A DNA stretch of 64,000 nt from Variovorax sp. V93 (GTDB taxonomy: Bacteria > Pseudomonadota > Gammaproteobacteria > Burkholderiales > Burkholderiaceae_C): the NCBI RefSeq assembly GCF_041154485.1, contig NZ_AP028669.1, positions 620,001 to 684,000 of the forward strand. Reading direction: 5' to 3'. Shown here one piece after another: positions 1-64,000 of the stretch. The position numbers and the translations under genes are program-made. The notes under the pieces were generated by a model. It did no database searches, was not told the origin of the DNA, and saw only the letters and a program-made list of their open reading frames with translations. Within the stretch, counting starts at the first letter, position 1; each line of letters starts with the position of its first letter.

Positions 1-688
1 CCTGGCCGCCCAGCTGCTGCCAGCGCCGGCAGAAGGCGAAGTCCTCGCTCAGGTAGCGGCCGGTGGCGGGTTCGAACTGGGTGTCGAAGAAGCGCCAGTG
101 CGGCAGGTGCGCATTGGCGTGGTCGCCGGCCTCGGGGGTGTAGCGCAGCTCGGGCATGGCCGCGGCCATGCGTTCGAACACGCCGCGGGCGATCAGCATG
201 AAGCCGGTGGGTGCGTCCAGCACCTCGACGAAGCCGTCGGTGTCGGCCTGCGTCGGCGTGTGGCGCAGGTTCAGCGGATAGCGCGCATGCAGTGCGTCGA
301 AGTCGGCCTGCGTGGCGCCCGCCGGCAGCGGCCGCGCCAGGCCCTGGGCCGGCCAGCCATCGTGCTTGTGCGGGTAGACGCCGGCCACCACCTCGCGGCC
401 GGACAGCAGCAGGCGCAGCGCCGCATCGGGCGCGAAGCCGACGTCGGCGTCGATCCAGAACAGGTGCGTCCACTGCGCATCGGCCATGAACTCGGCCACC
501 AGCCGGTTGCGCGCGCGCGTGAGCAGGCTGTCGCCGTCGAGGAAGCGCGTCTGCATCGCGAAACCATGCGTCCACGCCGCATTGACCAGGCCCAGCAGGC
601 TGCGCACGTAGAGGCTGGTCATGGCGCCGCTGTAGCTGGGCGTGGCGACGAAGGGGCGGATGTCCTTGAGGGCGGCGGTGTCGAGCAT
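1..688 (-). CDS. Glycosyltransferase-like protein (3' end outside window)
   Basis: About 229 residues are visible from the ATG at 688; the C-terminus runs off the left edge. Near residue 75 there is a WTHLFWIDADVGF segment, an acidic D-A-D of the type that binds metal and sugar nucleotide in GT-A fold glycosyltransferases, preceded by a strand beginning FVATPSYSGAM. Similar proteins are annotated as glycosyltransferase family 2 or Anp1-like. The substrate cannot be told from the sequence. It lies 35 bases downstream of the hybrid kinase on the same strand, so it may be cotranscribed, but nothing links it to the sensory genes functionally. No strong ribosome site precedes the ATG, so the start is moderately sure. 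Confidence 0.65.
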   Translation of the reverse strand, partial: MLDTAALKDIRPFVATPSYSGAMTSLYVRSLLGLVNAAWTHGFAMQTRFLDGDSLLTRARNRLVAEFMADAQWTHLFWIDADVGFAPDAALRLLLSGREVVAGVYPHKHDGWPAQGLARPLPAGATQADFDALHARYPLNLRHTPTQADTDGFVEVLDAPTGFMLIARGVFERMAAAMPELRYTPEAGDHANAHLPHWRFFDTQFEPATGRYLSEDFAFCRRWQQLGGQ

Positions 689-723
689 GGCGTCGTCGAA
701 GGTGATGGAGGAGGGCGTGCCAT

Positions 724-2721
724 TCAGGCCGCGTGCGCATGGCGCCGCGTGGTGAGCAGCGCGCGCAGCTTGGCCGGCGCGACCGGCTTGGTCAGCAGCA
801 TCACGCCGCCATGGCGCAGCCGCTGCAGCACCTCGGGCCCGGTGGCGCCCGAGACCAGCACCGCCAGCGCATCGGGCTGCAGGCGCCTGGCGGCGTCGAT
901 CACGTCCATGCCGTCGCCGTCGCCGGCCAACTGCAGGTCGCACAGCACCGCGTCGAAATGCACATCGCCCGTGCCCAGCCGCGCGATGGCCTCGGCGCCC
1001 GTGGCCACGCATTCGACCTGGCAGCCCCACTGCTCCAGCAGCGCGCGGCTGCCGTCGAGGATGGCGGGGTCGTCGTCCACCACCATGCAGTGCAGGCCGG
1101 CCAGCGGCGTCAGCGCGAGCGGCACGGGCTCGGGCGCGGTGGCGTCGGCCGCATGGGCCGCGGGCAAGGTGAGTGCGAAGGTGCTGCCTGCCTGCAGCGC
1201 CGAGCGCAGCGTGATGCGGGTGCCCAGCAGCGCCGCGATGCGCGCGCAGATCGCCAGGCCCAGGCCGAAGCCGCGGCGCCGGTCGCGCTCGGTGTTGGCC
1301 ACCTGGTAGAACTCCTCGAAGATGCGGCCCTGGTGGATGGGCGCGATGCCGATGCCGTTGTCGCGCACCTCGATGCGCACGCTGTCGCCATTCTTTCCGC
1401 GGCTGCGGCGCGCGGCCACCAGCACGGTGCCGCCGGCCGGCGCATGGCGCAGCGCATTGGCCACCAGGTTGCCGACGATGCGCTGCAGCAGCGCGGCGTC
1501 GCTGCGCACCGCCAGGCCGCGGTCGCTCCAGCGCAGGCGCACATGCGTTTCGACCGCGGTGGCGGCATGCTGCGCATCGAGCTGGTCGAACAGCGCCGCG
1601 AGCGGCACCTTGGTGATCGCCGGCGTCAGCACCTGGGCATCGAGCCGCGAGATCTCCAGCAGGTCGTCGAGCAGCACGCCCATGAACTCGGTGCTCTCCT
1701 GCAGCCGCAGCATGGCGGGGCGCTGCGCGGGGCTGGCGCCCGGCAGCAGGCCGTCGATGAACAGGCCCATGGCATGCAGCGGCTGGCGCAGGTCGTGGCT
1801 GGCTGCGGCCAGGAAGCGGGCGCGCGAGAGCGCCGCCTGCTCGGCCTCGGCCATGCGCTGCAGCGCCACCGCGGTGGCCTCGCGCACGCGCTCCTCGCTG
1901 ATCTGCCGGTTGCGCTGCAGGCGTTCGGCCAGGCGGTCGATGTCGTGCGCGAGCACCGTGAGCTCGTGCGCGCGGCCCCTGCCGGAATTGCCGGTGGACG
2001 CGCGGCTGTCGCCCTCGGCCACATCGCAGCGCGCCTCGAAGTGCCCGGCCTCGAGCGCGGCCACGGTGCGCGAGATGCGCCGCAGCGGCCGTGCCACCGT
2101 GCGCGCCATGTGGCGCACCGAGGCCCAGGCTGCGAGCAGCGCCACCAGCGCAATGCCGATGCTCGCGATCAGCGAGCGGCTGCGTTCGCGCGCATAGGCC
2201 GTGGTGTCGCGGAAGGTCTGCACCAGGCCGATGGGCGTGTCGCCGGCGGCGGTGGAGCCGGCCGGCGCGAAGGCGCTGGCACGCGAGGCTTCGCGCAGCG
2301 TGACCGGCGAGGTGAACATGCGCAGCTGCGCGAGCGACGAGGCCTTGGGGCCGGCCGTCACGTAGACGCCGGCGCTGTTGCTGATTTCCACGCGCATCAC
2401 CTGGCCGCCGCGCAGCGCGGCATTGGCCACGTTCTGCAGCGCGGGCAGGTCGCCGGCATAAAGGCTCAGGTCGGACATGGCCGCCACCTGGCGCGCCACC
2501 GCCTGGCCCTCGGCGTCGAAGGCGGCCTCGAGCGTCTGCAGCCGGCTGTGGGTGAACCAGCCCGTGAGCGCGAGCGCCACCGCGGCGCACGGCACCACGC
2601 CGAGCCGGAACAGGTCGCGCTGCAGGTTGCCGCGCACCAGCAGCGTGGGCGTCGGCGCGGTGGGGTGAAGCGGCGCCGATGCATCGGCGCGCCCGCCCGG
2701 GGAGGGCAGCGTCTCGCTCAT
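724..2721 (-). CDS. Hybrid sensor histidine kinase with C-terminal receiver
   Basis: The 665-residue protein has two membrane segments (about 37-57 and 186-208) enclosing a periplasmic sensor domain of about 125 residues. A HAMP-like linker follows, then a HisKA box ASHDLRQPLHAM with the phospho-accepting His near 309, an HATPase domain (NLVANALRHAP, DNGIGIAP, FGLGLAI) and a receiver whose likely phospho-Asp is in VLCDLQLAG near 595. There is no output domain, so a separate regulator must carry the signal. The ATG at 2721 overlaps the stop of the binding-protein gene by ATGA, which implies translational coupling and a shared signal. The frame stays open much further upstream, but that part lies antisense-in-frame over the binding-protein gene and has no family features. 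Confidence 0.9.
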   Translation of the reverse strand: MSETLPSPGGRADASAPLHPTAPTPTLLVRGNLQRDLFRLGVVPCAAVALALTGWFTHSRLQTLEAAFDAEGQAVARQVAAMSDLSLYAGDLPALQNVANAALRGGQVMRVEISNSAGVYVTAGPKASSLAQLRMFTSPVTLREASRASAFAPAGSTAAGDTPIGLVQTFRDTTAYARERSRSLIASIGIALVALLAAWASVRHMARTVARPLRRISRTVAALEAGHFEARCDVAEGDSRASTGNSGRGRAHELTVLAHDIDRLAERLQRNRQISEERVREATAVALQRMAEAEQAALSRARFLAAASHDLRQPLHAMGLFIDGLLPGASPAQRPAMLRLQESTEFMGVLLDDLLEISRLDAQVLTPAITKVPLAALFDQLDAQHAATAVETHVRLRWSDRGLAVRSDAALLQRIVGNLVANALRHAPAGGTVLVAARRSRGKNGDSVRIEVRDNGIGIAPIHQGRIFEEFYQVANTERDRRRGFGLGLAICARIAALLGTRITLRSALQAGSTFALTLPAAHAADATAPEPVPLALTPLAGLHCMVVDDDPAILDGSRALLEQWGCQVECVATGAEAIARLGTGDVHFDAVLCDLQLAGDGDGMDVIDAARRLQPDALAVLVSGATGPEVLQRLRHGGVMLLTKPVAPAKLRALLTTRRHAHAA

Positions 2722-3806
2722 CGGACGACCGTGAGCCGCTCGGTCAGTTCCCGTTCCTCGGGCAGGCGCAGGCCGAGTCCGCGCGCCACGGTGACGTTGA
2801 CCCGCACGGTCGCGGGCGCAGCCGATTCGACCAGCGGGTTGGTGCTGCCGCCGGCGCCGCTCGCCAGCTTCTGCCCGAGCTGGCGCGCCTGCTGGGCCAG
2901 TTGCGCCGGCGTGGAGACGGCGGCGGCCAGGCCGCCCGAGCGCACCAGCCCTTCGCTGGCACCGAACACCGGCAGGCCCGCGCCGGCGCCGGCGCGCAGC
3001 ACCGAGAGCGTGGCGGCCTGGTTGTCGCCGATCAGGTCGGGCAGCACCAGCAGGGCATCGCTGCGCGGCAGCACCGAGTGCAGCGCGCCGGCCAGCGACC
3101 TGTTGTCGGGTGCGTACTCCACCTGGATGTCCCAGGGCGGATTGCCGTTCTGCGCGGCGCGCTGCAGCTCGCGCACCAGCGGTTCGGATTCGAGCGTGGC
3201 GACCACGCCGATGCGGTGCTTCTGCGGCAGCACCGCGCCGATCAGCGCCAGCTGGTCCGCCATGGCCGGATCTCGCAGCAGCACGCCCACACGCCGGTCG
3301 CCGCGCTTGAGCGCCGGGCTGCTGGCGCGAAGGCTCTCGTAGTCGAGCCGGCTCAGCATCGCGAGCACCAGCGGCTGCTGGCCCGGGCGCTCCAGCGCGG
3401 CGCGTGCGGCGGGCGCGCCCACCGCGAGGGTGAGCGCGGCGTTCGCGGGCGCGGTGCGCAGGCTGCGCGTGCGCACGCCGGCATTGGCGCCGCGTTCGGA
3501 CTCGGGTTCGGCGCGGGCCGTTTCCACCGGCTGCGCGGCTTCGGCGCCGCCCGGGGCCAGCCGCACCAGTTCGAAGCGGCTGCCGGGCTCCTGGCTCGCG
3601 CGCAGGTGCTGCACGAACTCGGCATGCGCAGGGAGCTCGTCGCCCACCAGCACCGTGAGCTCGGCCGCCGCGGCACTGGCCGCGGGCTGCGCCATGCACA
3701 CCAGGGCCAGCACGGCGCAGGCGCCTTGGCGTCGCCGTTTCCGGAGGAGCGAGATGAGAGGGTTCACGGCAACAAACTTGGGCTGCGGCTGCAGCAGGTG
3801 CAGCAC
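2718..3806 (-). CDS. Periplasmic ABC-type substrate-binding protein, likely co-sensor
   Basis: The 362-residue product has a basic n-region (RKRRRQG) and a hydrophobic Ala/Leu-rich stretch ending in AASA, a Sec signal peptide. The rest resembles the ABC_sub_bind (PF04392) type of binding protein, with alternating strands and helices such as RIGVVATLES and LLVLPDLIGDN. The start is probably GTG; a second in-frame GTG at 3767 would give a more typical signal-peptide n-region, so the start is uncertain. The gene is coupled to the downstream hybrid kinase (ATGA overlap), and no permease or ATPase gene is nearby. By inference it binds a ligand in the periplasm and passes the signal to the kinase rather than feeding a transporter. 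The ligand is unknown. Confidence 0.75.
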   Translation of the reverse strand: MLHLLQPQPKFVAVNPLISLLRKRRRQGACAVLALVCMAQPAASAAAAELTVLVGDELPAHAEFVQHLRASQEPGSRFELVRLAPGGAEAAQPVETARAEPESERGANAGVRTRSLRTAPANAALTLAVGAPAARAALERPGQQPLVLAMLSRLDYESLRASSPALKRGDRRVGVLLRDPAMADQLALIGAVLPQKHRIGVVATLESEPLVRELQRAAQNGNPPWDIQVEYAPDNRSLAGALHSVLPRSDALLVLPDLIGDNQAATLSVLRAGAGAGLPVFGASEGLVRSGGLAAAVSTPAQLAQQARQLGQKLASGAGGSTNPLVESAAPATVRVNVTVARGLGLRLPEERELTERLTVVR

Positions 3807-3876
3807 CCAATGTACGGAAGCCGCCTGCTTCGCGCGATAAGGCAGAGGGCTTATGTCGGTGCCCGCAGCCCCGCGC

Positions 3877-3898
3877 CGCTGTGATGAAGATCACAGCG
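3877..3898. promoter_or_regulatory. CRP/FNR-like palindrome (TGTGA-N6-TCACA)
   Basis: A perfect 9-base inverted repeat with a 4-base centre contains TGTGA at 3880-3884 and TCACA at 3891-3895, the exact consensus arms of the enterobacterial CRP site. It sits in the 130-base gap between the stop of the upstream kinase gene (3939) and the start of the binding-protein gene (3806, minus strand), about 70 bases before that start. It could be an operator for a Crp/Fnr-family regulator. It could also form an RNA hairpin, but there is no T-tract after it on either strand, which argues against an intrinsic terminator. Confidence 0.45.
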
Positions 3899-3936
3899 CG
3901 GCAGCCGCTTGGCCTATGTCCGACGCACTACCCTCG

Positions 3937-5826
3937 TCAGGCGTCGGCGTTCGACAGCACCGCCGCGCGCTGCGTCTGGATCGCCTGGCGCAGCACGCGC
4001 GGCGACACCGGTTTGTAGAGCACTGCGATGCCGGCGCTCGCCACTTCGCGCAGGCGGTCCGGCTTGGTCTCGCCCGTGACCAGCAGCCGTGCCGTGCCCG
4101 GCCCGATGCCGCGCGGGTGGCGCTCGAGCGCGGCGATCACGTCCAGGCCGTTGTCGCCGCCCTGCAGCAGCAGGTCGCTCACCACCACGTCCGGCGGCTG
4201 CTCCCAGGCGTCGGCCAGCGCCAGCGCTTCGGCGCGCGTCTGCGCGGCCAGCACTTCGGCGCCCCAGTTGGCGAGCACCACCGTCAGGCCCTCGAGGATG
4301 GTGCGCTCGTCGTCGATCACCAGGATGCGCAGGTTCTCCAGGCTCGCTTCTTCTTCGGCGGCGCCGGGGGCGGGCGCGGCGGCCGGTTGCGGCAGCGCGG
4401 CCGGCGCCGAGCGCACGAGCACGCGCACGCAGGTGCCCTTGTGCGGCCTGGACGTGAGGTCGACGCGCGTGTTGAGCAGCTCCGCCAGGCGCTGCACCGT
4501 GGCCAGCCCGAGGCCCATGCCGCGTGCGCCGCGCGGTGCCTGGCGGCCCGCGGTCTCCACCTGGTAGAACTCCTCGAACACGCGCGCCTGGTGCTGCGGC
4601 GCGATGCCCACGCCCGTGTCGACCACGTCGATGCGAACCCCCTTGCCGCGCCGCCGCGCACCGATCAGCACGCCGCCCTCGAGGGTGTGGCGCAGCGAGT
4701 TCGACACCAGGTTGTTGAGGATGCGCGAGAGCATCACGTAGTCGCAGCGCACCCAGAGTTCGGTCTTGCGCGCCACCAGGCGCAGCCCCTGCTGCTCGGC
4801 CACCGGCCGGAAGTTGCGGCTGATCTCGTCGAACAGCCGATCCAGCGGAAAGTCGGCCCACTGCGGCTGCAGCACGCCGGCGTCGAGTTGCGAGAGATTG
4901 AGCAGCTCGGAGAACAACCGGTCGAGCGAGTCGACACACTCGCGGATGTGGCCGATGCGCTGCAGGCGCGCCGGATCGGTCTCGCCGTTGGCCAGCCCGT
5001 CCGAAAAGAGCGTGAGCGCATGCAGCGGCTGGCGCAGGTCGTGGCTGGCCGCGGCCAGCAGGCGCGTCTTGGCCTGGCTTGCCACTTCGAGCTGCTGGTT
5101 CTTGCGCGCGAGCTCGGCGGTGGCCTCGCTGATGCGGCTTTGCAGCAGGCGATGGCTCTCGGCCAGGGCGCGCGCCGCCTGGTTGAAGCCGTGCTGCAGG
5201 TGCCGGATCTCGGAGGTGCCTTCGATGGCCACGCTCGCGTCCTCGCCCGCGCCCAGCCGGTCCACGGCCTTGCCGAGCGCGCGGATCGGCTCGCTGATGC
5301 GCCGCGCCGCCCACCAGCCGGCGAGCCCCACGCCCACCAGGCTGATCGCCAGCACCAGCACCACGTTGAGCCAGACCGAGCGGCGCGCGTCCTGCACCGC
5401 GTCCAGGCTCATTTCCACCATCACCTTGCCGTTGTGCCTGCCTTCGTCGCTGACGATGGGCACCACCACCTGCAGGCCCTCGCCGCGCGCGCGGTCGACG
5501 GTCTCGGAGTTGGCGACGATCTCGCCGTCCTCCGACCAGATCTGCACCTGCTGCACGTGTGGCTGGTAGGTACCCGACTGGGCGGTGCGCTGCAGCATGC
5601 GGCGGTCCATGCGCAGCAGCGGCGTCTGCGCCGCGGTGGCCACCTGCATGGCCACCGTCTGCGCGTTGGCGCGCATCAGCTCGGTCAGGTTGCCCAGGTG
5701 CTGGCGCGTCAGCACGGCAATGGCCGCCAGCGTGGCCGCGGTGGCCGGCACCAGGGCGAGCAGGATCAGCTGCTGGGCGAAGGTGAGGCGCGCAAGCCCC
5801 CGGAGGACGTGGAAGTTCCAGTTCAT
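3937..5826 (-). CDS. Hybrid sensor histidine kinase with C-terminal receiver
   Basis: The 629-residue protein has two membrane segments (about 14-40 and 150-174) around a periplasmic domain of about 110 residues. A HAMP-like region (ISEPIRALGKAVDRLG), a coiled coil, a HisKA box AASHDLRQPLHALT with His near 262, an HATPase domain (NLVSNSLRHT, DTGVGIAP, GMGLGLATV) and a C-terminal receiver with phospho-Asp in VVVSDLLLQGG near 549 follow. It shares architecture and the ASHDLRQPLHA motif with the kinase at 724-2721, so the two are probably old paralogues. There is no DNA-binding output. It lies upstream of the binding-protein/kinase pair on the same strand and is divergent from the two PhnD-type genes, sharing a 246-base regulatory gap with them. 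Confidence 0.9.
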   Translation of the reverse strand: MNWNFHVLRGLARLTFAQQLILLALVPATAATLAAIAVLTRQHLGNLTELMRANAQTVAMQVATAAQTPLLRMDRRMLQRTAQSGTYQPHVQQVQIWSEDGEIVANSETVDRARGEGLQVVVPIVSDEGRHNGKVMVEMSLDAVQDARRSVWLNVVLVLAISLVGVGLAGWWAARRISEPIRALGKAVDRLGAGEDASVAIEGTSEIRHLQHGFNQAARALAESHRLLQSRISEATAELARKNQQLEVASQAKTRLLAAASHDLRQPLHALTLFSDGLANGETDPARLQRIGHIRECVDSLDRLFSELLNLSQLDAGVLQPQWADFPLDRLFDEISRNFRPVAEQQGLRLVARKTELWVRCDYVMLSRILNNLVSNSLRHTLEGGVLIGARRRGKGVRIDVVDTGVGIAPQHQARVFEEFYQVETAGRQAPRGARGMGLGLATVQRLAELLNTRVDLTSRPHKGTCVRVLVRSAPAALPQPAAAPAPGAAEEEASLENLRILVIDDERTILEGLTVVLANWGAEVLAAQTRAEALALADAWEQPPDVVVSDLLLQGGDNGLDVIAALERHPRGIGPGTARLLVTGETKPDRLREVASAGIAVLYKPVSPRVLRQAIQTQRAAVLSNADA

Positions 5827-6072
5827 GGGGGAATTGGGCGCATGAAGGTCGAGCTTAGAGGGACGGCCGTACGAGCGAAAGGTGGGAAAAACATCACGAA
5901 AATCACTTGTATTTGGTATCTAATTGCGACGCGTTGCCCATGTTAGACCCGCTGGTCCGCAGCGGCCCCATGTCTTCGTGTTCCAAAAATGCTGGCCTCC
6001 CCATGCCGCGTCCGGAAGGCTTCCGGCGCTTCCGATGCCTCCCGCCGTCCGAAGTCCGGGCGCGCCGCCGCC
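5827..6072. promoter_or_regulatory. Divergent promoter region, AT-rich core
   Basis: This gap separates the divergent kinase and PhnD-type genes. It holds a conspicuously AT-rich block at about 5886-5928 in otherwise very GC-rich DNA, as expected for divergent promoters. I could not fit a convincing -35/-10 pair with 16-18 base spacing, so only the region is called. Confidence 0.35.
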
Positions 6073-7092
6073 ATGGTACGCATGGTGTGCCGCGGTGCTG
6101 CAACCGCCGCGCTGGCGCTGCTTGCCGGCCTGCCGCTGGCGGCCTCTGCCCAGCCCGCGCCGCAGCCCGATGCGCCGGTTCGCTTTGGCATCCTGCCGCT
6201 GGGCGGTGCCTTCGAGTCGCGCAGCGACTGGGATCCGCTGCTGGCCGAACTCAGCCGCGCCATCGCCAGGCCCGTGAGCGTGCTGTCGGTCAACTCGTAT
6301 GACGCGCTCGACCAGGCCATCCGGCGCGATGAGGTCGACATGGCGTTCCTCTCCGGCAAGATGGCGCTCGACGCCGTCACCCAGCGCCGCATGAAGGTGG
6401 TGGCCCAGGTGGTGCGGCACGACGGGCTGCCCGGCTACCGGGCCCTGCTGCTGGCGCGCAAGGCGCCGCCCTTCAACAGCATGAAGAGCCTGCTCGCGGA
6501 ACCCGAGCGCTGGCGCCTTGCGCGCGGCGAGCGGCAGTCGGTGTCGGGCTTCATCGTGCCGCAGCTGCAGCTGTTCCTGCCCAACCACATCGCAATGGAA
6601 ACGCGCTTCCTGAGCGAGATCGTCGGCACCCACCAGACCACCGCGCTGGCCGTGGCCAACAACGAAGCCGACGTGGCCACCAACAACACCGCCGATTTCG
6701 AGCGCTTCAAGCAGCGCTTTCCGGCCGAGGCCGAGCGGCTGCAGGTGCTGTGGGAGTCGGAGCTCATTCCGCATGCGCAGATCGTGGTGCGGCGCGAATA
6801 TCCGCCCGAGCTGCGCAGCCGCGTGCAGGCCTTCCTGGTCGGCTACGGCCGCGCGAAGGGGCCCAAGGGCGACGCCGAGCGCGTGGTGCTCAAGTCGCTG
6901 CACGACCTGGCCGGCTTCGTGGCTGCGGACAACAGCTCGCTGCAGCCCGCCGCCAAGCTGGCCTACCAGCTGGCCCGGCAGAACGCCATGAGCGCGCAGT
7001 GGGTCAACGATGCCGCGCGGCAGGCGCGGCTCTCGCGCATCGAAAGCGGGTACGCGGAACAGACCGCCGTGCTGCGCGACCTGTCTCCCTGA
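6073..7092 (+). CDS. PhnD-type periplasmic substrate-binding protein 1
   Basis: From the ATG at 6073 the product is 339 residues with a signal peptide (AALALLAGLPLAASAQ). The mature part matches the phosphate/phosphite/phosphonate-binding family (PhnD-like, PF12974): an initial strand VRFGILPLGGAFESR, DEVDMAFLSGKMALDA, and the hallmark VGTHQTTALAVANNEADVATNN. The start could also be ATG 6082; the frame is open back to 5989 without a good ribosome site. The gene is followed 14 bases later by a close paralogue, and neither has an ABC permease or ATPase beside it. The placement divergent from two sensor kinases suggests a sensing role. The ligand is not known, and the family name should not be read as proof of phosphonate binding. 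Confidence 0.85.
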   Translation: MVRMVCRGAATAALALLAGLPLAASAQPAPQPDAPVRFGILPLGGAFESRSDWDPLLAELSRAIARPVSVLSVNSYDALDQAIRRDEVDMAFLSGKMALDAVTQRRMKVVAQVVRHDGLPGYRALLLARKAPPFNSMKSLLAEPERWRLARGERQSVSGFIVPQLQLFLPNHIAMETRFLSEIVGTHQTTALAVANNEADVATNNTADFERFKQRFPAEAERLQVLWESELIPHAQIVVRREYPPELRSRVQAFLVGYGRAKGPKGDAERVVLKSLHDLAGFVAADNSSLQPAAKLAYQLARQNAMSAQWVNDAARQARLSRIESGYAEQTAVLRDLSP

Positions 7093-7106
7093 CGCGGGCC
7101 CCGTCC

Positions 7107-8150
7107 ATGCTGCGTCTCCTGCGTTCGGTTGCCGCGGCGCTCGCGCTCCTGGCCGTTGCCGCCGCCTGCCTGGCACAGGGCCGCGCCGGCACGGCGGACA
7201 AGGCAGGTGCCGCGCCGGTCAAGTCGATCCGCTTCGGCGTGCTGCCGCTGGGCGGCGCCGTCGAATCGCGCGCCCTGTGGACGCCGCTTCTGGCCGACCT
7301 GAGCCAGGCCATGGGCGTGCCCGTGAGCGCCTACTCGGTGGCGTCGTACGAGGAGCTCGACCGCGCCATCAAGCGCGACGAGATCGACATGGCCTTTCTC
7401 TCGGCCAAGATGGCGCTCGATGCCGTGATGCAGCGGCGCATGAAGGTGGTGGCGCAGATCGCGCGCCGGCCCGGCATGCCGACGCACCGCGCCGTGCTGC
7501 TGACGCGCAAGACCGGCCTGCCCAGCACGCTGGAGGCCGTGCTCGCCGAGCCCGAGCGCTGGCGGCTGGCGCGCGGCGACAGCCGCTCCGTGACCGGCTT
7601 CCTCGTTCCGCAGAGCCAGCTTTTCCTGCCGCGCGGGATTGCGATGGAAACGCGCTTTCGCGGCGAGATCGTCGGCACCCACCAGGCCACCGCGCTCGCC
7701 GTGGCCAACGGCGATGCCGACGTGGCCACCAACAACACCACCGACTTCGAGCGCTTCAGGGAGCAGTTCCCGGTGGAGGCCGCGCGGCTGCACATCGTCT
7801 GGGAGTCCGAGCCGCCGCCCGGTGCGCAGATGGTGGTGCGGCGCAGCTATCCGCCCGAGTTCCAGGCGCGGCTGCAGGCCTTCCTGGTGGGCTACGGACA
7901 GGGCAAGGGCCCGCGCGCGGATACCGAGCGCGAGGTGCTGAAGACCCTGCGCGCGGCCTATGGCTATGCCACCGCCGACGACAGCGCGCTGCTGGCCGAG
8001 GCCATGCTCGAATACCAGCTCGGCAAGCAGAGCGCCATGGCCGCCGCCTGGGTCAACGACGCGGCGCGCGAGAAGCGCCTGCAGCGCCTCGAGAAGAACT
8101 ACCGTGAGCAGGTCGAGGCCTTGCGCGCCGGAGCTGGCACCGCACGATGA
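7107..8150 (+). CDS. PhnD-type periplasmic substrate-binding protein 2
   Basis: The 347-residue product has a signal peptide (LALLAVAAACLAQG) that could also be read as a weak lipobox around the Cys. It is collinear with its neighbour over the whole mature length, with long matching stretches such as RFGVLPLGGAVESR, MALDAV-QRRMKVVAQ, PERWRLARG and VGTHQATALAVANGDADVATNNT. This is a tandem duplication followed by divergence. Its start lies 14 bases after the previous stop, so the two are cotranscribed. No transporter genes are present. Two related binding proteins with different pockets could widen the ligand range of the adjacent kinases; that is inference. Confidence 0.85.
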   Translation: MLRLLRSVAAALALLAVAAACLAQGRAGTADKAGAAPVKSIRFGVLPLGGAVESRALWTPLLADLSQAMGVPVSAYSVASYEELDRAIKRDEIDMAFLSAKMALDAVMQRRMKVVAQIARRPGMPTHRAVLLTRKTGLPSTLEAVLAEPERWRLARGDSRSVTGFLVPQSQLFLPRGIAMETRFRGEIVGTHQATALAVANGDADVATNNTTDFERFREQFPVEAARLHIVWESEPPPGAQMVVRRSYPPEFQARLQAFLVGYGQGKGPRADTEREVLKTLRAAYGYATADDSALLAEAMLEYQLGKQSAMAAAWVNDAAREKRLQRLEKNYREQVEALRAGAGTAR

Positions 8151-8368
8151 CCAATTGCGGCCAAGGCGCTGCGCCGGCCGAGCACTGAAGGTGAAGGCCC
8201 CTGTCGAAGCGGCAGCGCACATCCGAGTCGATATCATGTGCCGGGCCCGCCAGGGCAACGGGTCATCCAAGGGAGAACATGCCACGTCGACGAACGCGAA
8301 TTCGGTTGCGCATGACGGGTTGGAAGAGCCCCATGCCGGCAGCATTGCTGCAAAGGCGAGGCGATCCG

Positions 8369-8668
8369 ATGAAAACGCGGTGGTGGCTGCCACTGAATAT
8401 GCTGGCCTGGACCTTGGCAATGCCCTTGCTCAGTGTCGGCCTGCGCTTCCTGGACCAGCAGCGGATCCTGGCGATGTCGGGGAGCGTCGTGGCGGCCGGA
8501 GCGCTTGCGCTGTGGGCCGCCTGGATCTACGCGAGATGCGTTCCGGCAGCGCCCGAACTTTCGCGCCGCATCGGGTACTTCGTGGCGTTCGTCGCCGCGA
8601 TGCTTGCGCTGGGCGCAGGAACCCTTTGGCTGACCTTCTGGACGATCGTCGCGATCTACGGGCTGTAG
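8369..8668 (+). CDS. Small integral membrane protein of unknown function
   Basis: The 99-residue product begins MKTRWWLPLNML after an AAGGCGAGG ribosome site. It has three hydrophobic segments: about 8-24, 32-48 and 66-95. The frame is open upstream to 8279, but that part is polar, Arg-rich and lacks a ribosome site, so the inner ATG is preferred. I do not recognise a family. It sits alone between the PhnD-type pair and the T6SS operon, with gaps of about 218 and 159 bases on either side. Confidence 0.6.
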   Translation: MKTRWWLPLNMLAWTLAMPLLSVGLRFLDQQRILAMSGSVVAAGALALWAAWIYARCVPAAPELSRRIGYFVAFVAAMLALGAGTLWLTFWTIVAIYGL

Positions 8669-8827
8669 CACCCGCCCGGAGGTGCCCGCTCCTTTTGCGG
8701 TGCATCTACTCCCTTCGCCGTAGCTCCAAAACCCCGCATCTAGGCCGTTAGGCGGATTTGCCCGCCGCGGCGCGCGCCGGAAACTTCGTGTTTCTTTCAG
8801 GCAGCCCTTGCCGTTGACGGAGTGCGG

Positions 8828-10159
8828 ATGAGTTGGCGAACAAAAGTGGTCTGGAGCGAGGGGATGCTGCTGCAGCCCCAGCACCTGCAGCAAAGCGAGC
8901 GTCATGCCGACCATGCGAGGCATGTGCTGCTGCGTTCCACCACGCCCTATGCCTGGGGATTCGCGGAGATCGAGATCGATCAGGCCGCGCTCACGCTGGG
9001 CAAGCTCGCACTGGTGCGCGCGGTGGGCCTCTTCGGCGACGGCACGGTGTTCGACATGCCGGCGGTCGATCCGCTGCCCGAGCCCATCGACATTCCACCC
9101 GCCATGCGCGACGAGGCCGTGGTGCTGGCGCTGCCGCTGCGCCGCGCCGGCGCCCGCGAGGCCGACGCCGAAGACTATGAAGAGCTGGTGCGCCATCGCG
9201 TGCTCGAGTCCGAAGTGCCCGACTCCAACACCGCCGGCGAGCGCACCGCGGTGCTGCAGCTGGGCCAGCTCCACACGCGCCTGATGCGCGCCAGCGAAGC
9301 CACCGACGCCTGGACCACGCTGGGCGTGGCGCGCGTGCTGGAGCGCCGCGTCGACAACCAGGTGCAGCTCGACCGCGCGATGCTGCCGCCGCTGCTGGAC
9401 GTGGCGGGCCATGCGGTGATCCGTTCCTGGCTCGACGAGCTGCTGGGCCTCCTGCGCCAGCGCGGCGAGGCGCTGGCCGGCCGCATGACGCAGGGCGGCA
9501 CCGGCGGCGTGGCCGAGATCGCCGACTTCATGCTGCTGCAGACCGTCAACCGCAACGAGGCGGTCTTTGCGCACCTGGCCCGAAGCGCCATGCTGCACCC
9601 GCAGCATTTCTTCGAGCATGCGCTCGGGCTGGCCGGCGACCTCGCGAGCTTTCGCGATTCGCGCCGCGTCACGCGCTTCGGCCCCTACATCCACGACGAC
9701 CTGGCGCTGAGCTTCCGCCCGCTGATGGACGACCTGCGGCGCAGCCTCTCGATGGTGCTGGAGCAGTCGGCCATCCGCATCGACCTGCACGACCGCAAGC
9801 ACGGCGTGCGCGTGGCGGTGGTGACCGACGTGGAGCTGCAGCGCAAGGCGACCTTCGTGCTCGCGGTGAATGCCAACATGCCGAGCGAGGCGCTGCGCGC
9901 GCGCTTTCCCACGCAGGTCAAGATCGGCCCGGTCGAGCGCATCCGCGACCTCGTCAACCTGGCGCTGCCGGGCGTCACGCTCACGCCGATGCCGGTGGCA
10001 CCGCGGCAGATTCCCTTCCACACCGGCGCCAACTACTTCGAGCTCGAAACGCGCAACAGCGACCTGTGGCGCCAGCTGGAGCAATCGGGCGGCATCGCGA
10101 TGCACATCGCGGGCGACTTCCCCGGCCTCGACCTCGCGTTCTGGGCCATCCGTTCCTAG
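8828..10159 (+). CDS. tssK: T6SS baseplate protein TssK
   Basis: The 443-residue product opens MSWRTKVVWSEGMLLQPQHLQQ, the family signature of TssK (COG3522, ImpJ/VasE). TssK trimers link the cytoplasmic baseplate to the TssJLM membrane complex. The length and the C-terminal end ELETRNSDLWRQLE...DFPGLDLAFWAIRS fit the family. ATG 8828 is preferred to GTG 8822 because GGAG stands 5 bases before it and the family starts MSW. It is the first gene of the plus-strand operon, preceded by a 159-base gap that should hold the operon promoter, although I could not define -35/-10 boxes there. tssL follows after 32 bases. Confidence 0.95.
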   Translation: MSWRTKVVWSEGMLLQPQHLQQSERHADHARHVLLRSTTPYAWGFAEIEIDQAALTLGKLALVRAVGLFGDGTVFDMPAVDPLPEPIDIPPAMRDEAVVLALPLRRAGAREADAEDYEELVRHRVLESEVPDSNTAGERTAVLQLGQLHTRLMRASEATDAWTTLGVARVLERRVDNQVQLDRAMLPPLLDVAGHAVIRSWLDELLGLLRQRGEALAGRMTQGGTGGVAEIADFMLLQTVNRNEAVFAHLARSAMLHPQHFFEHALGLAGDLASFRDSRRVTRFGPYIHDDLALSFRPLMDDLRRSLSMVLEQSAIRIDLHDRKHGVRVAVVTDVELQRKATFVLAVNANMPSEALRARFPTQVKIGPVERIRDLVNLALPGVTLTPMPVAPRQIPFHTGANYFELETRNSDLWRQLEQSGGIAMHIAGDFPGLDLAFWAIRS

Positions 10160-10191
10160 CCGCACCGGGCTGACGAAAACGGAACACCATC

Positions 10192-11526
10192 ATGAGCACA
10201 CCTCCGGATCCCTTCGCCGCCTTCGAGTCGGAGCGCACGGTCATCAAGCCGAAGCCGCGCACGCCGGCCGGCACGCCGCCGCCTGCCGCCGCCCCGGCGC
10301 CTTTCTTCGGCGGCGTTGATCCGACACCCGCCGCCGAGGTCGGCGAGATCGGCCTGCTCAATCCTCTGGTCTCGGCCGCGGGCAAGCTGCTGGTGCTGAT
10401 CGGCAAGCTGCGCAACCTGGTGCAGCCGCCCAACGTGCCGGCGCTGCGCGCCTCCACCGCCGACGCGGTGAACCAGTTCGATGCCGCCGCGCGCCGCGCC
10501 GGCGCCAGCAACGAATCGGTATTGGCCGCGCGCTACGTGCTGTGCACCGCGCTCGACGAGGCCGTGGCCAACACGCCCTGGGGCGTGCAGGCCGGCTGGA
10601 ACAAGCAGAGCCTGCTGGTGCAGTTCCACAACGAGACCTGGGGCGGCGAGAAGGTGTTCCAGCTGCTTGCCAAGCTCGCGCAGGACGTGCCCACGCACCG
10701 CCAGCTGCTGGAGCTGATCTACAGCGTGCTCGCGCTCGGCTTCGAAGGCCGCTACCGCGTGGTCGACAACGGCCGCGCGCAGCTCGATTCGGTGCGCCAG
10801 CGCCTGGCCGACCTGATCGCCAAGGACCGTCCGCCGCTCGAAGCCGAGCTGTCGCCGCACTGGCGCGGGCAGGGCGCGGGCACGGTGCGGCTGCGCGAAT
10901 CGCTGCCGCTGTGGGTGTTCGCGGCCGGCTTCGCGCTGCTGCTCGCGCTGGCCTGGTTCGGCCTGCGGCTCACGCTCAACTACCGCTCCGACACCACCTA
11001 TGCTGCGGTGTCGAGCCTGCGCGTGCCCAACATTCAGATCGCGCCGCCCGCCGCGCCGGCCAAGTCGCCGCGGCTCGCGCGCTTCCTCGAACCCGAGATC
11101 AAGCAGGGCCTGGTCACCGTGACCGACGAGGCCGACCGCAGCGTGGTGCGGCTGCGCGGCGACTCCTTCTTCGGCTCCGGCAGCGCCGAGCCCATGGCCG
11201 CATCGCTGCCGGTGCTGCGCCGCATCGGCCAGGCGCTGGCCGAAGTGAAGGGCGAGGTGCTGATCACCGGCCACTCCGACAACCAGCCGATCCGCTCGCT
11301 GCGCTATCCCTCCAACTGGCACCTGTCGGCCGCGCGCGCCGATGCGGTGAAGGGCGCGCTCACCACGCTGGTCGATCCGGCGCGCATGCGCTCCGACGGC
11401 AAGGCCGACGCCGAGCCCGTGGCCGCCAACGACACGCCGGCCAACCGCGCGCGCAACCGGCGCGTCGACATCGTGCTCCTGTCCGAGCCGGACCGCGTGG
11501 CTGCCGCGGCGGGAGTGACGAAATGA
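10192..11526 (+). CDS. tssL: T6SS membrane-complex protein TssL with OmpA-like domain
   Basis: The 444-residue product has a Pro-rich N-terminal tail, a DotU domain (about 60-230, with ARYVLCTALDEAVANTPWG and FHNETWGGEKVF), one membrane anchor (about 237-262, LPLWVFAAGFALLLALAW) and a C-terminal OmpA-family peptidoglycan-binding domain (about 340-435, ITGHSDNQPIRS...NWHLSAARA and NRARNRRVDIVL). TssL is an inner-membrane protein that binds TssM and TssK; in this extended type the periplasmic domain grips peptidoglycan. Its stop overlaps the tssM start by ATGA. A second, diverged TssL with a different periplasmic domain is encoded at 57781-59106. Confidence 0.95.
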   Translation: MSTPPDPFAAFESERTVIKPKPRTPAGTPPPAAAPAPFFGGVDPTPAAEVGEIGLLNPLVSAAGKLLVLIGKLRNLVQPPNVPALRASTADAVNQFDAAARRAGASNESVLAARYVLCTALDEAVANTPWGVQAGWNKQSLLVQFHNETWGGEKVFQLLAKLAQDVPTHRQLLELIYSVLALGFEGRYRVVDNGRAQLDSVRQRLADLIAKDRPPLEAELSPHWRGQGAGTVRLRESLPLWVFAAGFALLLALAWFGLRLTLNYRSDTTYAAVSSLRVPNIQIAPPAAPAKSPRLARFLEPEIKQGLVTVTDEADRSVVRLRGDSFFGSGSAEPMAASLPVLRRIGQALAEVKGEVLITGHSDNQPIRSLRYPSNWHLSAARADAVKGALTTLVDPARMRSDGKADAEPVAANDTPANRARNRRVDIVLLSEPDRVAAAAGVTK

Positions 11527-14500
11527 TCAAGAAAATCTTCGGCTTCCTGTTCAGCCCGCTGCTGCTGACCCTGCTGGCGCTGGTCATCGTTGCGCTGCTG
11601 ATCTGGTGGATCGGCCCGCTGGTGAAGATCGGCGCGTGGGTGCCGCTCGAAAGCGAGCTCGCACGCGCGCTGCTGATCGGCGCCATCGTGCTCATCGTGG
11701 TGCTGCGCGCGATCTACCGCAGGTGGCGCGCGCGCCGTGCGAGCCAGCACCTGACCGACGGCCTCATGAAGGCGCCCACCGTCAAGACCGATGCCCCCGT
11801 CAACGGCGAGCAGAAGATCCTCGACACGCGCTTCAGCGAAGCCGTGGCCACGCTCAAGCAGATGCGCCTGCATGCCGCGGGCAAGAAGCCCGGCTGGCGC
11901 GACTGGCTCTCCATTTCCGGCGGCAGCTACCTGTACGACCTGCCGTGGTACGTGTTCATCGGCGCCCCGGGCGCGGGCAAGACCACGGCGCTGGTCAACT
12001 CGGGCCTGTCGTTCCCGCTGGCCGAGAAGTTCGGCCCCGGCGCGATTCGCGGCGTGGGCGGCACGCGCAACTGCGACTGGTGGTTCACCGACGAGGCCGT
12101 GCTCATCGACACCGCCGGCCGCTACACCACACAGGACAGCCATCAGTCGGAAGACAAGAGCGCATGGGAAGGCTTCCTCGGCCTGCTCAAGAAGGCGCGC
12201 CCGCGCCGGCCGCTCAACGGCGTGTTCCTGACCGTGAGCGTGGCCGACCTGCTGAGCCAGGGCCCCGAGCAGCGCATGCAGCTGGCCGCCTCCATCCGCG
12301 CGCGGCTGCTCGAGCTCGACGCCAAGCTCACCACGCGGCTGCCGGTGTACGTGCTCGTCACCAAGAGCGACCTGCTCTATGGCTTCACCGACTACTTCGA
12401 CGATCTCGGCAAGGAGCAGCGCGCGCAGGTCTTCGGCTTCACGCTGGCGGCCGACGAGAACGTGCAGGCCGACGAGAAGGGGCTGTCCACCGCCTTCCAC
12501 CGCGAGTTCGCGCTGCTGCACAACCGCGTCAACGACGGGCTCATCGCACGCATGCAGCGCGAGACCGACGGCACGCGCCGCGCGGCGATCTTCGGCTTTC
12601 CGGCGCAGTTCGGCTCCATCGGCTCGATGCTGTCCGACCTGCTCGACCAGGTCTTCACCGGCTCGCGCTTCGCGCAGCCGCCATGGGTGCGCGGCGTGTA
12701 CTTCACCAGCGGCACGCAGGAAGGCAGCCCGATCGACCGCGTGATGGGCAGCCTTTCGCGCAGCTTCGGCATCGAGCGCGCCATGCTCGCACCGCAGAAG
12801 TCGAGCGGCCGCAGCTACTTTCTGACCGCGCTGCTGCGCGAGGTGGTGTTCCCCGAGCAGCGCCTGGCCGGCGCCAACGTGAAGCTCGAGCGCCGGCGCC
12901 ATGCGCTGCGCATGGCGGGCGTGGCGGCCATGACGCTGGTCACGCTCGCGCTGCTCGCGGGCTGGGGCTACAGCACGCTGCAGAACCTCAACTACCTGAA
13001 GTCGGTCGAGGCGCGCGTCGAGCCCGCGCGCCAGACCCTGGCGGCGCTGCCGTCGCGGGTGCAGAACCTGGTCGAGGTGGCGCCCGTGCTGCAGGGCCTG
13101 CGCGACATCTGGAAGACGCCCGACAACCGCCAGGGCGACGAGCCGCTGTCGATGACGCTCGGCCTCTACCAGGGCGACAAGCTCGACGCCGCCGCCATGC
13201 TCACGCACCAGCGCGCGCTCAACGACGCCTTCCTGCCGCAGATCGCCAAGCGCATCGAGGACCAGCTGCGTACCGCGCAGAAGGACAACCTCGAGTACAC
13301 CTACGAGGCGCTCAAGAGCTACCTCATGCTCTACCAGCCCGAGCACTTCGATGCCGAGGCGCTCAAGGCCTGGATCACGCTCGACTGGGCGCGCAGCCTG
13401 GACCGCGGCATTCCCGAGGACCAGCGCCAGGCGCTCGAGGACCAGCTCGACGTGCTCATCGCGCAGGGCCCGCCGCGCTCGCCGCTCAAGATGGACGAGA
13501 ACCTGGTGCGCAGCGTGCGCGCCGTGCTCGCGAGCTACCCGCTGGAGCAGCGCGTGTTCAGCCGCCTGAAGCGCCAGCGCGCCACCAAGGACATTCCGGC
13601 CTTCAGCATCGCCACCGCCGCCGGTCCCTCGGCGCCGCTGGTGTTCGAGCGCATCAGCGGCAAGCCGCTGACCGAAGGCGTGCCGGGCATGTTCACCTAC
13701 GACGGCTACCACAAGCGCTTCCAGAACGAGGTCACGGTGCTCACCGGCCTGCTCGCGCAGGAAGACCCGTGGGTGCTCGGGCAGGATCGCAGCGCCACCG
13801 ACCGCATGCGCGACGTGGCGGCGCTCGGCGCGCTGACCGACCGCGTGCGCCGGCTCTACCTCGCGGAATACGTCAAGGTCTGGGAGGCCCTGCTGGCCGA
13901 CGTGCGGCTGATCCGCGCCAGCGGGCTCGAGAAGAACATCGAGGCCGCGCGCATTCTCTCGGGCGTGGGTTCGCCGCTGGCGAACTTCCTGCGCGCGGTG
14001 GTGAAGGAAACCACGCTCATTCCCGCCGACCAGCCCAAGGACGTGGTGAGCAAGGCCACCGCCACGGTCGCCAACACCCGCAAGGGCCTGGAAGACCTGT
14101 TCGGCGGCGATCCCAACAAGCCCGTGGCCAGCGGCAAGCGCATCGAGAGCATCGTGGACGACCGCTTCGAGCCGCTGCGCCGCCTCGTCACCGCCGCCGG
14201 GCCGAACCAGCCCGCGCCCATCGACGACGCGCTCAAGCTCTTCAACGAGGTGTACGTGTACCTCAACGCCGTCGACACGGCCGTGAAGGGCCGCACCTCG
14301 CCGCCCCCCGGCGACGTGGCCGGCAAGCTCAAGTCCGACGCGGGCCGGCTGCCCGAGCCGGTGCGCACGATGGTCGAGAACCTGAGCCAGTCGGGCGCGG
14401 CGCAGGCCCAGGTGGCCGAGCGCGGCAACCTGAGCCAGGATCTGAAGCCCGTGACCGATTTCTGCAACCGCGCCATCGCGGGCCGCTATCCCTTCGTGGG

Positions 14501-15122
14501 CAGCAGCAAGCGCGACGTGCTGCCCGAGGACTTCGGCCAGATGTTCGGCGCCGGCGGCCTGATGGACGACTTCTTCCAGAAGCGGCTGGCCGCGCTGGTC
14601 GACACCAGCACCAAGCCCTGGCGCTACAAGCCCGTGGCCGAACGCGGCGCCGTCACCACGCAGGCGCTGGCGCAGTTCGAGCGCGCCGCGCGCATCAAGG
14701 ACATCTTCTTCCGCGGCGGCGGCCGCGGGCCGTCGATGCGGCTCGACTTCAAGCCGGTGGAGATGGATGCGGGCATCACGCAATTCATCCTCGACGTGGA
14801 CGGCCAGCTCGTGAAATACGCGCACGGCCCGGTGGTGCCCATGGCCGTGCAGTGGCCCGGGCCCAAGGGCAGCAACCAGGTGCGCATACAGGTGAGCCCG
14901 CCTTCGGCCACCGGCAGTTCGGGCGCCGCGGTCGACGGGCCGTGGGCGCTGTTCCGCGCGCTCGACGACGGCCAGCTCGAAGCCGGCGATGCGCCCGAGA
15001 AGTTCTTCATCACCTTCCAGATCGGCGCCCGCAAGACGCGCTTCGAGGTCACGACGAACAGCGTGCAGCATCCGATCCGTTTGAAGGAGCTGCGCGAGTT
15101 CTCCTGTCCGGAGGGGCTGTGA
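11523..15122 (+). CDS. tssM: T6SS membrane-complex protein TssM (IcmF)
   Basis: The 1199-residue product matches IcmF/TssM in length and layout. Two membrane segments lie near residues 8-28 and 43-60. A cytoplasmic NTPase-like domain carries an intact Walker A, GAPGAGKT at 147-154, followed by LIDTAGRY as Walker B. A third membrane segment lies near 463-485, and a large periplasmic domain ends RLKELREFSCPEGL. TssM spans the envelope and joins TssL to the outer-membrane lipoprotein TssJ. It is coupled to tssL (ATGA) and to tagF (GTGA). Nothing in the sequence looks damaged. It contrasts with the P-loop-less TssM-like gene at 56652-57770. Confidence 0.96.
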   Translation: MIKKIFGFLFSPLLLTLLALVIVALLIWWIGPLVKIGAWVPLESELARALLIGAIVLIVVLRAIYRRWRARRASQHLTDGLMKAPTVKTDAPVNGEQKILDTRFSEAVATLKQMRLHAAGKKPGWRDWLSISGGSYLYDLPWYVFIGAPGAGKTTALVNSGLSFPLAEKFGPGAIRGVGGTRNCDWWFTDEAVLIDTAGRYTTQDSHQSEDKSAWEGFLGLLKKARPRRPLNGVFLTVSVADLLSQGPEQRMQLAASIRARLLELDAKLTTRLPVYVLVTKSDLLYGFTDYFDDLGKEQRAQVFGFTLAADENVQADEKGLSTAFHREFALLHNRVNDGLIARMQRETDGTRRAAIFGFPAQFGSIGSMLSDLLDQVFTGSRFAQPPWVRGVYFTSGTQEGSPIDRVMGSLSRSFGIERAMLAPQKSSGRSYFLTALLREVVFPEQRLAGANVKLERRRHALRMAGVAAMTLVTLALLAGWGYSTLQNLNYLKSVEARVEPARQTLAALPSRVQNLVEVAPVLQGLRDIWKTPDNRQGDEPLSMTLGLYQGDKLDAAAMLTHQRALNDAFLPQIAKRIEDQLRTAQKDNLEYTYEALKSYLMLYQPEHFDAEALKAWITLDWARSLDRGIPEDQRQALEDQLDVLIAQGPPRSPLKMDENLVRSVRAVLASYPLEQRVFSRLKRQRATKDIPAFSIATAAGPSAPLVFERISGKPLTEGVPGMFTYDGYHKRFQNEVTVLTGLLAQEDPWVLGQDRSATDRMRDVAALGALTDRVRRLYLAEYVKVWEALLADVRLIRASGLEKNIEAARILSGVGSPLANFLRAVVKETTLIPADQPKDVVSKATATVANTRKGLEDLFGGDPNKPVASGKRIESIVDDRFEPLRRLVTAAGPNQPAPIDDALKLFNEVYVYLNAVDTAVKGRTSPPPGDVAGKLKSDAGRLPEPVRTMVENLSQSGAAQAQVAERGNLSQDLKPVTDFCNRAIAGRYPFVGSSKRDVLPEDFGQMFGAGGLMDDFFQKRLAALVDTSTKPWRYKPVAERGAVTTQALAQFERAARIKDIFFRGGGRGPSMRLDFKPVEMDAGITQFILDVDGQLVKYAHGPVVPMAVQWPGPKGSNQVRIQVSPPSATGSSGAAVDGPWALFRALDDGQLEAGDAPEKFFITFQIGARKTRFEVTTNSVQHPIRLKELREFSCPEGL

Positions 15123-15730
15123 GCGTAGCCACTGCGTTGCCCGGATGGTTTGGCAAGCTGCCGGGCATGGGCGACTTCGCGCACCGGCGCCTGCCCGAGT
15201 CGTTCCGCTCGGTGTGGGACCCGTGGCTGCAGCGCGGGTTGGCGCGGCTGCGCGATCGGCATGCCGACTGGACGTCGCATTACCTCGAGGCGCCGGTCTG
15301 GTGCTTTGCACTGGGGCCGCAGGTGGTGGGGGATGGCGGGTGGATCGGCGTGCTGATGCCGTCGGTCGATGGGGTGGGGCGGTACTTTCCGTTCACGCTG
15401 GCGGTGGAGCTCGATGCTTCCGCGGGCGGGGCGCTGCAGGGCGAGGCGCTGCAGCAGGCGCTGCGGTGGTGGGCGCAGGGGACGCGGGCTGCGCTCGAAG
15501 GGCTCGAGGGGGATCTGGATGCGCTGCGGTTTGATGCGGTGCTGCAGAGGTTGTTTGCTGCGGATGGCCTCTCACCGTGCGAGGGGACTGTGGAGTCGCT
15601 TGCCTTGCCGGGGGTGGGGGAGTCTCTATGGCTTGGCGATCCGGGCGCTGGCGACGGGGCTCGGATGCTCGTTGCCGGATTGCCTTTGGATGCTCGGTTT
15701 GAAGCTTTGTTTTTGGGAGGTGGGGAATGA
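15119..15730 (+). CDS. tagF: T6SS-associated regulator TagF
   Basis: The 203-residue product begins VSVATALPGWFGKLPGMGDFAHRRL, the signature of the TagF family (BMA_A0400/ImpM type). In Pseudomonas aeruginosa TagF holds the H1-T6SS off post-translationally, independently of the kinase/phosphatase pair. The start is GTG 15119, inside the tssM stop (GTGA), with GGAGGGG just upstream. Codon use drifts near the 3' end towards T- and A-ending codons, unlike the neighbours. A hairpin-forming repeat and a ribosome site separate it from the kinase gene. Confidence 0.88.
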   Translation: MSVATALPGWFGKLPGMGDFAHRRLPESFRSVWDPWLQRGLARLRDRHADWTSHYLEAPVWCFALGPQVVGDGGWIGVLMPSVDGVGRYFPFTLAVELDASAGGALQGEALQQALRWWAQGTRAALEGLEGDLDALRFDAVLQRLFAADGLSPCEGTVESLALPGVGESLWLGDPGAGDGARMLVAGLPLDARFEALFLGGGE

Positions 15731-15754
15731 ATTTCCTGCTTCCTTTTGTTGTCG

Positions 15755-15792
15755 GGGGCCGGGTCTCGCCTCGGCGGGCGACTCCCGGCCCC
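15755..15792. repeat. GC-rich hairpin element between tagF and kinase gene
   Basis: GGGGCCGGG (15755-15763) and CCCGGCCCC (15784-15792) form a perfect 9-base-pair stem. Inside, TCGCC and GGCGA can pair further after two mismatches. There is no T-tract, so it is not a classic terminator. It resembles the short intergenic palindromic elements common in comamonad genomes and could trim transcription or stabilise the upstream mRNA. Confidence 0.5.
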
Positions 15793-15833
15793 GGAAAGCA
15801 AACACGCCAAGCAATACAAAAAGGAGCCAGTCA

Positions 15834-17753
15834 ATGACCGAAGCTCCAGGAACCAGTATGCCCCCAGAAGACGACCGCACCCGCGTCATGTCGAGGCCCG
15901 CCCAGTCCGCGAGCAACGAGACCGAGACCGACACCGCCGCCACCGTCATTACATCCGGCTCCACAAGCCTCTCCAATGCGCCTGCAGCCTCCGCTGCAGA
16001 AACCAGCGAAGCCGGCCTCCTCCCCGTAGGCAGCCGCCTCGCAGAATTCGAGATCACCAGAGTCGTCGGCCAGGGCGGCTTCGGCGTGGTCTACGAAGCC
16101 TGGGACCACACGCTGGAACGCGTGGTGGCGATCAAGGAATACCTGCCGACTTCGCTGTCGACAAGGCAGCAGGACGGAACAGTGGTCCCCCTGTCGGAGC
16201 GCCACCGCGAAACCTTCGACCTCGGCATGCGCAGCTTCATCAACGAAGCCCGCCTGCTCGCGCAGTTCGACCATCCCTCGCTGCTGAAGGTCTACCGCTT
16301 CTGGCAGGAGCGCGGCACCACCTACATGGTGATGCCGTTCTACCGCGGCGACACGCTGCGCCAGGCGCTGGTCTCCATTCCCGCGGGGGTGGACGAGGCC
16401 TGGCTGATCCGCATCATGGACGGCGTGACGCAGGCGCTGGCGGTGATGCACGGCGCCAACTGCTACCACCGCGACATCGCGCCCGACAACATCATCCTGC
16501 TCGAAGGCTCCGGCCGGCCGGTGGTGCTCGACTTCGGCGCCGCGCGTCGCGTGATCACCGACAAGACGCAGGCGATCACCGTCATCCTCAAGCCGGGCTA
16601 CGCGCCCATCGAGCAGTACGCCGAGATGCCCGACATGTCGCAGGGCGCGTGGACCGACGTCTACGCGCTCGCGGCGGTGATGCACGTGGCCGTCTGCGGA
16701 CGCGCGCCGCCGCCGTCGGTGGCGCGGCTTTTGTCCGACAGCTACGTGCCGCTCGCGGGCAACGACATCCTGCGCCAGCGCTACAGCCTGCGTTTGCTGC
16801 AGGCGATCGACGCGGGCCTGGGCGTGCGGCCCGAGTCGCGGCCGCAGTCGATGGCCGAGTTCCGCGCCGCGCTCGACCTGGAGGTGGGCCACAGCATCGC
16901 GCCGCCGCCGCGCACCACGCCCGGCGGCTCGGGTGCGCGCGGCACCGGCAACGCCGACCTGCCGACGACGATCGGACGCGGCAAGGCATCACCCGCACCG
17001 GCACCTGCTCCGGGCGTGGGCGCCGGCGGAAAGAACAACGGCAAGGCCCTGGCCGCGATCGCCTCGGTGGCCGTGCTGGCCGCCGCCGGTGGCGGCTGGT
17101 GGTGGTACCAGGGCCGCACGACCGCGGGCGCGGAAGGGGACAACAACAGCGGCAAGCAGGTCGCCGTTGCACCGCCGCCGCCGCCCGAGCCGCGCGTGGT
17201 CCAGGCGCCGCCGCCGCCACCGCCTCCTCCCCCGCCGGCGCCCCGCACGCCGCTCGAATCGCTGCAGTCGCTCGCGGCCGGCGCCGCGCCGGGCTTCGAC
17301 GTGACGGCCGCGCCAAAGAAGCCCGAGGTGTCGATCGGCAAGGACAAGCTGGCCTTCGAGGTCCGCAGCAAGCGCGAGGGCTTCGTCTACGTGTTCCTGC
17401 TGTCCAGCGGCGGCGAGATGTTCCTGCTGTTCCCGAACCTGCTCGACAAGTACAACAAGATCACCGCCGGCAGCCCGCTCTCGCTGCCGCGCGCCTCCTG
17501 GCCGATGGATGCGGGCGGCCCGGCCGGCACCAACCAGTTCGCGGTGCTCGTGAGCCAGCACGAGCGCGACTTCAGCGCCTCGGGCGTGCAGAACGACGGC
17601 GTGTTTCCGCAGTTTCCGCTGCCCGTGCTGGCGGCGCTCGAAGCCAGCCGCGGCACGGGTCCTTCGCCTTTGCTGGGCAAGCCGGTCTGCGCGCCCAGCA
17701 CCCCGTGCAACGACGTCTACGGCGTCGCGAATTTCAAAATCGTCGAGAAGTAA
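15834..17753 (+). CDS. Membrane Ser/Thr protein kinase with DUF4384 domain (PpkA-like)
   Basis: The 639-residue product has a Hanks-type kinase domain at about 68-345: glycine loop VGQGGFGVVYEA, VAIKEYLP with Lys101, HRDIAPDN with Asp214, and DFG with Asp233. A single membrane segment (about 405-422), a Pro-rich stretch and a periplasmic DUF4384-like domain (about 500-590, FEVRSKREGFVYVFLLSS) follow. In H1-type systems PpkA phosphorylates the FHA protein to switch on assembly, and the FHA protein (49049-50704) and PP2C phosphatase (50762-51589) are present here. P. aeruginosa PpkA ends in a different domain, so the sensing end of this kinase differs. AAGGAG precedes the ATG at 15834; the upstream open frame overlaps tagF out of register. 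Confidence 0.9.
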   Translation: MTEAPGTSMPPEDDRTRVMSRPAQSASNETETDTAATVITSGSTSLSNAPAASAAETSEAGLLPVGSRLAEFEITRVVGQGGFGVVYEAWDHTLERVVAIKEYLPTSLSTRQQDGTVVPLSERHRETFDLGMRSFINEARLLAQFDHPSLLKVYRFWQERGTTYMVMPFYRGDTLRQALVSIPAGVDEAWLIRIMDGVTQALAVMHGANCYHRDIAPDNIILLEGSGRPVVLDFGAARRVITDKTQAITVILKPGYAPIEQYAEMPDMSQGAWTDVYALAAVMHVAVCGRAPPPSVARLLSDSYVPLAGNDILRQRYSLRLLQAIDAGLGVRPESRPQSMAEFRAALDLEVGHSIAPPPRTTPGGSGARGTGNADLPTTIGRGKASPAPAPAPGVGAGGKNNGKALAAIASVAVLAAAGGGWWWYQGRTTAGAEGDNNSGKQVAVAPPPPPEPRVVQAPPPPPPPPPPAPRTPLESLQSLAAGAAPGFDVTAAPKKPEVSIGKDKLAFEVRSKREGFVYVFLLSSGGEMFLLFPNLLDKYNKITAGSPLSLPRASWPMDAGGPAGTNQFAVLVSQHERDFSASGVQNDGVFPQFPLPVLAALEASRGTGPSPLLGKPVCAPSTPCNDVYGVANFKIVEK

Positions 17754-17807
17754 TCGTCTGCAGAGCGTTGGCCCGATGGGCCGTTCTTTTCGGACAAGGA
17801 GGCTTTC

Positions 17808-19403
17808 ATGAACACACCACAGTCGCCGGTCTTCACTACCGCCCTGCGCTGGGCCGCTGCCGCTGCCGCCGTGATTGCCGCGGGCTGCGCCGGCACGCCG
17901 CCGGCCGCGACCTCCGGTGCCGCCGCCGCAGACATGGCGGCCGGACAGTCGACAGCCGCAACGCCGCCACCACCACGACCGGCCGCCTCGAACACCGCCG
18001 GCCAGGCGCGCACCTTCTCGACCCAGCTGGCCACCTACACATCGGTCAGCTTCGATGCCGTGCCCGGCTGGGCGCGCGACGACTTCTCCGAAAGCTGGCC
18101 GGCCTTCCTCGGCAGCTGCAAGGTGCTCACCGGCCGCGGCGCCGAGTGGAAGGAGGTGTGCGCGCGCGCCCTGCGCGTCGACAGCAAGAACAACAGCGCG
18201 ATCCGCGCCTTCTTCGAGCAGGAGTTCTCGGCCTACCAGATCCGCGACGACGACCGCAAGCCCGATGGCGTGGTCACCGGCTACTTCGAGCCCGAGATCC
18301 CGGGCAGCCGGCAGTACGCGGCGCCGTTCATCTACCCGGTCTACGGGCAGCCCGAGGACATGCTGTTTGCCGACGCGCGCAAGCTGCCGGCCGGCAACGG
18401 CACGGTGGCGGCGCGGGTCGAGGGCCGCAACGTGGTGGTGCAGACCGGCCTCAGCACGCGCGACATGGGCGCGCCGGGGCTCTATGCGCTCGACCTCTCC
18501 GGCATCACGCGCGACACGCTCGACCGCAAGGTCCGCCTGCGCATCGAAGGCAAGCAGCTGCTGCCCTACTACACGCGCGAAGAGATCGAGACCAAGGGCG
18601 CGCCCAATGCGCGCGTGCTGGCCTTCGTGAGCAGCGCCACCGCGCTCTACGAGATGCAGATCCAGGGCTCGGGCCGCATCAAGCTGGCCAACGGCGACAT
18701 CATCCGCGTGGCCTATGCCGAGCAGAACGGCCAGCCCTTCCGTCCCACGCTGGCGCAGGCGGCCAACGGCAAGCCGCGCAGTCCGGTCAAGGTGCGCGGC
18801 TCGTCCATCGAACTGCAGCTCGACGACGGCGACGAGGACGACGACGTCGGCGACACCTCGACCAGCACCATCCGCACGCGCGGCTTCACGCTTGCGCGGC
18901 CCACCGCCAGCGGCGCGGTGCTGGTGCCGGGGCGGCGCACGGCCGGGCCGGTGATCGGCTCGGGCATCAAGGACCCGAGCTACGTGTTCTTCAAGGAGTC
19001 GCCCTCGCCCTCGGGCGGGCCGGTGGGCGCGTTCGGCGTGCCGCTGTCGGCGGGCCGCTCGATCGCGGTGGACCCGCGCAGCACGCCGCTCGGCTACCCG
19101 GTGTTCGTCTCCACGCGTGCACCCGGCACCGGTGCACCGATGCAGCGGCTGACCATTGCGCAGGACACCGGCGGCGCGATCCGCGGCGCGGTGCGGGCCG
19201 ACTACTTCTTCGGCAACGGCCAGCAGGCCGCGAACAACGCGCGCCGCATGAAGGAGCGCGGCCAGCTCTGGATCCTGCTGCCGCGCGGCCTGGCCGTGGC
19301 CACGGCGGCGGTGTCCTCGGCCATCCGCACGCGCGGCGGCCCGGCGGGCGCCGGCCTGCCGCAGTGCCTGGTGCCGACCGAAGGCGTATGCGTGGACGAC
19401 TGA
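17808..19403 (+). CDS. mltA: Lytic murein transglycosylase MltA-family lipoprotein
   Basis: The 531-residue product has a lipoprotein signal (AAVIAAGC) followed by a Pro/Ala-rich linker. The MltA domain (about 140-350, with VTGYFEPEIPGS and YALDLSGITRDTL) and the C-terminal 3D domain (DTGGAIRGAVRADYFFGNG, Asp near 465) follow. MltA enzymes cleave the glycan strands of peptidoglycan by forming 1,6-anhydro ends. A T6SS must open the cell wall for its trans-envelope complex, and some systems recruit MltE for this, so a local role is plausible. The protein is longer than Escherichia coli MltA because of insertions, including an acidic DDGDEDDDVGD stretch near 340. An AAGGAGG ribosome site precedes the start. 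Confidence 0.88.
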   Translation: MNTPQSPVFTTALRWAAAAAAVIAAGCAGTPPAATSGAAAADMAAGQSTAATPPPPRPAASNTAGQARTFSTQLATYTSVSFDAVPGWARDDFSESWPAFLGSCKVLTGRGAEWKEVCARALRVDSKNNSAIRAFFEQEFSAYQIRDDDRKPDGVVTGYFEPEIPGSRQYAAPFIYPVYGQPEDMLFADARKLPAGNGTVAARVEGRNVVVQTGLSTRDMGAPGLYALDLSGITRDTLDRKVRLRIEGKQLLPYYTREEIETKGAPNARVLAFVSSATALYEMQIQGSGRIKLANGDIIRVAYAEQNGQPFRPTLAQAANGKPRSPVKVRGSSIELQLDDGDEDDDVGDTSTSTIRTRGFTLARPTASGAVLVPGRRTAGPVIGSGIKDPSYVFFKESPSPSGGPVGAFGVPLSAGRSIAVDPRSTPLGYPVFVSTRAPGTGAPMQRLTIAQDTGGAIRGAVRADYFFGNGQQAANNARRMKERGQLWILLPRGLAVATAAVSSAIRTRGGPAGAGLPQCLVPTEGVCVDD

Positions 19404-19448
19404 TCGACTCGGGTCTTCAACCATGGGCGCGACAGGGCTTGTTCGGGA

Positions 19449-19540
19449 AACACCGCGGAACCGGCTTTGCCGGGCCGCTGGTGTTGCCCCCTGCAAGGGG
19501 GTGCGAGAAGCGACACGAAGTGCGCGAAGCCTGGGAGTGA
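19449..19540 (+). repeat. Comamonad-type intergenic repeat
   Basis: The mltA-sigma gap holds a hairpin core CCCCCT-GCA-AGGGGG (19487-19501), followed by a GAAGCGACACGAAGTGCGCG stretch. I recognise this combination as a dispersed intergenic repeat in Variovorax and Acidovorax genomes; only one copy is in this window. It ends just before the ribosome site of the next gene, so it lies in the leader of the sigma-like gene. Confidence 0.5.
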
Positions 19541-19544
19541 GCCA

Positions 19545-20294
19545 ATGATCGAAACGCTGTCGTCCGCGGAAAGCACCGAGCTCGTGCGCCTCTGGCGTCG
19601 CCGGCAGACGCTGTCCCCCGACGACATGGGCACCATGTACCGCATCGTCGGCAATGCGCTCGTGGCCTGCAACCCGCCCGAGCTCCAGGTGCTGGGCGAG
19701 GGCCGGCAGGAGCTGGTGGCGCAGTTCATCTACGTGAAGGTGCTGCGGCTCGATGCCGATCCCGACGAGGCCGACGAGCGCGCGGGCCACAGCGCACCCT
19801 CCAGCGCCTTTGCGCTGTGCGCCTACTTCCGCCGCTACCTGATCGACTGCACGCGCGCCAGCGCATTCCGGCGCAAGCTCTCGATCGGCGACCAGGTGAG
19901 CGAAGCGCAGCTCGAAGACGCGCTGGGCGCCGGTGAAGACCTCGATGGCTGCCTCGCGGAGCACGGCCTGAGCGCCGGCGCGGTGCAGCTGGCCGCGCGC
20001 GCTTTCATTGCCGAACTGCCCGAACCCGAGCGCATCCTGCTGTGCGAGGGCTTCGGCAAGGAGGCCGAGGGCGGCCTCTCGGGCATCGCCTCGCGCCACG
20101 CCATCGCCTCCTACCACTACCGCGCGGGCCGGCTGGGCCTGGTGCACAAGCGCGAGGGCCTCACCGCCGACTACGCCAGGACCCGCCTGGGCGGCTGGAT
20201 CCAGCAGACCCTGGGCATTGCGATCGAGCCCGACAACATGGCGGCGATCCTGCAGGTTTTCAAAATCCTCGGTGCTGAAGCGTCTTATGCCTGA
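19545..20294 (+). CDS. ECF-type sigma-factor-like protein
   Basis: The 249-residue product looks like a diverged sigma-70 family protein. A region 2-like part (about 55-115) has ELVAQFIYVKVLR and YFRRYLIDCTRASAFRRK. A region 4-like helix-turn-helix (about 157-205) has LPEPERILLCEGF and GLSGIASRHAIASYHYRAGRLG. The C-terminal 45 residues are extra. It lies within the T6SS operon directly before a single-pass membrane protein with anti-sigma-like layout and a caspase-like gene. That order suggests a sigma/anti-sigma/protease signalling unit. ATG 19545 is chosen because upstream in-frame codons lie in a dispersed repeat. The family call rests on motif reading; another helix-turn-helix regulator is possible. 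Confidence 0.6.
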   Translation: MIETLSSAESTELVRLWRRRQTLSPDDMGTMYRIVGNALVACNPPELQVLGEGRQELVAQFIYVKVLRLDADPDEADERAGHSAPSSAFALCAYFRRYLIDCTRASAFRRKLSIGDQVSEAQLEDALGAGEDLDGCLAEHGLSAGAVQLAARAFIAELPEPERILLCEGFGKEAEGGLSGIASRHAIASYHYRAGRLGLVHKREGLTADYARTRLGGWIQQTLGIAIEPDNMAAILQVFKILGAEASYA

Positions 20295-20322
20295 AGACAT
20301 AGCCATTCAGGAACAGACCGCC

Positions 20323-21504
20323 ATGAACACCGACCTCTGGCCCCCGCTCAGCGTGATCCGAAGCGCGCTCCAGGCCGCGGGCGCCGCGCCTGCGATGCCT
20401 GGCATGTCCGGCGCACCCGGCCAGGAAGCCGCCGTGGCGGCCGTCGCGATGCCCGGTGCCGCACCCCATGTCGCGCCGCAGGGCACCGCGGCTGCGCCGC
20501 CGCGCGCGGTGCTCGATCTCGTGCTTCCGCTCACCGAATTGGCCCGGCGCCGCGAGGCTGTCGCCCAGCGCGCCTTCAGTGCGCGCTGGGCGCCGGGCCG
20601 CCTCGTGAGCGTGGTGCACGAAGGGCGGCTGCTCGGCGTGCTGCTCGACCGCTGCATCCACGGCAACCTTTGGCAGGGCTGGATGGCCGCGGGCGAGGCC
20701 GACTGGGCCGGGCCTTTCGACGTGCTGCTCGAGCCCGACGACGAGCCCTTCGAACCGGCTTTCGGCCTGGTGCAGGCCTGGAACATGCTCACGCTCGAAC
20801 CGAGCCCGCAGCTGTGCGCGCGCGTGCTTGGCGAAGTCTCGGCGACCCGGCTCGCCGCGATCCGCGCGGTGCATGACGAATGGGCCGCGCAGGCGCCGCT
20901 GGCCATCGCGCCCGAGCCCGGCCGCATCGCGCTGCGCACCGTGGGCGGCGTGTTCTCGGTGCTGTCCGGCACGCCGCTCGGTGCGCAGGACCCGCGCGCC
21001 GACTACCAGGCGCTGTACCGCGCGGCCGGCCTGCAGCTGAGCCCGGCGCGTGTGCAGTCCCCCGGCGCGACGCCGGCCACCGCACCGGCTTTCCCGCGCG
21101 CCCGGCCGCAGGAGCGGCCCGAGGGCGGCTGGTGGGGCAGCATCCGGCACTGGTTCGGTTCCGGCGGATGGCTGCGTCCCGCATTTGCGGTACTGGCGCT
21201 GTTTGCGGTGGTGCAGAACGCCGGCCTGCTCGGCAGCCGGGATGCGGAACAGGACGATGTGCGCTTTCGTGCCGTGCCCGCAGCGCCCGCTGCAACACAG
21301 GCCAACCTGGTGGTGCGCTGGAAAGACGGCGTGCGCGTCGACGAGGCCGACCGGCTCCTGCAGGCGGTGCCGGCCGAGGTGGTCGGCGGCCCGGGTGCGA
21401 ACGGCGTCTGGCGGCTGCGCGCGGCCGATCCGGTCGGCGGCCTTGCGGTGCTCGCGGCATCGCCACTGGTCGAATCGGCCGGGCCCGCGACGGAACGGCC
21501 ATGA
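20323..21504 (+). CDS. Single-pass membrane protein, anti-sigma-like
   Basis: The 393-residue product has a large soluble N-terminal part, one membrane segment (about 283-305, WLRPAFAVLALFAVVQNAGLLG) and a short C-terminal domain (about 320-390, VVRWKDGVRVDEADRLLQ...VGGPGANGVWRLRA). This end resembles the I9-type pro-domain-like module seen at the end of some membrane anti-sigma factors encoded beside proteases. There is no zinc-finger HxxxCxxC motif. The start at 20323 follows CAGGAACAG; an in-frame ATG at 20287 would overlap the sigma-like gene. Its stop overlaps the caspase gene by ATGA. By inference it sequesters the sigma-like protein and senses something in the periplasm; no family was firmly recognised. 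Confidence 0.5.
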   Translation: MNTDLWPPLSVIRSALQAAGAAPAMPGMSGAPGQEAAVAAVAMPGAAPHVAPQGTAAAPPRAVLDLVLPLTELARRREAVAQRAFSARWAPGRLVSVVHEGRLLGVLLDRCIHGNLWQGWMAAGEADWAGPFDVLLEPDDEPFEPAFGLVQAWNMLTLEPSPQLCARVLGEVSATRLAAIRAVHDEWAAQAPLAIAPEPGRIALRTVGGVFSVLSGTPLGAQDPRADYQALYRAAGLQLSPARVQSPGATPATAPAFPRARPQERPEGGWWGSIRHWFGSGGWLRPAFAVLALFAVVQNAGLLGSRDAEQDDVRFRAVPAAPAATQANLVVRWKDGVRVDEADRLLQAVPAEVVGGPGANGVWRLRAADPVGGLAVLAASPLVESAGPATERP

Positions 21505-23606
21505 CGTTCACGCTGCGTCCGCTTTTCTCCCTCCCCCGCCGGGGGAGGGCAGGGGCGGGGGCAGGCGGCGAATCCATCGGGCGCTCTGCCCGCCCCCATC
21601 CCAGCCTTCCCCCGGCGGGGGAAGGAGCAACGCCATCGCGCTTGTCGCGCGTGCTGCCGGTGCTGGCACTGATCGCGTTCGCCGGCAGCGCCTTCGCCAC
21701 CCAGCGCGCGCTGCTCGTCGGCGTCTCCGAGCTCGTCAACCAGCCGCAGTCGCTCTGGCTGCAGGCGCCGCGCAACGACGTGATGCTGATGCGCGATGCC
21801 TTGCTGAAGCAGGGCTTTGCGGCATCCGACATCACCGTGCTCGCCGACGGCGTGGGCGGCGCGGTGCTGCCCGAATCGCAGGCCATCCACGATGCGCTCG
21901 GCCGGCTGCTCGCGCAATCGAGAAGCGGCGACTTCGTGCTGCTCTACTTCTCGGGCCACGGCACCCGCCTGCGCGACACCAGCAAGCTTTACCAGGAGCC
22001 CGACGGCCTTTCGGAAAACTTTCTCGCACGCGATGTGCGCGGCACGCTCGGCAGCGACGGCGCGCTCACGGGCGACCTGCGCGATGCCGATTTCGATGCC
22101 TGGATCCAGGCCTTCCTGGCACGCAACGTGTTCGTCGCCTCCGTCTTCGATACCTGCTCGGCAAACTCGATGACCCGCAGCAGCACGGCCGAGAGCCCGC
22201 TCGTTGCCGAAGGGCCGGCCGACGACGAGGTGCGCTGGCGCGGGCTGCGCATCGGCCAGCTGATCGGCGCATCCGGTCCGGCCGCGCGCGCCGCCGTGGC
22301 GCGGCCTGCCGCGGCCGAGCCGGTGCCGCGCGCGCGCTATGTCGCGCTCTTCGCTTCCGAGAGCCACCAGATCACGCCCGAGCTGCGCCTGCCGCGCAAG
22401 AGCCGCAACGCGCGCCCGCAGGGCCTCTTGACCTGGGCCGTGGTGGAGGCGCTCTCGCGCAGGCCCGCCACCTGGCGTGACCTGTTCGACGGCGTGCTCG
22501 CGAGCTATCCGCCGGTGATCGACGAACTCGCGCAGCGCTTTCCCACGCGCGAGCTGCCATCGCCGGTGGCCGAGGGCAACCTCGATGCGCCGATCTTCGC
22601 CAACCGCGCACAGCCGGTTTCGACGCGGCCGGTCTGGCGCGCGCAGCGCTCCGGCGACACGCTGGTCCTGCAGGCCGGCCAGCTCGACGGCCTGGTGGCG
22701 CAGCAGCCGCTGCGCGTGCTGGCCACGATGGAAGACGGCACGGTGCGCAGCGCCGAGGGCCTGCTCCTGCAGGCCTACACCGACAAGGCGCGCATGGCCG
22801 TGCCGCCCGCGCTGCGCGAGCTGTCCGGCGCCGCGCTCTGGAACATCACGCCGCTCGGCGAGCCGGCTTCGGTCGCGCTGCGCGTGCGCGCGGAGCAGGG
22901 CTTGCCGCCCGGGCTGAGTCTCGACTACCCCGCCTCGGTCGTCGCCGTGGCCGAGGCGGACGGCGCCGACGTGCACTGGAGCGCCACCCGGCTCGAAGTG
23001 CTCTCGGCCGCGCTCGGCGCAGGCGCAAGGGCGCTGCCGGCCGATTCCGCAGCCGCCCGCCGGCATCTCGAAATGCTGGCCCGGCTCAAGTGGCTCAACC
23101 AGCTCTACACCATTGCCAGGGATGCGCAGTTCGATGGCTTCGAGGCGCTGTTCGAAGTGTGGAACGGCGATCGCCTGGTGCGCAGCGGTCCGGCCCGGCA
23201 GGCCGGCGCCGGGCTGCTGCCGCTGCGCGGCGGCGAGCGCGCCGTGCTCAACGTGCGCAACACCACCGGGCGCTCGGTGGACCTAGTCGTCGTCGGCATC
23301 GATCCGCAGGGCGGCGCGCGCCAGGTCTATCCCGGCGACCCGGGCGAGACCAACCGCTTCAAGCGCGGCACGCGCGACGCGCCCGCCGTCAAGCGCTTCG
23401 AGCTGCCCTGGTTCAACGCCGAAGGCGGCCGGCTGCTGGTGCTGGCCGCGCCGGCAACGCCCTACAGCGCGCCGCGCCTGTTCGGCGCGGGCACGGCCGA
23501 CGGAGTGGCCCAGGTGCGGGTGCGCGGCGCCCTGCAGCCGGACAGCGAACGGCAGAGCTTTGCCGCGATGGTGCATTGGGCGGGCGAAGCCTTGCCCGCC
23601 AGGTAA
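21501..23606 (+). CDS. Exported caspase-like (C14) protein
   Basis: From ATG 21501 the product is 701 residues. A caspase/metacaspase fold follows residue 70: RALLVGVSELVN, the catalytic His in YFSGHGTRLRD (His153) and the catalytic Cys in SVFDTCSANS (Cys219). A signal-peptide-like stretch (VLPVLALIAFAGSAFA) lies at about 51-66, so the enzyme probably works in the periplasm. The C-terminal third (about 540-690, FEALFEVWNGDRLV, VVVGIDPQGGARQVYPG) looks like a DUF4384-type domain. Residues about 10-42 are encoded by a palindromic repeat pair (21529-21625), so the true start may be an in-frame TTG at 21642 or GTG at 21651. It is coupled to the anti-sigma-like gene. The substrate is unknown. Confidence 0.8.
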   Translation: MTFTLRPLFSLPRRGRAGAGAGGESIGRSARPHPSLPPAGEGATPSRLSRVLPVLALIAFAGSAFATQRALLVGVSELVNQPQSLWLQAPRNDVMLMRDALLKQGFAASDITVLADGVGGAVLPESQAIHDALGRLLAQSRSGDFVLLYFSGHGTRLRDTSKLYQEPDGLSENFLARDVRGTLGSDGALTGDLRDADFDAWIQAFLARNVFVASVFDTCSANSMTRSSTAESPLVAEGPADDEVRWRGLRIGQLIGASGPAARAAVARPAAAEPVPRARYVALFASESHQITPELRLPRKSRNARPQGLLTWAVVEALSRRPATWRDLFDGVLASYPPVIDELAQRFPTRELPSPVAEGNLDAPIFANRAQPVSTRPVWRAQRSGDTLVLQAGQLDGLVAQQPLRVLATMEDGTVRSAEGLLLQAYTDKARMAVPPALRELSGAALWNITPLGEPASVALRVRAEQGLPPGLSLDYPASVVAVAEADGADVHWSATRLEVLSAALGAGARALPADSAAARRHLEMLARLKWLNQLYTIARDAQFDGFEALFEVWNGDRLVRSGPARQAGAGLLPLRGGERAVLNVRNTTGRSVDLVVVGIDPQGGARQVYPGDPGETNRFKRGTRDAPAVKRFELPWFNAEGGRLLVLAAPATPYSAPRLFGAGTADGVAQVRVRGALQPDSERQSFAAMVHWAGEALPAR
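21529..21625. repeat. REP-like palindrome doublet inside caspase gene
   Basis: Two perfect 9-base-pair palindromes flank a 55-base middle. They are CCCTCCCCC-GCC-GGGGGAGGG at 21529-21549 and CCTTCCCCC-GGC-GGGGGAAGG at 21605-21625, in opposite orientation, like a bacterial interspersed REP doublet. The element is in frame, is read as a Pro/Gly/Arg-rich stretch, and sits between the upstream ATG and the signal-peptide core. A related single unit is found in clpV at 31472-31506. Confidence 0.75.
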
Positions 23607-23640
23607 CGACAGACAACCGGATTTTTTTCAGGAGATCGAC

Positions 23641-24198
23641 ATGAGCTGGACCTACGATGGAAAACTGGACCCCGACGAGGCCCTGCGCCTGCTCGACTAC
23701 CTGTCGGGCGAATCGGGCAACGACTTCGCGATGATGATCGAGAGCAAGGGTTCGCCGATCGAAGGGGAGTCCAAGCGCACGTACGAGGACGGCAAGCAGC
23801 GCATGGACATCGGCGGCTATTCGTACAAGTCCGACGTCGTCGTGCCGCCCGGCTCCAGCAAGGGCAAGCTGCGCAACCATGCCTTCATCGTGATCCGCGA
23901 CTGCGATGCGGCCACGGCCTCCATCGCGAGCCTGCTGAAGAGCCAGGACAGCGACCTGAAGGTGACCATCTCCGTTTTCAAGGCCGGCGGCGACAGCTCG
24001 AAAGACCTGCAGTCGCACCTCGAGTTCGTGCTCGAGGGCGCGCGCGTGAACTGCCATGCCATCGTCACCGGCGGCACGCCCAAGCGGCCCTGCGACATCA
24101 TCTTCTTCGACTACACGAAGCTGGAGATCCGTTCGGCGCCGCAGCAGCAGACGGGCGCGCGGGGAGCCGTGCGCACCTGCACCTTCGCGGGGAACTGA
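23641..24198 (+). CDS. Hcp-like T6SS protein, diverged
   Basis: The 185-residue product begins MSWTYDGKLDPDEALRLL. It contains an Hcp-type pattern: SPIEGESKRTYEDGKQRMDIGGY at the front, DLKVTISVFKAGGDSS and LEFVLEGARVNCHAIVTGG in the middle, and IIFFDYTKLEIRS near the end. Hcp rings stack into the inner tube of the T6SS. It is longer than, and clearly different from, the classical Hcp at 52268-52750, so it could be a specialised ring, a tube-length or effector-carrying variant, or an Hcp-fold assembly factor. CAGGAG precedes the ATG. It is followed after one base by tagJ, so it belongs to the structural operon. The family call is moderately sure. Confidence 0.6.
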   Translation: MSWTYDGKLDPDEALRLLDYLSGESGNDFAMMIESKGSPIEGESKRTYEDGKQRMDIGGYSYKSDVVVPPGSSKGKLRNHAFIVIRDCDAATASIASLLKSQDSDLKVTISVFKAGGDSSKDLQSHLEFVLEGARVNCHAIVTGGTPKRPCDIIFFDYTKLEIRSAPQQQTGARGAVRTCTFAGN

Positions 24199-24199
24199 C

Positions 24200-25000
24200 A
24201 TGGCCACCTCCGCTGAACTCCTCAAGTCCGCCGACCCTGCCGCCGCGCTCAAGGCCCTGAGCGACGAGGTCCGCGCCAGGCCCGCCGACAGCAAGCACCG
24301 CGTCTTCATGGCGCAGCTGCTGTGCGTGCTGGGCCAGTGGGAACGCGCGCTCAACCAGCTCACCGTCGCGGCCGAGCTCGATGCGCTTGCCGTTCCCATG
24401 AAGCAGGTGTACGGCGACGCCGTGCGCTGCGAAGGCCTGCGCGCCGAGGTGTTTGCCGGCACGCGCACGCCGATGGTCTTCGGCCAGCCCGACGAATGGC
24501 TGGCGCTGCTGATCGAATCGCTGCTGCGCCAGGGCCGCGGCGAGAACGAACTCGCCGAAGACCTTCGCCAGCGGGCCTTCGACGGCGCACCTGCCATCGC
24601 CGGCACCATCGACGGTGCGCCCTTCGAATGGCTGGCCGATGCCGACATGCGCCTGGGCCCCGTGCTCGAAGCCTTCGTCAACGGCAAGTACTACTGGATT
24701 CCCTATGCCCGGCTCGCGCACATCAAGATCGATCCGCCCGAGGACCTGCGCGACTGCGTCTGGATGCCCGCGCACCTGCAGTTCGAGAACGGCGGCGAGA
24801 CGCTGGCGCTCATTCCCACCCGCTACGAAGGCACCGAGAAGAGCCAGGACGGCGAGCTGCTTCTCGCGCGCAAGACCGAGTGGCGCGAACTGCGCCCCGA
24901 GGTCTGGGCCGGCTGCGGCCAGCGCGTGCTCGGCAGCGATGCCGGCGAATACGCGCTCATGGACGTGCGCGAGATCCTCTTCGAAAGCCAGGGCGCATAG
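24200..25000 (+). CDS. tagJ: T6SS accessory protein TagJ (ImpE/SciE)
   Basis: The 266-residue product has an N-terminal helical part with TPR-like repeats (LLKSADPAAALKALSDEVRARP, HRVFMAQLLCVLGQWERALNQL) and a C-terminal ImpE domain with KYYWIPYARLAHIKIDPPEDLRDCVW. TagJ binds the N-terminus of the sheath protein TssB and is found in a subset of T6SSs with ClpV; it is thought to tune sheath handling. It follows the Hcp-like gene after one base and precedes tssE after two bases, so translation is probably coupled across all three. Confidence 0.9.
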   Translation: MATSAELLKSADPAAALKALSDEVRARPADSKHRVFMAQLLCVLGQWERALNQLTVAAELDALAVPMKQVYGDAVRCEGLRAEVFAGTRTPMVFGQPDEWLALLIESLLRQGRGENELAEDLRQRAFDGAPAIAGTIDGAPFEWLADADMRLGPVLEAFVNGKYYWIPYARLAHIKIDPPEDLRDCVWMPAHLQFENGGETLALIPTRYEGTEKSQDGELLLARKTEWRELRPEVWAGCGQRVLGSDAGEYALMDVREILFESQGA

Positions 25001-25002
25001 CC

Positions 25003-25518
25003 ATGGCCGAACTCACCGCCCAGGAACGCCTGCAGCCGTCGCTGCTCGACCGCCTGGTGGACGACGCGCCCACCGAGAAGCGCGAGAGCGACGACAAGCG
25101 CACGCTCACCAAGCAGGCGCTGCGCTCGGCCGTGCTGCGCGACCTGAGCTGGCTCTTCAACGCCACCGGCTTCGGGCTGGCCATGGACGACAGGCAATAC
25201 CCGAACGCGGCGCGCTCGGTCATCAACTACGGATTGCCTATGCTGTCTGGCCAGTTCACCTCGTCGGTGCAGCGTGTCAGCATGGAACAGGCTTTGAAGA
25301 ACGCAATCCTGCAGTTCGAGCCGCGCATTTTGTCCCGCACTCTCGAAGTTGAACTCGTCATGGAAGGCTCGGCACTCGACTCGCACAACAGCATCGGCCT
25401 GCAGATCCGCGGCATGCTGTGGGCGCAGCCCGTGCCGCTCGAGTTCCTGATGCGAAGCCGCGTAGACCTGGAAGAAGGACGCATCGAGATCGTGGACATG
25501 GCGCAAAACCCAAGGTGA
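25003..25518 (+). CDS. tssE: T6SS baseplate protein TssE (gp25-like)
   Basis: The 171-residue product contains the gp25/TssE core: LLDRLVDDAP near the start, LRDLSWLFNATGF, then VINYGLPMLSGQF and ILQFEPRILSRTLEVELV. It belongs to the baseplate wedge and is homologous to phage T4 gp25, which starts sheath polymerisation. The length is normal. It starts two bases after the tagJ stop and is followed seven bases later by tssF. Confidence 0.93.
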   Translation: MAELTAQERLQPSLLDRLVDDAPTEKRESDDKRTLTKQALRSAVLRDLSWLFNATGFGLAMDDRQYPNAARSVINYGLPMLSGQFTSSVQRVSMEQALKNAILQFEPRILSRTLEVELVMEGSALDSHNSIGLQIRGMLWAQPVPLEFLMRSRVDLEEGRIEIVDMAQNPR

Positions 25519-25525
25519 GTCCGAC

Positions 25526-27418
25526 ATGGACCCTCGGCTGCTGAACCTGTATGAACAGGAACTGCGCTATTTCCGCGAGAGCTCCTCGGAGTTCGCGCGC
25601 GCCTTTCCGAAGATCGCGCACCGCCTGGGCATCGAAGGCCAGGAGGTCGCCGATCCGTACGTCGAGCGGCTGATCGAGGCCACGGCCTTCCTGTCGGCGC
25701 GCGTCAATCTCAAGCTCGACGCCGAATACCCGCGCTTCACGGGCCACCTGCTCGATATCGTCTATCCGAATTTCCTCGCGCCCACGCCGGCGATGGCGGT
25801 CGTCTCGTTCTCGCCCGATCTCGACGACGCCAACCTCGCGACCGGTCCGAAGCTGCCGCGCGGCGCCGGGCTGCGCGCGCGCCAGGCCGTGGGCCAGAAC
25901 ACGCATTGCGAGTTCCGCACGGCGAGCGCATTGCGCATCTGGCCGGTCGAGGTGCGGCGCGCCCAGTACTTCACCTATGCGCCCGATCTGCCGCTCGCCA
26001 CGCACCCCCAGTCCCGTGCCATCCGCGGCGGCCTGCGCATCATGCTGCATGCGACGGCGGGGCTCAACTTCAGCCAGATCGCGCTCGACGAGCTGGTGCT
26101 GCACCTGGGCGGCGCCGAAGACGTGGCCTGGCAGCTGCAGGAGTGCGCGCTGGGCCAGCCCATCGGCGTGATGGTGCGGCCGCTGTCGCCCACCGGCGCC
26201 TTGCAGGGCGCCGCGCAGAGCCTGCCGGCCACGGCGATCCAGCCGGTCGGCTTCGAGGACGACGAGGCGCTGCTGCCGGTCACGGCCACCGGCTTCTCGG
26301 GCTTTCGCCTGCTGCAGGAGTACTTCGCGTTTCCACAGCGCTTCCAGTTCCTGCGCATCGCCGGGCTGCAATCGGTGCTCTCGGCGATGCCGGTCGCCGA
26401 GGTCGAGCTCGTGCTGCTGTTCTCGCGCGGCGATGCGGCGCTCGAAAAGCTGGTGAGCGCCGACAACGTGCAGCTGCACTGCGTGCCGGTGGTCAACCTG
26501 TTCAACAAGCGGCTCGACCGCGTGCCGCTGACCGAAGGCGTGAGCCAGTTCCACCTGGTGCCCGACCGCACGCGGCCGCAGGACTTCGAGGTGCACACCG
26601 TCACCGAGGTGATCGGCCATGGCGCGCCCGGTGCCGATGCCACGGCGGCCGAGCAGGTGTTCCGGCCGTTCTATTCGGCCTTCCATGGCACGCGGCACAG
26701 CCACCCGGCCTACTTCACGACCACGCGCGAGCCGCGCATGCTGTCGGTGCGCCAGCGCACCGAGGGCCATCGCAGCAGCCACATCGGCTCCGAGGTCTAC
26801 ATGCAGATCGTCGATCCGCAGCAAGCGCCGTACGCCGCCACGCTGCGGCAGCTCGCGGTGACGGCCATGTGCACCAACCGCGACCTGCCGCTGCTGATGC
26901 CGCTGGGCCGCGACAACGACTTCGATTGCGTCGATTCCTTCCCCGTGCAGCGCGTGCGCATGGTGCGCGGCCCGTCGCGGCCGGTGTCGCCGGTGGTGAG
27001 CCAGGGGCTGGGCTGGCGGGTGGTCGATCACCTGGCGCTCAACTACCTCTCGATCTCCGACAGCACGCCGGAACAGGGCGCCGCCGCCTTGCGCGAAACG
27101 CTGATGCTCTATGCCACGCACGCCGACGAGATGCGCCAGGGCCAGGTGCGCGGGCTGCTCTCGGTGAAAGCCAAGCCCGTGGCGCGCCGCCTGCCGCTCA
27201 AGGGGCCGATCGCCTTCGGGCGCGGGCTCGAGGTGACGCTCGAGGTCGACAAGGACGCATTCCACGGCCACAGCGTGTTCCTGTTCGGCGCGGTGATGGC
27301 GCGCTTTCTCGCGCGCCACGTGGAGGTCAACCATTTCGTCGAGACCGTGCTGCGCGTGGCGGGCAAGGGCGAGACCATGCGATGGAGGCCGCTGTGCGGG
27401 ACCCGGCAGATTCTGTAG
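25526..27418 (+). CDS. tssF: T6SS baseplate protein TssF
   Basis: The 630-residue product begins MDPRLLNLYEQELRYFRESS, the TssF (VasA/ImpG) signature, followed by FARAFPKIAHRLG and FTGHLLDIVYPNFLAPTP. TssF pairs with TssG as the baseplate wedge around the VgrG hub. The C-terminus RHVEVNHFVETVLR is also typical. It overlaps tssG by 37 bases, so the pair is translationally coupled. Confidence 0.95.
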   Translation: MDPRLLNLYEQELRYFRESSSEFARAFPKIAHRLGIEGQEVADPYVERLIEATAFLSARVNLKLDAEYPRFTGHLLDIVYPNFLAPTPAMAVVSFSPDLDDANLATGPKLPRGAGLRARQAVGQNTHCEFRTASALRIWPVEVRRAQYFTYAPDLPLATHPQSRAIRGGLRIMLHATAGLNFSQIALDELVLHLGGAEDVAWQLQECALGQPIGVMVRPLSPTGALQGAAQSLPATAIQPVGFEDDEALLPVTATGFSGFRLLQEYFAFPQRFQFLRIAGLQSVLSAMPVAEVELVLLFSRGDAALEKLVSADNVQLHCVPVVNLFNKRLDRVPLTEGVSQFHLVPDRTRPQDFEVHTVTEVIGHGAPGADATAAEQVFRPFYSAFHGTRHSHPAYFTTTREPRMLSVRQRTEGHRSSHIGSEVYMQIVDPQQAPYAATLRQLAVTAMCTNRDLPLLMPLGRDNDFDCVDSFPVQRVRMVRGPSRPVSPVVSQGLGWRVVDHLALNYLSISDSTPEQGAAALRETLMLYATHADEMRQGQVRGLLSVKAKPVARRLPLKGPIAFGRGLEVTLEVDKDAFHGHSVFLFGAVMARFLARHVEVNHFVETVLRVAGKGETMRWRPLCGTRQIL

Positions 27419-28473
27419 CCGGGAGAGTCGACACCGCGCTGCGCGGGTGGTCGGCCGAGCCGTGGTCCTTCGACTACTTCGCGGTGCTGCGCCGGCTGGA
27501 GTCGGTGGCCGCGACCACGCCGCGCTGGGGCCGCGCATTGCTGCCGAGCGCGGAGCCGGTGCGCGTGGGGCAGGAGCCGTCGCTGTCGTTCGCGCCGGCC
27601 AGCTTCAGCCGCTTCGAGCCGGCAAGCACGCATTCGCCGCCGCGCCTGCGCCAGCATTTCTTCAGCTATGTCGGGCCCAACGGTCCGCTGCCGGTTCATT
27701 TGAGCGACTTCATCCGCGAGCGCAGCCTGAACCATGGCGATCCGACCTGGCTGGCCTTTCTCGACAGCTTCCTGCACCGCTTCTCGCTGCACTTCTATCG
27801 CGCATGGGCGCAGGCGCGGCCCGCGGTGGCGCTCGACCGGCCGGGCGAGGACCGCTTCCGCCTGCAGGTCGGCGCCTTCGTGGGCATTGGCACGCCGGGG
27901 CGCATCGAGCGCGACGAGGTGCACGACGATGCGCGCCTGCATTTCTCGGGCTGGCTCGCGCGCCGCGTGCACAACGCAGAGAGCGTGGAATCCGTGCTGA
28001 GCAGCTATTTCGGCGTGCCGGTGAAGCTCGAGCGCTGGGTCGGCCACTGGATGAGCCTGCCCGCCGGCGAGCTCACGCGGCTGGGGCAGGGCGAGAGGTC
28101 GCGCTCGATGGGCATGGGCGCGATGCTCGGCATGCGCGCGTGGGACCGGCAGCACCGCGTGCGCCTGCACATCGGCCCGCTCACGCTCGCGCAGTACCGC
28201 ATGTTTCTGCCGATCGGCAATGCGCAGCCGGTGCTGCAGCGCTGGATGCAGCAGCTGCTCGGCGACGAATTCGAATGGGACGCCGAGCTGGCGCTCGAGA
28301 AGGCCGAGGTACCCGCCACGCGCCTCGGCCAGGCCAAAGGCAGCGCGCCGCGCCTGGGCTGGGTCTCGTGGCTCGGACAGCGCACGCGCGCGAAGGACGC
28401 GGCGGACGTGCGCATCGGCAGCCGCCCGATGAGCGCCCGTACCGCCCGGGCCACCGTGGGAGCCGCCGCATGA
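27382..28473 (+). CDS. tssG: T6SS baseplate protein TssG
   Basis: The 363-residue product fits TssG (VasB/ImpH): EPWSFDYFAVLRRLES, SLSFAPASFSRFE, FFSYVGPNGPLPVHLSDFI and the YRMFLPIGNAQPVLQRWMQQLLGDEFEWD region. It forms the wedge with TssF. The ATG at 27382 lies inside tssF. The upstream frame extends much further but overlaps tssF out of register. It ends with a short basic tail and overlaps the next gene by ATGA. Confidence 0.94.
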   Translation: MEAAVRDPADSVAGRVDTALRGWSAEPWSFDYFAVLRRLESVAATTPRWGRALLPSAEPVRVGQEPSLSFAPASFSRFEPASTHSPPRLRQHFFSYVGPNGPLPVHLSDFIRERSLNHGDPTWLAFLDSFLHRFSLHFYRAWAQARPAVALDRPGEDRFRLQVGAFVGIGTPGRIERDEVHDDARLHFSGWLARRVHNAESVESVLSSYFGVPVKLERWVGHWMSLPAGELTRLGQGERSRSMGMGAMLGMRAWDRQHRVRLHIGPLTLAQYRMFLPIGNAQPVLQRWMQQLLGDEFEWDAELALEKAEVPATRLGQAKGSAPRLGWVSWLGQRTRAKDAADVRIGSRPMSARTARATVGAAA

Positions 28474-29804
28474 CGACGACGCCAGCGTACCCGGACACGA
28501 TGACGCACGCGGCCGCGCTGGCGCAAGCCGCGGCCCTGGTCAAGGCGCAGCAGCTGGACGCGGCGGACGAATTGCTCGACCGCCTCCTGGAGGCCGCGCC
28601 GGCCGACCCCGACGCCCTGCACTACCGGGGCTTGCTGCGCCATGCGCAAGGCCGCAGCGACGAGAGCATCGCGCTGATCGGACGGTCGCTCACGCTGCAA
28701 CCCGCGCAGAGCGGCGCCTGGAACAACCTGGGCAACCTGCTGGTCGAGGCCGGCCGCATCGACGATGCAATGCGCGCCTACGGCAACAGCGTCTCCTTCG
28801 CAAAAGGAGGCGACGAGGGCGCCGATGCGCTGAGCAACATCGCATCGCTCGAACGCCGCAAGGGCCACTGGCAAGCCGCCGAGCGTTTCAGCCGCCAGGC
28901 GATCGAACTGCGGCCGGAATTCAGCGAGGCCTGGTACAACCTGTCGATCGCGCTGATGGAACAGGGGCGCATCCATGAGAGCGTCATTGCCAACAGCCGT
29001 GCGGTGCTGCTGCAGCCGCGCAACCTGAGCGCCCGCTCGCAGGTGATTCGCGCGCTGGAACTGCTCGGCGAGCATGAGCAGGCCCTCGGCATGTACCGGG
29101 AATGGCTGGCCGAAGATCCAGGCAATCCCGTGGTCACGCATCTGCTGGCCGCCTGCGAGGGGCATGCGCCCGCGCGCGCCAGCGACGGCTATGTGGAGAC
29201 CGTGTTCGACAGCTACGCCGGAAGCTTCGACGCCAGCCTGGAGAAGCTGCACTACCGCGCGCCCGAGCTGGTGGCGCAGGCGGTGCAGGAAATGCATGGC
29301 GCGCCGGCCGCGAGTCTGGCGGTGGTCGATGCCGGCTGCGGCACCGGACTCTGCGCGCCGCTGCTGCGGCCCTGGGCCGCGCACCTGGCCGGTTGCGACC
29401 TGTCGGTCGGCATGCTGCAGCGCGCCGAGCAACGCGGCGGCTACGACGTGCTGCACAAGGCCGAGCTCACCCACTACCTGCAGACCCAACCCGGCCGCTT
29501 CGACCTGGTGGTGTCGGCTGACACGCTGTGCTACTTCGGCGACCTGCACGAGGTGCTGGCAGCCGCCGCGCGCGCGCTGCGCCCGGCAGGCGGGGTGGTG
29601 TTCACGGTCGAGGCCATGCCCGGGGGCCAGGACGACTTCAGGCTCGAAGGCAGCGGCCGCTACCGCCATGCGGCCGCGCATCTCGACGCCTGCCTTGCGG
29701 CCGCCGGTTTCGGTGCCGTGCGCATCGAGCCGATCGTCCCGCGCCGCGAAGCGGGGCAGGACGTGCAGGGATGGCTGGCGAGCGCAAGGCTTTCTGCGCA
29801 TTGA
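28470..29804 (+). CDS. TPR-repeat SAM-dependent methyltransferase
   Basis: The 444-residue product has four to five tetratricopeptide repeats at about 15-215 (AAADPDALHYRGLLRHAQG-like, AWNNLGNLLVEAGRIDDAM, AWYNLSIALMEQGRIHESV, EHEQALGMYREWL). A class I methyltransferase domain (about 240-444) has the SAM-binding motif VVDAGCGTGLCAPLL near 286-300 and FDLVVSADTLCYFGDL. Similar two-domain proteins methylate partners held by the TPR. It lies between tssG and clpV and overlaps tssG by ATGA, so it belongs to the T6SS operon, although it is not a core or usual accessory gene. The target is unknown; a T6SS structural or regulatory protein is a reasonable guess. Confidence 0.85.
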   Translation: MTTTPAYPDTMTHAAALAQAAALVKAQQLDAADELLDRLLEAAPADPDALHYRGLLRHAQGRSDESIALIGRSLTLQPAQSGAWNNLGNLLVEAGRIDDAMRAYGNSVSFAKGGDEGADALSNIASLERRKGHWQAAERFSRQAIELRPEFSEAWYNLSIALMEQGRIHESVIANSRAVLLQPRNLSARSQVIRALELLGEHEQALGMYREWLAEDPGNPVVTHLLAACEGHAPARASDGYVETVFDSYAGSFDASLEKLHYRAPELVAQAVQEMHGAPAASLAVVDAGCGTGLCAPLLRPWAAHLAGCDLSVGMLQRAEQRGGYDVLHKAELTHYLQTQPGRFDLVVSADTLCYFGDLHEVLAAAARALRPAGGVVFTVEAMPGGQDDFRLEGSGRYRHAAAHLDACLAAAGFGAVRIEPIVPRREAGQDVQGWLASARLSAH

Positions 29805-29873
29805 CGCCGGATACGGATCGTCGAACTTCGAATTTACCGGCATGAATCGTCTTCAACAGATACGGAGTCTTCC

Positions 29874-32603
29874 ATGAGTGAAATCAGTCGCACCGCCCTT
29901 TTCGGCAAGCTCAACTCGCTGGCCTACAAGGCCATCGAAGGCGCCACGGTGTTCTGCAAGATGCGGGGCAATCCGTACGTGGAACTGGAGCACTGGTTCG
30001 CCCAGCTGCTGCAGGCGCAGGACTCCGACCTGCACCGCGTGATCCAGCACTACGGGCTCGACGTGTCCGTCATCGCCAAGGACATGACGGCCGCGCTCGA
30101 CCGCCTGCCGCGCGGCGCCACCGCGATCAGCGACTTCTCCCCGCACATCGAGAACGCCATCGAGCGCGCCTGGACCTATGCCACGCTGCAGTTCGGCGAG
30201 GCGCAGGTGCGCACCGGCTACCTCCTGGTGGGCATGCTGAAGACGCAGAGCCTGCGCAATCCGCTGTTCGGTTTGTCGAAGCAGTTCGAGAAGGTCAAGG
30301 TCGAGGACCTGGCCGACAACTTCGCGAAGATCTGCGACGCCTCGCCCGAATCGCAGATGCGCGCGCAGGACGGCACCGGCATGGGCAGCGGCGCTCCGGG
30401 CGAGGACAGCGGCGCCATGGCGCCCGCCGCCATGGGCAAGGGCGATGCGCTCAAGAAGTTCGCGGTCGACCTCACCGAGAAGGCGAAGAAAGGCGAGATG
30501 GACCCGATCACCGGGCGCGACGAGGAGATCCGCCAGATCGTCGACATCCTGATGCGCCGCCGCCAGAACAATCCGCTGCTCACAGGCGAGGCCGGCGTCG
30601 GCAAGACGGCCGTGGTCGAAGGCTTCGCGCAGCGCCTGGCGCGCGGCGACGTACCGCCGCAGCTGAAGGATGTGAAGCTGCTCACGCTCGACATCGGCCT
30701 GCTGCAGGCCGGCGCGAGCATGAAGGGCGAGTTCGAGCAGCGCCTGCGCCAGGTGATCGACGAGGTGCAGGCATCGCCCACGCCCATCATTCTCTTCATC
30801 GACGAGATCCATACGCTGGTGGGCGCGGGCGGCGCGGCCGGCACCGGCGATGCGGCCAACCTGCTGAAGCCGGCGCTGGCGCGCGGCAACCTGCGCACCA
30901 TCGGCGCCACCACCTGGGCCGAGTACAAGAAGTACATCGAGAAAGACCCGGCGCTGACGCGGCGCTTCCAGGTCGTGCAGGTGCCCGAGCCCGACGAGGT
31001 CAAGGCCATCCTGATGCTGCGCGGCGTGGCCAGCGTGCTCGAGAAGCACCACCGCGTGCAGCTGCTCGACGAGGCCATCGAGGCAGCCGTGAAGCTGAGC
31101 CACCGCTACATTCCCGCGCGCCAGTTGCCCGACAAGGCCGTGAGCCTGCTGGACACGGCCTGCGCCCGCGTGGCCGTGTCGCAGCATGCGACGCCTCCCG
31201 AGGTGGAGGACTGCATGCGCCGCATCGAGGGGCTCACGGTCGAGCAGGAGATCATCGGCCGCGAGGAAGCCATCGGCATCGACGTGACCAAGCGCGCTGC
31301 GCAGGTGTCGGCGCTGCTGGCCGAGTCGAAGGTGCAGCTCGAGGCGCTCAATGCGCGCTGGCAGGAGGAGAAGGGCTTGGTCGACCGGCTGCTGGAATTG
31401 CGCAGCAAATTGCGCGCGGGGAGCAAGCCGGTGGACACTGCTTCCGCCGAGGGCGATGCGAAAGCCGATGTGCCCCCATCCCAGCCCTCCCCCGGCGGGG
31501 GAGGGAGCGAAGACCGGGCTGCGCTGCTTGAAGAACTGCATGCGCTGCAGGCAAAGATCCATGCGGTGCAGGGCGAATCGCCGCTGATCCTGCCCTCGGT
31601 CGACGAGCAGGCCGTGGCCTCGGTGGTGGCCGACTGGACCGGCATTCCCGTCGGCCGCATGGTCAAGAACGAAGTCGAGGCGGTGCTCAAGCTCGCCGAC
31701 ACGCTGAACCAGCGCGTCATCGGCCAGAAGCACGGCCTCGAGATGATCGCGCGCCGCATTCAAACGTCTCGCGCGCGGCTGGACAACCCGCAAAAGCCCA
31801 TCGGCGTGTTCATGCTCTGCGGCACCTCGGGCGTGGGCAAGACCGAGACCGCGCTGGCGCTGGCCGAGGCGCTCTACGGCGGCGAGCAGAACATCATCAC
31901 CATCAACATGAGCGAGTTCCAGGAGGCGCACACCGTCTCCACGCTCAAGGGCGCGCCGCCGGGCTACGTGGGCTACGGCGAGGGCGGCATCCTGACCGAG
32001 GCCGTGCGCCGCCGGCCCTACAGCGTGGTGCTGCTCGACGAGGTGGAAAAAGCCCACCCCGACGTGCACGAGATCTTCTTCCAGGTGTTCGACAAGGGCT
32101 GGATGGAAGACGGCGAGGGCCGCATGATCGACTTCAAGAACACGATCATCCTGCTGACCACCAACGCCGGCAGCGAGCTCGTGATGAGCATGTGCCGCGA
32201 CCCGGAGCTGCTGCCCGACTCCAACGCGCTGGCCGATGCACTCAAGGCGCCGCTGATGAAGGTGTTCCCACCCGCGCTGCTGGGCCGCATCGTCACCATT
32301 CCCTACTACCCGCTGTCGCCCGAGATGATGAAGAAGATCGTGCGGCTGCAGCTGGGCCGCATCAAGAAGCGCGTGGAAACCAACCACGGCGTGCCCTTCG
32401 AGTACAGCGACGCGGTGGTCGACCAGGTGGTTGCGCGCTGCCAGGACCCGGAGTCCGGCGGGCGCGTGATCGACGCGATCCTGACGAACACCGTGCTGCC
32501 GACGATTTCGGTCGAATACCTGCAGCGTCTGGCGTCGGGCGGCGAGATTCGCCGCGTGGCGCTCGACGTGAAGGATGCCGACTTCACCTACGCCTTCGAC
32601 TGA
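29874..32603 (+). CDS. clpV: T6SS sheath-disassembly ATPase ClpV (TssH)
   Basis: The 909-residue product is a two-domain AAA+ unfoldase. It has a Clp-N domain (about 1-150), first Walker A GEAGVGKT at 238-245 with FIDEIHTLVGAGG, a middle coiled-coil domain (about 420-580), second Walker A GTSGVGKT at 650-657 with LLDEVEKAHPDV, and a Clp C-terminal domain. ClpV disassembles contracted TssB/TssC sheath. The middle domain carries a foreign-looking Pro/Gly stretch (about 533-545) encoded by a REP-like palindrome. The start follows ACGGAG; the 69-base gap before it is the longest since the Hcp-like gene. Confidence 0.96.
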   Translation: MSEISRTALFGKLNSLAYKAIEGATVFCKMRGNPYVELEHWFAQLLQAQDSDLHRVIQHYGLDVSVIAKDMTAALDRLPRGATAISDFSPHIENAIERAWTYATLQFGEAQVRTGYLLVGMLKTQSLRNPLFGLSKQFEKVKVEDLADNFAKICDASPESQMRAQDGTGMGSGAPGEDSGAMAPAAMGKGDALKKFAVDLTEKAKKGEMDPITGRDEEIRQIVDILMRRRQNNPLLTGEAGVGKTAVVEGFAQRLARGDVPPQLKDVKLLTLDIGLLQAGASMKGEFEQRLRQVIDEVQASPTPIILFIDEIHTLVGAGGAAGTGDAANLLKPALARGNLRTIGATTWAEYKKYIEKDPALTRRFQVVQVPEPDEVKAILMLRGVASVLEKHHRVQLLDEAIEAAVKLSHRYIPARQLPDKAVSLLDTACARVAVSQHATPPEVEDCMRRIEGLTVEQEIIGREEAIGIDVTKRAAQVSALLAESKVQLEALNARWQEEKGLVDRLLELRSKLRAGSKPVDTASAEGDAKADVPPSQPSPGGGGSEDRAALLEELHALQAKIHAVQGESPLILPSVDEQAVASVVADWTGIPVGRMVKNEVEAVLKLADTLNQRVIGQKHGLEMIARRIQTSRARLDNPQKPIGVFMLCGTSGVGKTETALALAEALYGGEQNIITINMSEFQEAHTVSTLKGAPPGYVGYGEGGILTEAVRRRPYSVVLLDEVEKAHPDVHEIFFQVFDKGWMEDGEGRMIDFKNTIILLTTNAGSELVMSMCRDPELLPDSNALADALKAPLMKVFPPALLGRIVTIPYYPLSPEMMKKIVRLQLGRIKKRVETNHGVPFEYSDAVVDQVVARCQDPESGGRVIDAILTNTVLPTISVEYLQRLASGGEIRRVALDVKDADFTYAFD
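31472..31506. repeat. REP-like palindrome inside clpV
   Basis: CCCTCCCCC-GGC-GGGGGAGGG at 31485-31505 is a perfect 9-base-pair palindrome. With its left flank GCCCCCATCCCAGCC it matches the right half of the doublet in the caspase gene, including that flank. It is read in frame as a Pro/Ser/Gly-rich linker within the middle domain of ClpV, between predicted helices, where extra residues should be tolerated. Confidence 0.75.
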
Positions 32604-32630
32604 GCCGCTTCCACCTTCAAGAGAAAAAGA

Positions 32631-35447
32631 ATGGCCGACCACGAGTTCCGCATCGAGACAGATTCACCCGCCAAGGACGACCTGATGTTCTGGCGCATCG
32701 TGGGCCACGAGGCGCTGGCGCGTCCCTCGGCCTACGAGCTCACGGTGCTGTCGAAGAGCAAGGCGCTCGATGCCAAGGACATCCTCGGCCGTGCCTTCGA
32801 CGTGGTCATCCAGTTCCAGGACAAGGACGGCGGCGTGCACGAGCGCCACTGCCAGGGCCACGCGGTGCGCTTCGTCCGGGCCGGGCATGTGGGCCGGCAT
32901 TTCGAATACCGCATCACGCTGCGCTCGTGGTTCTGGCTGCTCACCAAGCGCACCAACTCGCGCATCCTGCAGGACAAGAAGGTGCTCGAGGTGCTCGACG
33001 CGGTCTTTGAAGACAGCCCGATCAAGCGCTTCAAGAAGACCAAGGCCGGCAACGTCATCGGAACGCACAACCCGCGGCGCTATTGCGTGCAGCACCAGGA
33101 GAGCGACTACCGCTTCCTCTCCCGTCTGCTGGAGGACGAGGGCATCTATTACTGGTTCGACGCGCACGACGCGCCGGGCACCATGCACCTGTCGGATGCG
33201 AGCGACCTGGCCCACGAGAAGCTGCCGGTGGAAGGCACCTTGCGCTACATGCCCAGCGACGCCAGCGAAGCGCGCCACAACGAGATTTCGCGCTGGGTGA
33301 GCTCGCGCCAGTTCGACACCGGCAAGCAGGCCTCGCGCGACAGCGATTTCAAGGCGATCAAGAAGAAGCTGGGCGCCGTCATCGATGCGAAGGACGATCA
33401 CGAGCTCGCCGATTTCGAGGAGTTCGAGTTCCCGGGCGGCTACTTCACCGGCGATGACGGCGAGAACCGGACCAAGCTGCGCGGCGAGGAACTCAATGCG
33501 CGCCGCGACCGCCACTGGGCGCTGACCTCCTGGCCCGACGTGACGGCCGGCCGCAGCTTCAAGTTCGAAGGCGATCCCGACGGCACGCGCAACGGCGAGT
33601 ACGTGATCGCGGCCTGCACCTTCATGGCAAGCCACCCCGGCTATGAAAGCGTGGGCGCCGGCGCGGCCGTTTCGCAGGATGTGCACTCGGCGCTGGCCGA
33701 CGTGCTGCAGGACGATGCGGTGAACGCTGACACGCTGCAGGTGCTGGAAGACCTGATCGCCAGCACGCCGATGCTCAACGCGTCGCAGCCGGGCACCAGC
33801 GCCTTCCTGATCACCGCGATACCGATGGAGCGCGCCTACCGGCCGCCGCGCCTCACGCCGCGCGTGACCATGCCCGGTCCGCAGACCGCCATCGTGGTCG
33901 GCCCCGCCGGCGATGAGCTGCACGTGGACGACCATGGCCGCGTGAAGGTGCACTTCCACTGGGACCGCTACGACGAGAGCAACGAGAAGTCGACCTGCTG
34001 GGTGCGCGTGTCGCAGCCCTGGGGCGGCAAGGGCTGGGGCGGGTATTTCATCCCGCGCATCGGCCAGGAGGTGATCGTCGACTTCATCAACGGCGACCCC
34101 GACCGTCCGATCATCGTCGGGCGGGTCTACAACGACGACCAGCCCATTCCCTACAAGTCGCCCACGCAGAGCGGCTTCAAGACCCGCTCCACGCCCGGCG
34201 GCGGTCCCGCGAACTACAACGAGATCATGTTCGAGGACAAGAAGGGCGAGGAGAACATCAACATCCATGCCGAGCTGGACATGAGCCGCAGCGTGGAGAG
34301 GGATGACTCGACCACGGTGGACCGCGACCAGACGGTGACGGTCAAGCGCGACCAGACGAACCACGTGGACCGCGACCGCAAGAGCACAGTGACGCGCAAC
34401 GACACCAACATGGTGGTGGTCAACCAGAAGAACACGGTCAAGGGCAACCAGAACAACCAGGTGGTGGGCAACCGCGAGACCTTCGTCGACAGCAACGACA
34501 CGTTGACGGTGGCCGGCACCCGCACCACCGACGTGACTGGTGCACGCAGCGACACCTCGCGTGCCGGCGAAACGCGCAATGTCATCGGCAACCAGACCAT
34601 CAGCGTCACCGGCAATGTGACCTACAAGGCCGCGAAGATGAGCTTCGAGGCCGGCCACATCGACTGGCTGGTGACCGGCGCCAGCAGCAAGTACATCACC
34701 GTTCCCACCGGGCCGCTGGGGTTGATGGCCAACAAGATCAAGCTCATGAGCAACACCGGCATCGAGATGATGGCGGCGGGCAACATCGATGCGACCTCGG
34801 TCGGATCGAACACCACGGTGCTGGGGCCCAACACCAGCGGCTACATCGGCAACAACAGCGAAGCCAACATCGGCATGGCGCGATCGACCTTCATGGGACT
34901 GAGCATCGATAACGCGCTGGCGCTCGCCATCTCGAACTTTGCCGGCGTGGCGATCGAGAACACGCTCGGCATCAAGCTGGTGAACTGCGTCGCGCCCGAG
35001 ATCGAATCGGTGGGGATGGACTTCAAGCAGGCGCCGCTGCACACCTTCACGCCAGGGGTAGGCGCGGGCGCCGCGGCTGGAGCAGCCGCGGCCGGCGTGC
35101 TGGGTGCGGTGGCGGGCGCTGCGACTGCCTTCAAGGACGTGAAAGCCACCCTCAAGCAGTATGCCGACGCGGCCAAGGCGCTCGACGAAGCCGCAGCCGA
35201 GGCACTCGACCAGAAGTTGCCGGGTCTCGCGGGCCGCCTGTCTTCGCTGGCGGGCGCGACGCGCAACCGGCGCATCGAAGGCATCATCGGCGCGATCCCG
35301 GTGGTGGGCACGGTGGCCGTCGCGGCGGCTGAAGGCATCATCGAACACGAGGGCATGAAGACCACGGCCGAGCAGACCGCAGACCTTGCCAAGACGCGAA
35401 ACGCGGACGACACGGCAGCGCCTCCCCCACCGCCCGAAGACGACTGA
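32631..35447 (+). CDS. vgrG: T6SS spike protein VgrG, copy 1, with C-terminal extension
   Basis: The 938-residue product has the gp27-like base (about 1-400, FRIETDSPAKDDLMFWRIVGHEALARP), the gp5-like OB domain (about 423-510, GRVKVHFHWDRYDE, GWGGYFIPRIGQEVIVDF) and a beta-helix needle of repeated units (about 540-720, VDRDQTVTV, VKGNQNNQVV). An extension from about 800 to 938 is Ala/Gly-rich and hydrophobic in two places (GAAAGAAAAGVLGAVAG, IIGAIPVVGTVAVAAAEGII) before an acidic tail. VgrG trimers form the puncture tip and carry effectors. The extension may bind an adaptor or act on membranes. The first two thirds are nearly identical to VgrG at 40357-42735. Confidence 0.95.
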   Translation: MADHEFRIETDSPAKDDLMFWRIVGHEALARPSAYELTVLSKSKALDAKDILGRAFDVVIQFQDKDGGVHERHCQGHAVRFVRAGHVGRHFEYRITLRSWFWLLTKRTNSRILQDKKVLEVLDAVFEDSPIKRFKKTKAGNVIGTHNPRRYCVQHQESDYRFLSRLLEDEGIYYWFDAHDAPGTMHLSDASDLAHEKLPVEGTLRYMPSDASEARHNEISRWVSSRQFDTGKQASRDSDFKAIKKKLGAVIDAKDDHELADFEEFEFPGGYFTGDDGENRTKLRGEELNARRDRHWALTSWPDVTAGRSFKFEGDPDGTRNGEYVIAACTFMASHPGYESVGAGAAVSQDVHSALADVLQDDAVNADTLQVLEDLIASTPMLNASQPGTSAFLITAIPMERAYRPPRLTPRVTMPGPQTAIVVGPAGDELHVDDHGRVKVHFHWDRYDESNEKSTCWVRVSQPWGGKGWGGYFIPRIGQEVIVDFINGDPDRPIIVGRVYNDDQPIPYKSPTQSGFKTRSTPGGGPANYNEIMFEDKKGEENINIHAELDMSRSVERDDSTTVDRDQTVTVKRDQTNHVDRDRKSTVTRNDTNMVVVNQKNTVKGNQNNQVVGNRETFVDSNDTLTVAGTRTTDVTGARSDTSRAGETRNVIGNQTISVTGNVTYKAAKMSFEAGHIDWLVTGASSKYITVPTGPLGLMANKIKLMSNTGIEMMAAGNIDATSVGSNTTVLGPNTSGYIGNNSEANIGMARSTFMGLSIDNALALAISNFAGVAIENTLGIKLVNCVAPEIESVGMDFKQAPLHTFTPGVGAGAAAGAAAAGVLGAVAGAATAFKDVKATLKQYADAAKALDEAAAEALDQKLPGLAGRLSSLAGATRNRRIEGIIGAIPVVGTVAVAAAEGIIEHEGMKTTAEQTADLAKTRNADDTAAPPPPPEDD

Positions 35448-35468
35448 CCAGGCAGCGCGCACGCAACC

Positions 35469-38066
35469 ATGCAAGTCCTCAAACCGCAGGCGCTGGGCCT
35501 GTCGACCCGCCCCATCGAGTTTCGCAAGCGTTTCGGCCTGAGCGTGAGCGCGTACCTGCACCTGCCCTTCGAGCAAGGCGCGCGCGGCACGCTGTGGGCC
35601 GAGCAGTCGATGTGGTCTTTCCTGGCCAAGGAAATGGCGCAACCGCTGATCGACGAAGGCGTGGCCAAGCTCACGCCCGAATACCTCGTGCATGGCAGGG
35701 CCTTTCCGCCGCCCGAGCGGCCCAACGGCTGCGCGGTGCGTGCCCGCTTCGGCTCGCTGGAAAAAACCCTGCTGGTGCTCGGCGAACGTCATTGGGACGG
35801 CACCCGCGCCAGCGAAGCGCAGCCCTTCGCCGAAATGGCCATCGATTGGACGCGCGCCTACGGCGGCACCGACTTCGCGGACAACACCGCGGGACGCGGT
35901 CGGCAGGCGCAGGATGGCGTGACCTGGCTGCCCAACATCGAACTGCCGAACGATCGCCTCTTGCGACCCGATCAAGCCGTCGCGCCTGCCGGCTTCGGTG
36001 CGCTCGACGCCATGCATCCCCAGCGCGCCCGGTACCGCGGCACATACGACGCCGACTACCTGAAGCAGCACGCGCCGGGTTTCGCGCCCGACACCGATTG
36101 GCGCTACTTCAATCTCGCGCAACCCGACCAGTGGGTGGCCGGCGCCATTGCGGGCGACGAAGTTTTCTCGTTCGAGCACATGCACCCTGCCAAGGCGAAG
36201 ATCGAAGGCCGGCTGCCCGGCATGCGCGCGCGCGTGTTCGCCGGCTACAGGATCGCGGGCAGCGACGAGCCCAAGATGCGCGAAGTGCCTCTGCGGCTGA
36301 CCACCGTGTGGTTCTTCCCGCATGCGGAGCGCTGCATCGCGATCTTCCAGGGTCTGGCCGAAGTGGCTACCGACGACGGCTCCGACGTGGCCAGCCTGAT
36401 GGGCGCGGTCGAGCGCTTCGGGGAGGAGAAGCCCGACGCACACTATCTCGAAGCGGTCGCAAAGCGGGCCGATCCGAAGATGGGACCGATCTACGCCATC
36501 GTCGACAGCGATCTCCTGCCCGAAGGAGTGAGCACCGCCGATCCCGACATCGAAGCCGCGAAGGAACCCTTCGGTTCCGACGGCCTCCAGGGCGAAGCGC
36601 AGTACCGCCGCGCAGCCATGGACGTGGTCTTCGCTCGCGACCGGGCCACCGCCATGGGCCAGGACCCCGACGCGCTCGGCCTGCGCGTTCCGCCGCGCGA
36701 GAAAGTGCCCACGGGCGATGCGTTGCCGGCCTACCTCGAAGAGAAGATCAAAGAGGCCGAGGCGCAGCAATGGGCCGCAGTGGAAGATGCGGTCGTGGTT
36801 CTGGAGCGTGCGCTGGCCGTGTCGGACACCTACGGTATCGACATCGCGAAGCTGCAGCACCGCGGCCCGCCGCTCTTCAACGCCGCAACGCAACTGGCCG
36901 CCATGCAGGCGCAAGCGGCCGCCAGCCCGAATCCGCCTGACCTGTCGCCGGTGTTCCGAAAACTCTGCCAGATCGAGGAGACGCAACGCGCAGGCTACCT
37001 GCAGGCCGCGCACAAGCAGCCGCCCGCCGACGCGATGGCAAAGGAGGAGGCGGCCACGCTGCGCTCGGAGATGTCGCGCGCGATCGCGGCGGGAATCAAG
37101 TTCTTTGCAGGGGTCGATTTCACGGGCGCCGATTTTTCGGGGCTCGACCTGCGCGAGGCGAACTTCGAAGGCGCGTGGCTGGAGAGCGCGGACTTCTCCA
37201 ACGCCAACCTGTCGGGCGCGAACTTCACATCCGCCGTGCTCGCTCACGCGAGCCTGGAAGGCGTCGTCGCCATCGGCACGAACTTCGCCAAGGCCAATCT
37301 CGGCAACGCCCTGCTTGCGCGCGGCGTGTTCGATGACGCCGTTTTTTGCGAGGCCATGCTCATGGGCTGCGGCTTTGCCGGCACGCAGGCGCGGCGTGCG
37401 AAGTTCAGGCAGTCCAACCTGCTCGAAACCACCTGGGGCGAAGCCGACTGGACTGGCGCCGATCTCGCCGGCCAGACCTTCTACAAACTCGACCTGAAGG
37501 GAGTGCAGTGGCCCGAGGCCGACCTGTCGGCCTGCAACTTCATCGAGTGCGACCTGTCCGGTGCCCACATGGACGCGGCACTGCTGGTGAGCGCTACCTT
37601 TGCGTCGTGCAGGCTCGACGGCGCCAGGCTTCTGGCCGCGCAGTGCATGGGAGCGGTGGCGGTAAAGGGCTCGAGCCTGGCCGGGGCCGACATGAGCCAG
37701 GCCGACATGCGCAATTTCAACTTCGGCGCCAGCGACCTGCGCGACGCCAAGTTCGTCCGTGCGGTGTTGGACGGCGCGAACCTATGCGACACGCTGCTGA
37801 CAGGCGCCGATCTGCGACTGGCCAGCGCCAAGGGCGCCTTGATGCGAAAGGCTGCCTGCGGCAACGCGCTGCTGTCGGGCGTGAACTTCGCCGATGCGGT
37901 CTTCCAGTCGGCCGACCTGCGCGGCGCCGACCTGCGGCGCAGCAACCTCTTCGGCGCTGACCTCAGCCGCGTGCGCCTTGACGGCTCGACCAGCTTCGAC
38001 GGTGCCCTGCTGAAGCGCGCACGCACCTATCCGCGACTGACTGCCGAACAGCAGGCCTCGCCATGA
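35469..38066 (+). CDS. DUF2169 protein fused to pentapeptide repeats
   Basis: The 865-residue product has a DUF2169 domain (about 20-300, with WTRAYGGTDFADN and NIELPNDRLLRPDQ). A helical linker rich in Ala and Glu follows, then about 300 residues of pentapeptide repeats (about 546-845, A(D/N)(L/F)XX units such as GADFSGLDLREANFEGAWL). DUF2169 proteins occur beside vgrG and PAAR-like genes and are thought to be adaptors that load PAAR/DUF4150 effectors on VgrG. Pentapeptide repeats form a right-handed helix that can mimic DNA or act as a scaffold. It follows vgrG copy 1 by 21 bases. Whether it is adaptor, effector or protection factor is open. Confidence 0.85.
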   Translation: MQVLKPQALGLSTRPIEFRKRFGLSVSAYLHLPFEQGARGTLWAEQSMWSFLAKEMAQPLIDEGVAKLTPEYLVHGRAFPPPERPNGCAVRARFGSLEKTLLVLGERHWDGTRASEAQPFAEMAIDWTRAYGGTDFADNTAGRGRQAQDGVTWLPNIELPNDRLLRPDQAVAPAGFGALDAMHPQRARYRGTYDADYLKQHAPGFAPDTDWRYFNLAQPDQWVAGAIAGDEVFSFEHMHPAKAKIEGRLPGMRARVFAGYRIAGSDEPKMREVPLRLTTVWFFPHAERCIAIFQGLAEVATDDGSDVASLMGAVERFGEEKPDAHYLEAVAKRADPKMGPIYAIVDSDLLPEGVSTADPDIEAAKEPFGSDGLQGEAQYRRAAMDVVFARDRATAMGQDPDALGLRVPPREKVPTGDALPAYLEEKIKEAEAQQWAAVEDAVVVLERALAVSDTYGIDIAKLQHRGPPLFNAATQLAAMQAQAAASPNPPDLSPVFRKLCQIEETQRAGYLQAAHKQPPADAMAKEEAATLRSEMSRAIAAGIKFFAGVDFTGADFSGLDLREANFEGAWLESADFSNANLSGANFTSAVLAHASLEGVVAIGTNFAKANLGNALLARGVFDDAVFCEAMLMGCGFAGTQARRAKFRQSNLLETTWGEADWTGADLAGQTFYKLDLKGVQWPEADLSACNFIECDLSGAHMDAALLVSATFASCRLDGARLLAAQCMGAVAVKGSSLAGADMSQADMRNFNFGASDLRDAKFVRAVLDGANLCDTLLTGADLRLASAKGALMRKAACGNALLSGVNFADAVFQSADLRGADLRRSNLFGADLSRVRLDGSTSFDGALLKRARTYPRLTAEQQASP

Positions 38067-38143
38067 ATATCGCGCCCATCTGCCCCGAGCAAGTTTTTTT
38101 CCGCTTGATGGGAAGGCGCGCAACGCCGAGGGTGAACCCGTGA
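38063..38143 (+). CDS. Possible 26-residue coupling ORF
   Basis: A short frame starts with ATG inside the stop of the DUF2169-pentapeptide gene (ATGA at 38063) and ends in the start of the next pentapeptide gene (GTGA at 38140). It reads MNIAPICPEQVFFRLMGRR and onwards to PRVNP. The exact overlaps at both ends suggest that ribosomes could pass through all three genes. No function is known for the peptide; chance is a fair alternative in GC-rich DNA. Confidence 0.3.
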   Translation: MNIAPICPEQVFFRLMGRRATPRVNP

Positions 38144-39201
38144 GCAGCATGAGCCCTGATCTGCTCGAGATCGCGGTGAGCATTGGCGAGACGCTGGAGA
38201 ACCTCGACCTGTCGAAGGGCGCCTACGCCGGCCGGTCGCTTGGTGGCGGCGTGTTCTCCAGGGTGAATTTCGCGCAGGTCGACTTTCGTGGCGCAGACCT
38301 CCGCGAGACCGTGTTCGATCAGTGCGACCTGCGCGGTGCCATCGTCCCCAACGCCAACCTGCGCAGGGCCGTGTTCAACCGCTGCGTGCTCGATCACGCC
38401 GACCTGCGCGATTCGAACCTGCATGGGGCCGTATTTTCCGAGTGCGATCTCGTGCACGCCCAATTGGCGCAATGCACGATGTCGATGGCAATCGTTGCAA
38501 AGTGCAAGCTCGACCATGCCGTGCTGCGCGGAGCGCAGCTGGATGCGGCGCTGTTCAGCCAGTCGGTGCTGCTTGACGTATGCGCAGACGACACCAGCTG
38601 GCAATACACTGCGTTGAACGAATGCGACGTGTCGCACCTCACCTGGACCGGTGCGCGCATGTTGCGCAACGTGTTCTTCAAGACCTCGTTGAGGGGCATG
38701 TCCTTCGCGGGGACGCAACTCGAGGGGTGCCAGTTCTCGTCGGCCGACCTGAGCGGCGCTGACTTCAGTGGCGTGTTACTGCAACAGTGCAACTTCCAGG
38801 GCGCACTGCTCGACGGCGCGTGCTTCGCGAAGGCTGTGGCACCGTCGACCATTTTCTGCGAAGCCGGCGGCAAGGAAGTCGATTTCTCGCAAGCGCGGCT
38901 GAGGCAGGCGCTGTTCACGGGCGCGCGCTTCGCGGGTGGCAACTTTGCCGGCTGCGATCTCTATCAGACGCACTTCGCAGGCGCGAAGCTGCGGGGGGCG
39001 AACTTCGGCGGAGCCGAACTCACGTATGCAGATTTTCGCCATGCCGACCTGTCCCGCGCCGACCTGCGCGGCGCCACCATGATGCGCACCGTGCTGCACG
39101 GTAGCCTCACAGACGAGGCGCAGATGGGCGACCGCGCCGGCGCGATCGAAACCGATGCCGATCTCGCCGCGTCCGAACGCTGGCAACCGCTCGTGGCCTG
39201 A
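38140..39201 (+). CDS. Pentapeptide-repeat protein
   Basis: The 353-residue product is nearly all pentapeptide repeats, for example VDFRGADLRETVFDQCDLRG and ADLRGATMMRTVL, without the DUF2169 domain of its neighbour. Such proteins form quadrilateral beta-helices; some shield DNA gyrase by mimicking DNA, others are structural. Here the setting is a vgrG module, so it may be a partner or immunity factor of the upstream fusion protein. GAGGGTGA lies just before GTG 38140; ATG 38149 is a second choice. A degenerate interval around 150-170 (TSWQYTALNECDVSHLTWTG) interrupts the regular pattern. Confidence 0.8.
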   Translation: MSSMSPDLLEIAVSIGETLENLDLSKGAYAGRSLGGGVFSRVNFAQVDFRGADLRETVFDQCDLRGAIVPNANLRRAVFNRCVLDHADLRDSNLHGAVFSECDLVHAQLAQCTMSMAIVAKCKLDHAVLRGAQLDAALFSQSVLLDVCADDTSWQYTALNECDVSHLTWTGARMLRNVFFKTSLRGMSFAGTQLEGCQFSSADLSGADFSGVLLQQCNFQGALLDGACFAKAVAPSTIFCEAGGKEVDFSQARLRQALFTGARFAGGNFAGCDLYQTHFAGAKLRGANFGGAELTYADFRHADLSRADLRGATMMRTVLHGSLTDEAQMGDRAGAIETDADLAASERWQPLVA

Positions 39202-39237
39202 AACCGCGGGACAACTCACACACCAGGGAGCACTTCC

Positions 39238-39891
39238 ATGAACGACACCATCGCACGCAGCGCACCGGCCAGGGGCCGCAAACAGCAACCTGCCGAGGCC
39301 ATCGGTGGCACTTGGTGCGTGGGCATCCTGTCTTTCGACGAAACCGGGGCATGCAGCGTGTCGAGCGGCCCACTGCGCCTGCACGCCAAGCGTGCCGCCA
39401 GTTGCTTGCTTGAACCGGCGGCCGGCGACAGCGTGGCCTGCCTGCGCATCGCGCCCGACGAGGTTTGGATCATGGCGGTGCTGCAGCGCGAAGAAGGCAC
39501 GGTGAACGTGCTGGGTTGCGGAGGCGACCTGACAATTGCGCCGGCGGGCGTACTCCAATTGCAAGCCGCACGAGTCGGCCTGAAAGCCGGCACGCTCGAA
39601 ATCGCCACGCAGACGGCCACGCTGGCCACCGATACCGCCGACGTGGTGGGCCGCCGGTTGACGCTGGCCGGTACCACCGTCAAGGTGATCGGCTCCGTTC
39701 TGTCGACCGTGATGGACCGCGTGCAGCATTTCAGCCGCCACTACCTGCGCACTACCGAAGGCATCGACCGCGTGGCCGCAACGCACGTGGAGGTCGAGGC
39801 CAGGCAGCTGATGCGGCTCGAAGGCGAGCACGCGTTGGTCAATGGTCGTGAGCTCATCAAGGCGCGCGGCGCGCAGATCCATTTCGGCTGA
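39238..39891 (+). CDS. DUF3540 protein of vgrG module
   Basis: The 217-residue product fits DUF3540, a family found next to vgrG and DUF2169 genes. It has an OB-like front (ACSVSSGPLRLHAKRAASCL, GDSVACLRIAPDEVWIMAVLQ) and a C-terminal run of beta-helix-like strands (LQLQAARVGLKAGTLEI, LVNGRELIKARGAQIHFG) similar to a VgrG needle. It may extend or cap the spike or join a cargo to it; the role is not proven. The N-terminal MNDTIARSA recurs almost unchanged at the start of the HEAT-repeat protein at 47464. Confidence 0.78.
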   Translation: MNDTIARSAPARGRKQQPAEAIGGTWCVGILSFDETGACSVSSGPLRLHAKRAASCLLEPAAGDSVACLRIAPDEVWIMAVLQREEGTVNVLGCGGDLTIAPAGVLQLQAARVGLKAGTLEIATQTATLATDTADVVGRRLTLAGTTVKVIGSVLSTVMDRVQHFSRHYLRTTEGIDRVAATHVEVEARQLMRLEGEHALVNGRELIKARGAQIHFG

Positions 39892-39914
39892 GGCGCCAGA
39901 AAGGAGGTCACGCC

Positions 39915-40310
39915 ATGTTTGCCAACTGTCAGCTCATGGGCACCGACATGGGTTTTCCCGATGTCTGCATCACGCCCGCCGCGCCGTCGCCGATCCCGGT
40001 GCCGTACCCGAACATCGCGATGGGTCCGATGGCCATACCCAACTGCCCGACGCTCCTGATCATGGGTGGACCGGCCCACAACCTGGGAACCACCATCCCG
40101 ATGACCAACGGCGACAACCCCGGCGTGCTGCTGGGCGTGGCCTCGGGGACCGTCATGGGGCCGAGCCGGCACCTGACGGGCGCTTTCACCGTTCTCTGGA
40201 ACGGCATGCCTGCGACGCGGCTCACCAGCATGTCGCTGCAGAACAGCACCAACTGTCCGGGCGTGCGCACGGTGCCGAGCCAGCCGCTCGTGGTGCTGCT
40301 GGCACCGTAG
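39915..40310 (+). CDS. DUF4150 PAAR-like spike-tip protein
   Basis: The 131-residue product contains the DUF4150 pattern: FPDVCITPAAPSPIPVPYPNIAMG near the start, then LGTTIPMTNGDNPG and WNGMPATRLTSMSLQNS. DUF4150 proteins are PAAR-like and sharpen the VgrG tip. This one has no extra domain, so it carries no toxin of its own, unlike the DUF4150 protein at 45414-46547. AAGGAGG precedes the start. It closes the first vgrG module. Confidence 0.85.
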   Translation: MFANCQLMGTDMGFPDVCITPAAPSPIPVPYPNIAMGPMAIPNCPTLLIMGGPAHNLGTTIPMTNGDNPGVLLGVASGTVMGPSRHLTGAFTVLWNGMPATRLTSMSLQNSTNCPGVRTVPSQPLVVLLAP

Positions 40311-40356
40311 GACAACACAGGGCGCGTGGGCGCCGAGGAAGGGGAGAGGAGCCTGC

Positions 40357-42735
40357 ATGGCCGATCACGAATTCCGCATCGAAAGCGATTCGCCCGCCAA
40401 CGGCGAACTGATGTTCTGGCGCATCGTGGGCCATGAGGCGCTCGCGCGCGCGTCCACCTACGAACTCACCGTGCTCTCGAAGAACCATGCGCTCGACGCC
40501 AAGGACATCCTGGGCCGGGCCTTCGACGTGGTCATCGAGTTCCAGGACAAGGACGGCGGCATGCACGAGCGCCACTGCCAGGGCCATGCGGTGCGCTTCG
40601 AGCGCACGGGCCACGTGGGGCGGCACTTCGAATACCGGATCGGCCTGCGCTCCTGGTTCTGGCTGCTCACCAAGCGCACCAACTCGCGCATCCTGCAGGA
40701 CAAGAAGGTGCTCGAGGTGCTCGACGCGGTGTTCGAGGACAGTCCGATCAAGCGCTTCAAGAAGACCAAGGCCGGCAACGTGATCGGCGCCCACAATCCC
40801 CGGCGCTATTGCGTGCAGCACCAGGAAAGCGACTATCACTTCCTGTCGCGGCTGCTGGAAGACGAAGGCATCTACTACTGGTTCGACGCGCACGACGCGC
40901 CCGGCACCATGCACCTGTCGGATGCGAGCGACATCGCGCACGACAAGCTGCCCGTGGAAGGCACGCTGCGCCACGTGGCCACCGACACCACCGAGGCGCG
41001 CCACAACGAGATCTCGCGCTGGGTGAGCGCGCGCCAGTTCGACACGGGCACCTACGCCTCGCAGGACAGCAACTTCAAGTCCATCAAGAAGAAACTCGAG
41101 GCCGCAGGCGGCGAGCCCGACAAGCACGAGCTGGCCGAGTTCGAGGCCTTCGAGTTCGCGGGCGGCTACTTCACGGGCGGCGATGCGGACGACAAGGGCA
41201 AGCTGCGCGGCGAAGAGATCGTCGCGCGGCGCCAGCGCCATTGGGCCCTGACCACCTGGCCCGACGTGGCGGCCGGGCGCAGCTTCAGCTTCGAGGGCGA
41301 CCCCGACGGCACGCGCGATGGCGACTACGTCATCGCCGCCTGCATCTTCGCGGCGAGCCACCCCGGCTACGAGAGCATTCCCCATGCCACGCCGAGGATG
41401 CCGATCGAGCAGGCGCTGCGCGAGGCGCTCGACGACGATGCCGTGAACGCCCAGGCGCGGCCCGCGCTGGAGGCGCTGATCGCCGATGCGCCCGCGCTGC
41501 GCACCGACCTGCAGGGCACCAGCGCCTTCCTGATCACCGCGCTGCCGATCGACGTGCCGTTCCGCCCGCCGCGCCTCACGCCGCGCGTGGTCATGCCCGG
41601 GCCGCAATCGGCCATCGTGGTGGGGCCCGCGGGCGAGGAGATCCACGCCGACGACTTCGGACGTGTCAAGGTGCACTTCCACTGGGACCGCTACGACAAG
41701 AGCGACGAGAAGTCCACCTGCTGGGTGCGCGTGTCGCAGCCGTGGGCAGGCAAGGGCTGGGGCGGGTACTTCATTCCGCGCATCGGGCAGGAGGTGATCG
41801 TCGACTTCCTGAACGGCGACCCCGACCGCCCGATCATCGTGGGCCGCGTCTACAACGACGACCAGCCGATCCCGTTCGGCTCGCACACGCAGAGCGGCTT
41901 TCGCACGCGCTCCACGCCCAAGGGCAGCGCCTCGAACTGCAACGAGTTCCGCTTCGAGGACAAGAAGGGTTCCGAGCAGGTGTACCTGCACGCCGAGAAG
42001 AACCAGGACATCGAGGTCGAGAACGACGAGACCCACTGGGTCGGCCACGACCGCACCAAGACCATCGACCACGACGAGACCACGCACGTCAAGCACGACC
42101 GCACCGAGACGGTGGACAACAACGAGACCATCACCGTGCACGGGCAGCGCACGGAAACGGTGGACAAGAACGAGACCATCACGATCCACCAGAACCGTAC
42201 GGAGACGGTGGACCTGAACGAGACCATCTCCATCGGCCAGAACCGCACGATCACGGTGGGTGCGAGCGAGACCGCGACGGTGGCGCTGCAGCGCACGCAT
42301 TCGGTGGGGATCAACGAGACCATCACCGTGGGTGCGGCGCAGGAGATCACGGTGGGGGCGATGCAGGCGGTGACGGTGGGGGCGAGCCAGACGATCAATG
42401 TCGGGGCGAACCAGTCGAGCAGCATCGGGGCGAACCGGTCGGTGGATGTGGGGGCGAACCTCTCCACCAATGTGGGCGCCGACGAATCGCGCACCGTGGG
42501 CGCAGGCCGCACGACCAGCGTGGGAAAGGACGACGCGCTCAACGTCGGAAAGAACCTCGTGATCGACGCGGGCGACTCCATCTCGATCACCACGGGCAGC
42601 GCGAGCATCACGATGAAAAAGGACGGGACCATCGTCATCAAGGGCAAGGACATCACGGTCGAGGGCTCCGGAAAGATCAACGTCAAGGCGAGCAGCGACA
42701 TCGTGATGAAGGGCTCGAAGATCCTGCAGAACTGA
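40357..42735 (+). CDS. vgrG: T6SS spike protein VgrG, copy 2
   Basis: The 792-residue product shares the gp27-like base and OB domain with VgrG copy 1, with long identical runs such as KRTNSRILQDKKVLEVLDAV and HFHWDRYD. It differs in the needle: a very regular beta-helix (about 551-735) of 8-residue units, first NETITVH-like and later VGANQSS-like. It ends with a short helix-free tail (ITMKKDGTIVIKGKDITVEG) and lacks the hydrophobic extension of copy 1. It starts the second effector module, which encodes a nuclease-type PAAR effector, and so probably carries that effector. GAGGAGCC stands before the ATG. Confidence 0.95.
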   Translation: MADHEFRIESDSPANGELMFWRIVGHEALARASTYELTVLSKNHALDAKDILGRAFDVVIEFQDKDGGMHERHCQGHAVRFERTGHVGRHFEYRIGLRSWFWLLTKRTNSRILQDKKVLEVLDAVFEDSPIKRFKKTKAGNVIGAHNPRRYCVQHQESDYHFLSRLLEDEGIYYWFDAHDAPGTMHLSDASDIAHDKLPVEGTLRHVATDTTEARHNEISRWVSARQFDTGTYASQDSNFKSIKKKLEAAGGEPDKHELAEFEAFEFAGGYFTGGDADDKGKLRGEEIVARRQRHWALTTWPDVAAGRSFSFEGDPDGTRDGDYVIAACIFAASHPGYESIPHATPRMPIEQALREALDDDAVNAQARPALEALIADAPALRTDLQGTSAFLITALPIDVPFRPPRLTPRVVMPGPQSAIVVGPAGEEIHADDFGRVKVHFHWDRYDKSDEKSTCWVRVSQPWAGKGWGGYFIPRIGQEVIVDFLNGDPDRPIIVGRVYNDDQPIPFGSHTQSGFRTRSTPKGSASNCNEFRFEDKKGSEQVYLHAEKNQDIEVENDETHWVGHDRTKTIDHDETTHVKHDRTETVDNNETITVHGQRTETVDKNETITIHQNRTETVDLNETISIGQNRTITVGASETATVALQRTHSVGINETITVGAAQEITVGAMQAVTVGASQTINVGANQSSSIGANRSVDVGANLSTNVGADESRTVGAGRTTSVGKDDALNVGKNLVIDAGDSISITTGSASITMKKDGTIVIKGKDITVEGSGKINVKASSDIVMKGSKILQN

Positions 42736-42758
42736 ACACCATCGACGGAGCACACACC

Positions 42759-43241
42759 ATGAGCGGCAGAGACCTGATCGAGAGCGGAATGCAGCAAGCC
42801 CTGGCCACCCTGCCATGCGGCGGCGTGGTGACCGGCGAGCTCGTCGCCATCGCCGACGAGGGGCGCGCGCCCCTTGTCATGTTCCCGGGCCAGACGGGTA
42901 CCGCGGCCGTGCGCGCGCGCAGCGTGGTCGACCTGCACGGCGCGCACATCGGAGCGGCGGTGGTGCTGATGTTCGAACAGGCCGATGCGGGCCGACCCAT
43001 CGTGATGGGCGTGCTTCGCGGGAACGAGGGCTGGCCGCTTGCCGAGAGGCCCGCGCAGGTGGAGGTCGACGCCGACGGCGCGCGCATGGTGGTGAGCGCC
43101 CGCGAGCAGATGGTGCTGCGTTGCGGCAAGGCCAGCATCACGCTCACGCGCGCCGGCAAGGTGCTGATCCAGGGCAGCTACGTGCTGAGCCGGTCCACGG
43201 GCGTGAACCGGGTCAAGGGCGGGGCAGTGCAGATCAACTGA
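42759..43241 (+). CDS. DUF6484 protein of vgrG module
   Basis: The 160-residue product matches the DUF6484 type seen beside DUF2169 and vgrG genes: GGVVTGELVAIADEGRAPLVMFPGQ, AHIGAAVVLMFEQADAGRPIVMGVL, then strands with RTGKVLIQGSYVLSRSTG-like sequence. The middle resembles the OB fold of VgrG, and the end resembles DUF3540. It may be a spike-associated adaptor. It starts 23 bases after the vgrG stop and is followed by DUF2169. Confidence 0.72.
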   Translation: MSGRDLIESGMQQALATLPCGGVVTGELVAIADEGRAPLVMFPGQTGTAAVRARSVVDLHGAHIGAAVVLMFEQADAGRPIVMGVLRGNEGWPLAERPAQVEVDADGARMVVSAREQMVLRCGKASITLTRAGKVLIQGSYVLSRSTGVNRVKGGAVQIN

Positions 43242-43264
43242 ACAATCGATCGGACGGGCCCGCC

Positions 43265-44377
43265 ATGGAGATCGTGAATGCCACCGGAATGACCGCCGGC
43301 TACACCATGGGCGTGGAGCCCTCCGGCCGCGAGCTGCTGGTCGTGGTGGTGAAGGGCACGTTCGCGATTCCCCAGGACGGCGGCACGGCGGAGCTTCTTG
43401 CAGTGCAGCGCCCGTTGATCACGGCCGACACCTTCACCGGCGCGCCGGGGTATTCGGCGCCCGCGGAAGAGGTCGACTTCGCGCCGCGCAAGCTGCGCTG
43501 CGACGTGCTGGTGTCGGGCAGCGCGCACGCGCCGCATGGCGAGCCCGCGCAGCGCATTGCGGTGGGCGTGCGGCTCGGGGGCTGGACGAAGGTGTTCGCC
43601 GTCGTCGGCGACCGGCACTGGGAAGCGGGGCTCTCCGGTTGCCGGGCGTCCGCGCCGCTGCCCTTCATGACGAAGCCCATCACCTATGACGTGGCGTTCG
43701 GCGGCGTGGACGAGCGCCACGAAGATCCGGCCCGGCACGCCGCCTACATGGCCAACCCTGTGGGTCGCGGCTGGCACCACAACCTGCAGGCCCGCTTCGT
43801 GGACGGTGCACCCTTGCCGAACACCGAGGAGCTCGGCCGCCCCGTCGACGCGCCCGACGGGGTCTTCGCACCGATGGCACTCGGCCCGCTCGGCAGGGGC
43901 TGGTCGGGCAGGCTGCCGCATGCGGGCACGTACGACCAGGACTGGATCGACAACACCTTCCCGTTCCTGCCGGCCGACTTCCGCGACGACTACTACCAGG
44001 CGGCACCCGCCGACCAGCAGATCGCCTATCCGCTCGGCGGCGAGGAGATGGCCTTGGCCAACCTGACGCCCGAGGGGCACACGCGGTTCAGCCTGCCGTC
44101 GCGCGACGTGCCCGTCACCTTCTTTCACCGCAAGGGCGGGCATGAGGAAACGCGCGCGGTACTCGACACGATCGCCATCCATGCGGACCAGGGTTTCATG
44201 ACGCTCGCCTGGCGCAGCACCGTGCCGCTTCGCAAGAACATGTTCGAGATCTCCAGCATCCTCGCGGGTACGAAGTCGCGCGGCTGGTGGCGCGCCCGCG
44301 CCCTCGGCAAGACCTACCACCCTTCGCTGGGCGACCTGGTGCGCGGCCGGCGCGAGGCGCCGCAGGAGGCGTCATGA
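43265..44377 (+). CDS. DUF2169 effector-adaptor protein
   Basis: The 370-residue product is a stand-alone DUF2169 domain: ELLVVVVKGTFAIPQDG, GDRHWEAGLSG, PITYDVAFGGVDERHEDP, NPVGRGWHHN and the GRLPHAGTYDQDWIDNTFPFLPADF block. DUF2169 genes cluster with vgrG and PAAR/DUF4150 effectors and are thought to load them on the spike. It should serve the DUF4150-nuclease encoded two genes downstream. Its stop overlaps the ketosynthase-like gene by ATGA, so the two are made together. Confidence 0.85.
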   Translation: MEIVNATGMTAGYTMGVEPSGRELLVVVVKGTFAIPQDGGTAELLAVQRPLITADTFTGAPGYSAPAEEVDFAPRKLRCDVLVSGSAHAPHGEPAQRIAVGVRLGGWTKVFAVVGDRHWEAGLSGCRASAPLPFMTKPITYDVAFGGVDERHEDPARHAAYMANPVGRGWHHNLQARFVDGAPLPNTEELGRPVDAPDGVFAPMALGPLGRGWSGRLPHAGTYDQDWIDNTFPFLPADFRDDYYQAAPADQQIAYPLGGEEMALANLTPEGHTRFSLPSRDVPVTFFHRKGGHEETRAVLDTIAIHADQGFMTLAWRSTVPLRKNMFEISSILAGTKSRGWWRARALGKTYHPSLGDLVRGRREAPQEAS

Positions 44378-45411
44378 GCGCGACCCCGATCGTGGTCAGC
44401 CGCACCGGCATGGTGACGGGCGTCGGGCTCGACGCGGCCACAAGTTGCGCCGCGATCCGCGGCGCCATCGACAATTTCCAGCAGACAGCGTTCAGAGACC
44501 GCAACGGCGAATGGATCATGGGCTGCGAGGTCGCGCTACAGGCGCCATGGCGCGGCGAGAAGAAGCTGCTGGCGATGGCCGCGCGCGCGATCGGCGAATG
44601 CCTGGAAGGCTTCGGCCGGGCGGCCTGCGAGGCGACGCCGCTGTTGCTGTGCCTTGCCGAAGCCGATCGGCCGGGCCGCGCCGTGCGCGACGATGCGCGG
44701 TTTCTCGAAGCCTTGCAGCAGGAGATGGGCTTCGGCTTTCATCCGCAGTCTGCGGTCATCGCGCAGGGCCATGTCTCGGCCGCGGTGGCGCTGTACCGCG
44801 CGCGCCAGCTCATGGATGCGTCGGTCGCCTCGCAGGTCGTGGTGGCGGCGAGCGACAGCCTGCTCGACGGCGCGGCGCTCGCCGATTGCGAGGCGCGCGA
44901 CCGGCTGCTGACGAGCGCGAACTCCGACGGCTTCATTCCCGGCGAGGGCGCGGCCGCGCTGCTCGTGGAGCCGCTGCGCGCGCAGCCGTGGGGGCAGCTG
45001 GTGTGCCGCGGCATCGGCTTCGCGGTCGAGAAGGCCCACATTGATTCCGAGGAGCCGTTGCGCGCCGACGGGCTGACCTCTGCCATCAAGCAATCGCTGC
45101 AGGAAGCGGGCTGCGGCGAGAGCATCCTCGACTTCAAGATCATTGATGCGTCCGGCGGACAGTACGTGTTCAAGGAGGCCACGCTCGCGTTCGGCCGCAT
45201 CGACCGCACCAAGCGCATCGAGTTCGACGTGTGGCATCCGGCCGATTGCATCGGCGAAGTCGGCGCACCCGTGGGGCTCGCGATGATCGCCGTGCTCAAG
45301 GCGGCCTTCGAAAAAGCCTATGCCCGAGGAAACAACGTGCTGCTGCACCTGGGCAACGACGACGGCAAGCGCGCGTCGATGATCTTCTCCTGGCATTTCA
45401 CGGGAGGCTGA
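44374..45411 (+). CDS. Ketosynthase-fold protein without catalytic Cys
   Basis: The 345-residue product has the layout of a beta-ketoacyl synthase: IVVSRTGMVTGVGLDAATSC at the front, NSDGFIPGEGAAALLVE in the middle and ADCIGEVGAPVGLAM near the end. At the active-site position, where the family has a Cys in a TACSS-like motif, it reads AQGHVSAAVAL (130-140). The usual GHTLGA His is Glu295 in CIGEVGA. It therefore looks unable to condense acyl chains. Genes of this kind occur with DUF2169 in vgrG modules. A binding or chaperone role for the nuclease effector is plausible, but is inference. Confidence 0.75.
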   Translation: MSATPIVVSRTGMVTGVGLDAATSCAAIRGAIDNFQQTAFRDRNGEWIMGCEVALQAPWRGEKKLLAMAARAIGECLEGFGRAACEATPLLLCLAEADRPGRAVRDDARFLEALQQEMGFGFHPQSAVIAQGHVSAAVALYRARQLMDASVASQVVVAASDSLLDGAALADCEARDRLLTSANSDGFIPGEGAAALLVEPLRAQPWGQLVCRGIGFAVEKAHIDSEEPLRADGLTSAIKQSLQEAGCGESILDFKIIDASGGQYVFKEATLAFGRIDRTKRIEFDVWHPADCIGEVGAPVGLAMIAVLKAAFEKAYARGNNVLLHLGNDDGKRASMIFSWHFTGG

Positions 45412-45413
45412 GC

Positions 45414-46547
45414 ATGGCCAACCAGGTCTTCGCGAACGGGCGGGAGGTGGCATGCAAGGCCGGCGCGGGCAAGACCATCTGCGCCACGCCCGACGTGTGC
45501 ATGACGCCGCCCGAGAACCCCGCGACGCCGCCGGGCGTGCCCGTGCCCTACCCGAACACGGGGCTCGCATCGGACACCACCGACGGCAGCCGCAGCGTGC
45601 AGATCTCCGGCCAGGAAATCATGTTGAAGAACAAGTCGTACTTCAAGACTTCGTCGGGCGACGAGGCGGGCAGTGCGGCCAAGAAGGGCGTGATCTCCAG
45701 CAAGAACAAGGGCAAGGTGTATTTCATCGACTGGTCGATGGACGTGAAGTTCGAGGGCGAGAACGCGGTGCGGCACCTGGACAAGACCACCAACAACCAC
45801 GGCAGCCCGACGGCCAACGAATCCATCCCCTGGCCGTTCGTCGATTCGATGGCGGACGGCAATATCGACAAGACCGCGTGCGACGGCGACAAGGCGCGCG
45901 AGGAGCGCGCCTGCGCCGAGTACAAGCCGGCCAAAAAGGGCGGCAAGGACGTCTGCGCCGAGACCGGCCTTGGCGGCGATTTCGCCTCGATCAAGGGCGA
46001 CCTGCCCGGTGCCGCGAAGCGCGCGAGCGAGAACGAGTGCGCTGCGGCGCGGCGCTGCCGCCTTGTGCCCTACCAGGCGTCGCCCAAGGTGGAGGACGGC
46101 ATCAAGGGCTGCTGCCCCGCGCAGACCGGCGACCACATCGTTCCGAAGAGTTCGTTTTTCAAGGACAGCTATGGCGGCAGCCCCATGACGGGCTGGAAGA
46201 AATATCGCATGGAGGACGCACCCTGCATGTGCACCGAAGGCGGCAGTTGCTCCGGAACGCACGGGCTGCGGCACACGCACCACAAGACGACCTCGAGCGT
46301 GCCGAACGGGACGCACCGGCCGTTCGACGAGGAGGTGACGCACTGTGCCGCGGGCGCGAAGGCCGTGGCGCCGCACTGCGACCAGAAGTGCATCGAGGCC
46401 CAGCTCAAGGAAGGGCACAAGGGGCTGGGCGATACGAGCAAGGACGTGAAGCATTCATCGACCGGCAAGACGGACATCGAACACTACTCGTCGCTGCAGG
46501 ACACCATCAACAAAACGGCCGGCTCGCTGGGCGCGCCGCTGCCATGA
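45414..46547 (+). CDS. T6SS effector: DUF4150 PAAR-like domain plus GHH2-type nuclease
   Basis: The 377-residue product starts with a DUF4150 domain (about 1-130, PDVCMTPPENPATPPGVPVP, then WPFVDSMADGN). The C-terminal part (about 170-360) fits the Tox-GHH2 HNH/Endo VII nuclease toxins: a Cys pair before QTGDHIVPKSSF (Asp240-His241), CMCTEGGSCSGTHGLRHTHH (His283, His287) and further Cys. The family motif is G-H-H; here the first His is Asp, which may change metal binding. PAAR-like fusions ride on VgrG and are fired into target cells, where this domain should cut nucleic acid. It follows the ketosynthase-like gene by two bases. Confidence 0.82.
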   Translation: MANQVFANGREVACKAGAGKTICATPDVCMTPPENPATPPGVPVPYPNTGLASDTTDGSRSVQISGQEIMLKNKSYFKTSSGDEAGSAAKKGVISSKNKGKVYFIDWSMDVKFEGENAVRHLDKTTNNHGSPTANESIPWPFVDSMADGNIDKTACDGDKAREERACAEYKPAKKGGKDVCAETGLGGDFASIKGDLPGAAKRASENECAAARRCRLVPYQASPKVEDGIKGCCPAQTGDHIVPKSSFFKDSYGGSPMTGWKKYRMEDAPCMCTEGGSCSGTHGLRHTHHKTTSSVPNGTHRPFDEEVTHCAAGAKAVAPHCDQKCIEAQLKEGHKGLGDTSKDVKHSSTGKTDIEHYSSLQDTINKTAGSLGAPLP

Positions 46548-46562
46548 ACACAAGGAGCCGCC

Positions 46563-47447
46563 GTGGCCGAAAAGGTTTCTATCAAGCGTGAGTTCGTGCG
46601 GGGCGCGGCGCGCCTGGCGGACCTGGTGTACGTCATCAGCCAGATGAAGACGCTGCTGGAGCAGGACATCGCGCACGTGAGCCTGGTGGGGCTCTACAAG
46701 GGCAACTGGGGCGACGCCTTCAACACCACCTGGAACGCGACCGCGATCGCCGTGGCGAAGCTGCCGTTGGAGAAAGTGGTGCTCATCGGCGAGGACGGCG
46801 ACGTCGCCACCTACGTGGGCGGGCGGCGCGAGGACGAGACGATCGCCCCGCAGCCCGTGATGATCCGCAACGCCCGCGAGATCGGGGGGCACGTCCATGC
46901 GTGCGGCAGCAAGCGGCAGGTCTTCAAGCGCACCGGCGAGCGGCAGTGGATCGACATGAGTGCGCCGCGCGCTGCGCAGACTGAGGTGTTCGGCTTCGAG
47001 GCGATCGACGGCTATGCGGACAACGAGATCTACGCGGTCGGCTGGGCCGGCGAGATCTGGCGCCACGACGGCGCGGCGTGGACGCAGTGCGGCAGTCCGA
47101 CCAACGTCATCCTCACGGCCGTTTGCTGCGCGGGCAATGGCCTCGTGTATGCGGCCGGACAGGGCGGCGTGCTGGTGAGCGGACGCGGCGATGCGTGGAC
47201 GCCGGTGGACTGGGAAGACGAAGTCACGGCCGACCTGTGGGACCTGTGCTGGTTCCAGGACAGGCTGTACGTGGCGACCATGTCGGGCCTCTACACGCTG
47301 GACGCGAATCGTCTCGTGCCCGTGGACTACGGTGCGATGGGGCCGGTCACCGGCTACAGCCTCAGCACGGCGCAGGGCGTGCTCTGGTCGGTCGGAAAAT
47401 CCGACGTGGCGTCGTTCGACGGCACGGCGTGGCGCAAGTACGACTGA
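46563..47447 (+). CDS. Propeller-like protein, candidate immunity factor
   Basis: The 294-residue product starts at GTG 46563 with AAGGAG before it. From about residue 60 it shows repeated four-strand units typical of a beta-propeller: KVVLIGEDGDVATYVGG, EIYAVGWAGEIWRHDGAAW, LVYAAGQGGVLVSGRGDAW, RLYVATMSGLYTLD and LWSVGKSDVASFDGTAW. There is no signal peptide, so it is cytoplasmic. It lies directly after the nuclease-effector gene, the usual place for the immunity gene, and has no enzymatic motifs. Immunity is inferred from position only. Confidence 0.65.
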   Translation: MAEKVSIKREFVRGAARLADLVYVISQMKTLLEQDIAHVSLVGLYKGNWGDAFNTTWNATAIAVAKLPLEKVVLIGEDGDVATYVGGRREDETIAPQPVMIRNAREIGGHVHACGSKRQVFKRTGERQWIDMSAPRAAQTEVFGFEAIDGYADNEIYAVGWAGEIWRHDGAAWTQCGSPTNVILTAVCCAGNGLVYAAGQGGVLVSGRGDAWTPVDWEDEVTADLWDLCWFQDRLYVATMSGLYTLDANRLVPVDYGAMGPVTGYSLSTAQGVLWSVGKSDVASFDGTAWRKYD

Positions 47448-47463
47448 GCGGGCGCCCCCTCGC

Positions 47464-48753
47464 ATGACCACCGACACCATCGCACGCAGCGCGGCCGCGC
47501 CGATGACGCTCGTCGTGCAGCGCCATGCGGAGGAATCCGCGCTGCTGTGCAACCAGCGATTCTTCCTCGCCGCTTCCGGGCACACCAGGTTGCATCACCT
47601 GTGGCGCCTCGACGACAGGCTGGCCGCGCACCTGGACGGCCTGGCGGTGGCGCGCGATGCGGGCAGCAGGGCATGCGACGAGGCGCTCGCCCGCGCCGGG
47701 CGCGGCGAGGTGTTCGCGGCCATCGTTCTGGCGCTGGAGAACCACGACCTGCCGCGGATCGAACGCCTGCTGGCCATTGCCGAGCTGTTGCCCGATGTGC
47801 GCGATGCGGTCGCGCTGGCCGGCGGCTGGGCGTCGGGCGAGTCGCTGCGCGGCATTGCGAAGGACATGCTCGATTCGCCTCACGCATTTCGCCGCGCTGT
47901 CGCCATCGCCGCTTGCGACTTCCACATGGTCGACCCCGGCGATGCGCTGCACGCCGCCGTCGCCGATGCCGACGTGGTATTGCGCGGGCAGGCGTTGCGC
48001 GCCGCGGGCGAGTGCGGCAGGCGCGATCTCGCGGCCGTGTGCATCGCCGCGCTGCAAGACGAAGATGCCGGCTGCCGCTTCTGGGCCGCGCGCTCGGCCG
48101 TGCTGCTCGGCGAGCGCCACAAGCCCGTCCACCCGCTGCACGACGCAACGCTGCTGCCCGGAACGCTCCACGGCCGGCTCGCGCTGTCGCTGCTGTTCAA
48201 GCTCGCGACGCCTGCGCAGGCTGCGCCGCTGCTGGCGGAGATGCTCGACAAGCCCGCCCACGTGCGCGACGCCGTGCGCTGCGCGGGCACGGTGGGCGAC
48301 ACGCGGCTGGTGCCATGGCTCATCGCACGGATGGAAGAGCCGGCGCTCGCGCGTCTCGCGGGCGAAGCGTTCAGCACCATCACCGGCCTGGACCTGGCCT
48401 GGCTCGACCTGGAGCGCAAGCCTCCCGAGGGCGTCGAATCCGGTCCCCGCGACGCGCCGGAAGACGACGACGTCGCCATGGACGAGGACGACGGACTGCC
48501 TTGGCCCGATCCCGCGCGGATCAGCAGCTGGTGGGCCGCCAACGGGCGCGGCTTTGTGCCGGGCGAGCGTTATTTCCTGGGCCAGGTGCCGTCGTGGGCG
48601 CATTGCGTGGGTGTGCTGAAGCACGGCTTCCAGCGCCAGCGCCTGGCGGCCGCGGAATACCTCTGCCTGCTGCGCCCCGGCAGCAAGCTCTTTCCGACGG
48701 GAGCGCCGGCATGGCGCCAGCAGCGCTGGCTCGACCAGTGGCCGGACGAATAA
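47464..48753 (+). CDS. HEAT-repeat protein of T6SS loci (TIGR02270-like)
   Basis: The 429-residue product is made of helical HEAT-like repeats, for example LLPDVRDAVALAGGWASGESL, HAFRRAVAIAACDFHMVDP, VVLRGQALRAAGECGRRDL and AGCRFWAARSAVLLGE. It ends WWAANGRGFVPGERYFLGQ. The layout fits the TIGR02270 family found beside vgrG and PAAR effector genes. Its function is not established; partner binding, effector loading or immunity are options. The N-terminus MTTDTIARSAAAP shares a DTIARSA leader with the DUF3540 protein at 39238. Confidence 0.75.
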   Translation: MTTDTIARSAAAPMTLVVQRHAEESALLCNQRFFLAASGHTRLHHLWRLDDRLAAHLDGLAVARDAGSRACDEALARAGRGEVFAAIVLALENHDLPRIERLLAIAELLPDVRDAVALAGGWASGESLRGIAKDMLDSPHAFRRAVAIAACDFHMVDPGDALHAAVADADVVLRGQALRAAGECGRRDLAAVCIAALQDEDAGCRFWAARSAVLLGERHKPVHPLHDATLLPGTLHGRLALSLLFKLATPAQAAPLLAEMLDKPAHVRDAVRCAGTVGDTRLVPWLIARMEEPALARLAGEAFSTITGLDLAWLDLERKPPEGVESGPRDAPEDDDVAMDEDDGLPWPDPARISSWWAANGRGFVPGERYFLGQVPSWAHCVGVLKHGFQRQRLAAAEYLCLLRPGSKLFPTGAPAWRQQRWLDQWPDE

Positions 48754-48767
48754 ATGAAGGATCGCCG

Positions 48768-48935
48768 ATGGCTGCGAAATACATCCTCGCCGCGCTGGCT
48801 GCGGCATTCCTGTTCGCGGCGGGGCTGCGCTGCGCGAGAGGCGGTTCGGTGCGCGACCCCGCCACCCGCACCTGGCTCCTCATCGCGTTGATCTTTACCG
48901 CCGTCGCCGCCTGGCTGCAATGGCATACCTCTTAA
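48768..48935 (+). CDS. Small two-segment membrane protein
   Basis: The 55-residue product has two hydrophobic segments (about 5-21 and 35-50, YILAALAAAFLFAAGLRC and WLLIALIFTAVAAWLQW) joined by a short polar loop. GAAGGATCG precedes the ATG. It is the last gene of the effector island, 14 bases after the HEAT-repeat gene. I do not recognise a family. Confidence 0.6.
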   Translation: MAAKYILAALAAAFLFAAGLRCARGGSVRDPATRTWLLIALIFTAVAAWLQWHTS

Positions 48936-48942
48936 GGCGAGA

Positions 48943-48971
48943 TTGCCAACCCGCTCCACGGAATGAATACT
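48943..48971 (+). promoter_or_regulatory. Candidate sigma-70 promoter for tagH-pppA
   Basis: TTGCCA (48943-48948) and AATACT (48966-48971) are 17 bases apart. The first matches the -35 consensus at five of six positions and the second the -10 at four of six. It lies in the 113-base gap before tagH. The resulting leader would contain the palindrome at 48988-49005. Confidence 0.38.
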
Positions 48972-48987
48972 CCTTCTGAGTTTTTTC

Positions 48988-49005
48988 GCCCGTGCATGCG
49001 CGGGC
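48988..49005. promoter_or_regulatory. Imperfect 18-base palindrome in tagH leader
   Basis: GCCCG-T-GCATGC-G-CGGGC is symmetric apart from one T/G pair. A six-T run lies before it on the plus strand, not after, so it is not a terminator for the effector island. It sits just downstream of the candidate promoter and could be an operator. The binding protein is unknown. Confidence 0.35.
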
Positions 49006-49048
49006 TGTGTTCGGGCGTAGAAGGGCATAGAGCCCCGGGGGCAGATTC

Positions 49049-50704
49049 ATGATCCATATCGCTGTCATCACCCGGCAAGGCGCTCCGGCGGGGCAGCCCA
49101 TCGCTGCCGATTTCGGGCCCAACGGGGGCACCATCGGACGCGCCGACACCAACACGCTGGTGCTCGTCGATCCCGACCGCACGGTCTCGCGCGTGCACGC
49201 CCAGGTGCTGTGCCGCGACGGCCAGTACTTCGTCATCGACCGCGGCAGCAATCCGATGCAGTGCAACGGCGTGCCGCTGGGCTCGGGCAAGGAGGCCCCG
49301 CTCACCGATGGCACGCGGCTGGTCGTCGGCAGCTTCGAACTCAGCGTGCGCATGACGGCCGCGGCGCCGCCGCCGTCGCTGGCGATTCCCAACACCATCA
49401 TGTCGGCGCCGACCGGCGCCGCTGCGGCCGCGAGCACCAGCGACGATCCCTTTGCCGACCTGCTTGCGGGGCTCGGATCGCCGGCCGCGGCCGCGCCTGC
49501 CGCGGCCCGTGCGCCGGGTGCCAGGGCGGCCGCGCCAGCAAGCGCGGATCCGCTGCTCTTTCCCGACCCGATGGAAAGCGGCTCGCGCAATGCGCAGGCC
49601 GCACAGGTCGATCCGTTCGCCAACCTGCTCGGGCCCACGCCGGCCTCCGCGCCGGCCGCGGGCCTCGGTGCGCTCGACGATTTCTCCGACCTCGGTGCGC
49701 CGCCCGCGCATGGCAAGGCCTCGGGCATCGACGAGCTCTTCGGCGGCATGGGCGGTGGCGGCGGCATCGGCGGCGATCCGCTCGCGCTGTCGCCGCTGGC
49801 CGACCCGCTGCTGCAGCCGAACACGGCGTCGTCCGCCGATCCGCTTGCCGCATTGCAGAGTGCGGCGCCGCCTGCGCCGACGCCGCGCTCCGATCATCTG
49901 CCGATCGACCAGTTCGGCTTCACGCCGCCGAAGGCGATCACGCCGGCACCGGCCGCCGCGCCGGCGGAAGCGCCGCCGCGCTTCGACGACATCACGGGCC
50001 AGCCGATACGCATCAGCGGCCCCGAGGTCGCCAGCCGCCCGTTCGAGCCGCCGCCGCCACCGCCACCGCCGCCCATCCAGCGGGCACCCGCCGCGGCCCC
50101 GCGCACCGCCTCCGACGACGAACTGCTCGCCGCCTTCCTGCGCGGCCTCGCCAGCACGCACCAGCCGCCCGAGATGCTCACGCCGGGCCTCATGGAGCGC
50201 ATCGGGTCCATCCTGCGCAGCGCCACCGAAGGCACGCTGCAGCTCCTGCTCACGCGCCAGGAATTCAAGCGCGAGGTGCGCGCCGAGGTCACGATGATCG
50301 CGGCGCAGGCCAACAACCCGCTGAAGTTCTCGCCGACGGTGGAGGTCGCGCTGGCGCACCTGCTCGGGCCCGGCGTGCGCGGCTTCATGCCGCCGGAGGC
50401 CGCGATGCGCGACGCCTTCAACGACCTGCGCGCGCACCAGTTCGGCGTGATGGTGGGCATGCGCGCGGCGCTGGCCCATGTCATTGCGCGCTTCGAGCCT
50501 GAGGAGCTCGAGAAGAAGATCAGCGCGAAGTCGGCGCTCGACGCACTCTTCAGCGCCAACCGCAAGGCCAAGCTCTGGGACCAGTTCGTCGCGCTCTACG
50601 GCGGCATCGCGAGCGAGGCGGAAGACGATTTCCACAACCTCTTCGGCAAGGCCTTCCTCGAGGCCTACGAAGAGCAGATGGCGCGCCTCAAGTCGGACAC
50701 CTGA
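49049..50704 (+). CDS. tagH: T6SS FHA-domain protein TagH/Fha
   Basis: The 551-residue product has an N-terminal FHA domain (about 20-100, GGTIGRADTNTLVL, TVSRVHAQV, GSNPMQCNGVPLG), which binds phosphothreonine. A long Ala/Pro-rich linker (about 120-350) follows, then the conserved type VI FHA C-terminal domain (about 355-551, LMERIGSILRSATEGTLQLLLTRQEFKRE). In P. aeruginosa Fha1 is phosphorylated by PpkA and dephosphorylated by PppA, and the phosphorylated form promotes T6SS assembly. The kinase and phosphatase genes are in this window, the latter directly downstream. This operon appears to have its own promoter. Confidence 0.93.
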   Translation: MIHIAVITRQGAPAGQPIAADFGPNGGTIGRADTNTLVLVDPDRTVSRVHAQVLCRDGQYFVIDRGSNPMQCNGVPLGSGKEAPLTDGTRLVVGSFELSVRMTAAAPPPSLAIPNTIMSAPTGAAAAASTSDDPFADLLAGLGSPAAAAPAAARAPGARAAAPASADPLLFPDPMESGSRNAQAAQVDPFANLLGPTPASAPAAGLGALDDFSDLGAPPAHGKASGIDELFGGMGGGGGIGGDPLALSPLADPLLQPNTASSADPLAALQSAAPPAPTPRSDHLPIDQFGFTPPKAITPAPAAAPAEAPPRFDDITGQPIRISGPEVASRPFEPPPPPPPPPIQRAPAAAPRTASDDELLAAFLRGLASTHQPPEMLTPGLMERIGSILRSATEGTLQLLLTRQEFKREVRAEVTMIAAQANNPLKFSPTVEVALAHLLGPGVRGFMPPEAAMRDAFNDLRAHQFGVMVGMRAALAHVIARFEPEELEKKISAKSALDALFSANRKAKLWDQFVALYGGIASEAEDDFHNLFGKAFLEAYEEQMARLKSDT

Positions 50705-50761
50705 AGAAGAGCGCTCCCTCAGGCACCAGTACACAGCACCAGCAAACGCGAGGCACCCCGC

Positions 50762-51589
50762 TTGGAAATCGAAATCGTCACGCTGTCCCGGCAGGGCGGC
50801 CGCAACTACAACGAAGACGTCCATGGCCACTGGCACGACGAGCGCTACGTCGCCTGCCTGGTGGCCGACGGCGCGGGCGGCCATGGCGGCGGCGACGTGG
50901 CGGCGGCCACGGCGCGCAGCAGCGTGCTGGGCGGCTTCTCGGCGGCGCCGGGGCTGGACGAGTTCACCTTGCGCATGCTGGTCGAGCAGGCCAACCGCGA
51001 CGTGGTGGCGAGGCAGGCCGAAGGCGGCAAGCTCGCCGGCATGCGCTCCACGGTGGTCTTCGCGGCCATCGACCTGGAGAGCCAGGCGCTGGCCTGGGTG
51101 CACAGCGGCGACAGCCGCGCCTACCTGTTCCGCGGCGGCGCCATCGTGGCGCGCACCACCGACCACAGCCTGGTGCAGCAGATGGTGGCCGGCGGCATGC
51201 TCGACGAGGAAGGCGCGCGCCTGCATCCGCAGCGCAACATGCTGCTCTCGGCGCTGGGCTCGGTGGAGGAGGCGCCCGACATCACGGTGTCCGACCGCAT
51301 GCGCCTGATGCCGGGCGACGTGCTGCTCCTGTGCAGCGACGGCGTGTGGGAGCCGCTGGGCGACGAGTGCCTGGTCGACACGCTGCACGCCTCGCGCACG
51401 CCCAGCCAGTGGACCGAGCAGCTCGACGCGCAGATCAGGGCACGCGCCAAGCCGGGCCACGACAACTACACGGCGCTCACGCTGTGGGTGATTCCCGATG
51501 ACGTCGACGACGCCACGCGCCTGATGCCGGCGGCCGAGGAAGAGACGATGCCGGCGGCCATCGAGCCGGACGAGAAGCCGGCGGATTAG
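50762..51589 (+). CDS. pppA: PP2C-family Ser/Thr phosphatase PppA
   Basis: The 275-residue product has PP2C metal-binding motifs: GGRNYNEDVHG, LVADGAGGHGGGD, VHSGDSRAYLF, LLLCSDGVWEPL and GHDNYTALTL. It fits the Stp1/PppA type that reverses PpkA phosphorylation of the FHA protein and so switches the T6SS off. The start is a TTG at 50762, which may keep expression low; no ATG gives a complete first motif. It lies 57 bases after tagH. The last 30 residues are an acidic tail. Confidence 0.92.
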   Translation: MEIEIVTLSRQGGRNYNEDVHGHWHDERYVACLVADGAGGHGGGDVAAATARSSVLGGFSAAPGLDEFTLRMLVEQANRDVVARQAEGGKLAGMRSTVVFAAIDLESQALAWVHSGDSRAYLFRGGAIVARTTDHSLVQQMVAGGMLDEEGARLHPQRNMLLSALGSVEEAPDITVSDRMRLMPGDVLLLCSDGVWEPLGDECLVDTLHASRTPSQWTEQLDAQIRARAKPGHDNYTALTLWVIPDDVDDATRLMPAAEEETMPAAIEPDEKPAD

Positions 51590-51608
51590 CAACGGGTCCT
51601 GCGCGGCG

Positions 51609-51629
51609 CTGCCGGCCGTCCGCCGGCAG
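51609..51629. terminator. Hairpin between convergent genes
   Basis: CTGCCGGC (51609-51616) and GCCGGCAG (51622-51629) form a perfect 8-base-pair stem with a 5-base loop, placed in the 46-base gap between the convergent pppA and peptidase genes. No T-tract follows on the plus strand within a few bases, so it would be an imperfect bidirectional terminator. Confidence 0.45.
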
Positions 51630-51635
51630 GCCCCC

Positions 51636-52196
51636 TCAGGGCTTTTTCGGCCGGTAGGCCTTGAGCGTTCCCGTGACCGTCACGTCGACCGTGACTACCA
51701 CGAGCGCCGACTCCATCTTTCCGTTGTCCTGCCGCTTCATCGGCTTGCGGGTGGTGGTCGAGGTCGAGCTGCCCTTCCAGCGGATCGTGCTCGAGCGCAC
51801 CGCCTCCTTGTTGCCCATGTAGTTCTGCTCCAGCACCGTGATGGCGCCGGTGCCCGGGTTCTTGGAAAGGATCGAGGTGTGGTGCGGGTGGCCGACCGTC
51901 GCGGAGGGGCTGTCCACCCAGCCCGAGTCGTCGGAAAAGGTGACGTCGGTCGTGGTGGTGGTCGTCATCTCGTAGTCGCGGTACTGGAGGATGTCGCCGG
52001 GCAGCGCGTCCTTGAGCGCGACTTCGTCGCCCCAGATGTAGTCGTCGTCGGCGCCCATCGGGCCGAAGTCCGACGAGGTGCCGGCGCCGGCCTGGCCGAG
52101 GGCCGAGTTGGCCAGGTCCCAGCATTCGCCTGCGCCGATCTGCTTGCCCAGCTGTGCGCTGGCCCACTGAAGGACCTTGGCGTTGAGTGTGGCCAT
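51636..52196 (-). CDS. CHAP/NlpC-like cysteine peptidase, likely T6SS effector
   Basis: The 186-residue product has the arrangement of papain-like wall hydrolases: GAGECWDLANSAL with the likely nucleophile Cys25, PGDILQYRDYE near 66-75, and a His cluster GHPHHTSILS (His103, 105, 106), where the catalytic His is expected. CHAP and NlpC/P60 enzymes cut peptides or amides in peptidoglycan. It has no signal peptide, so it must be delivered by other means, and it is encoded 71 bases downstream of hcp on the same strand. This suggests an Hcp-carried anti-wall effector. A Thr-rich insert (EMTTTTTTDVTF) precedes the His. No obvious immunity gene follows. CAGGAG precedes the ATG. Confidence 0.7.
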   Translation of the reverse strand: MATLNAKVLQWASAQLGKQIGAGECWDLANSALGQAGAGTSSDFGPMGADDDYIWGDEVALKDALPGDILQYRDYEMTTTTTTDVTFSDDSGWVDSPSATVGHPHHTSILSKNPGTGAITVLEQNYMGNKEAVRSSTIRWKGSSTSTTTRKPMKRQDNGKMESALVVVTVDVTVTGTLKAYRPKKP

Positions 52197-52267
52197 CGCG
52201 TGTCTCCTGCTGGAAGGTCGATCAAGGGGCGGCCGCCGTCCACCGGGCGGCCGTGGCGCAAGGCGCC

Positions 52268-52750
52268 TCAGACCTTCTTGTTGGCGGCGATGTCCCAGCC
52301 GGTTTCCTTGGTGCCGTCGCCGGAACCATCGGCCTTCTGCGGCGTGTACTCGTACTTGAACTTCGAGAAGTTCAGCGTGATGGTCTCGGTCAGGCGGTCT
52401 TCGCCGCCGCTGCCGCCGGTGTGGATGTTGCTGACGATGATGTCTTCCATCGTGAGCTTGATGTACTCGAGCGGCGTGGCGCCGGCCTTGCGGACCACCA
52501 GCGTGCCCTTCTTGATGTGCTGGCCGTTGCAGCAGTCGAGCAGCAGCAGGTGCGAGGAGGCATCCACGTACTTGGTGACCGAGAGGTCCTGCACGCTCAC
52601 CTTGCCTGCGCCCGAGCCGCCGCCGACGTGGCCGGTGCCGGACTGGCTGGCACCCCAGCTCCAGGAAAGAACGTCGATTTCCTTCTTGTGCGAATCGTCC
52701 TTGGATTCACCGTCGACGCCCTCGAGCTTCAAAAACATGTCTGCAGCCAT
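52268..52750 (-). CDS. hcp: T6SS tube protein Hcp (TssD)
   Basis: The 160-residue product begins MAADMFLKLEGVDGESKDDSH and has the hallmark IDVLSWSWGASQSG, then DASSHLLLLDCCNGQHIKKGTL and the C-terminal ITLNFSKFKYEYTPQ. Hcp hexamers stack into the secreted inner tube. The length is normal. AAAGG precedes the ATG. It follows tssC after 143 bases on the minus strand and is the main tube candidate; the protein at 23641-24198 is a diverged relative. Confidence 0.95.
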   Translation of the reverse strand: MAADMFLKLEGVDGESKDDSHKKEIDVLSWSWGASQSGTGHVGGGSGAGKVSVQDLSVTKYVDASSHLLLLDCCNGQHIKKGTLVVRKAGATPLEYIKLTMEDIIVSNIHTGGSGGEDRLTETITLNFSKFKYEYTPQKADGSGDGTKETGWDIAANKKV

Positions 52751-52893
52751 GATGCTTACCTTTCAGTTGTGTGCGAGTCAGAGAAAAAAAGGGCTTCCGT
52801 GCAGTGCCTGGTCGGCGGTGGTGCCCGGGAGCTATGGAGAGAACGAGCAATGGGCCCCGTTTTCAAAGGCCCACCGACGGCATATGCCGCCCG

Positions 52894-54387
52894 TTACTTG
52901 CCGCCCTTGGCCGAGGGCAGCTTGGACACCAGCCGCAGCGACACCGTGAGGCCTTCGAGCTGGTAGTGCGGGCGCAGGAAGAACTTGGAGGTGTAGTAGC
53001 CGGGGTTGCCCTCGACCTCTTCCACCACCACCTCGGCCGCGGCCAGGGGCTTCCTGGCCTTGGTCTCTTCGGAGGAGTTGACGGGGTCGCCGTCCACGTA
53101 GTTCATGATCCATTTGTTGAGCCAGCGCTGCATGTCGTCGCGCTCCTTGAAGCTGCCGACCTTGTCGCGCACGATGCACTTCAGGTAGTGCGCGAAGCGG
53201 TTGCAGGCAAAGAGGTAGGGCAGGCGGGCCGCCAGGTTGGCGTTGGCCGTGGCATCCGGGTCGTCGTACTCGGCCGGCTTGTGCAGCGACTGCGCACCGA
53301 TGAAGGCCGCGAAGTCGGAGTTCTTGCGGTGGATCAGCGAGAGCAGGCCGGCCTTCGACAGTTCCGCCTCGCGCCGGTCGCTGATGGCGATCTCGGTCGG
53401 GCACTTCTGGTCCACGCCGCCGTCGTCGCTCGGGAAAGTGTGCAGCGGCAGGTTCTCCACCGCGCCGCCCGACTCGATGCCGCGGATGCGCGAACCCCAG
53501 CCGTAGAGCTTGTAGGAGCGGTTGATGTTGGTGGCCATCGCATAGGCTGCGTTGGCCCAGGCGTACTTGCTGTGGTCGGCACCGGCGGTGTCTTCCTCGA
53601 AATCGAACTCCTCCACCGGATTGGTGTTGGCGCCATAGGGCGTGCGCGCCAGGAAGCGCGGCATGCACAGGCCCAGGTACTTGGCGTCGTCGGAGTCGCG
53701 CAGCGAGCGCCAGCCTGCGTACTCGGGCGTGAGAAAGATCTTGGTCAGGTCGCGCGGGTTGGCGAGCTCCTGCCACGATTCCATCTGCATCAGGTTGGGG
53801 CTCGCGCCGGTGATGAAGGGCGCATGCGCCGAGGCCGCGATCTTGGACATCTCGCCGAGCAGTTCGATGTCGGGCGGGCTCTGGTCGAAGTGGTAGTCGC
53901 CCACCAGCGCGCCGAAGGGCTCGCCGCCGAACTGGCCGTACTCCTGCTCGTAGATCTTCTTGAACATCGGGCTCTGGTCCCAGGCCGCGCCCTTGAACTT
54001 CTTGAGGCTCTTGGCGAGGTCGGTCTTCGAGATGTCCATCACCCGGATCTTCAGGTGCTCGTCGGTCTCGGTGTTGTTCACCATGTAGTGCAGGCCGCGC
54101 CACGCACTCTCGAGCTTCTGGTAGTCGGGGTGGTGGATGATCTTGTTGACCTGGTCGGTCAGCTTGGCGTCGATCGCGGCGATCATCGACTGGATCGACT
54201 TGGTCACGTCCTTGCCGATGACGGTGCTGTTGCTCAGCGCCTGCTGCGCGAGCGTGAGCACCGCGGCTTCGACGGCGCTCTTGGCCTCGTCGCTGCGCGG
54301 CTTGAATTCCTTCTGCAGGAGCGACGAAAAATCGCTGCCCGCATAGGCGACATCCTTGAGTGCGCTCTGCTCGAGTGCTTCGGCCAT
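52894..54387 (-). CDS. tssC: T6SS sheath large subunit TssC (VipB)
   Basis: The 497-residue product has the TssC signature: IIHHPDYQKLESAWRGLHYMV, VMDISKTDLAKSL, EYGQFGGEPFGALVGDY, FDFEEDTAG and the C-terminal FFLRPHYQLEGLTVSLRLVSKLP. With TssB it builds the contractile sheath recycled by ClpV. GAGGAGAACC precedes the ATG. The 40-base gap to tssB and the common direction show a tssA-tssB-tssC-hcp-peptidase transcript. Confidence 0.97.
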   Translation of the reverse strand: MAEALEQSALKDVAYAGSDFSSLLQKEFKPRSDEAKSAVEAAVLTLAQQALSNSTVIGKDVTKSIQSMIAAIDAKLTDQVNKIIHHPDYQKLESAWRGLHYMVNNTETDEHLKIRVMDISKTDLAKSLKKFKGAAWDQSPMFKKIYEQEYGQFGGEPFGALVGDYHFDQSPPDIELLGEMSKIAASAHAPFITGASPNLMQMESWQELANPRDLTKIFLTPEYAGWRSLRDSDDAKYLGLCMPRFLARTPYGANTNPVEEFDFEEDTAGADHSKYAWANAAYAMATNINRSYKLYGWGSRIRGIESGGAVENLPLHTFPSDDGGVDQKCPTEIAISDRREAELSKAGLLSLIHRKNSDFAAFIGAQSLHKPAEYDDPDATANANLAARLPYLFACNRFAHYLKCIVRDKVGSFKERDDMQRWLNKWIMNYVDGDPVNSSEETKARKPLAAAEVVVEEVEGNPGYYTSKFFLRPHYQLEGLTVSLRLVSKLPSAKGGK

Positions 54388-54427
54388 GGTGGTTCTCCTC
54401 GGGGTCCGGTGTGTCGGGTGGTGGGGA

Positions 54428-54946
54428 TCAGGCGGCCGGCTTGGCCGCTTCGTCGTCGGGCTTGGCGGTGGCCGCCAGCGACTGCAGCAGGGCCGGGTCC
54501 TCGAGCACCTTGGCCAGCAGTTCCTCGGCGCCGTTCTTGCCGTCCATGTAGGTCACGAGGTTCGACAGCTGGGTGCGCGCCTCGAGCAGCTTGTTGAGCG
54601 CGCCGACCTTCCTGGCCACGGCGGCGGGCGAGAAATCTTCCATGTTTTCGAAGGTGAGCTCGACCTTGAGTTCGCCCTCGCCGGTCAGCGAGTTTTCCAC
54701 CGCGAAGGCGGCGCGCGGCTTCATGGCCTTCATGCGCGAGTCGAAGTTGTCCACGTCGAACTCGAGGAACTTGCGGTCGGCCACGGGTGCGAGCGGATCG
54801 GCCGGCTTGCCCGACAGATCGGCCAGCACGCCCATCACGAAGGGCAGCTGGATCTTCTTCTCGGCGCCGTAGAGTTCCACGTCGTATTCGATCTGCACGC
54901 GTGGCGCCCGGTTGCGGGCGATGAATTTCTGACTGCTCTTGGCCAT
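54428..54946 (-). CDS. tssB: T6SS sheath small subunit TssB (VipA)
   Basis: The 172-residue product matches TssB: RNRAPRVQIEYDVELYGAEKKIQLPFVMGVLADLSG in pieces, FLEFDVDNFDSRM and FENMEDFSPAAVARKV, with an Ala/Lys/Glu-rich end. TssB pairs with TssC in the sheath, and its N-terminal helix is the docking site for TagJ where that protein exists, as here. AAGGAGC precedes the ATG. Confidence 0.96.
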   Translation of the reverse strand: MAKSSQKFIARNRAPRVQIEYDVELYGAEKKIQLPFVMGVLADLSGKPADPLAPVADRKFLEFDVDNFDSRMKAMKPRAAFAVENSLTGEGELKVELTFENMEDFSPAAVARKVGALNKLLEARTQLSNLVTYMDGKNGAEELLAKVLEDPALLQSLAATAKPDDEAAKPAA

Positions 54947-55017
54947 GGCGATGCTCCTTGCGGGGGTAGATGGGGCGGTTCGATCAACAGGAAAAAAAAG
55001 GGGAGCGGAAAGGGCGG

Positions 55018-56049
55018 CTACTCGGACGGGCGCTTGCCGGTCACGGTCTCGATCGTGTCCAGCGCGCCGGGTGCGAGGTTGGCCATGATTTCGAGGAAGC
55101 TCACGCCGATGAGCTTCTTGGCGCGCTCGATCAGGAGCGGCGCGGGATTGCCGGGCTCGGTCTGTTCGAGAAAGCGGATCACGCGGTCCAGCATCTGCAA
55201 TGCGTCCTGCCGGCTCTGGATCTCGCCGCGCGCGGCAGCGGGCCGCGGCGTGCCGCCGGCCTGCGCGGCATCGCCTTGTGTCTCTTCGGCGGCGCCGGCT
55301 TCTTCGGGCGCACCGATGGCAGCGCTGCAGGCCTTCTGCAGCATGCGGCCGATGGCGCGCAGCGGGGAAAGGTCGATCGCGTCGGAGCGGCCGGTGCGCT
55401 CCACCAGCAGGGCCTGCAGCTTCTCGACCCGCCCGGGCACGCCGATGGCGGCCTGGATCAGCTCGGGCCGCTCGGCATGGAGCGCTTCGAGGCCGCCCTG
55501 GATCTGTGCCGGCGAATAGGTGGCTTCGCCGCCCACCGCATTCAACGCGTTGTTGGCCACCGCGATGTCGCGCACGCGGATCGCGCCCACGCCCGGCGCC
55601 ACGCCCACCTGCGCGTCGTACAGGTCGCGCAGCACCATCGTCTCGTCGCCGAGCGGCGCGAGCGCGTTCAGGCGCATGGTGGGATCGTTGTCGTCCTCGG
55701 CATCGAGCTTTGGATGTATGCCGTCCCAGAAGGTGTCGAGCAGGCGGGTGAGCAGTTCGAGCCCGGCAACGAAACCGGCAAGCCCCTGCAGCCGCGTGGA
55801 GGCGCGCAGCAGCAGCACGGCGGCGCGCACGTCCTTGCTGCGGCGCAGGATCGCGTCGGACTGTTCGGCCACCTCGCGCCACTCCGGCTCCACCGCCGGG
55901 ATGACGGTGTCGCCGAACTGCTGCTCGGGCTTGCCCTGCGCTGCGGTGGTGAGCGCGGTGAAGGCCGCGTCGTACTCCAGATCGTCGCCGCATGGCGAGG
56001 CCTCGCCGATGGGCGTGAGCAGGGCTTCGACAAGTTCGTTGGTCAGCAT
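55018..56049 (-). CDS. tssA: T6SS assembly protein TssA (ImpA)
   Basis: The 343-residue product starts MLTNELVEALLTPIGEASPCGDDLEYD, the ImpA N-terminal signature, followed by EPEWREVAEQSDAILRRSKDVRAAVLL and a helical middle. The C-terminal third (RQDALQMLDRVIRFLEQTEPGNPAPLLIERAKKL) is the VasL-type short end. TssA primes the baseplate and directs sheath and tube growth. The frame stays open upstream, but that part is antisense to tssJ, so ATG 56049 is used. It starts the minus-strand sheath operon and is divergent from tssJ. Confidence 0.93.
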   Translation of the reverse strand: MLTNELVEALLTPIGEASPCGDDLEYDAAFTALTTAAQGKPEQQFGDTVIPAVEPEWREVAEQSDAILRRSKDVRAAVLLLRASTRLQGLAGFVAGLELLTRLLDTFWDGIHPKLDAEDDNDPTMRLNALAPLGDETMVLRDLYDAQVGVAPGVGAIRVRDIAVANNALNAVGGEATYSPAQIQGGLEALHAERPELIQAAIGVPGRVEKLQALLVERTGRSDAIDLSPLRAIGRMLQKACSAAIGAPEEAGAAEETQGDAAQAGGTPRPAAARGEIQSRQDALQMLDRVIRFLEQTEPGNPAPLLIERAKKLIGVSFLEIMANLAPGALDTIETVTGKRPSE

Positions 56050-56050
56050 G

Positions 56051-56078
56051 TTGCCTGTTCGAGTTGGCTGGTGATAAT
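56051..56078 (+). promoter_or_regulatory. Candidate sigma-70 promoter for tssJ
   Basis: TTGCCT (56051-56056) and GATAAT (56073-56078) are separated by 16 bases, matching the -35 and -10 consensus at four and five positions. It lies in the 71-base gap between the divergent tssA and tssJ genes and would give a leader of about 35 bases before the tssJ ATG. Confidence 0.4.
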
Positions 56079-56120
56079 CAAAGATGCGTCCGAACCGGTC
56101 AATGCAACGAAGGGAATAGC

Positions 56121-56633
56121 ATGCGCACGCTGGGTACACACCATTCGTCCTATGGACGCTCTTTTGCTGCGGTCTCGCGGCGCCTGGCATTGGCCTGCGG
56201 CCTTGCATTGACCGGTGCCCTGGTCGCGGGCTGCGCAAGCAAGCCCGTGGTCACGCCGGTGTCGATCACGCTCGCGGCCGGTGCCGACGCCAATCCCGAT
56301 GCGCGCGGCCGCGCTTCGCCGCTCACGGTGCGCATCTATGCGCTGAAGTCGCCCGGCCCCTTCGAAGGGGCCGACTTCTTCTCGCTGTTCGAAAAGGACC
56401 AGGCCACGCTCGGCGCCGAGCTGGTGCAGCGCGAAGAGATGCTGCTGCGCCCGGGCGAAAGCAGGAAGCTCGACCTCACGCTGCCGGCCGATGCCAAGGC
56501 CATCGGCGTGATGGCCGCGTTCCGCGACCTCGACCGTGCGCGCTGGCGTGAAGTGCGCGCGGTGGAGCCCGGCAAGCCGCAGATGCTCACCGTGACCTTC
56601 GGCGCGCGGCAGATCCGCATCGACAGCAAGTAA
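56121..56633 (+). CDS. tssJ: T6SS outer-membrane lipoprotein TssJ
   Basis: The 170-residue product has a lipoprotein signal (LALACGLALTGALVAGC) and a TssJ-type beta-sandwich: TPVSITLAAG, PLTVRIYALKSPGPFEGADFFSLFEKD, LRPGESRKLDLTLP and IGVMAAFRDLDRARWR. TssJ anchors the tip of TssM to the outer membrane. AAGGGA precedes the ATG. It is the only plus-strand gene between the sheath operon and the second TssL/TssM-like pair, and is convergent with that pair. Confidence 0.93.
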   Translation: MRTLGTHHSSYGRSFAAVSRRLALACGLALTGALVAGCASKPVVTPVSITLAAGADANPDARGRASPLTVRIYALKSPGPFEGADFFSLFEKDQATLGAELVQREEMLLRPGESRKLDLTLPADAKAIGVMAAFRDLDRARWREVRAVEPGKPQMLTVTFGARQIRIDSK

Positions 56634-56651
56634 GCCGCGCCTGCGGGCCAT

Positions 56652-57770
56652 TCATGCCTTCGCCGCGCTGGTGTTCGGCGGGCGGCCCGGCCGTGCGAGC
56701 GGCTGGTCGGCGGGCAGGAAGCGCTCGAACAAGTCGGCCACGAACGCACCGCCGGCCGCGCCCGATGCGGCGGCCGTGAGATAGAGGCCGCGCCACCGCG
56801 GTCCGCGCGAGCCGCGGCCTTGGCTTTCGAACAAGGCGTCGGCCACCTCGCGCAATGCGGGCTGCAGCGCACGCAGCGCCTCGATGAATTCATGGATTGC
56901 GAGCCGGCCCGATGCGCCCGGCTGTTCGCGCAGCAGCGCCATCCGCAGCGCATGCAGCTGGCGCGCCATGGGATCGAACAGGGCATCGAGCCGCCCGGCC
57001 GCGGTCTCGCCATGTTCGACCGGGCCGGCCAGGCGATGGCCGATCACCTGCGCCAGCACCTCGGGCGGCAGCGCGCCGCGCAGCGTGGCATAGCCGGCCA
57101 GCTGTTCCAGGCCGGTCACCACCAGGTAGACCGGCAGCTGCAGGCGCAGCGTGTCCGAGGCCTCGTCGAGCAGCCGCCGCATCCTGGTGGCCAGCGGCTT
57201 CATGCCGGCGCTGGCCGGGTGCAGCAGTTCGCTCGCTGCCACGCAGGCCACCACGCCGTTGATCGGCACGCGGTCGCGCCGCTCGGCCAGCGCGAGGAGC
57301 GCCTGGAGCCACAGCGCGCGCGTGTGCGGCGCCGCCGCCGCGTCGCTGACGGCGCTCGGGTGAAGTTCGATGGCCGTCATCGAACCGGTGAGCCACCAGC
57401 GCCAGTACGGTTCGCCAAAAGGCTCGCTGCCTGAAGGTGCCAGGTGCTCGGCATGGGCCGCCGCCAGCAGCCCCGGCAGGTTGGCCGCCGCGTCGCCGAG
57501 AAAGAGAAACCAGGGCACTGGCGCGGCTTGCTGCCGCGGTGGCTGGCGCAGGAGCTGGCGTGCATGCGACATGGCTTCCCTCATGGCTTCGACCGCGGCT
57601 TCGTCGGCTTCGGCCGCCGGCGGGCCGAGCGCGGCAATGCGCCGGCGCAGCGCGCGGCGGCGCGCACCGCGGCCCGCGTCGCGGACCGCGGCGTACAGCA
57701 GCACAAAGCCGGCCAGGCACAGCGCGAGCAGGAGCCAGAAAAAGTGGGCAGGCAACAACGCGGCGGGCAT
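56652..57770 (-). CDS. Truncated TssM/IcmF-like protein with degenerate P-loop
   Basis: The 372-residue product resembles the N-terminal cytoplasmic part of TssM. A membrane segment lies at about 9-27, then VPWFLFLGDAAANLPGLLAA (86-105), which aligns with the LPWYVFIGAPGAGKTTALVN of TssM in this window, but the Walker A Gly-Lys-Thr is replaced by Ala-Asn-Leu-Pro (96-99). A later part (LRLQLPVYLVVTGLEQLAGY) matches the TssM RLPVYVLVTKSDLLYGF region. There is no large periplasmic domain. It sits directly after the second TssL-like gene, 10 bases away. Such a pair could form an alternative or regulatory membrane subcomplex; nucleotide binding is unlikely. Confidence 0.75.
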   Translation of the reverse strand: MPAALLPAHFFWLLLALCLAGFVLLYAAVRDAGRGARRRALRRRIAALGPPAAEADEAAVEAMREAMSHARQLLRQPPRQQAAPVPWFLFLGDAAANLPGLLAAAHAEHLAPSGSEPFGEPYWRWWLTGSMTAIELHPSAVSDAAAAPHTRALWLQALLALAERRDRVPINGVVACVAASELLHPASAGMKPLATRMRRLLDEASDTLRLQLPVYLVVTGLEQLAGYATLRGALPPEVLAQVIGHRLAGPVEHGETAAGRLDALFDPMARQLHALRMALLREQPGASGRLAIHEFIEALRALQPALREVADALFESQGRGSRGPRWRGLYLTAAASGAAGGAFVADLFERFLPADQPLARPGRPPNTSAAKA

Positions 57771-57780
57771 GCTGCGGTTC

Positions 57781-59106
57781 TCAACGCGCAGTGGTCTCGA
57801 AGAACTCGAAATCGGCAAGCAGCCGCTCATTGCCCTTGTTGGCAGCGAGCGCTTCGCGCAGCCGCAGCAGGTAGGCCGAAGCGAGTTCGTACGGCGGCCG
57901 GTCGGCGGCGCCGTCGAACGGCGTGGGGGACGAGAGCACGGTGACCAGCACGGTGCCGAAGGGCGGGGCCACAAGCCAGCTCGCCGGGATGTCGCGGCCC
58001 AGGTCCAGCTTCTCGCCGGCGCGCAGCCGCACCGGCTGGCCGGTGTTCAGGTGCATGACCGAACCGTCGGCGGTGTAGTAGTCCACCCACAGGTAGCTGT
58101 CGTGCCTGGGCGCGGCCACCTGCATGCGCACGTCGTCTCCTTCGCGCAGCCGGCCATTGCGGGCCGTCACGGCCGTCACGCCCAGTCCGTGGGCCTTCTC
58201 GCGGTTGCGCAGCTGGTAGGGCTTCAGGATGGCGAACACCTCGCAGTGGGGCCACACGCGCAGCCTGACATCGAACGTGGGCGAGCCGGCATCGGGCAGC
58301 AGGCCGGCCACCTCGCGCTCCACCCGCTGCAGGTCGGCCGGCAGCGAGACGAAGCCGCTCACGTGCAGCCTGTCGCCCTTGTCGGCGGAAGCCGAGAGAT
58401 CGGCGCAGGCATAGCTTTGAAGATGCTGCTCGATGCGCTGCGCCGGTCCCGGCTCGCCCGCGTGCAGCCCGGCCGGCCACTGCCACCACAGCAGATAGAA
58501 AAGCGGCAGCAGCAGCGCGAGCGCGCCGAGCGCGCGCAGCAGGCTGCGGTCGCGGCGGTGCAGGTCGTGCGGGCCCGGCGGATCCGCCACGCCATAGGGC
58601 TGCGGCGTGATGCGGTCCTGCACCAGGCTGCCGAGCGCCAGCGGCCTGAGCCGCAGCTGATGGCCGTGCAGCGCCTTCAGCTTGCCGAGCTCGCCGCGGT
58701 CGTCGCTCTCGAAGTAGTACTGCCCCTTGAAGCCGTGCACCAGCGCATGCCAGTAGACCTCGCGCAGTTCGTCGTCTTCGGCGCCCAGCGCCGACAGGTG
58801 GTGGAAGAACTCGCTGTGCGCGTTGTTCGAGTTGAACAACTGCACCTGCAGCGGCGCCGCGCCTGCGGCCGCTCCAGGGTGGCGCGCCAGGATCTCGTCG
58901 ATCCAGGCCACCATCGCAAAGACCGCCGACTCGACCTGCGCGGCGGGCTGGCCCGAAGCGCTGGCGCGCGCCGCGTCGAGCAGCCGGCGCGCCTGTTGCT
59001 GCGCAGCATCGTGCGAGGGCGGCGCGGCGCGGCCGGCCGCGATCGATGCGTCGAGGGCGAGGCCGAAGGAGACGAATGCGGAAAAACAGTCGAGCAGCCG
59101 GACCAT
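57781..59106 (-). CDS. Second TssL/DotU-like protein with DUF4384 domain
   Basis: The 441-residue product has a DotU domain (about 10-180: FAMVAWIDEILARHPGAA, VQLFNSNNAHSEFFHHL, EVYWHALVHGFKGQYYF), a membrane segment (about 187-212, LGALALLLPLFYLLWWQWP) and a periplasmic part. The latter has a BON-like stretch and then a DUF4384-like domain (about 300-410, DDVRMQVAAPRHDSYLWVDYYTADGSVMHL). It replaces the OmpA-type end of the main TssL with a different module. The gene starts a minus-strand pair with the P-loop-less TssM-like protein. An upstream in-frame region is polar and lacks DotU features, so ATG 59106 is chosen. Confidence 0.85.
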   Translation of the reverse strand: MVRLLDCFSAFVSFGLALDASIAAGRAAPPSHDAAQQQARRLLDAARASASGQPAAQVESAVFAMVAWIDEILARHPGAAAGAAPLQVQLFNSNNAHSEFFHHLSALGAEDDELREVYWHALVHGFKGQYYFESDDRGELGKLKALHGHQLRLRPLALGSLVQDRITPQPYGVADPPGPHDLHRRDRSLLRALGALALLLPLFYLLWWQWPAGLHAGEPGPAQRIEQHLQSYACADLSASADKGDRLHVSGFVSLPADLQRVEREVAGLLPDAGSPTFDVRLRVWPHCEVFAILKPYQLRNREKAHGLGVTAVTARNGRLREGDDVRMQVAAPRHDSYLWVDYYTADGSVMHLNTGQPVRLRAGEKLDLGRDIPASWLVAPPFGTVLVTVLSSPTPFDGAADRPPYELASAYLLRLREALAANKGNERLLADFEFFETTAR

Positions 59107-59355
59107 GGATGACCGCGCCCGCTCACCGCGCCTGCGTTGCGGAGGATGCCTTGCACCGGCGTCTGCTGCGATGGCACATCCCCATGTCCCCGGTTCCTTC
59201 GAGTAAGGATTCCATCTTCCGAACGCCGGGCGGCGGGCGCCATATCGCTTGGGGACTATGCCGTTCGTCGGGCAAACCGGCTTGCTGCGCGGGGCAATCG
59301 CCGGTATCTTCGGCATCCGCTGAGTTCAATGCACGCTGGGACACTGGGACATGCC
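59107..59355. promoter_or_regulatory. Divergent region between TssL-like and regulator genes
   Basis: This 249-base gap separates the divergent TssL-like gene (minus) and response-regulator gene (plus) and must hold promoters for both. It contains a short direct repeat GGGACACTGGGACA (59339-59352) immediately before the regulator start. I could not define -35/-10 boxes with confidence. Confidence 0.3.
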
Positions 59356-60039
59356 ATGAAAATTCTGATCGCCGACGACCACCGGCTCGTCATCGAGGCG
59401 GTCAAGGCCAAGCTGTCGGAGCTCGAGCCCGGCATCGAGTTCGTCCTGGCCATGAGCGTCGACGAATTGCTTGCCGGCGCCACCGACGAGCTCGACCTGG
59501 CCCTGATCGACCTCAACATGCCCGGCGCCGATGGCCAGGCGCACATCGACGAGATCCGCCGCCGCCATCCGGCCGTGCCGGTCATCGTGCTCTCGGGCTA
59601 CGAAGACCCGGCCATCATGCGCAGCGCGCTGGAGCGCGGCGTGCTCGGTTTCATCCCCAAGGCCTACTCGCCCGAGGTCATGCTGTCGGCCGTGCGGCTG
59701 GTGCTGGCTGGCGGCGTGTACGTGCCGCCGATGATGCTCACGGCGCTGCCGCCCGGCATCGTGGCCGGCGTGGCACCCACGCAGAACGGCGATGCGCGCC
59801 CTGCAGGCGCTTCCTCGCAGACGCTCGAGCACCTGCGCAGCGTGCTCACCGAGCGCCAGGTCGAGGTGCTGCAGCTGCTCTCGCAGGGCAAGCCCAACAA
59901 GCTCATCGGCCGCAGCCTGGGCATCAGCGAAGGCACGGTCAAGATCCACCTGGCGGCCATTTTCCGCGCGCTCAACGTGCGCAACCGCACCGAGGCGGTG
60001 GTGGCCGCGCAGGCGCTGACCGAGGCGCAGCAGGCCTGA
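59356..60039 (+). CDS. LuxR/NarL-type response regulator
   Basis: The 227-residue product has a receiver domain (about 1-120: acidic Asp7-Asp8, likely phospho-Asp52 in ALIDLNMPG, IVLSGYED and the conserved Lys in GFIPKAY). A LuxR helix-turn-helix follows (about 155-220: LTERQVEVLQLLSQGKPNKLIGRSLGISEGTVKIHLAAIFRAL). It should be a phosphorylation-controlled DNA-binding regulator. No kinase gene is adjacent. It lies between the T6SS locus and the Nit1C cluster and is convergent with the latter, with only 9 bases between stops. The hybrid kinases at the other end of the window lack outputs and are possible partners, but that is a guess. Confidence 0.9.
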   Translation: MKILIADDHRLVIEAVKAKLSELEPGIEFVLAMSVDELLAGATDELDLALIDLNMPGADGQAHIDEIRRRHPAVPVIVLSGYEDPAIMRSALERGVLGFIPKAYSPEVMLSAVRLVLAGGVYVPPMMLTALPPGIVAGVAPTQNGDARPAGASSQTLEHLRSVLTERQVEVLQLLSQGKPNKLIGRSLGISEGTVKIHLAAIFRALNVRNRTEAVVAAQALTEAQQA

Positions 60040-60048
60040 GCCGTGGCT

Positions 60049-61374
60049 CTAGGCCGCGCGCAGCTGGGCGCCGGGCGGCGCCTCTTGCGCATCGGCCCGG
60101 CCTGCCGCTGCTGTGTTCTTCCTCTCTTCGATCGCCGCGGCAAGAAACTCCGCATCGCGCGCCACGCCCGAGAAGCGGCCCGACCCCCAGGTGTGCAGCC
60201 AGGGCAGCCCCAGGAAGTAGAGCCCGGGCACGCCCGTCACGCCGCGCTGATGCACCGGCGCGCCGCGGCCGTTGAACACTGGCGCATCCACCCATTCGAA
60301 GTCCGGCGAGAAGCCGATGCACCAGAGCACGCTCGCGATGCCTGCCTCGGCAAGGTCCAGGCGCGTGCGCTCCTCGGGCGGCTCCCACACCGGCGTGTAG
60401 ACCGAGGGCGGCGGCGCCTCGATGCCCCGGGAGGCAATGAACTTGTCGATCGAGGCGTTGATGCGGTTGTAGGTGGCGTCGGCACTGTCCAGGTGCTCGC
60501 GCAGGTTGGGCTGGAACTCCAGCGTGCCGTCGCCGCCCAGGCCGGTCAGCAGGCCGTACAGCTCCATGCCCTCGAGCGCGAAGCGCCGCAGGTCGATGTC
60601 GCGGCCGCCGTCGCGGCCGGTCACGTAGTGGTTGGTGTTGTCGCGCACGCCCTCGCGCAGCGGATGCTCGGTCACGGGCATGTCGTAGTACTTCATGTCG
60701 GCGAGCCAATCGACCACTTCGCGGCCGCGGTAGAAGCGGGCGCAGCGCGGCGCATCGCCGGTGGCAAGGTACACCTTGCGCCCGGCCAGGTGCAGGTCTT
60801 CGGCGATCTGCGCGCCCGACTGGCCGCAGCCCACCACCAGCACCGCGCCTTCGGGCAGCTGCGCCGGATTGCGGTACTGCGCCGAGTGGTACTGCACCAC
60901 GTGCGGCGGCAGCTTCTCGGCCAGGCGCGGCACGATCGGGCGGTGGTAGCCGCCCGAGGCCACCACCACCTGGTCGGCGGTGTAGAGGCCGGCGTCGGTC
61001 TGCACCATGAAGCGGTCGCGCTCGCCGGTGCCGGGCACGCGCGCCACGCGCTCGACGGTCACGCCCTCGATGGCCGGCGCCTTCACCTGCGCGACGAAGC
61101 CGGCCAGCCATTCGTTGATCTGGTCCTTCACCATGAAGCCGTGCGGATCGTCGCCGCGGTAAGCCCAGCCCGGCAGCTGGCACTGCCAGTTGGGCGTGAC
61201 GAGGCAGAACGAATCCCAGCGCTGGGTGCGCCAGCTGTGCACGAGGCTGCGCTTCTCGATCACGAGGTGGTCGATGCCGCGCTGCTGCAGGCAGTGGCTC
61301 AGCGACAGGCCGGCCTGGCCGCCGCCGACGATGACGACGCTGTAGTGGCTGCGTCCGCCGTAGGGATAGGACAT
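60049..61374 (-). CDS. nitH: FAD-dependent oxidoreductase of Nit1C cluster (MSMEG_0569-like)
   Basis: The 441-residue product has two dinucleotide-binding motifs: VVIVGGGQAGLSLSHCL near 13-29 for FAD and VLVVGCGQSGAQIAEDL near 178-194 for NADPH. It is of the flavin monooxygenase type with sequence features of the MSMEG_0569 family (HSWRTQRWDSFCLVTPNWQC, HTWGSGRFSGVARDAEFL). In Nit1C clusters it is the last gene, nitH. The cluster is required for growth on cyanide as nitrogen source in Pseudomonas fluorescens, but the reaction of this enzyme is not established. It follows nitG after 40 bases. Confidence 0.85.
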   Translation of the reverse strand: MSYPYGGRSHYSVVIVGGGQAGLSLSHCLQQRGIDHLVIEKRSLVHSWRTQRWDSFCLVTPNWQCQLPGWAYRGDDPHGFMVKDQINEWLAGFVAQVKAPAIEGVTVERVARVPGTGERDRFMVQTDAGLYTADQVVVASGGYHRPIVPRLAEKLPPHVVQYHSAQYRNPAQLPEGAVLVVGCGQSGAQIAEDLHLAGRKVYLATGDAPRCARFYRGREVVDWLADMKYYDMPVTEHPLREGVRDNTNHYVTGRDGGRDIDLRRFALEGMELYGLLTGLGGDGTLEFQPNLREHLDSADATYNRINASIDKFIASRGIEAPPPSVYTPVWEPPEERTRLDLAEAGIASVLWCIGFSPDFEWVDAPVFNGRGAPVHQRGVTGVPGLYFLGLPWLHTWGSGRFSGVARDAEFLAAAIEERKNTAAAGRADAQEAPPGAQLRAA

Positions 61375-61414
61375 GAGGTCTTCTTTCTTTGTTTCTCTAT
61401 GGATGCAGGGCGCG

Positions 61415-61699
61415 TCAATCGAAGGCGACGACGGTGACTTCGGCATCGGCGGTGCCGGTGAAGCGGGTGGCGATGCGCTCGATCTCGGCGAGCTGGTCCA
61501 TCGCCTGCGAGCACGCGAAGCCGTACCTGGCGCGAACGCGCTCGGAGGCGATGCCCAATGCCTCGCGCGAGCGCCGCAGGAAGTCTTCGAGCGCGTAGCG
61601 TTCGCCGGGCGCGAAGAAATCCTGCACCACGGACGAGGGCGAGTAGCAGCGTGTTTCGCTGGCGTCGGGCCAGCGCACCTGGAAGTGCATCACGGGCAT
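61415..61699 (-). CDS. nitG: Small Nit1C protein (MSMEG_0570-like)
   Basis: The 94-residue product reads MPVMHFQVRWPDASETRCYSP and continues with FFAPGERYALEDFLRRSREALGIASERVRARYGFACS. It matches the small MSMEG_0570-type nitrogen-starvation family found in this gene order. No catalytic motif is evident; two Cys residues (near 19 and 66) are notable. It overlaps the end of nitF by 10 bases and precedes nitH. The function is unknown. Confidence 0.8.
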   Translation of the reverse strand: MPVMHFQVRWPDASETRCYSPSSVVQDFFAPGERYALEDFLRRSREALGIASERVRARYGFACSQAMDQLAEIERIATRFTGTADAEVTVVAFD

Positions 61700-62688
61700 G
61701 CGAGCGCCTCCTGCGGCGGCTGGATGAAGGCATTGCTGCCGAAGTCCCACAACAGGGCCTCGTTGCCGCCCGCCTGCAGCCGTACCTGCCGCGTCGCATC
61801 GACCTCGCCGACCACCGCGCAGGCGATGTCGCGCGCGGCGAAGCGGCCGAGCACCGGCGCGACCTGCGAAGGCGGCACGCTGAGCACGAATCCGTAGCTC
61901 GGAAAAGAAGAAAGCCAGCGCAGCAGCGGCACGCCGCCGGGCCTGGGCAGTGCATCGAGGTCGATGCGCGCGCCGACGCCCGAGCACTCCAGCAGCATCA
62001 TCGCGGTGCCCACCGCGCCGGCCATGCTGATGTCCTTCGCGGCGCGGCACAGGCCGTCTTCCGCAATGGAGGGCAGCAGTTCGAGGTCAGCGCGCAGCCG
62101 CGCGGCCGGCGCCGTGGTCGATGCGTTCCAGTAGGGAAAGGGCTCCTCGTAGGCGCCGCGCAGGTCGGCCGCCATCACCAGGAGGTCGCCGGGCCTGGCA
62201 TCGAAGCTCGTCAGCAGGCGCCGTGCATGGCCGAGGATCGCGACCGCGAGCTGCGGCCGCTCGCTGCGGTTGTTGCTGTGGCCGCCCACCACCGGCACGC
62301 CATAGCGCACCGATGCTTCCGCCATGCCGCGCAGCACCTCGTCGGCGGGGTCCATGCCGGTGCTCCACAGCGCATCGACCACGGCCGTGGGCCGGCCGCC
62401 CATCGCATAGATGTCGCTCACGTTGACCATCACGCCGCAGTAGCCCGCGAACCAGGGCATGCGCACGATGAAGTCTTCCACCAGCCCTTCGATCGCGAAC
62501 AGCAAGTAGCCGCCGTGGCCGTCGGGGATGGCCGCGCAGTCGTCGCCGATGGGCACCGCCTGCGCGAGCGCGGCATGGCCGCCGGGCAGCGAGCGGCCGA
62601 GGGCCGACACCACGTCGCTGATATCGCGCTTGTGGGCGAAGCCGCGCGTGGCGCGCAGCGCTTCGGTGATGGCGTGGACATCCGTCAT
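61690..62688 (-). CDS. nitF: AIR-synthase-related protein of Nit1C cluster (sll0787-like)
   Basis: The 332-residue product has the PurM/ThiL/SelD-type ATP-binding fold: VPIGDDCAAIPDGHGGYLLFAIEG, YCGVMVNVSDIYAMGGRPTAVVDAL, VPVVGGHSNNRS and KDISMAGAVGTAMMLLE. Such proteins activate a substrate by phosphorylation with ATP. The family member in Nit1C clusters (sll0787 type) has no proven substrate. Its start overlaps the stop of the acetyltransferase gene by ATGA, and its end overlaps nitG, so the three are tightly coupled. Confidence 0.87.
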   Translation of the reverse strand: MTDVHAITEALRATRGFAHKRDISDVVSALGRSLPGGHAALAQAVPIGDDCAAIPDGHGGYLLFAIEGLVEDFIVRMPWFAGYCGVMVNVSDIYAMGGRPTAVVDALWSTGMDPADEVLRGMAEASVRYGVPVVGGHSNNRSERPQLAVAILGHARRLLTSFDARPGDLLVMAADLRGAYEEPFPYWNASTTAPAARLRADLELLPSIAEDGLCRAAKDISMAGAVGTAMMLLECSGVGARIDLDALPRPGGVPLLRWLSSFPSYGFVLSVPPSQVAPVLGRFAARDIACAVVGEVDATRQVRLQAGGNEALLWDFGSNAFIQPPQEALACP

Positions 62689-63245
62689 GACAGCACCTTC
62701 GCGCGCGTGACGAATCCGCTCACCGGGTCATGGCAGGGCGGATAGAAAGCGAGCCCCGCCTGCATGCGCGCATGCGGACGGCCGTGGATGGCGCTCTCCT
62801 CGAGCAGCTGCCAGCCGAGTTTCTGGAACAGCGGCACGTTCTGCATCTGCACCTGCGCGAAGAATTCCTTGCAGCCCAGCGCATTGGCGCGCGACACCGC
62901 CAGCCGTATCAGCGTGGCACCCAGGTGGCCCTGGCTGCGAAAGGCCGGATGCACGGCCAGCCGCGAGCCCCACCATTCGCCAGCTGCCTCGCCGCGGTGG
63001 ATGCGCACCGTGCCCACCACCTGCTCGGGCATGCCGGCGTTGCACGACATGGCGACCAGCAGCTGCGCATGGCCGTCGGTGGCGTCGCGGTCGTCGCGCG
63101 CGAAGATGCCCTGCTCGATGCAGAACACCGCGCGGCGCAGTGCCATGGCTTCGTCGCGCTCCCACTGCTGCGCGGCTTCGCGCACCAGGTATTCGACCGG
63201 CGCGTAGTGCGGGTCGAGTTCGCTGAGGTCATCGATGCACAGCAT
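62685..63245 (-). CDS. nitE: GNAT acetyltransferase of Nit1C cluster (MSMEG_0567/sll0786-like)
   Basis: The 186-residue product has the GNAT fold: RRAVFCIEQGIF, VVGTVRIHRGEAAGEWWGSRLAVHPAFRSQGHLGATLIRLAV, with the acetyl-CoA loop RSQGHLG, and FFAQVQMQNVPLFQKLGWQLLEE. It is of the kind found only in the Nit1C cluster. The acceptor substrate is not known. It begins two bases after the radical SAM stop and is coupled to the AIR-synthase-like gene by ATGA. Confidence 0.87.
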   Translation of the reverse strand: MLCIDDLSELDPHYAPVEYLVREAAQQWERDEAMALRRAVFCIEQGIFARDDRDATDGHAQLLVAMSCNAGMPEQVVGTVRIHRGEAAGEWWGSRLAVHPAFRSQGHLGATLIRLAVSRANALGCKEFFAQVQMQNVPLFQKLGWQLLEESAIHGRPHARMQAGLAFYPPCHDPVSGFVTRAKVLS

Positions 63246-63247
63246 GT

Positions 63248-64000
63248 TCAGCCTTCGCTTTCCTTTTCGTAGACCGACAGCGACGAGCAGGCGCCGCACT
63301 TGCCGCAGCCGGCCTTGATGTCGGCCGAGCGCAGCCCGGCCGCCACCACGCGCTCGCCCAGCGGCGTCAGCAGCGACTTCATGAATTCCGGCGATGGCGC
63401 GGGATGGTCCTCCAGCGGCGTGCCGCTGATCGGCACGAAGGGCACGACAAACGGGTAAACGCCGCGCGCGAGCAATTGATCGCAGGTGTCGAGGATGGCC
63501 TCGCGCGTGTCGCCCAGCCCGGCCAGGATGTAGCTGCTGACCTGGCCGCGCCCGAACACGCCCACCGCCGCCTCGAAGGCGCTCATGTAGCGCGAGACGG
63601 GCACGCTGGCCTTGCCCGGCATGAGGCGTTCGCGCACCTCGGGCGTCACCACTTCGAGGTGCATGCCCAGCGTGTCGATGCCCGCGGCCTTCATGCGGTG
63701 GAACCACTGGTCGTCGTCGGGCGGCTCGCACTGGCCCTGGATCGGGATGTCGACCGCAGCCTTGATCGCGAACGCGCTCTCGCACAGGATGGCCGCGCCG
63801 CGGTCGGTGGCGTTGGGCGTGCCGGTGGTCATCACCATGTGCTTCACACCGTCGAGCAGCACGGCCGCGCGCGCCACTTCGGCCAGCTGTTCGGGCGTCT
63901 TGCGCGCGATGGTGCGGCCGGCCGCGAGCGACTGGCCGATCGCGCAGAACTTGCAGCTCTTCCTGCGGCTCTCGTAGCGGATGCAGGTCTGCAGCACGGT
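63248..64000 (-). CDS. nitD: Radical SAM protein of Nit1C cluster (MSMEG_0568-like), 5' end outside window
   Basis: About 250 C-terminal residues are visible. Near the cut edge is a C-X9-CKFC pattern for the SAM-binding iron-sulfur cluster, followed by GVKHMVMTTGTPNATDRG, PIQGQCEPPDDD and THEVV-like strands (GMHLEVVTPEVRERLMPG), and SYILAGLGDT. The C-terminus holds a second Cys cluster, GCGKCGACSS, that may bind another iron-sulfur centre. This fits the MSMEG_0568 family. The start and any upstream nitrilase gene (nitC) lie beyond 64000. Its reaction is unknown. Confidence 0.87.
   Translation of the reverse strand, partial: TVLQTCIRYESRRKSCKFCAIGQSLAAGRTIARKTPEQLAEVARAAVLLDGVKHMVMTTGTPNATDRGAAILCESAFAIKAAVDIPIQGQCEPPDDDQWFHRMKAAGIDTLGMHLEVVTPEVRERLMPGKASVPVSRYMSAFEAAVGVFGRGQVSSYILAGLGDTREAILDTCDQLLARGVYPFVVPFVPISGTPLEDHPAPSPEFMKSLLTPLGERVVAAGLRSADIKAGCGKCGACSSLSVYEKESEG

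Follow-up and report, generated by a model that had tools for sequence, protein, structure and literature searches.

Why does a T6SS operon of Variovorax, a soil bacterium, carry three consecutive genes for a sigma-like protein, a membrane protein and a caspase-like protease, and could their products work as one unit? Much of the DNA analysed here (G000:C1:620001-684000, 64,000 nucleotides, in the following called the window) is occupied by a T6SS cluster. TssK, TssL, TagF, TssF, ClpV, two VgrG proteins, a Ser/Thr kinase with DUF4384 and MltA were found by their Pfam matches, and TssM, TssE, TssG, TagJ, TssA, TssB, TssC, an FHA-like (49049-50704) and a PP2C-like gene (50762-51589) were assigned by eye in the list of genes. 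The three genes, designated A (19545..20294, 249 aa), B (20323..21504, 393 aa) and C (21501..23606, 701 aa), are open reading frames on the plus strand; they are flanked by mltA, which encodes a lytic transglycosylase (17808..19403, plus strand, Pfam MltA and 3D), and by an Hcp-like gene (23641..24198, plus strand; Pfam T6SS_HCP with an E-value of 2.8e-4, under the cut-off of the model). Two genes upstream of A and on the same strand lies the gene of a PpkA-like Ser/Thr kinase with a C-terminal DUF4384 (15858..17753; Pkinase E 7.4e-26, DUF4384 E 4e-14), whose start is uncertain. B may start at 20287 (MPEDIAIQEQ...), the start used by 5 of the 36 rows of alignment A3, and it overlaps C by the four bases ATGA (21501-21504). 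An earlier sequence-only reading had described three adjacent genes between mltA and the Hcp-like gene with this overlap, and the coordinates and the Pfam-matched neighbours agree with it.

Some features of the surrounding cluster were noted in passing. The Hcp-like gene (23641-24198) changes fast, with identities among relatives from 94% down to approximately 30%, and its neighbours stay more alike. A TPR-methyltransferase gene (28470-29804), which some relatives share at its place between tssG and clpV, is unmatched in others. The same genome encodes a second TssF (G000:C1:218489-220351) which is 46% identical, and a second T6SS is therefore likely.

A predicted secreted caspase-like protease and a diverged sigma-like protein

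C matched Pfam Peptidase_C14 (E 4.1e-9) and, among PDB sequences, a metacaspase of known structure (E 1.3e-7). The caspase dyad consists of His153 in an SGHG motif (residues 151-154; codon 21957-21959, plus strand) and Cys219 in a DTC motif (residues 217-219; codon 22155-22157), and both motifs are kept in 55 out of 55 orthologues. Ahead of the caspase domain is a hydrophobic segment resembling a signal peptide (residues 48-66, 21642..21698 on the plus strand, hydropathy 1.82); a segment with a hydropathy of at least 1.6 is present at this place in 53 of the 55 orthologues, the exceptions being L062, which is broken, and L101 (1.54). The dyad and the signal-like segment had been picked out by the sequence-only reading and were located as described. 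These data support the prediction that C is a secreted C14 caspase-like protease. With the first start codon, 34 of the 55 orthologues overlap B by four bases (by eye).

The first ~65 residues of C contain a dispersed repeat, which lies between the start codon and the signal segment. C had at least 18 matches in the genome including itself, and the 11 others listed all fell on this N-terminal stretch. In orthologues such as L063, L064 and L068 the repeat is missing and the signal-like segment comes first. At the DNA level it is a dispersed inverted repeat (21525-21630) that lies in frame in the 5' end of C; similar 5' inserts are present in many C orthologues and absent from others. The gap between mltA and A measures ~140 bases in the window versus ~30 in locus L014, and, by eye, the extra bases (19440-19540) look like a further dispersed repeat. 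A DUF4384 domain at the C-terminal end of C, comparable to that of the kinase, was also considered and found no support (probability 0.08%).

For A, a sigma2-like domain (residues ~7-113) followed by a sigma4-like domain (residues ~125-235) was predicted by structure modelling, but a Foldseek search with the model gave no significant match. No family was matched in Pfam and NCBIfam at E<=10 and nothing in PHROGs at E<=1; therefore, the sigma likeness of A rests on fold and context. A distant relative (L010) matched Sigma70_r2 only with an E-value of 1.2, and hhalign comparisons of A with ECF sigma factors gave probabilities of 0.2-0.4%, the best A4 alignment being co-linear over 150 columns. 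Profile searches of the PDB found FliA with alignment A1 (E 0.41) and no sigma factor with alignment A4. Modelling thus supports a prediction of A as a diverged sigma-like protein, and of the sigma character given to A by the sequence-only reading the predicted domain folds stand, whereas family searches do not back it. A match to A was seen in 5 of 399 genomes at the level of the order and in 6 of 369 at the level of the class, both lower bounds since few candidates were scored per genome; clear in the class were the source genome and G892, and the four other matches (E 0.002 to 0.009) are probably due to chance.

A predicted MazF-type fold joined to an anti-sigma-like outer half in B

The AlphaFold2 model of B (mean pLDDT 68.5) contains a MazF/PemK-type domain at residues 86-192 (20578..20898, plus strand). 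A single hydrophobic segment of transmembrane grade, as claimed before, was found at residues 287-305 (21181..21237, plus strand; Kyte-Doolittle mean 1.78 over 19 residues), where the model has a helix from 284 to 299. It is followed by a periplasmic, prodomain-like domain (residues 327-388, 21301..21486, plus strand) with the element order beta-alpha-beta-beta-alpha-beta, as assigned by DSSP in a part of the model with high pLDDT.

Profile matches to B were confined to its C-terminal half, that is, the transmembrane segment and the outer domain, and occurred in 19 of 369 genomes. Five proteins sharing this half were scanned and all five matched zf-HC2, four of them above the cut-off; two of these anti-sigma proteins were also found by tblastn with the window B alone (L161, E 3e-5; L164, E 2.5e-7). 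Judged by these matches, the C-terminal half of B is homologous to the zf-HC2 membrane anti-sigma factors of ECF operons. Such operons, with an ECF sigma factor, a zf-HC2 membrane anti-sigma factor and a secreted protease, were found at L161-L171, L173-L176 and L180. They resemble the window in the order sigma factor, membrane anti-sigma factor and, often, protease, in the transmembrane segment and prodomain-like periplasmic domain of the anti-sigma factor and in a protease of the S8 or C14 type. Unlike them, the window has an A that is too diverged for Pfam, a module inside a T6SS operon and a B in which a MazF-fold domain stands in place of the zinc-finger half. No zf-HC2 or other anti-sigma domain was matched by Pfam in the cytosolic part, neither with whole B nor with the core piece, and according to the model this part is a MazF/PemK fold and not an ordinary anti-sigma domain. 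The anti-sigma likeness claimed earlier for B is thus kept by its membrane segment and prodomain-like C-terminal module and is given up for the cytosolic part.

Could A and B instead resemble a toxin-antitoxin pair, with the MazF-fold domain as a present or former RNase, A as a sigma-derived antitoxin and the caspase freeing the toxin on damage? B has the fold of MazF/PemK toxins in residues 86-192, but it is anchored in the membrane, its partner is sigma-like instead of MazE, and it does not have the motif pair RP and PxT, which we take to be the catalytic motifs of MazF proteins. In 11 aligned B cores RP was seen by eye in two (L010 and L172) and PxT in two others (L012 and L046), both together in none, and the T6SS branch has a shortened stretch ahead of RP. 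The MazF-fold domain therefore seems to have lost its catalytic residues, as far as the alignment tells. Searches of Pfam and NCBIfam (E<=10) and PHROGs (E<=1) with B returned nothing, PemK_toxin included. We regard a toxin-antitoxin function as very improbable. A B profile had three matches among PDB sequences, none of them a MazF protein (best E 0.0068, trehalose-phosphate synthase), and hhalign of the B core against the MazF proteins of relatives gave a non-significant probability of 5% with an alignment that included L195 read on the wrong strand.

The outer domain raises another alternative, in which B restrains C: the domain would inhibit the caspase, C would do envelope work for the T6SS by processing a protein of the sheath or membrane complex, an effector or an incoming toxin, and A would merely set the expression level. 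Prodomains inhibit their own proteases, and the strand and helix order of the outer domain is that of subtilisin prodomains. Furthermore, Fervidolysin_NPro-like was matched by three of five scanned homologues of the outer domain, one of them above the cut-off (L145, E 2.8e-5), and C adjoins mltA and Tss genes; the outer-domain piece of the window B alone had no Pfam match. Since the domain resembles protease prodomains, inhibition of C by B is a serious rival. Against it, anti-sigma factors encoded next to ECF genes have the same outer domain, which suggests a role in signalling; such prodomains are known from proteases of other types than caspases; and A and B remain where C was lost. On balance we consider it unlikely.

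Proposed function of the trio

We propose, with about even confidence for and against, that the trio is a diverged ECF-type sigma/membrane anti-sigma/secreted protease module in a T6SS operon, in which C acts on B and thereby frees A. A would be held at the inner membrane by the MazF-fold cytosolic part of B, which would replace the usual zinc-finger domain for sigma binding. Upon a disturbance of the envelope, such as firing of the T6SS or an incoming hit, secreted C would cut or unseat the periplasmic domain of B, B would be processed further, and the freed A would steer RNA polymerase to its promoters. The proposal is built on the genes, their predicted domains and folds, their conservation and the homology that links the outer half of B to the anti-sigma proteins of ECF operons. 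From these we infer that A would bind B and act as a sigma factor and that C would cleave B, as well as a trigger and target genes. The gene order, the agreement in compartment between B and the protease and the joint loss of caspase and membrane segment suggest a concrete chain, open to testing, by which a secreted caspase would reach a transcription factor; if true, it would account for the way in which some T6SS clusters perceive events at the envelope. Caspases are widespread in bacteria, yet only a few have been assigned a role.

The proteolytic chain is borrowed, as the simplest reading, by analogy from known anti-sigma proteolysis (RseA, RsiW) and from Craspase. RseA/DegS/RseP and RsiW are named as anti-sigma proteolysis systems in excerpts of a paper on Craspase (PMC10028731); they likewise pass an envelope signal by proteolysis of a membrane anti-sigma factor, but with other proteases and an ordinary anti-sigma domain. 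In Craspase of type III-E CRISPR (Csx29, Csx30, CASP-sigma), as described in the same excerpts, a caspase-fold protease cuts an inhibitor of a sigma factor, but it is triggered by RNA within a CRISPR effector complex, whereas the window encodes a secreted caspase and a membrane inhibitor. A 2012 paper (PMC3501461) lists operons that combine a sigma-70 factor with a metacaspase, in Myxococcus, Ralstonia and other bacteria, and the excerpt of that listing names no anti-sigma partner, MazF-fold neighbour or T6SS. Subtilase and CHAT proteins are said to be near members of the ECF54 group (excerpt of PMC8999054). In a search covering few subscription journals, nothing on a sigma/anti-sigma/secreted-caspase unit in a T6SS and nothing on a MazF-fold anti-sigma protein was found among the matches listed, and the excerpts of a paper on the T6SS of Paraburkholderia phymatum (PMC8356804) mention no such sigma gene. 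Sigma/anti-sigma/protease and sigma/metacaspase operons being known already, the unexpected part is the MazF fold in B, which points to a reuse of MazF folds as binding domains. B may even represent a novel type of anti-sigma factor: a membrane-anchored, retired MazF fold would hold the sigma factor and a secreted caspase would unlock it, so that the T6SS senses its own firing or an attack; this we put forward tentatively and with some doubt. If it is true, a bacterial caspase would signal across the envelope to transcription.

Distribution of the trio in T6SS clusters

In a family-level search A was matched at E<=0.001 in 11 of 250 genomes, among them G116 with a weak (E 1.9e-4) and G158 with a distant match. 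Counted by eye in 61 Variovorax genomes, A (E<1e-100) and C (E<1e-50) were each present in 36, both in 34 and neither in 23. In the two genomes with A only (G643 and G664) the contigs stop within B, and the two with C only have partial matches and are 89% and 88% complete. From a scan of named genomes the best 80 of 118 confirmed loci were retained. Of these, 64 (L052-L115) belong to Variovorax, Xenophilus, Pseudacidovorax, Rhodoferax, Polaromonas, one further Comamonadaceae genome and four Proteobacteria/Pseudomonadota drafts. A and B are adjacent in all 64, a core Tss gene is present in the fetched stretch of 59 (the other five are short contigs) and the full order MltA-A-B-C-HcpLike-TagJ-TssE-TssF is found in 52; in G054 (L021) the trio is placed between Hcp and the Hcp-like gene. 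The sequence-only reading had staked itself on a sigma fold for A and on recurrence of the trio in other genomes; sigma-type folds are predicted, with the caution that Foldseek gave no significant match, and the genes do recur, so that neither point refutes it.

C was found in 55 of the 64 loci. Of the nine others, six lie at contig ends, and in three lineages, two Rhodoferax and one Polaromonas (L107, L114 and L115), C is absent between B and the Hcp-like gene. In hydrophobicity the B proteins of these three rank lowest of 60 closed B; that of Polaromonas lacks a segment of transmembrane grade and one Rhodoferax B stops before it, as if caspase, anchor and outer domain had been lost stepwise, to judge from the sequences. 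In nine of nine related T6SS clusters (TssF 47-57% identical, 13-17 kb fetched each) A, B and C were absent; therefore, the trio is an added part and dispensable for this T6SS type. The three lineages that keep A and B without C point the same way.

This pattern bears on the idea that the PpkA-like kinase two genes upstream mainly controls A, with B and C as an added layer that some lineages drop. The DUF4384 kinase is part of the same gene row and is matched in relatives, including the C-less L107, L114 and L115. However, PpkA kinases of T6SS clusters usually act on FHA-domain proteins, and FHA-like and PP2C-like genes may be in this cluster; L046 and L023 have A and B without a T6SS kinase match in the fetched stretch. 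There is a published precedent: according to excerpts of two papers, the T6SS of Xanthomonas citri is run by the ECF sigma factor EcfK with the kinase PknS (PMC13147305, PMC8999054). Here, too, the sigma factor is encoded in the T6SS locus that it controls and a Ser/Thr kinase is nearby, but EcfK is switched by phosphorylation and the excerpts mention no caspase or MazF-fold partner. Main control of A by the kinase appears quite unlikely to us. The general idea behind the sequence-only reading, which knew of no described T6SS of this design, thus has a precedent; for the trio itself none was found among the papers listed.

Related loci outside T6SS clusters

The tie to T6SS that the sequence-only reading had suggested holds in so far as the trio is conserved with T6SS in many genomes, but the design is not confined to T6SS clusters: some related loci have no T6SS gene in the stretch that was fetched. 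In G158 one distant A-B pair has a C14 caspase gene alongside in divergent orientation (L023), and another has a short B, with no caspase seen in the 20 kb covered of its 31 kb contig (L022). The distant pair L046 (G503) has a B with transmembrane segment and outer domain. In L172 (G892, 6826-10697) A is cut by the contig end, B has no segment of transmembrane grade and a weak CHAT match follows (E 0.003), possibly a cytosolic version of the trio, as it would also be if B is a novel type of anti-sigma factor. Across the examples available here, the protease is predicted on the side of the membrane that fits the topology of B, the signal of L023 being borderline.

Ordinary trios of ECF sigma factor, anti-sigma factor and caspase were found at L170 and L180 and are simpler test cases for the proposed module. 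The anti-sigma protein of G941 is present in three of 61 genomes of its family, namely G941, G1069 (near-identical copy) and G1063 (distant, L180). The remaining 16 of the 80 retained loci (15 Paraburkholderia and one Burkholderia sp.) carry A but neither B nor C, and L130 alone among them adjoins T6SS genes. By eye, lone A genes of the Paraburkholderia group (L117, L119, L044) lie near genes for histidine kinases and response regulators, and a gene for a zinc-ribbon protein is located slightly downstream of the A-B pairs of L046 and L023.
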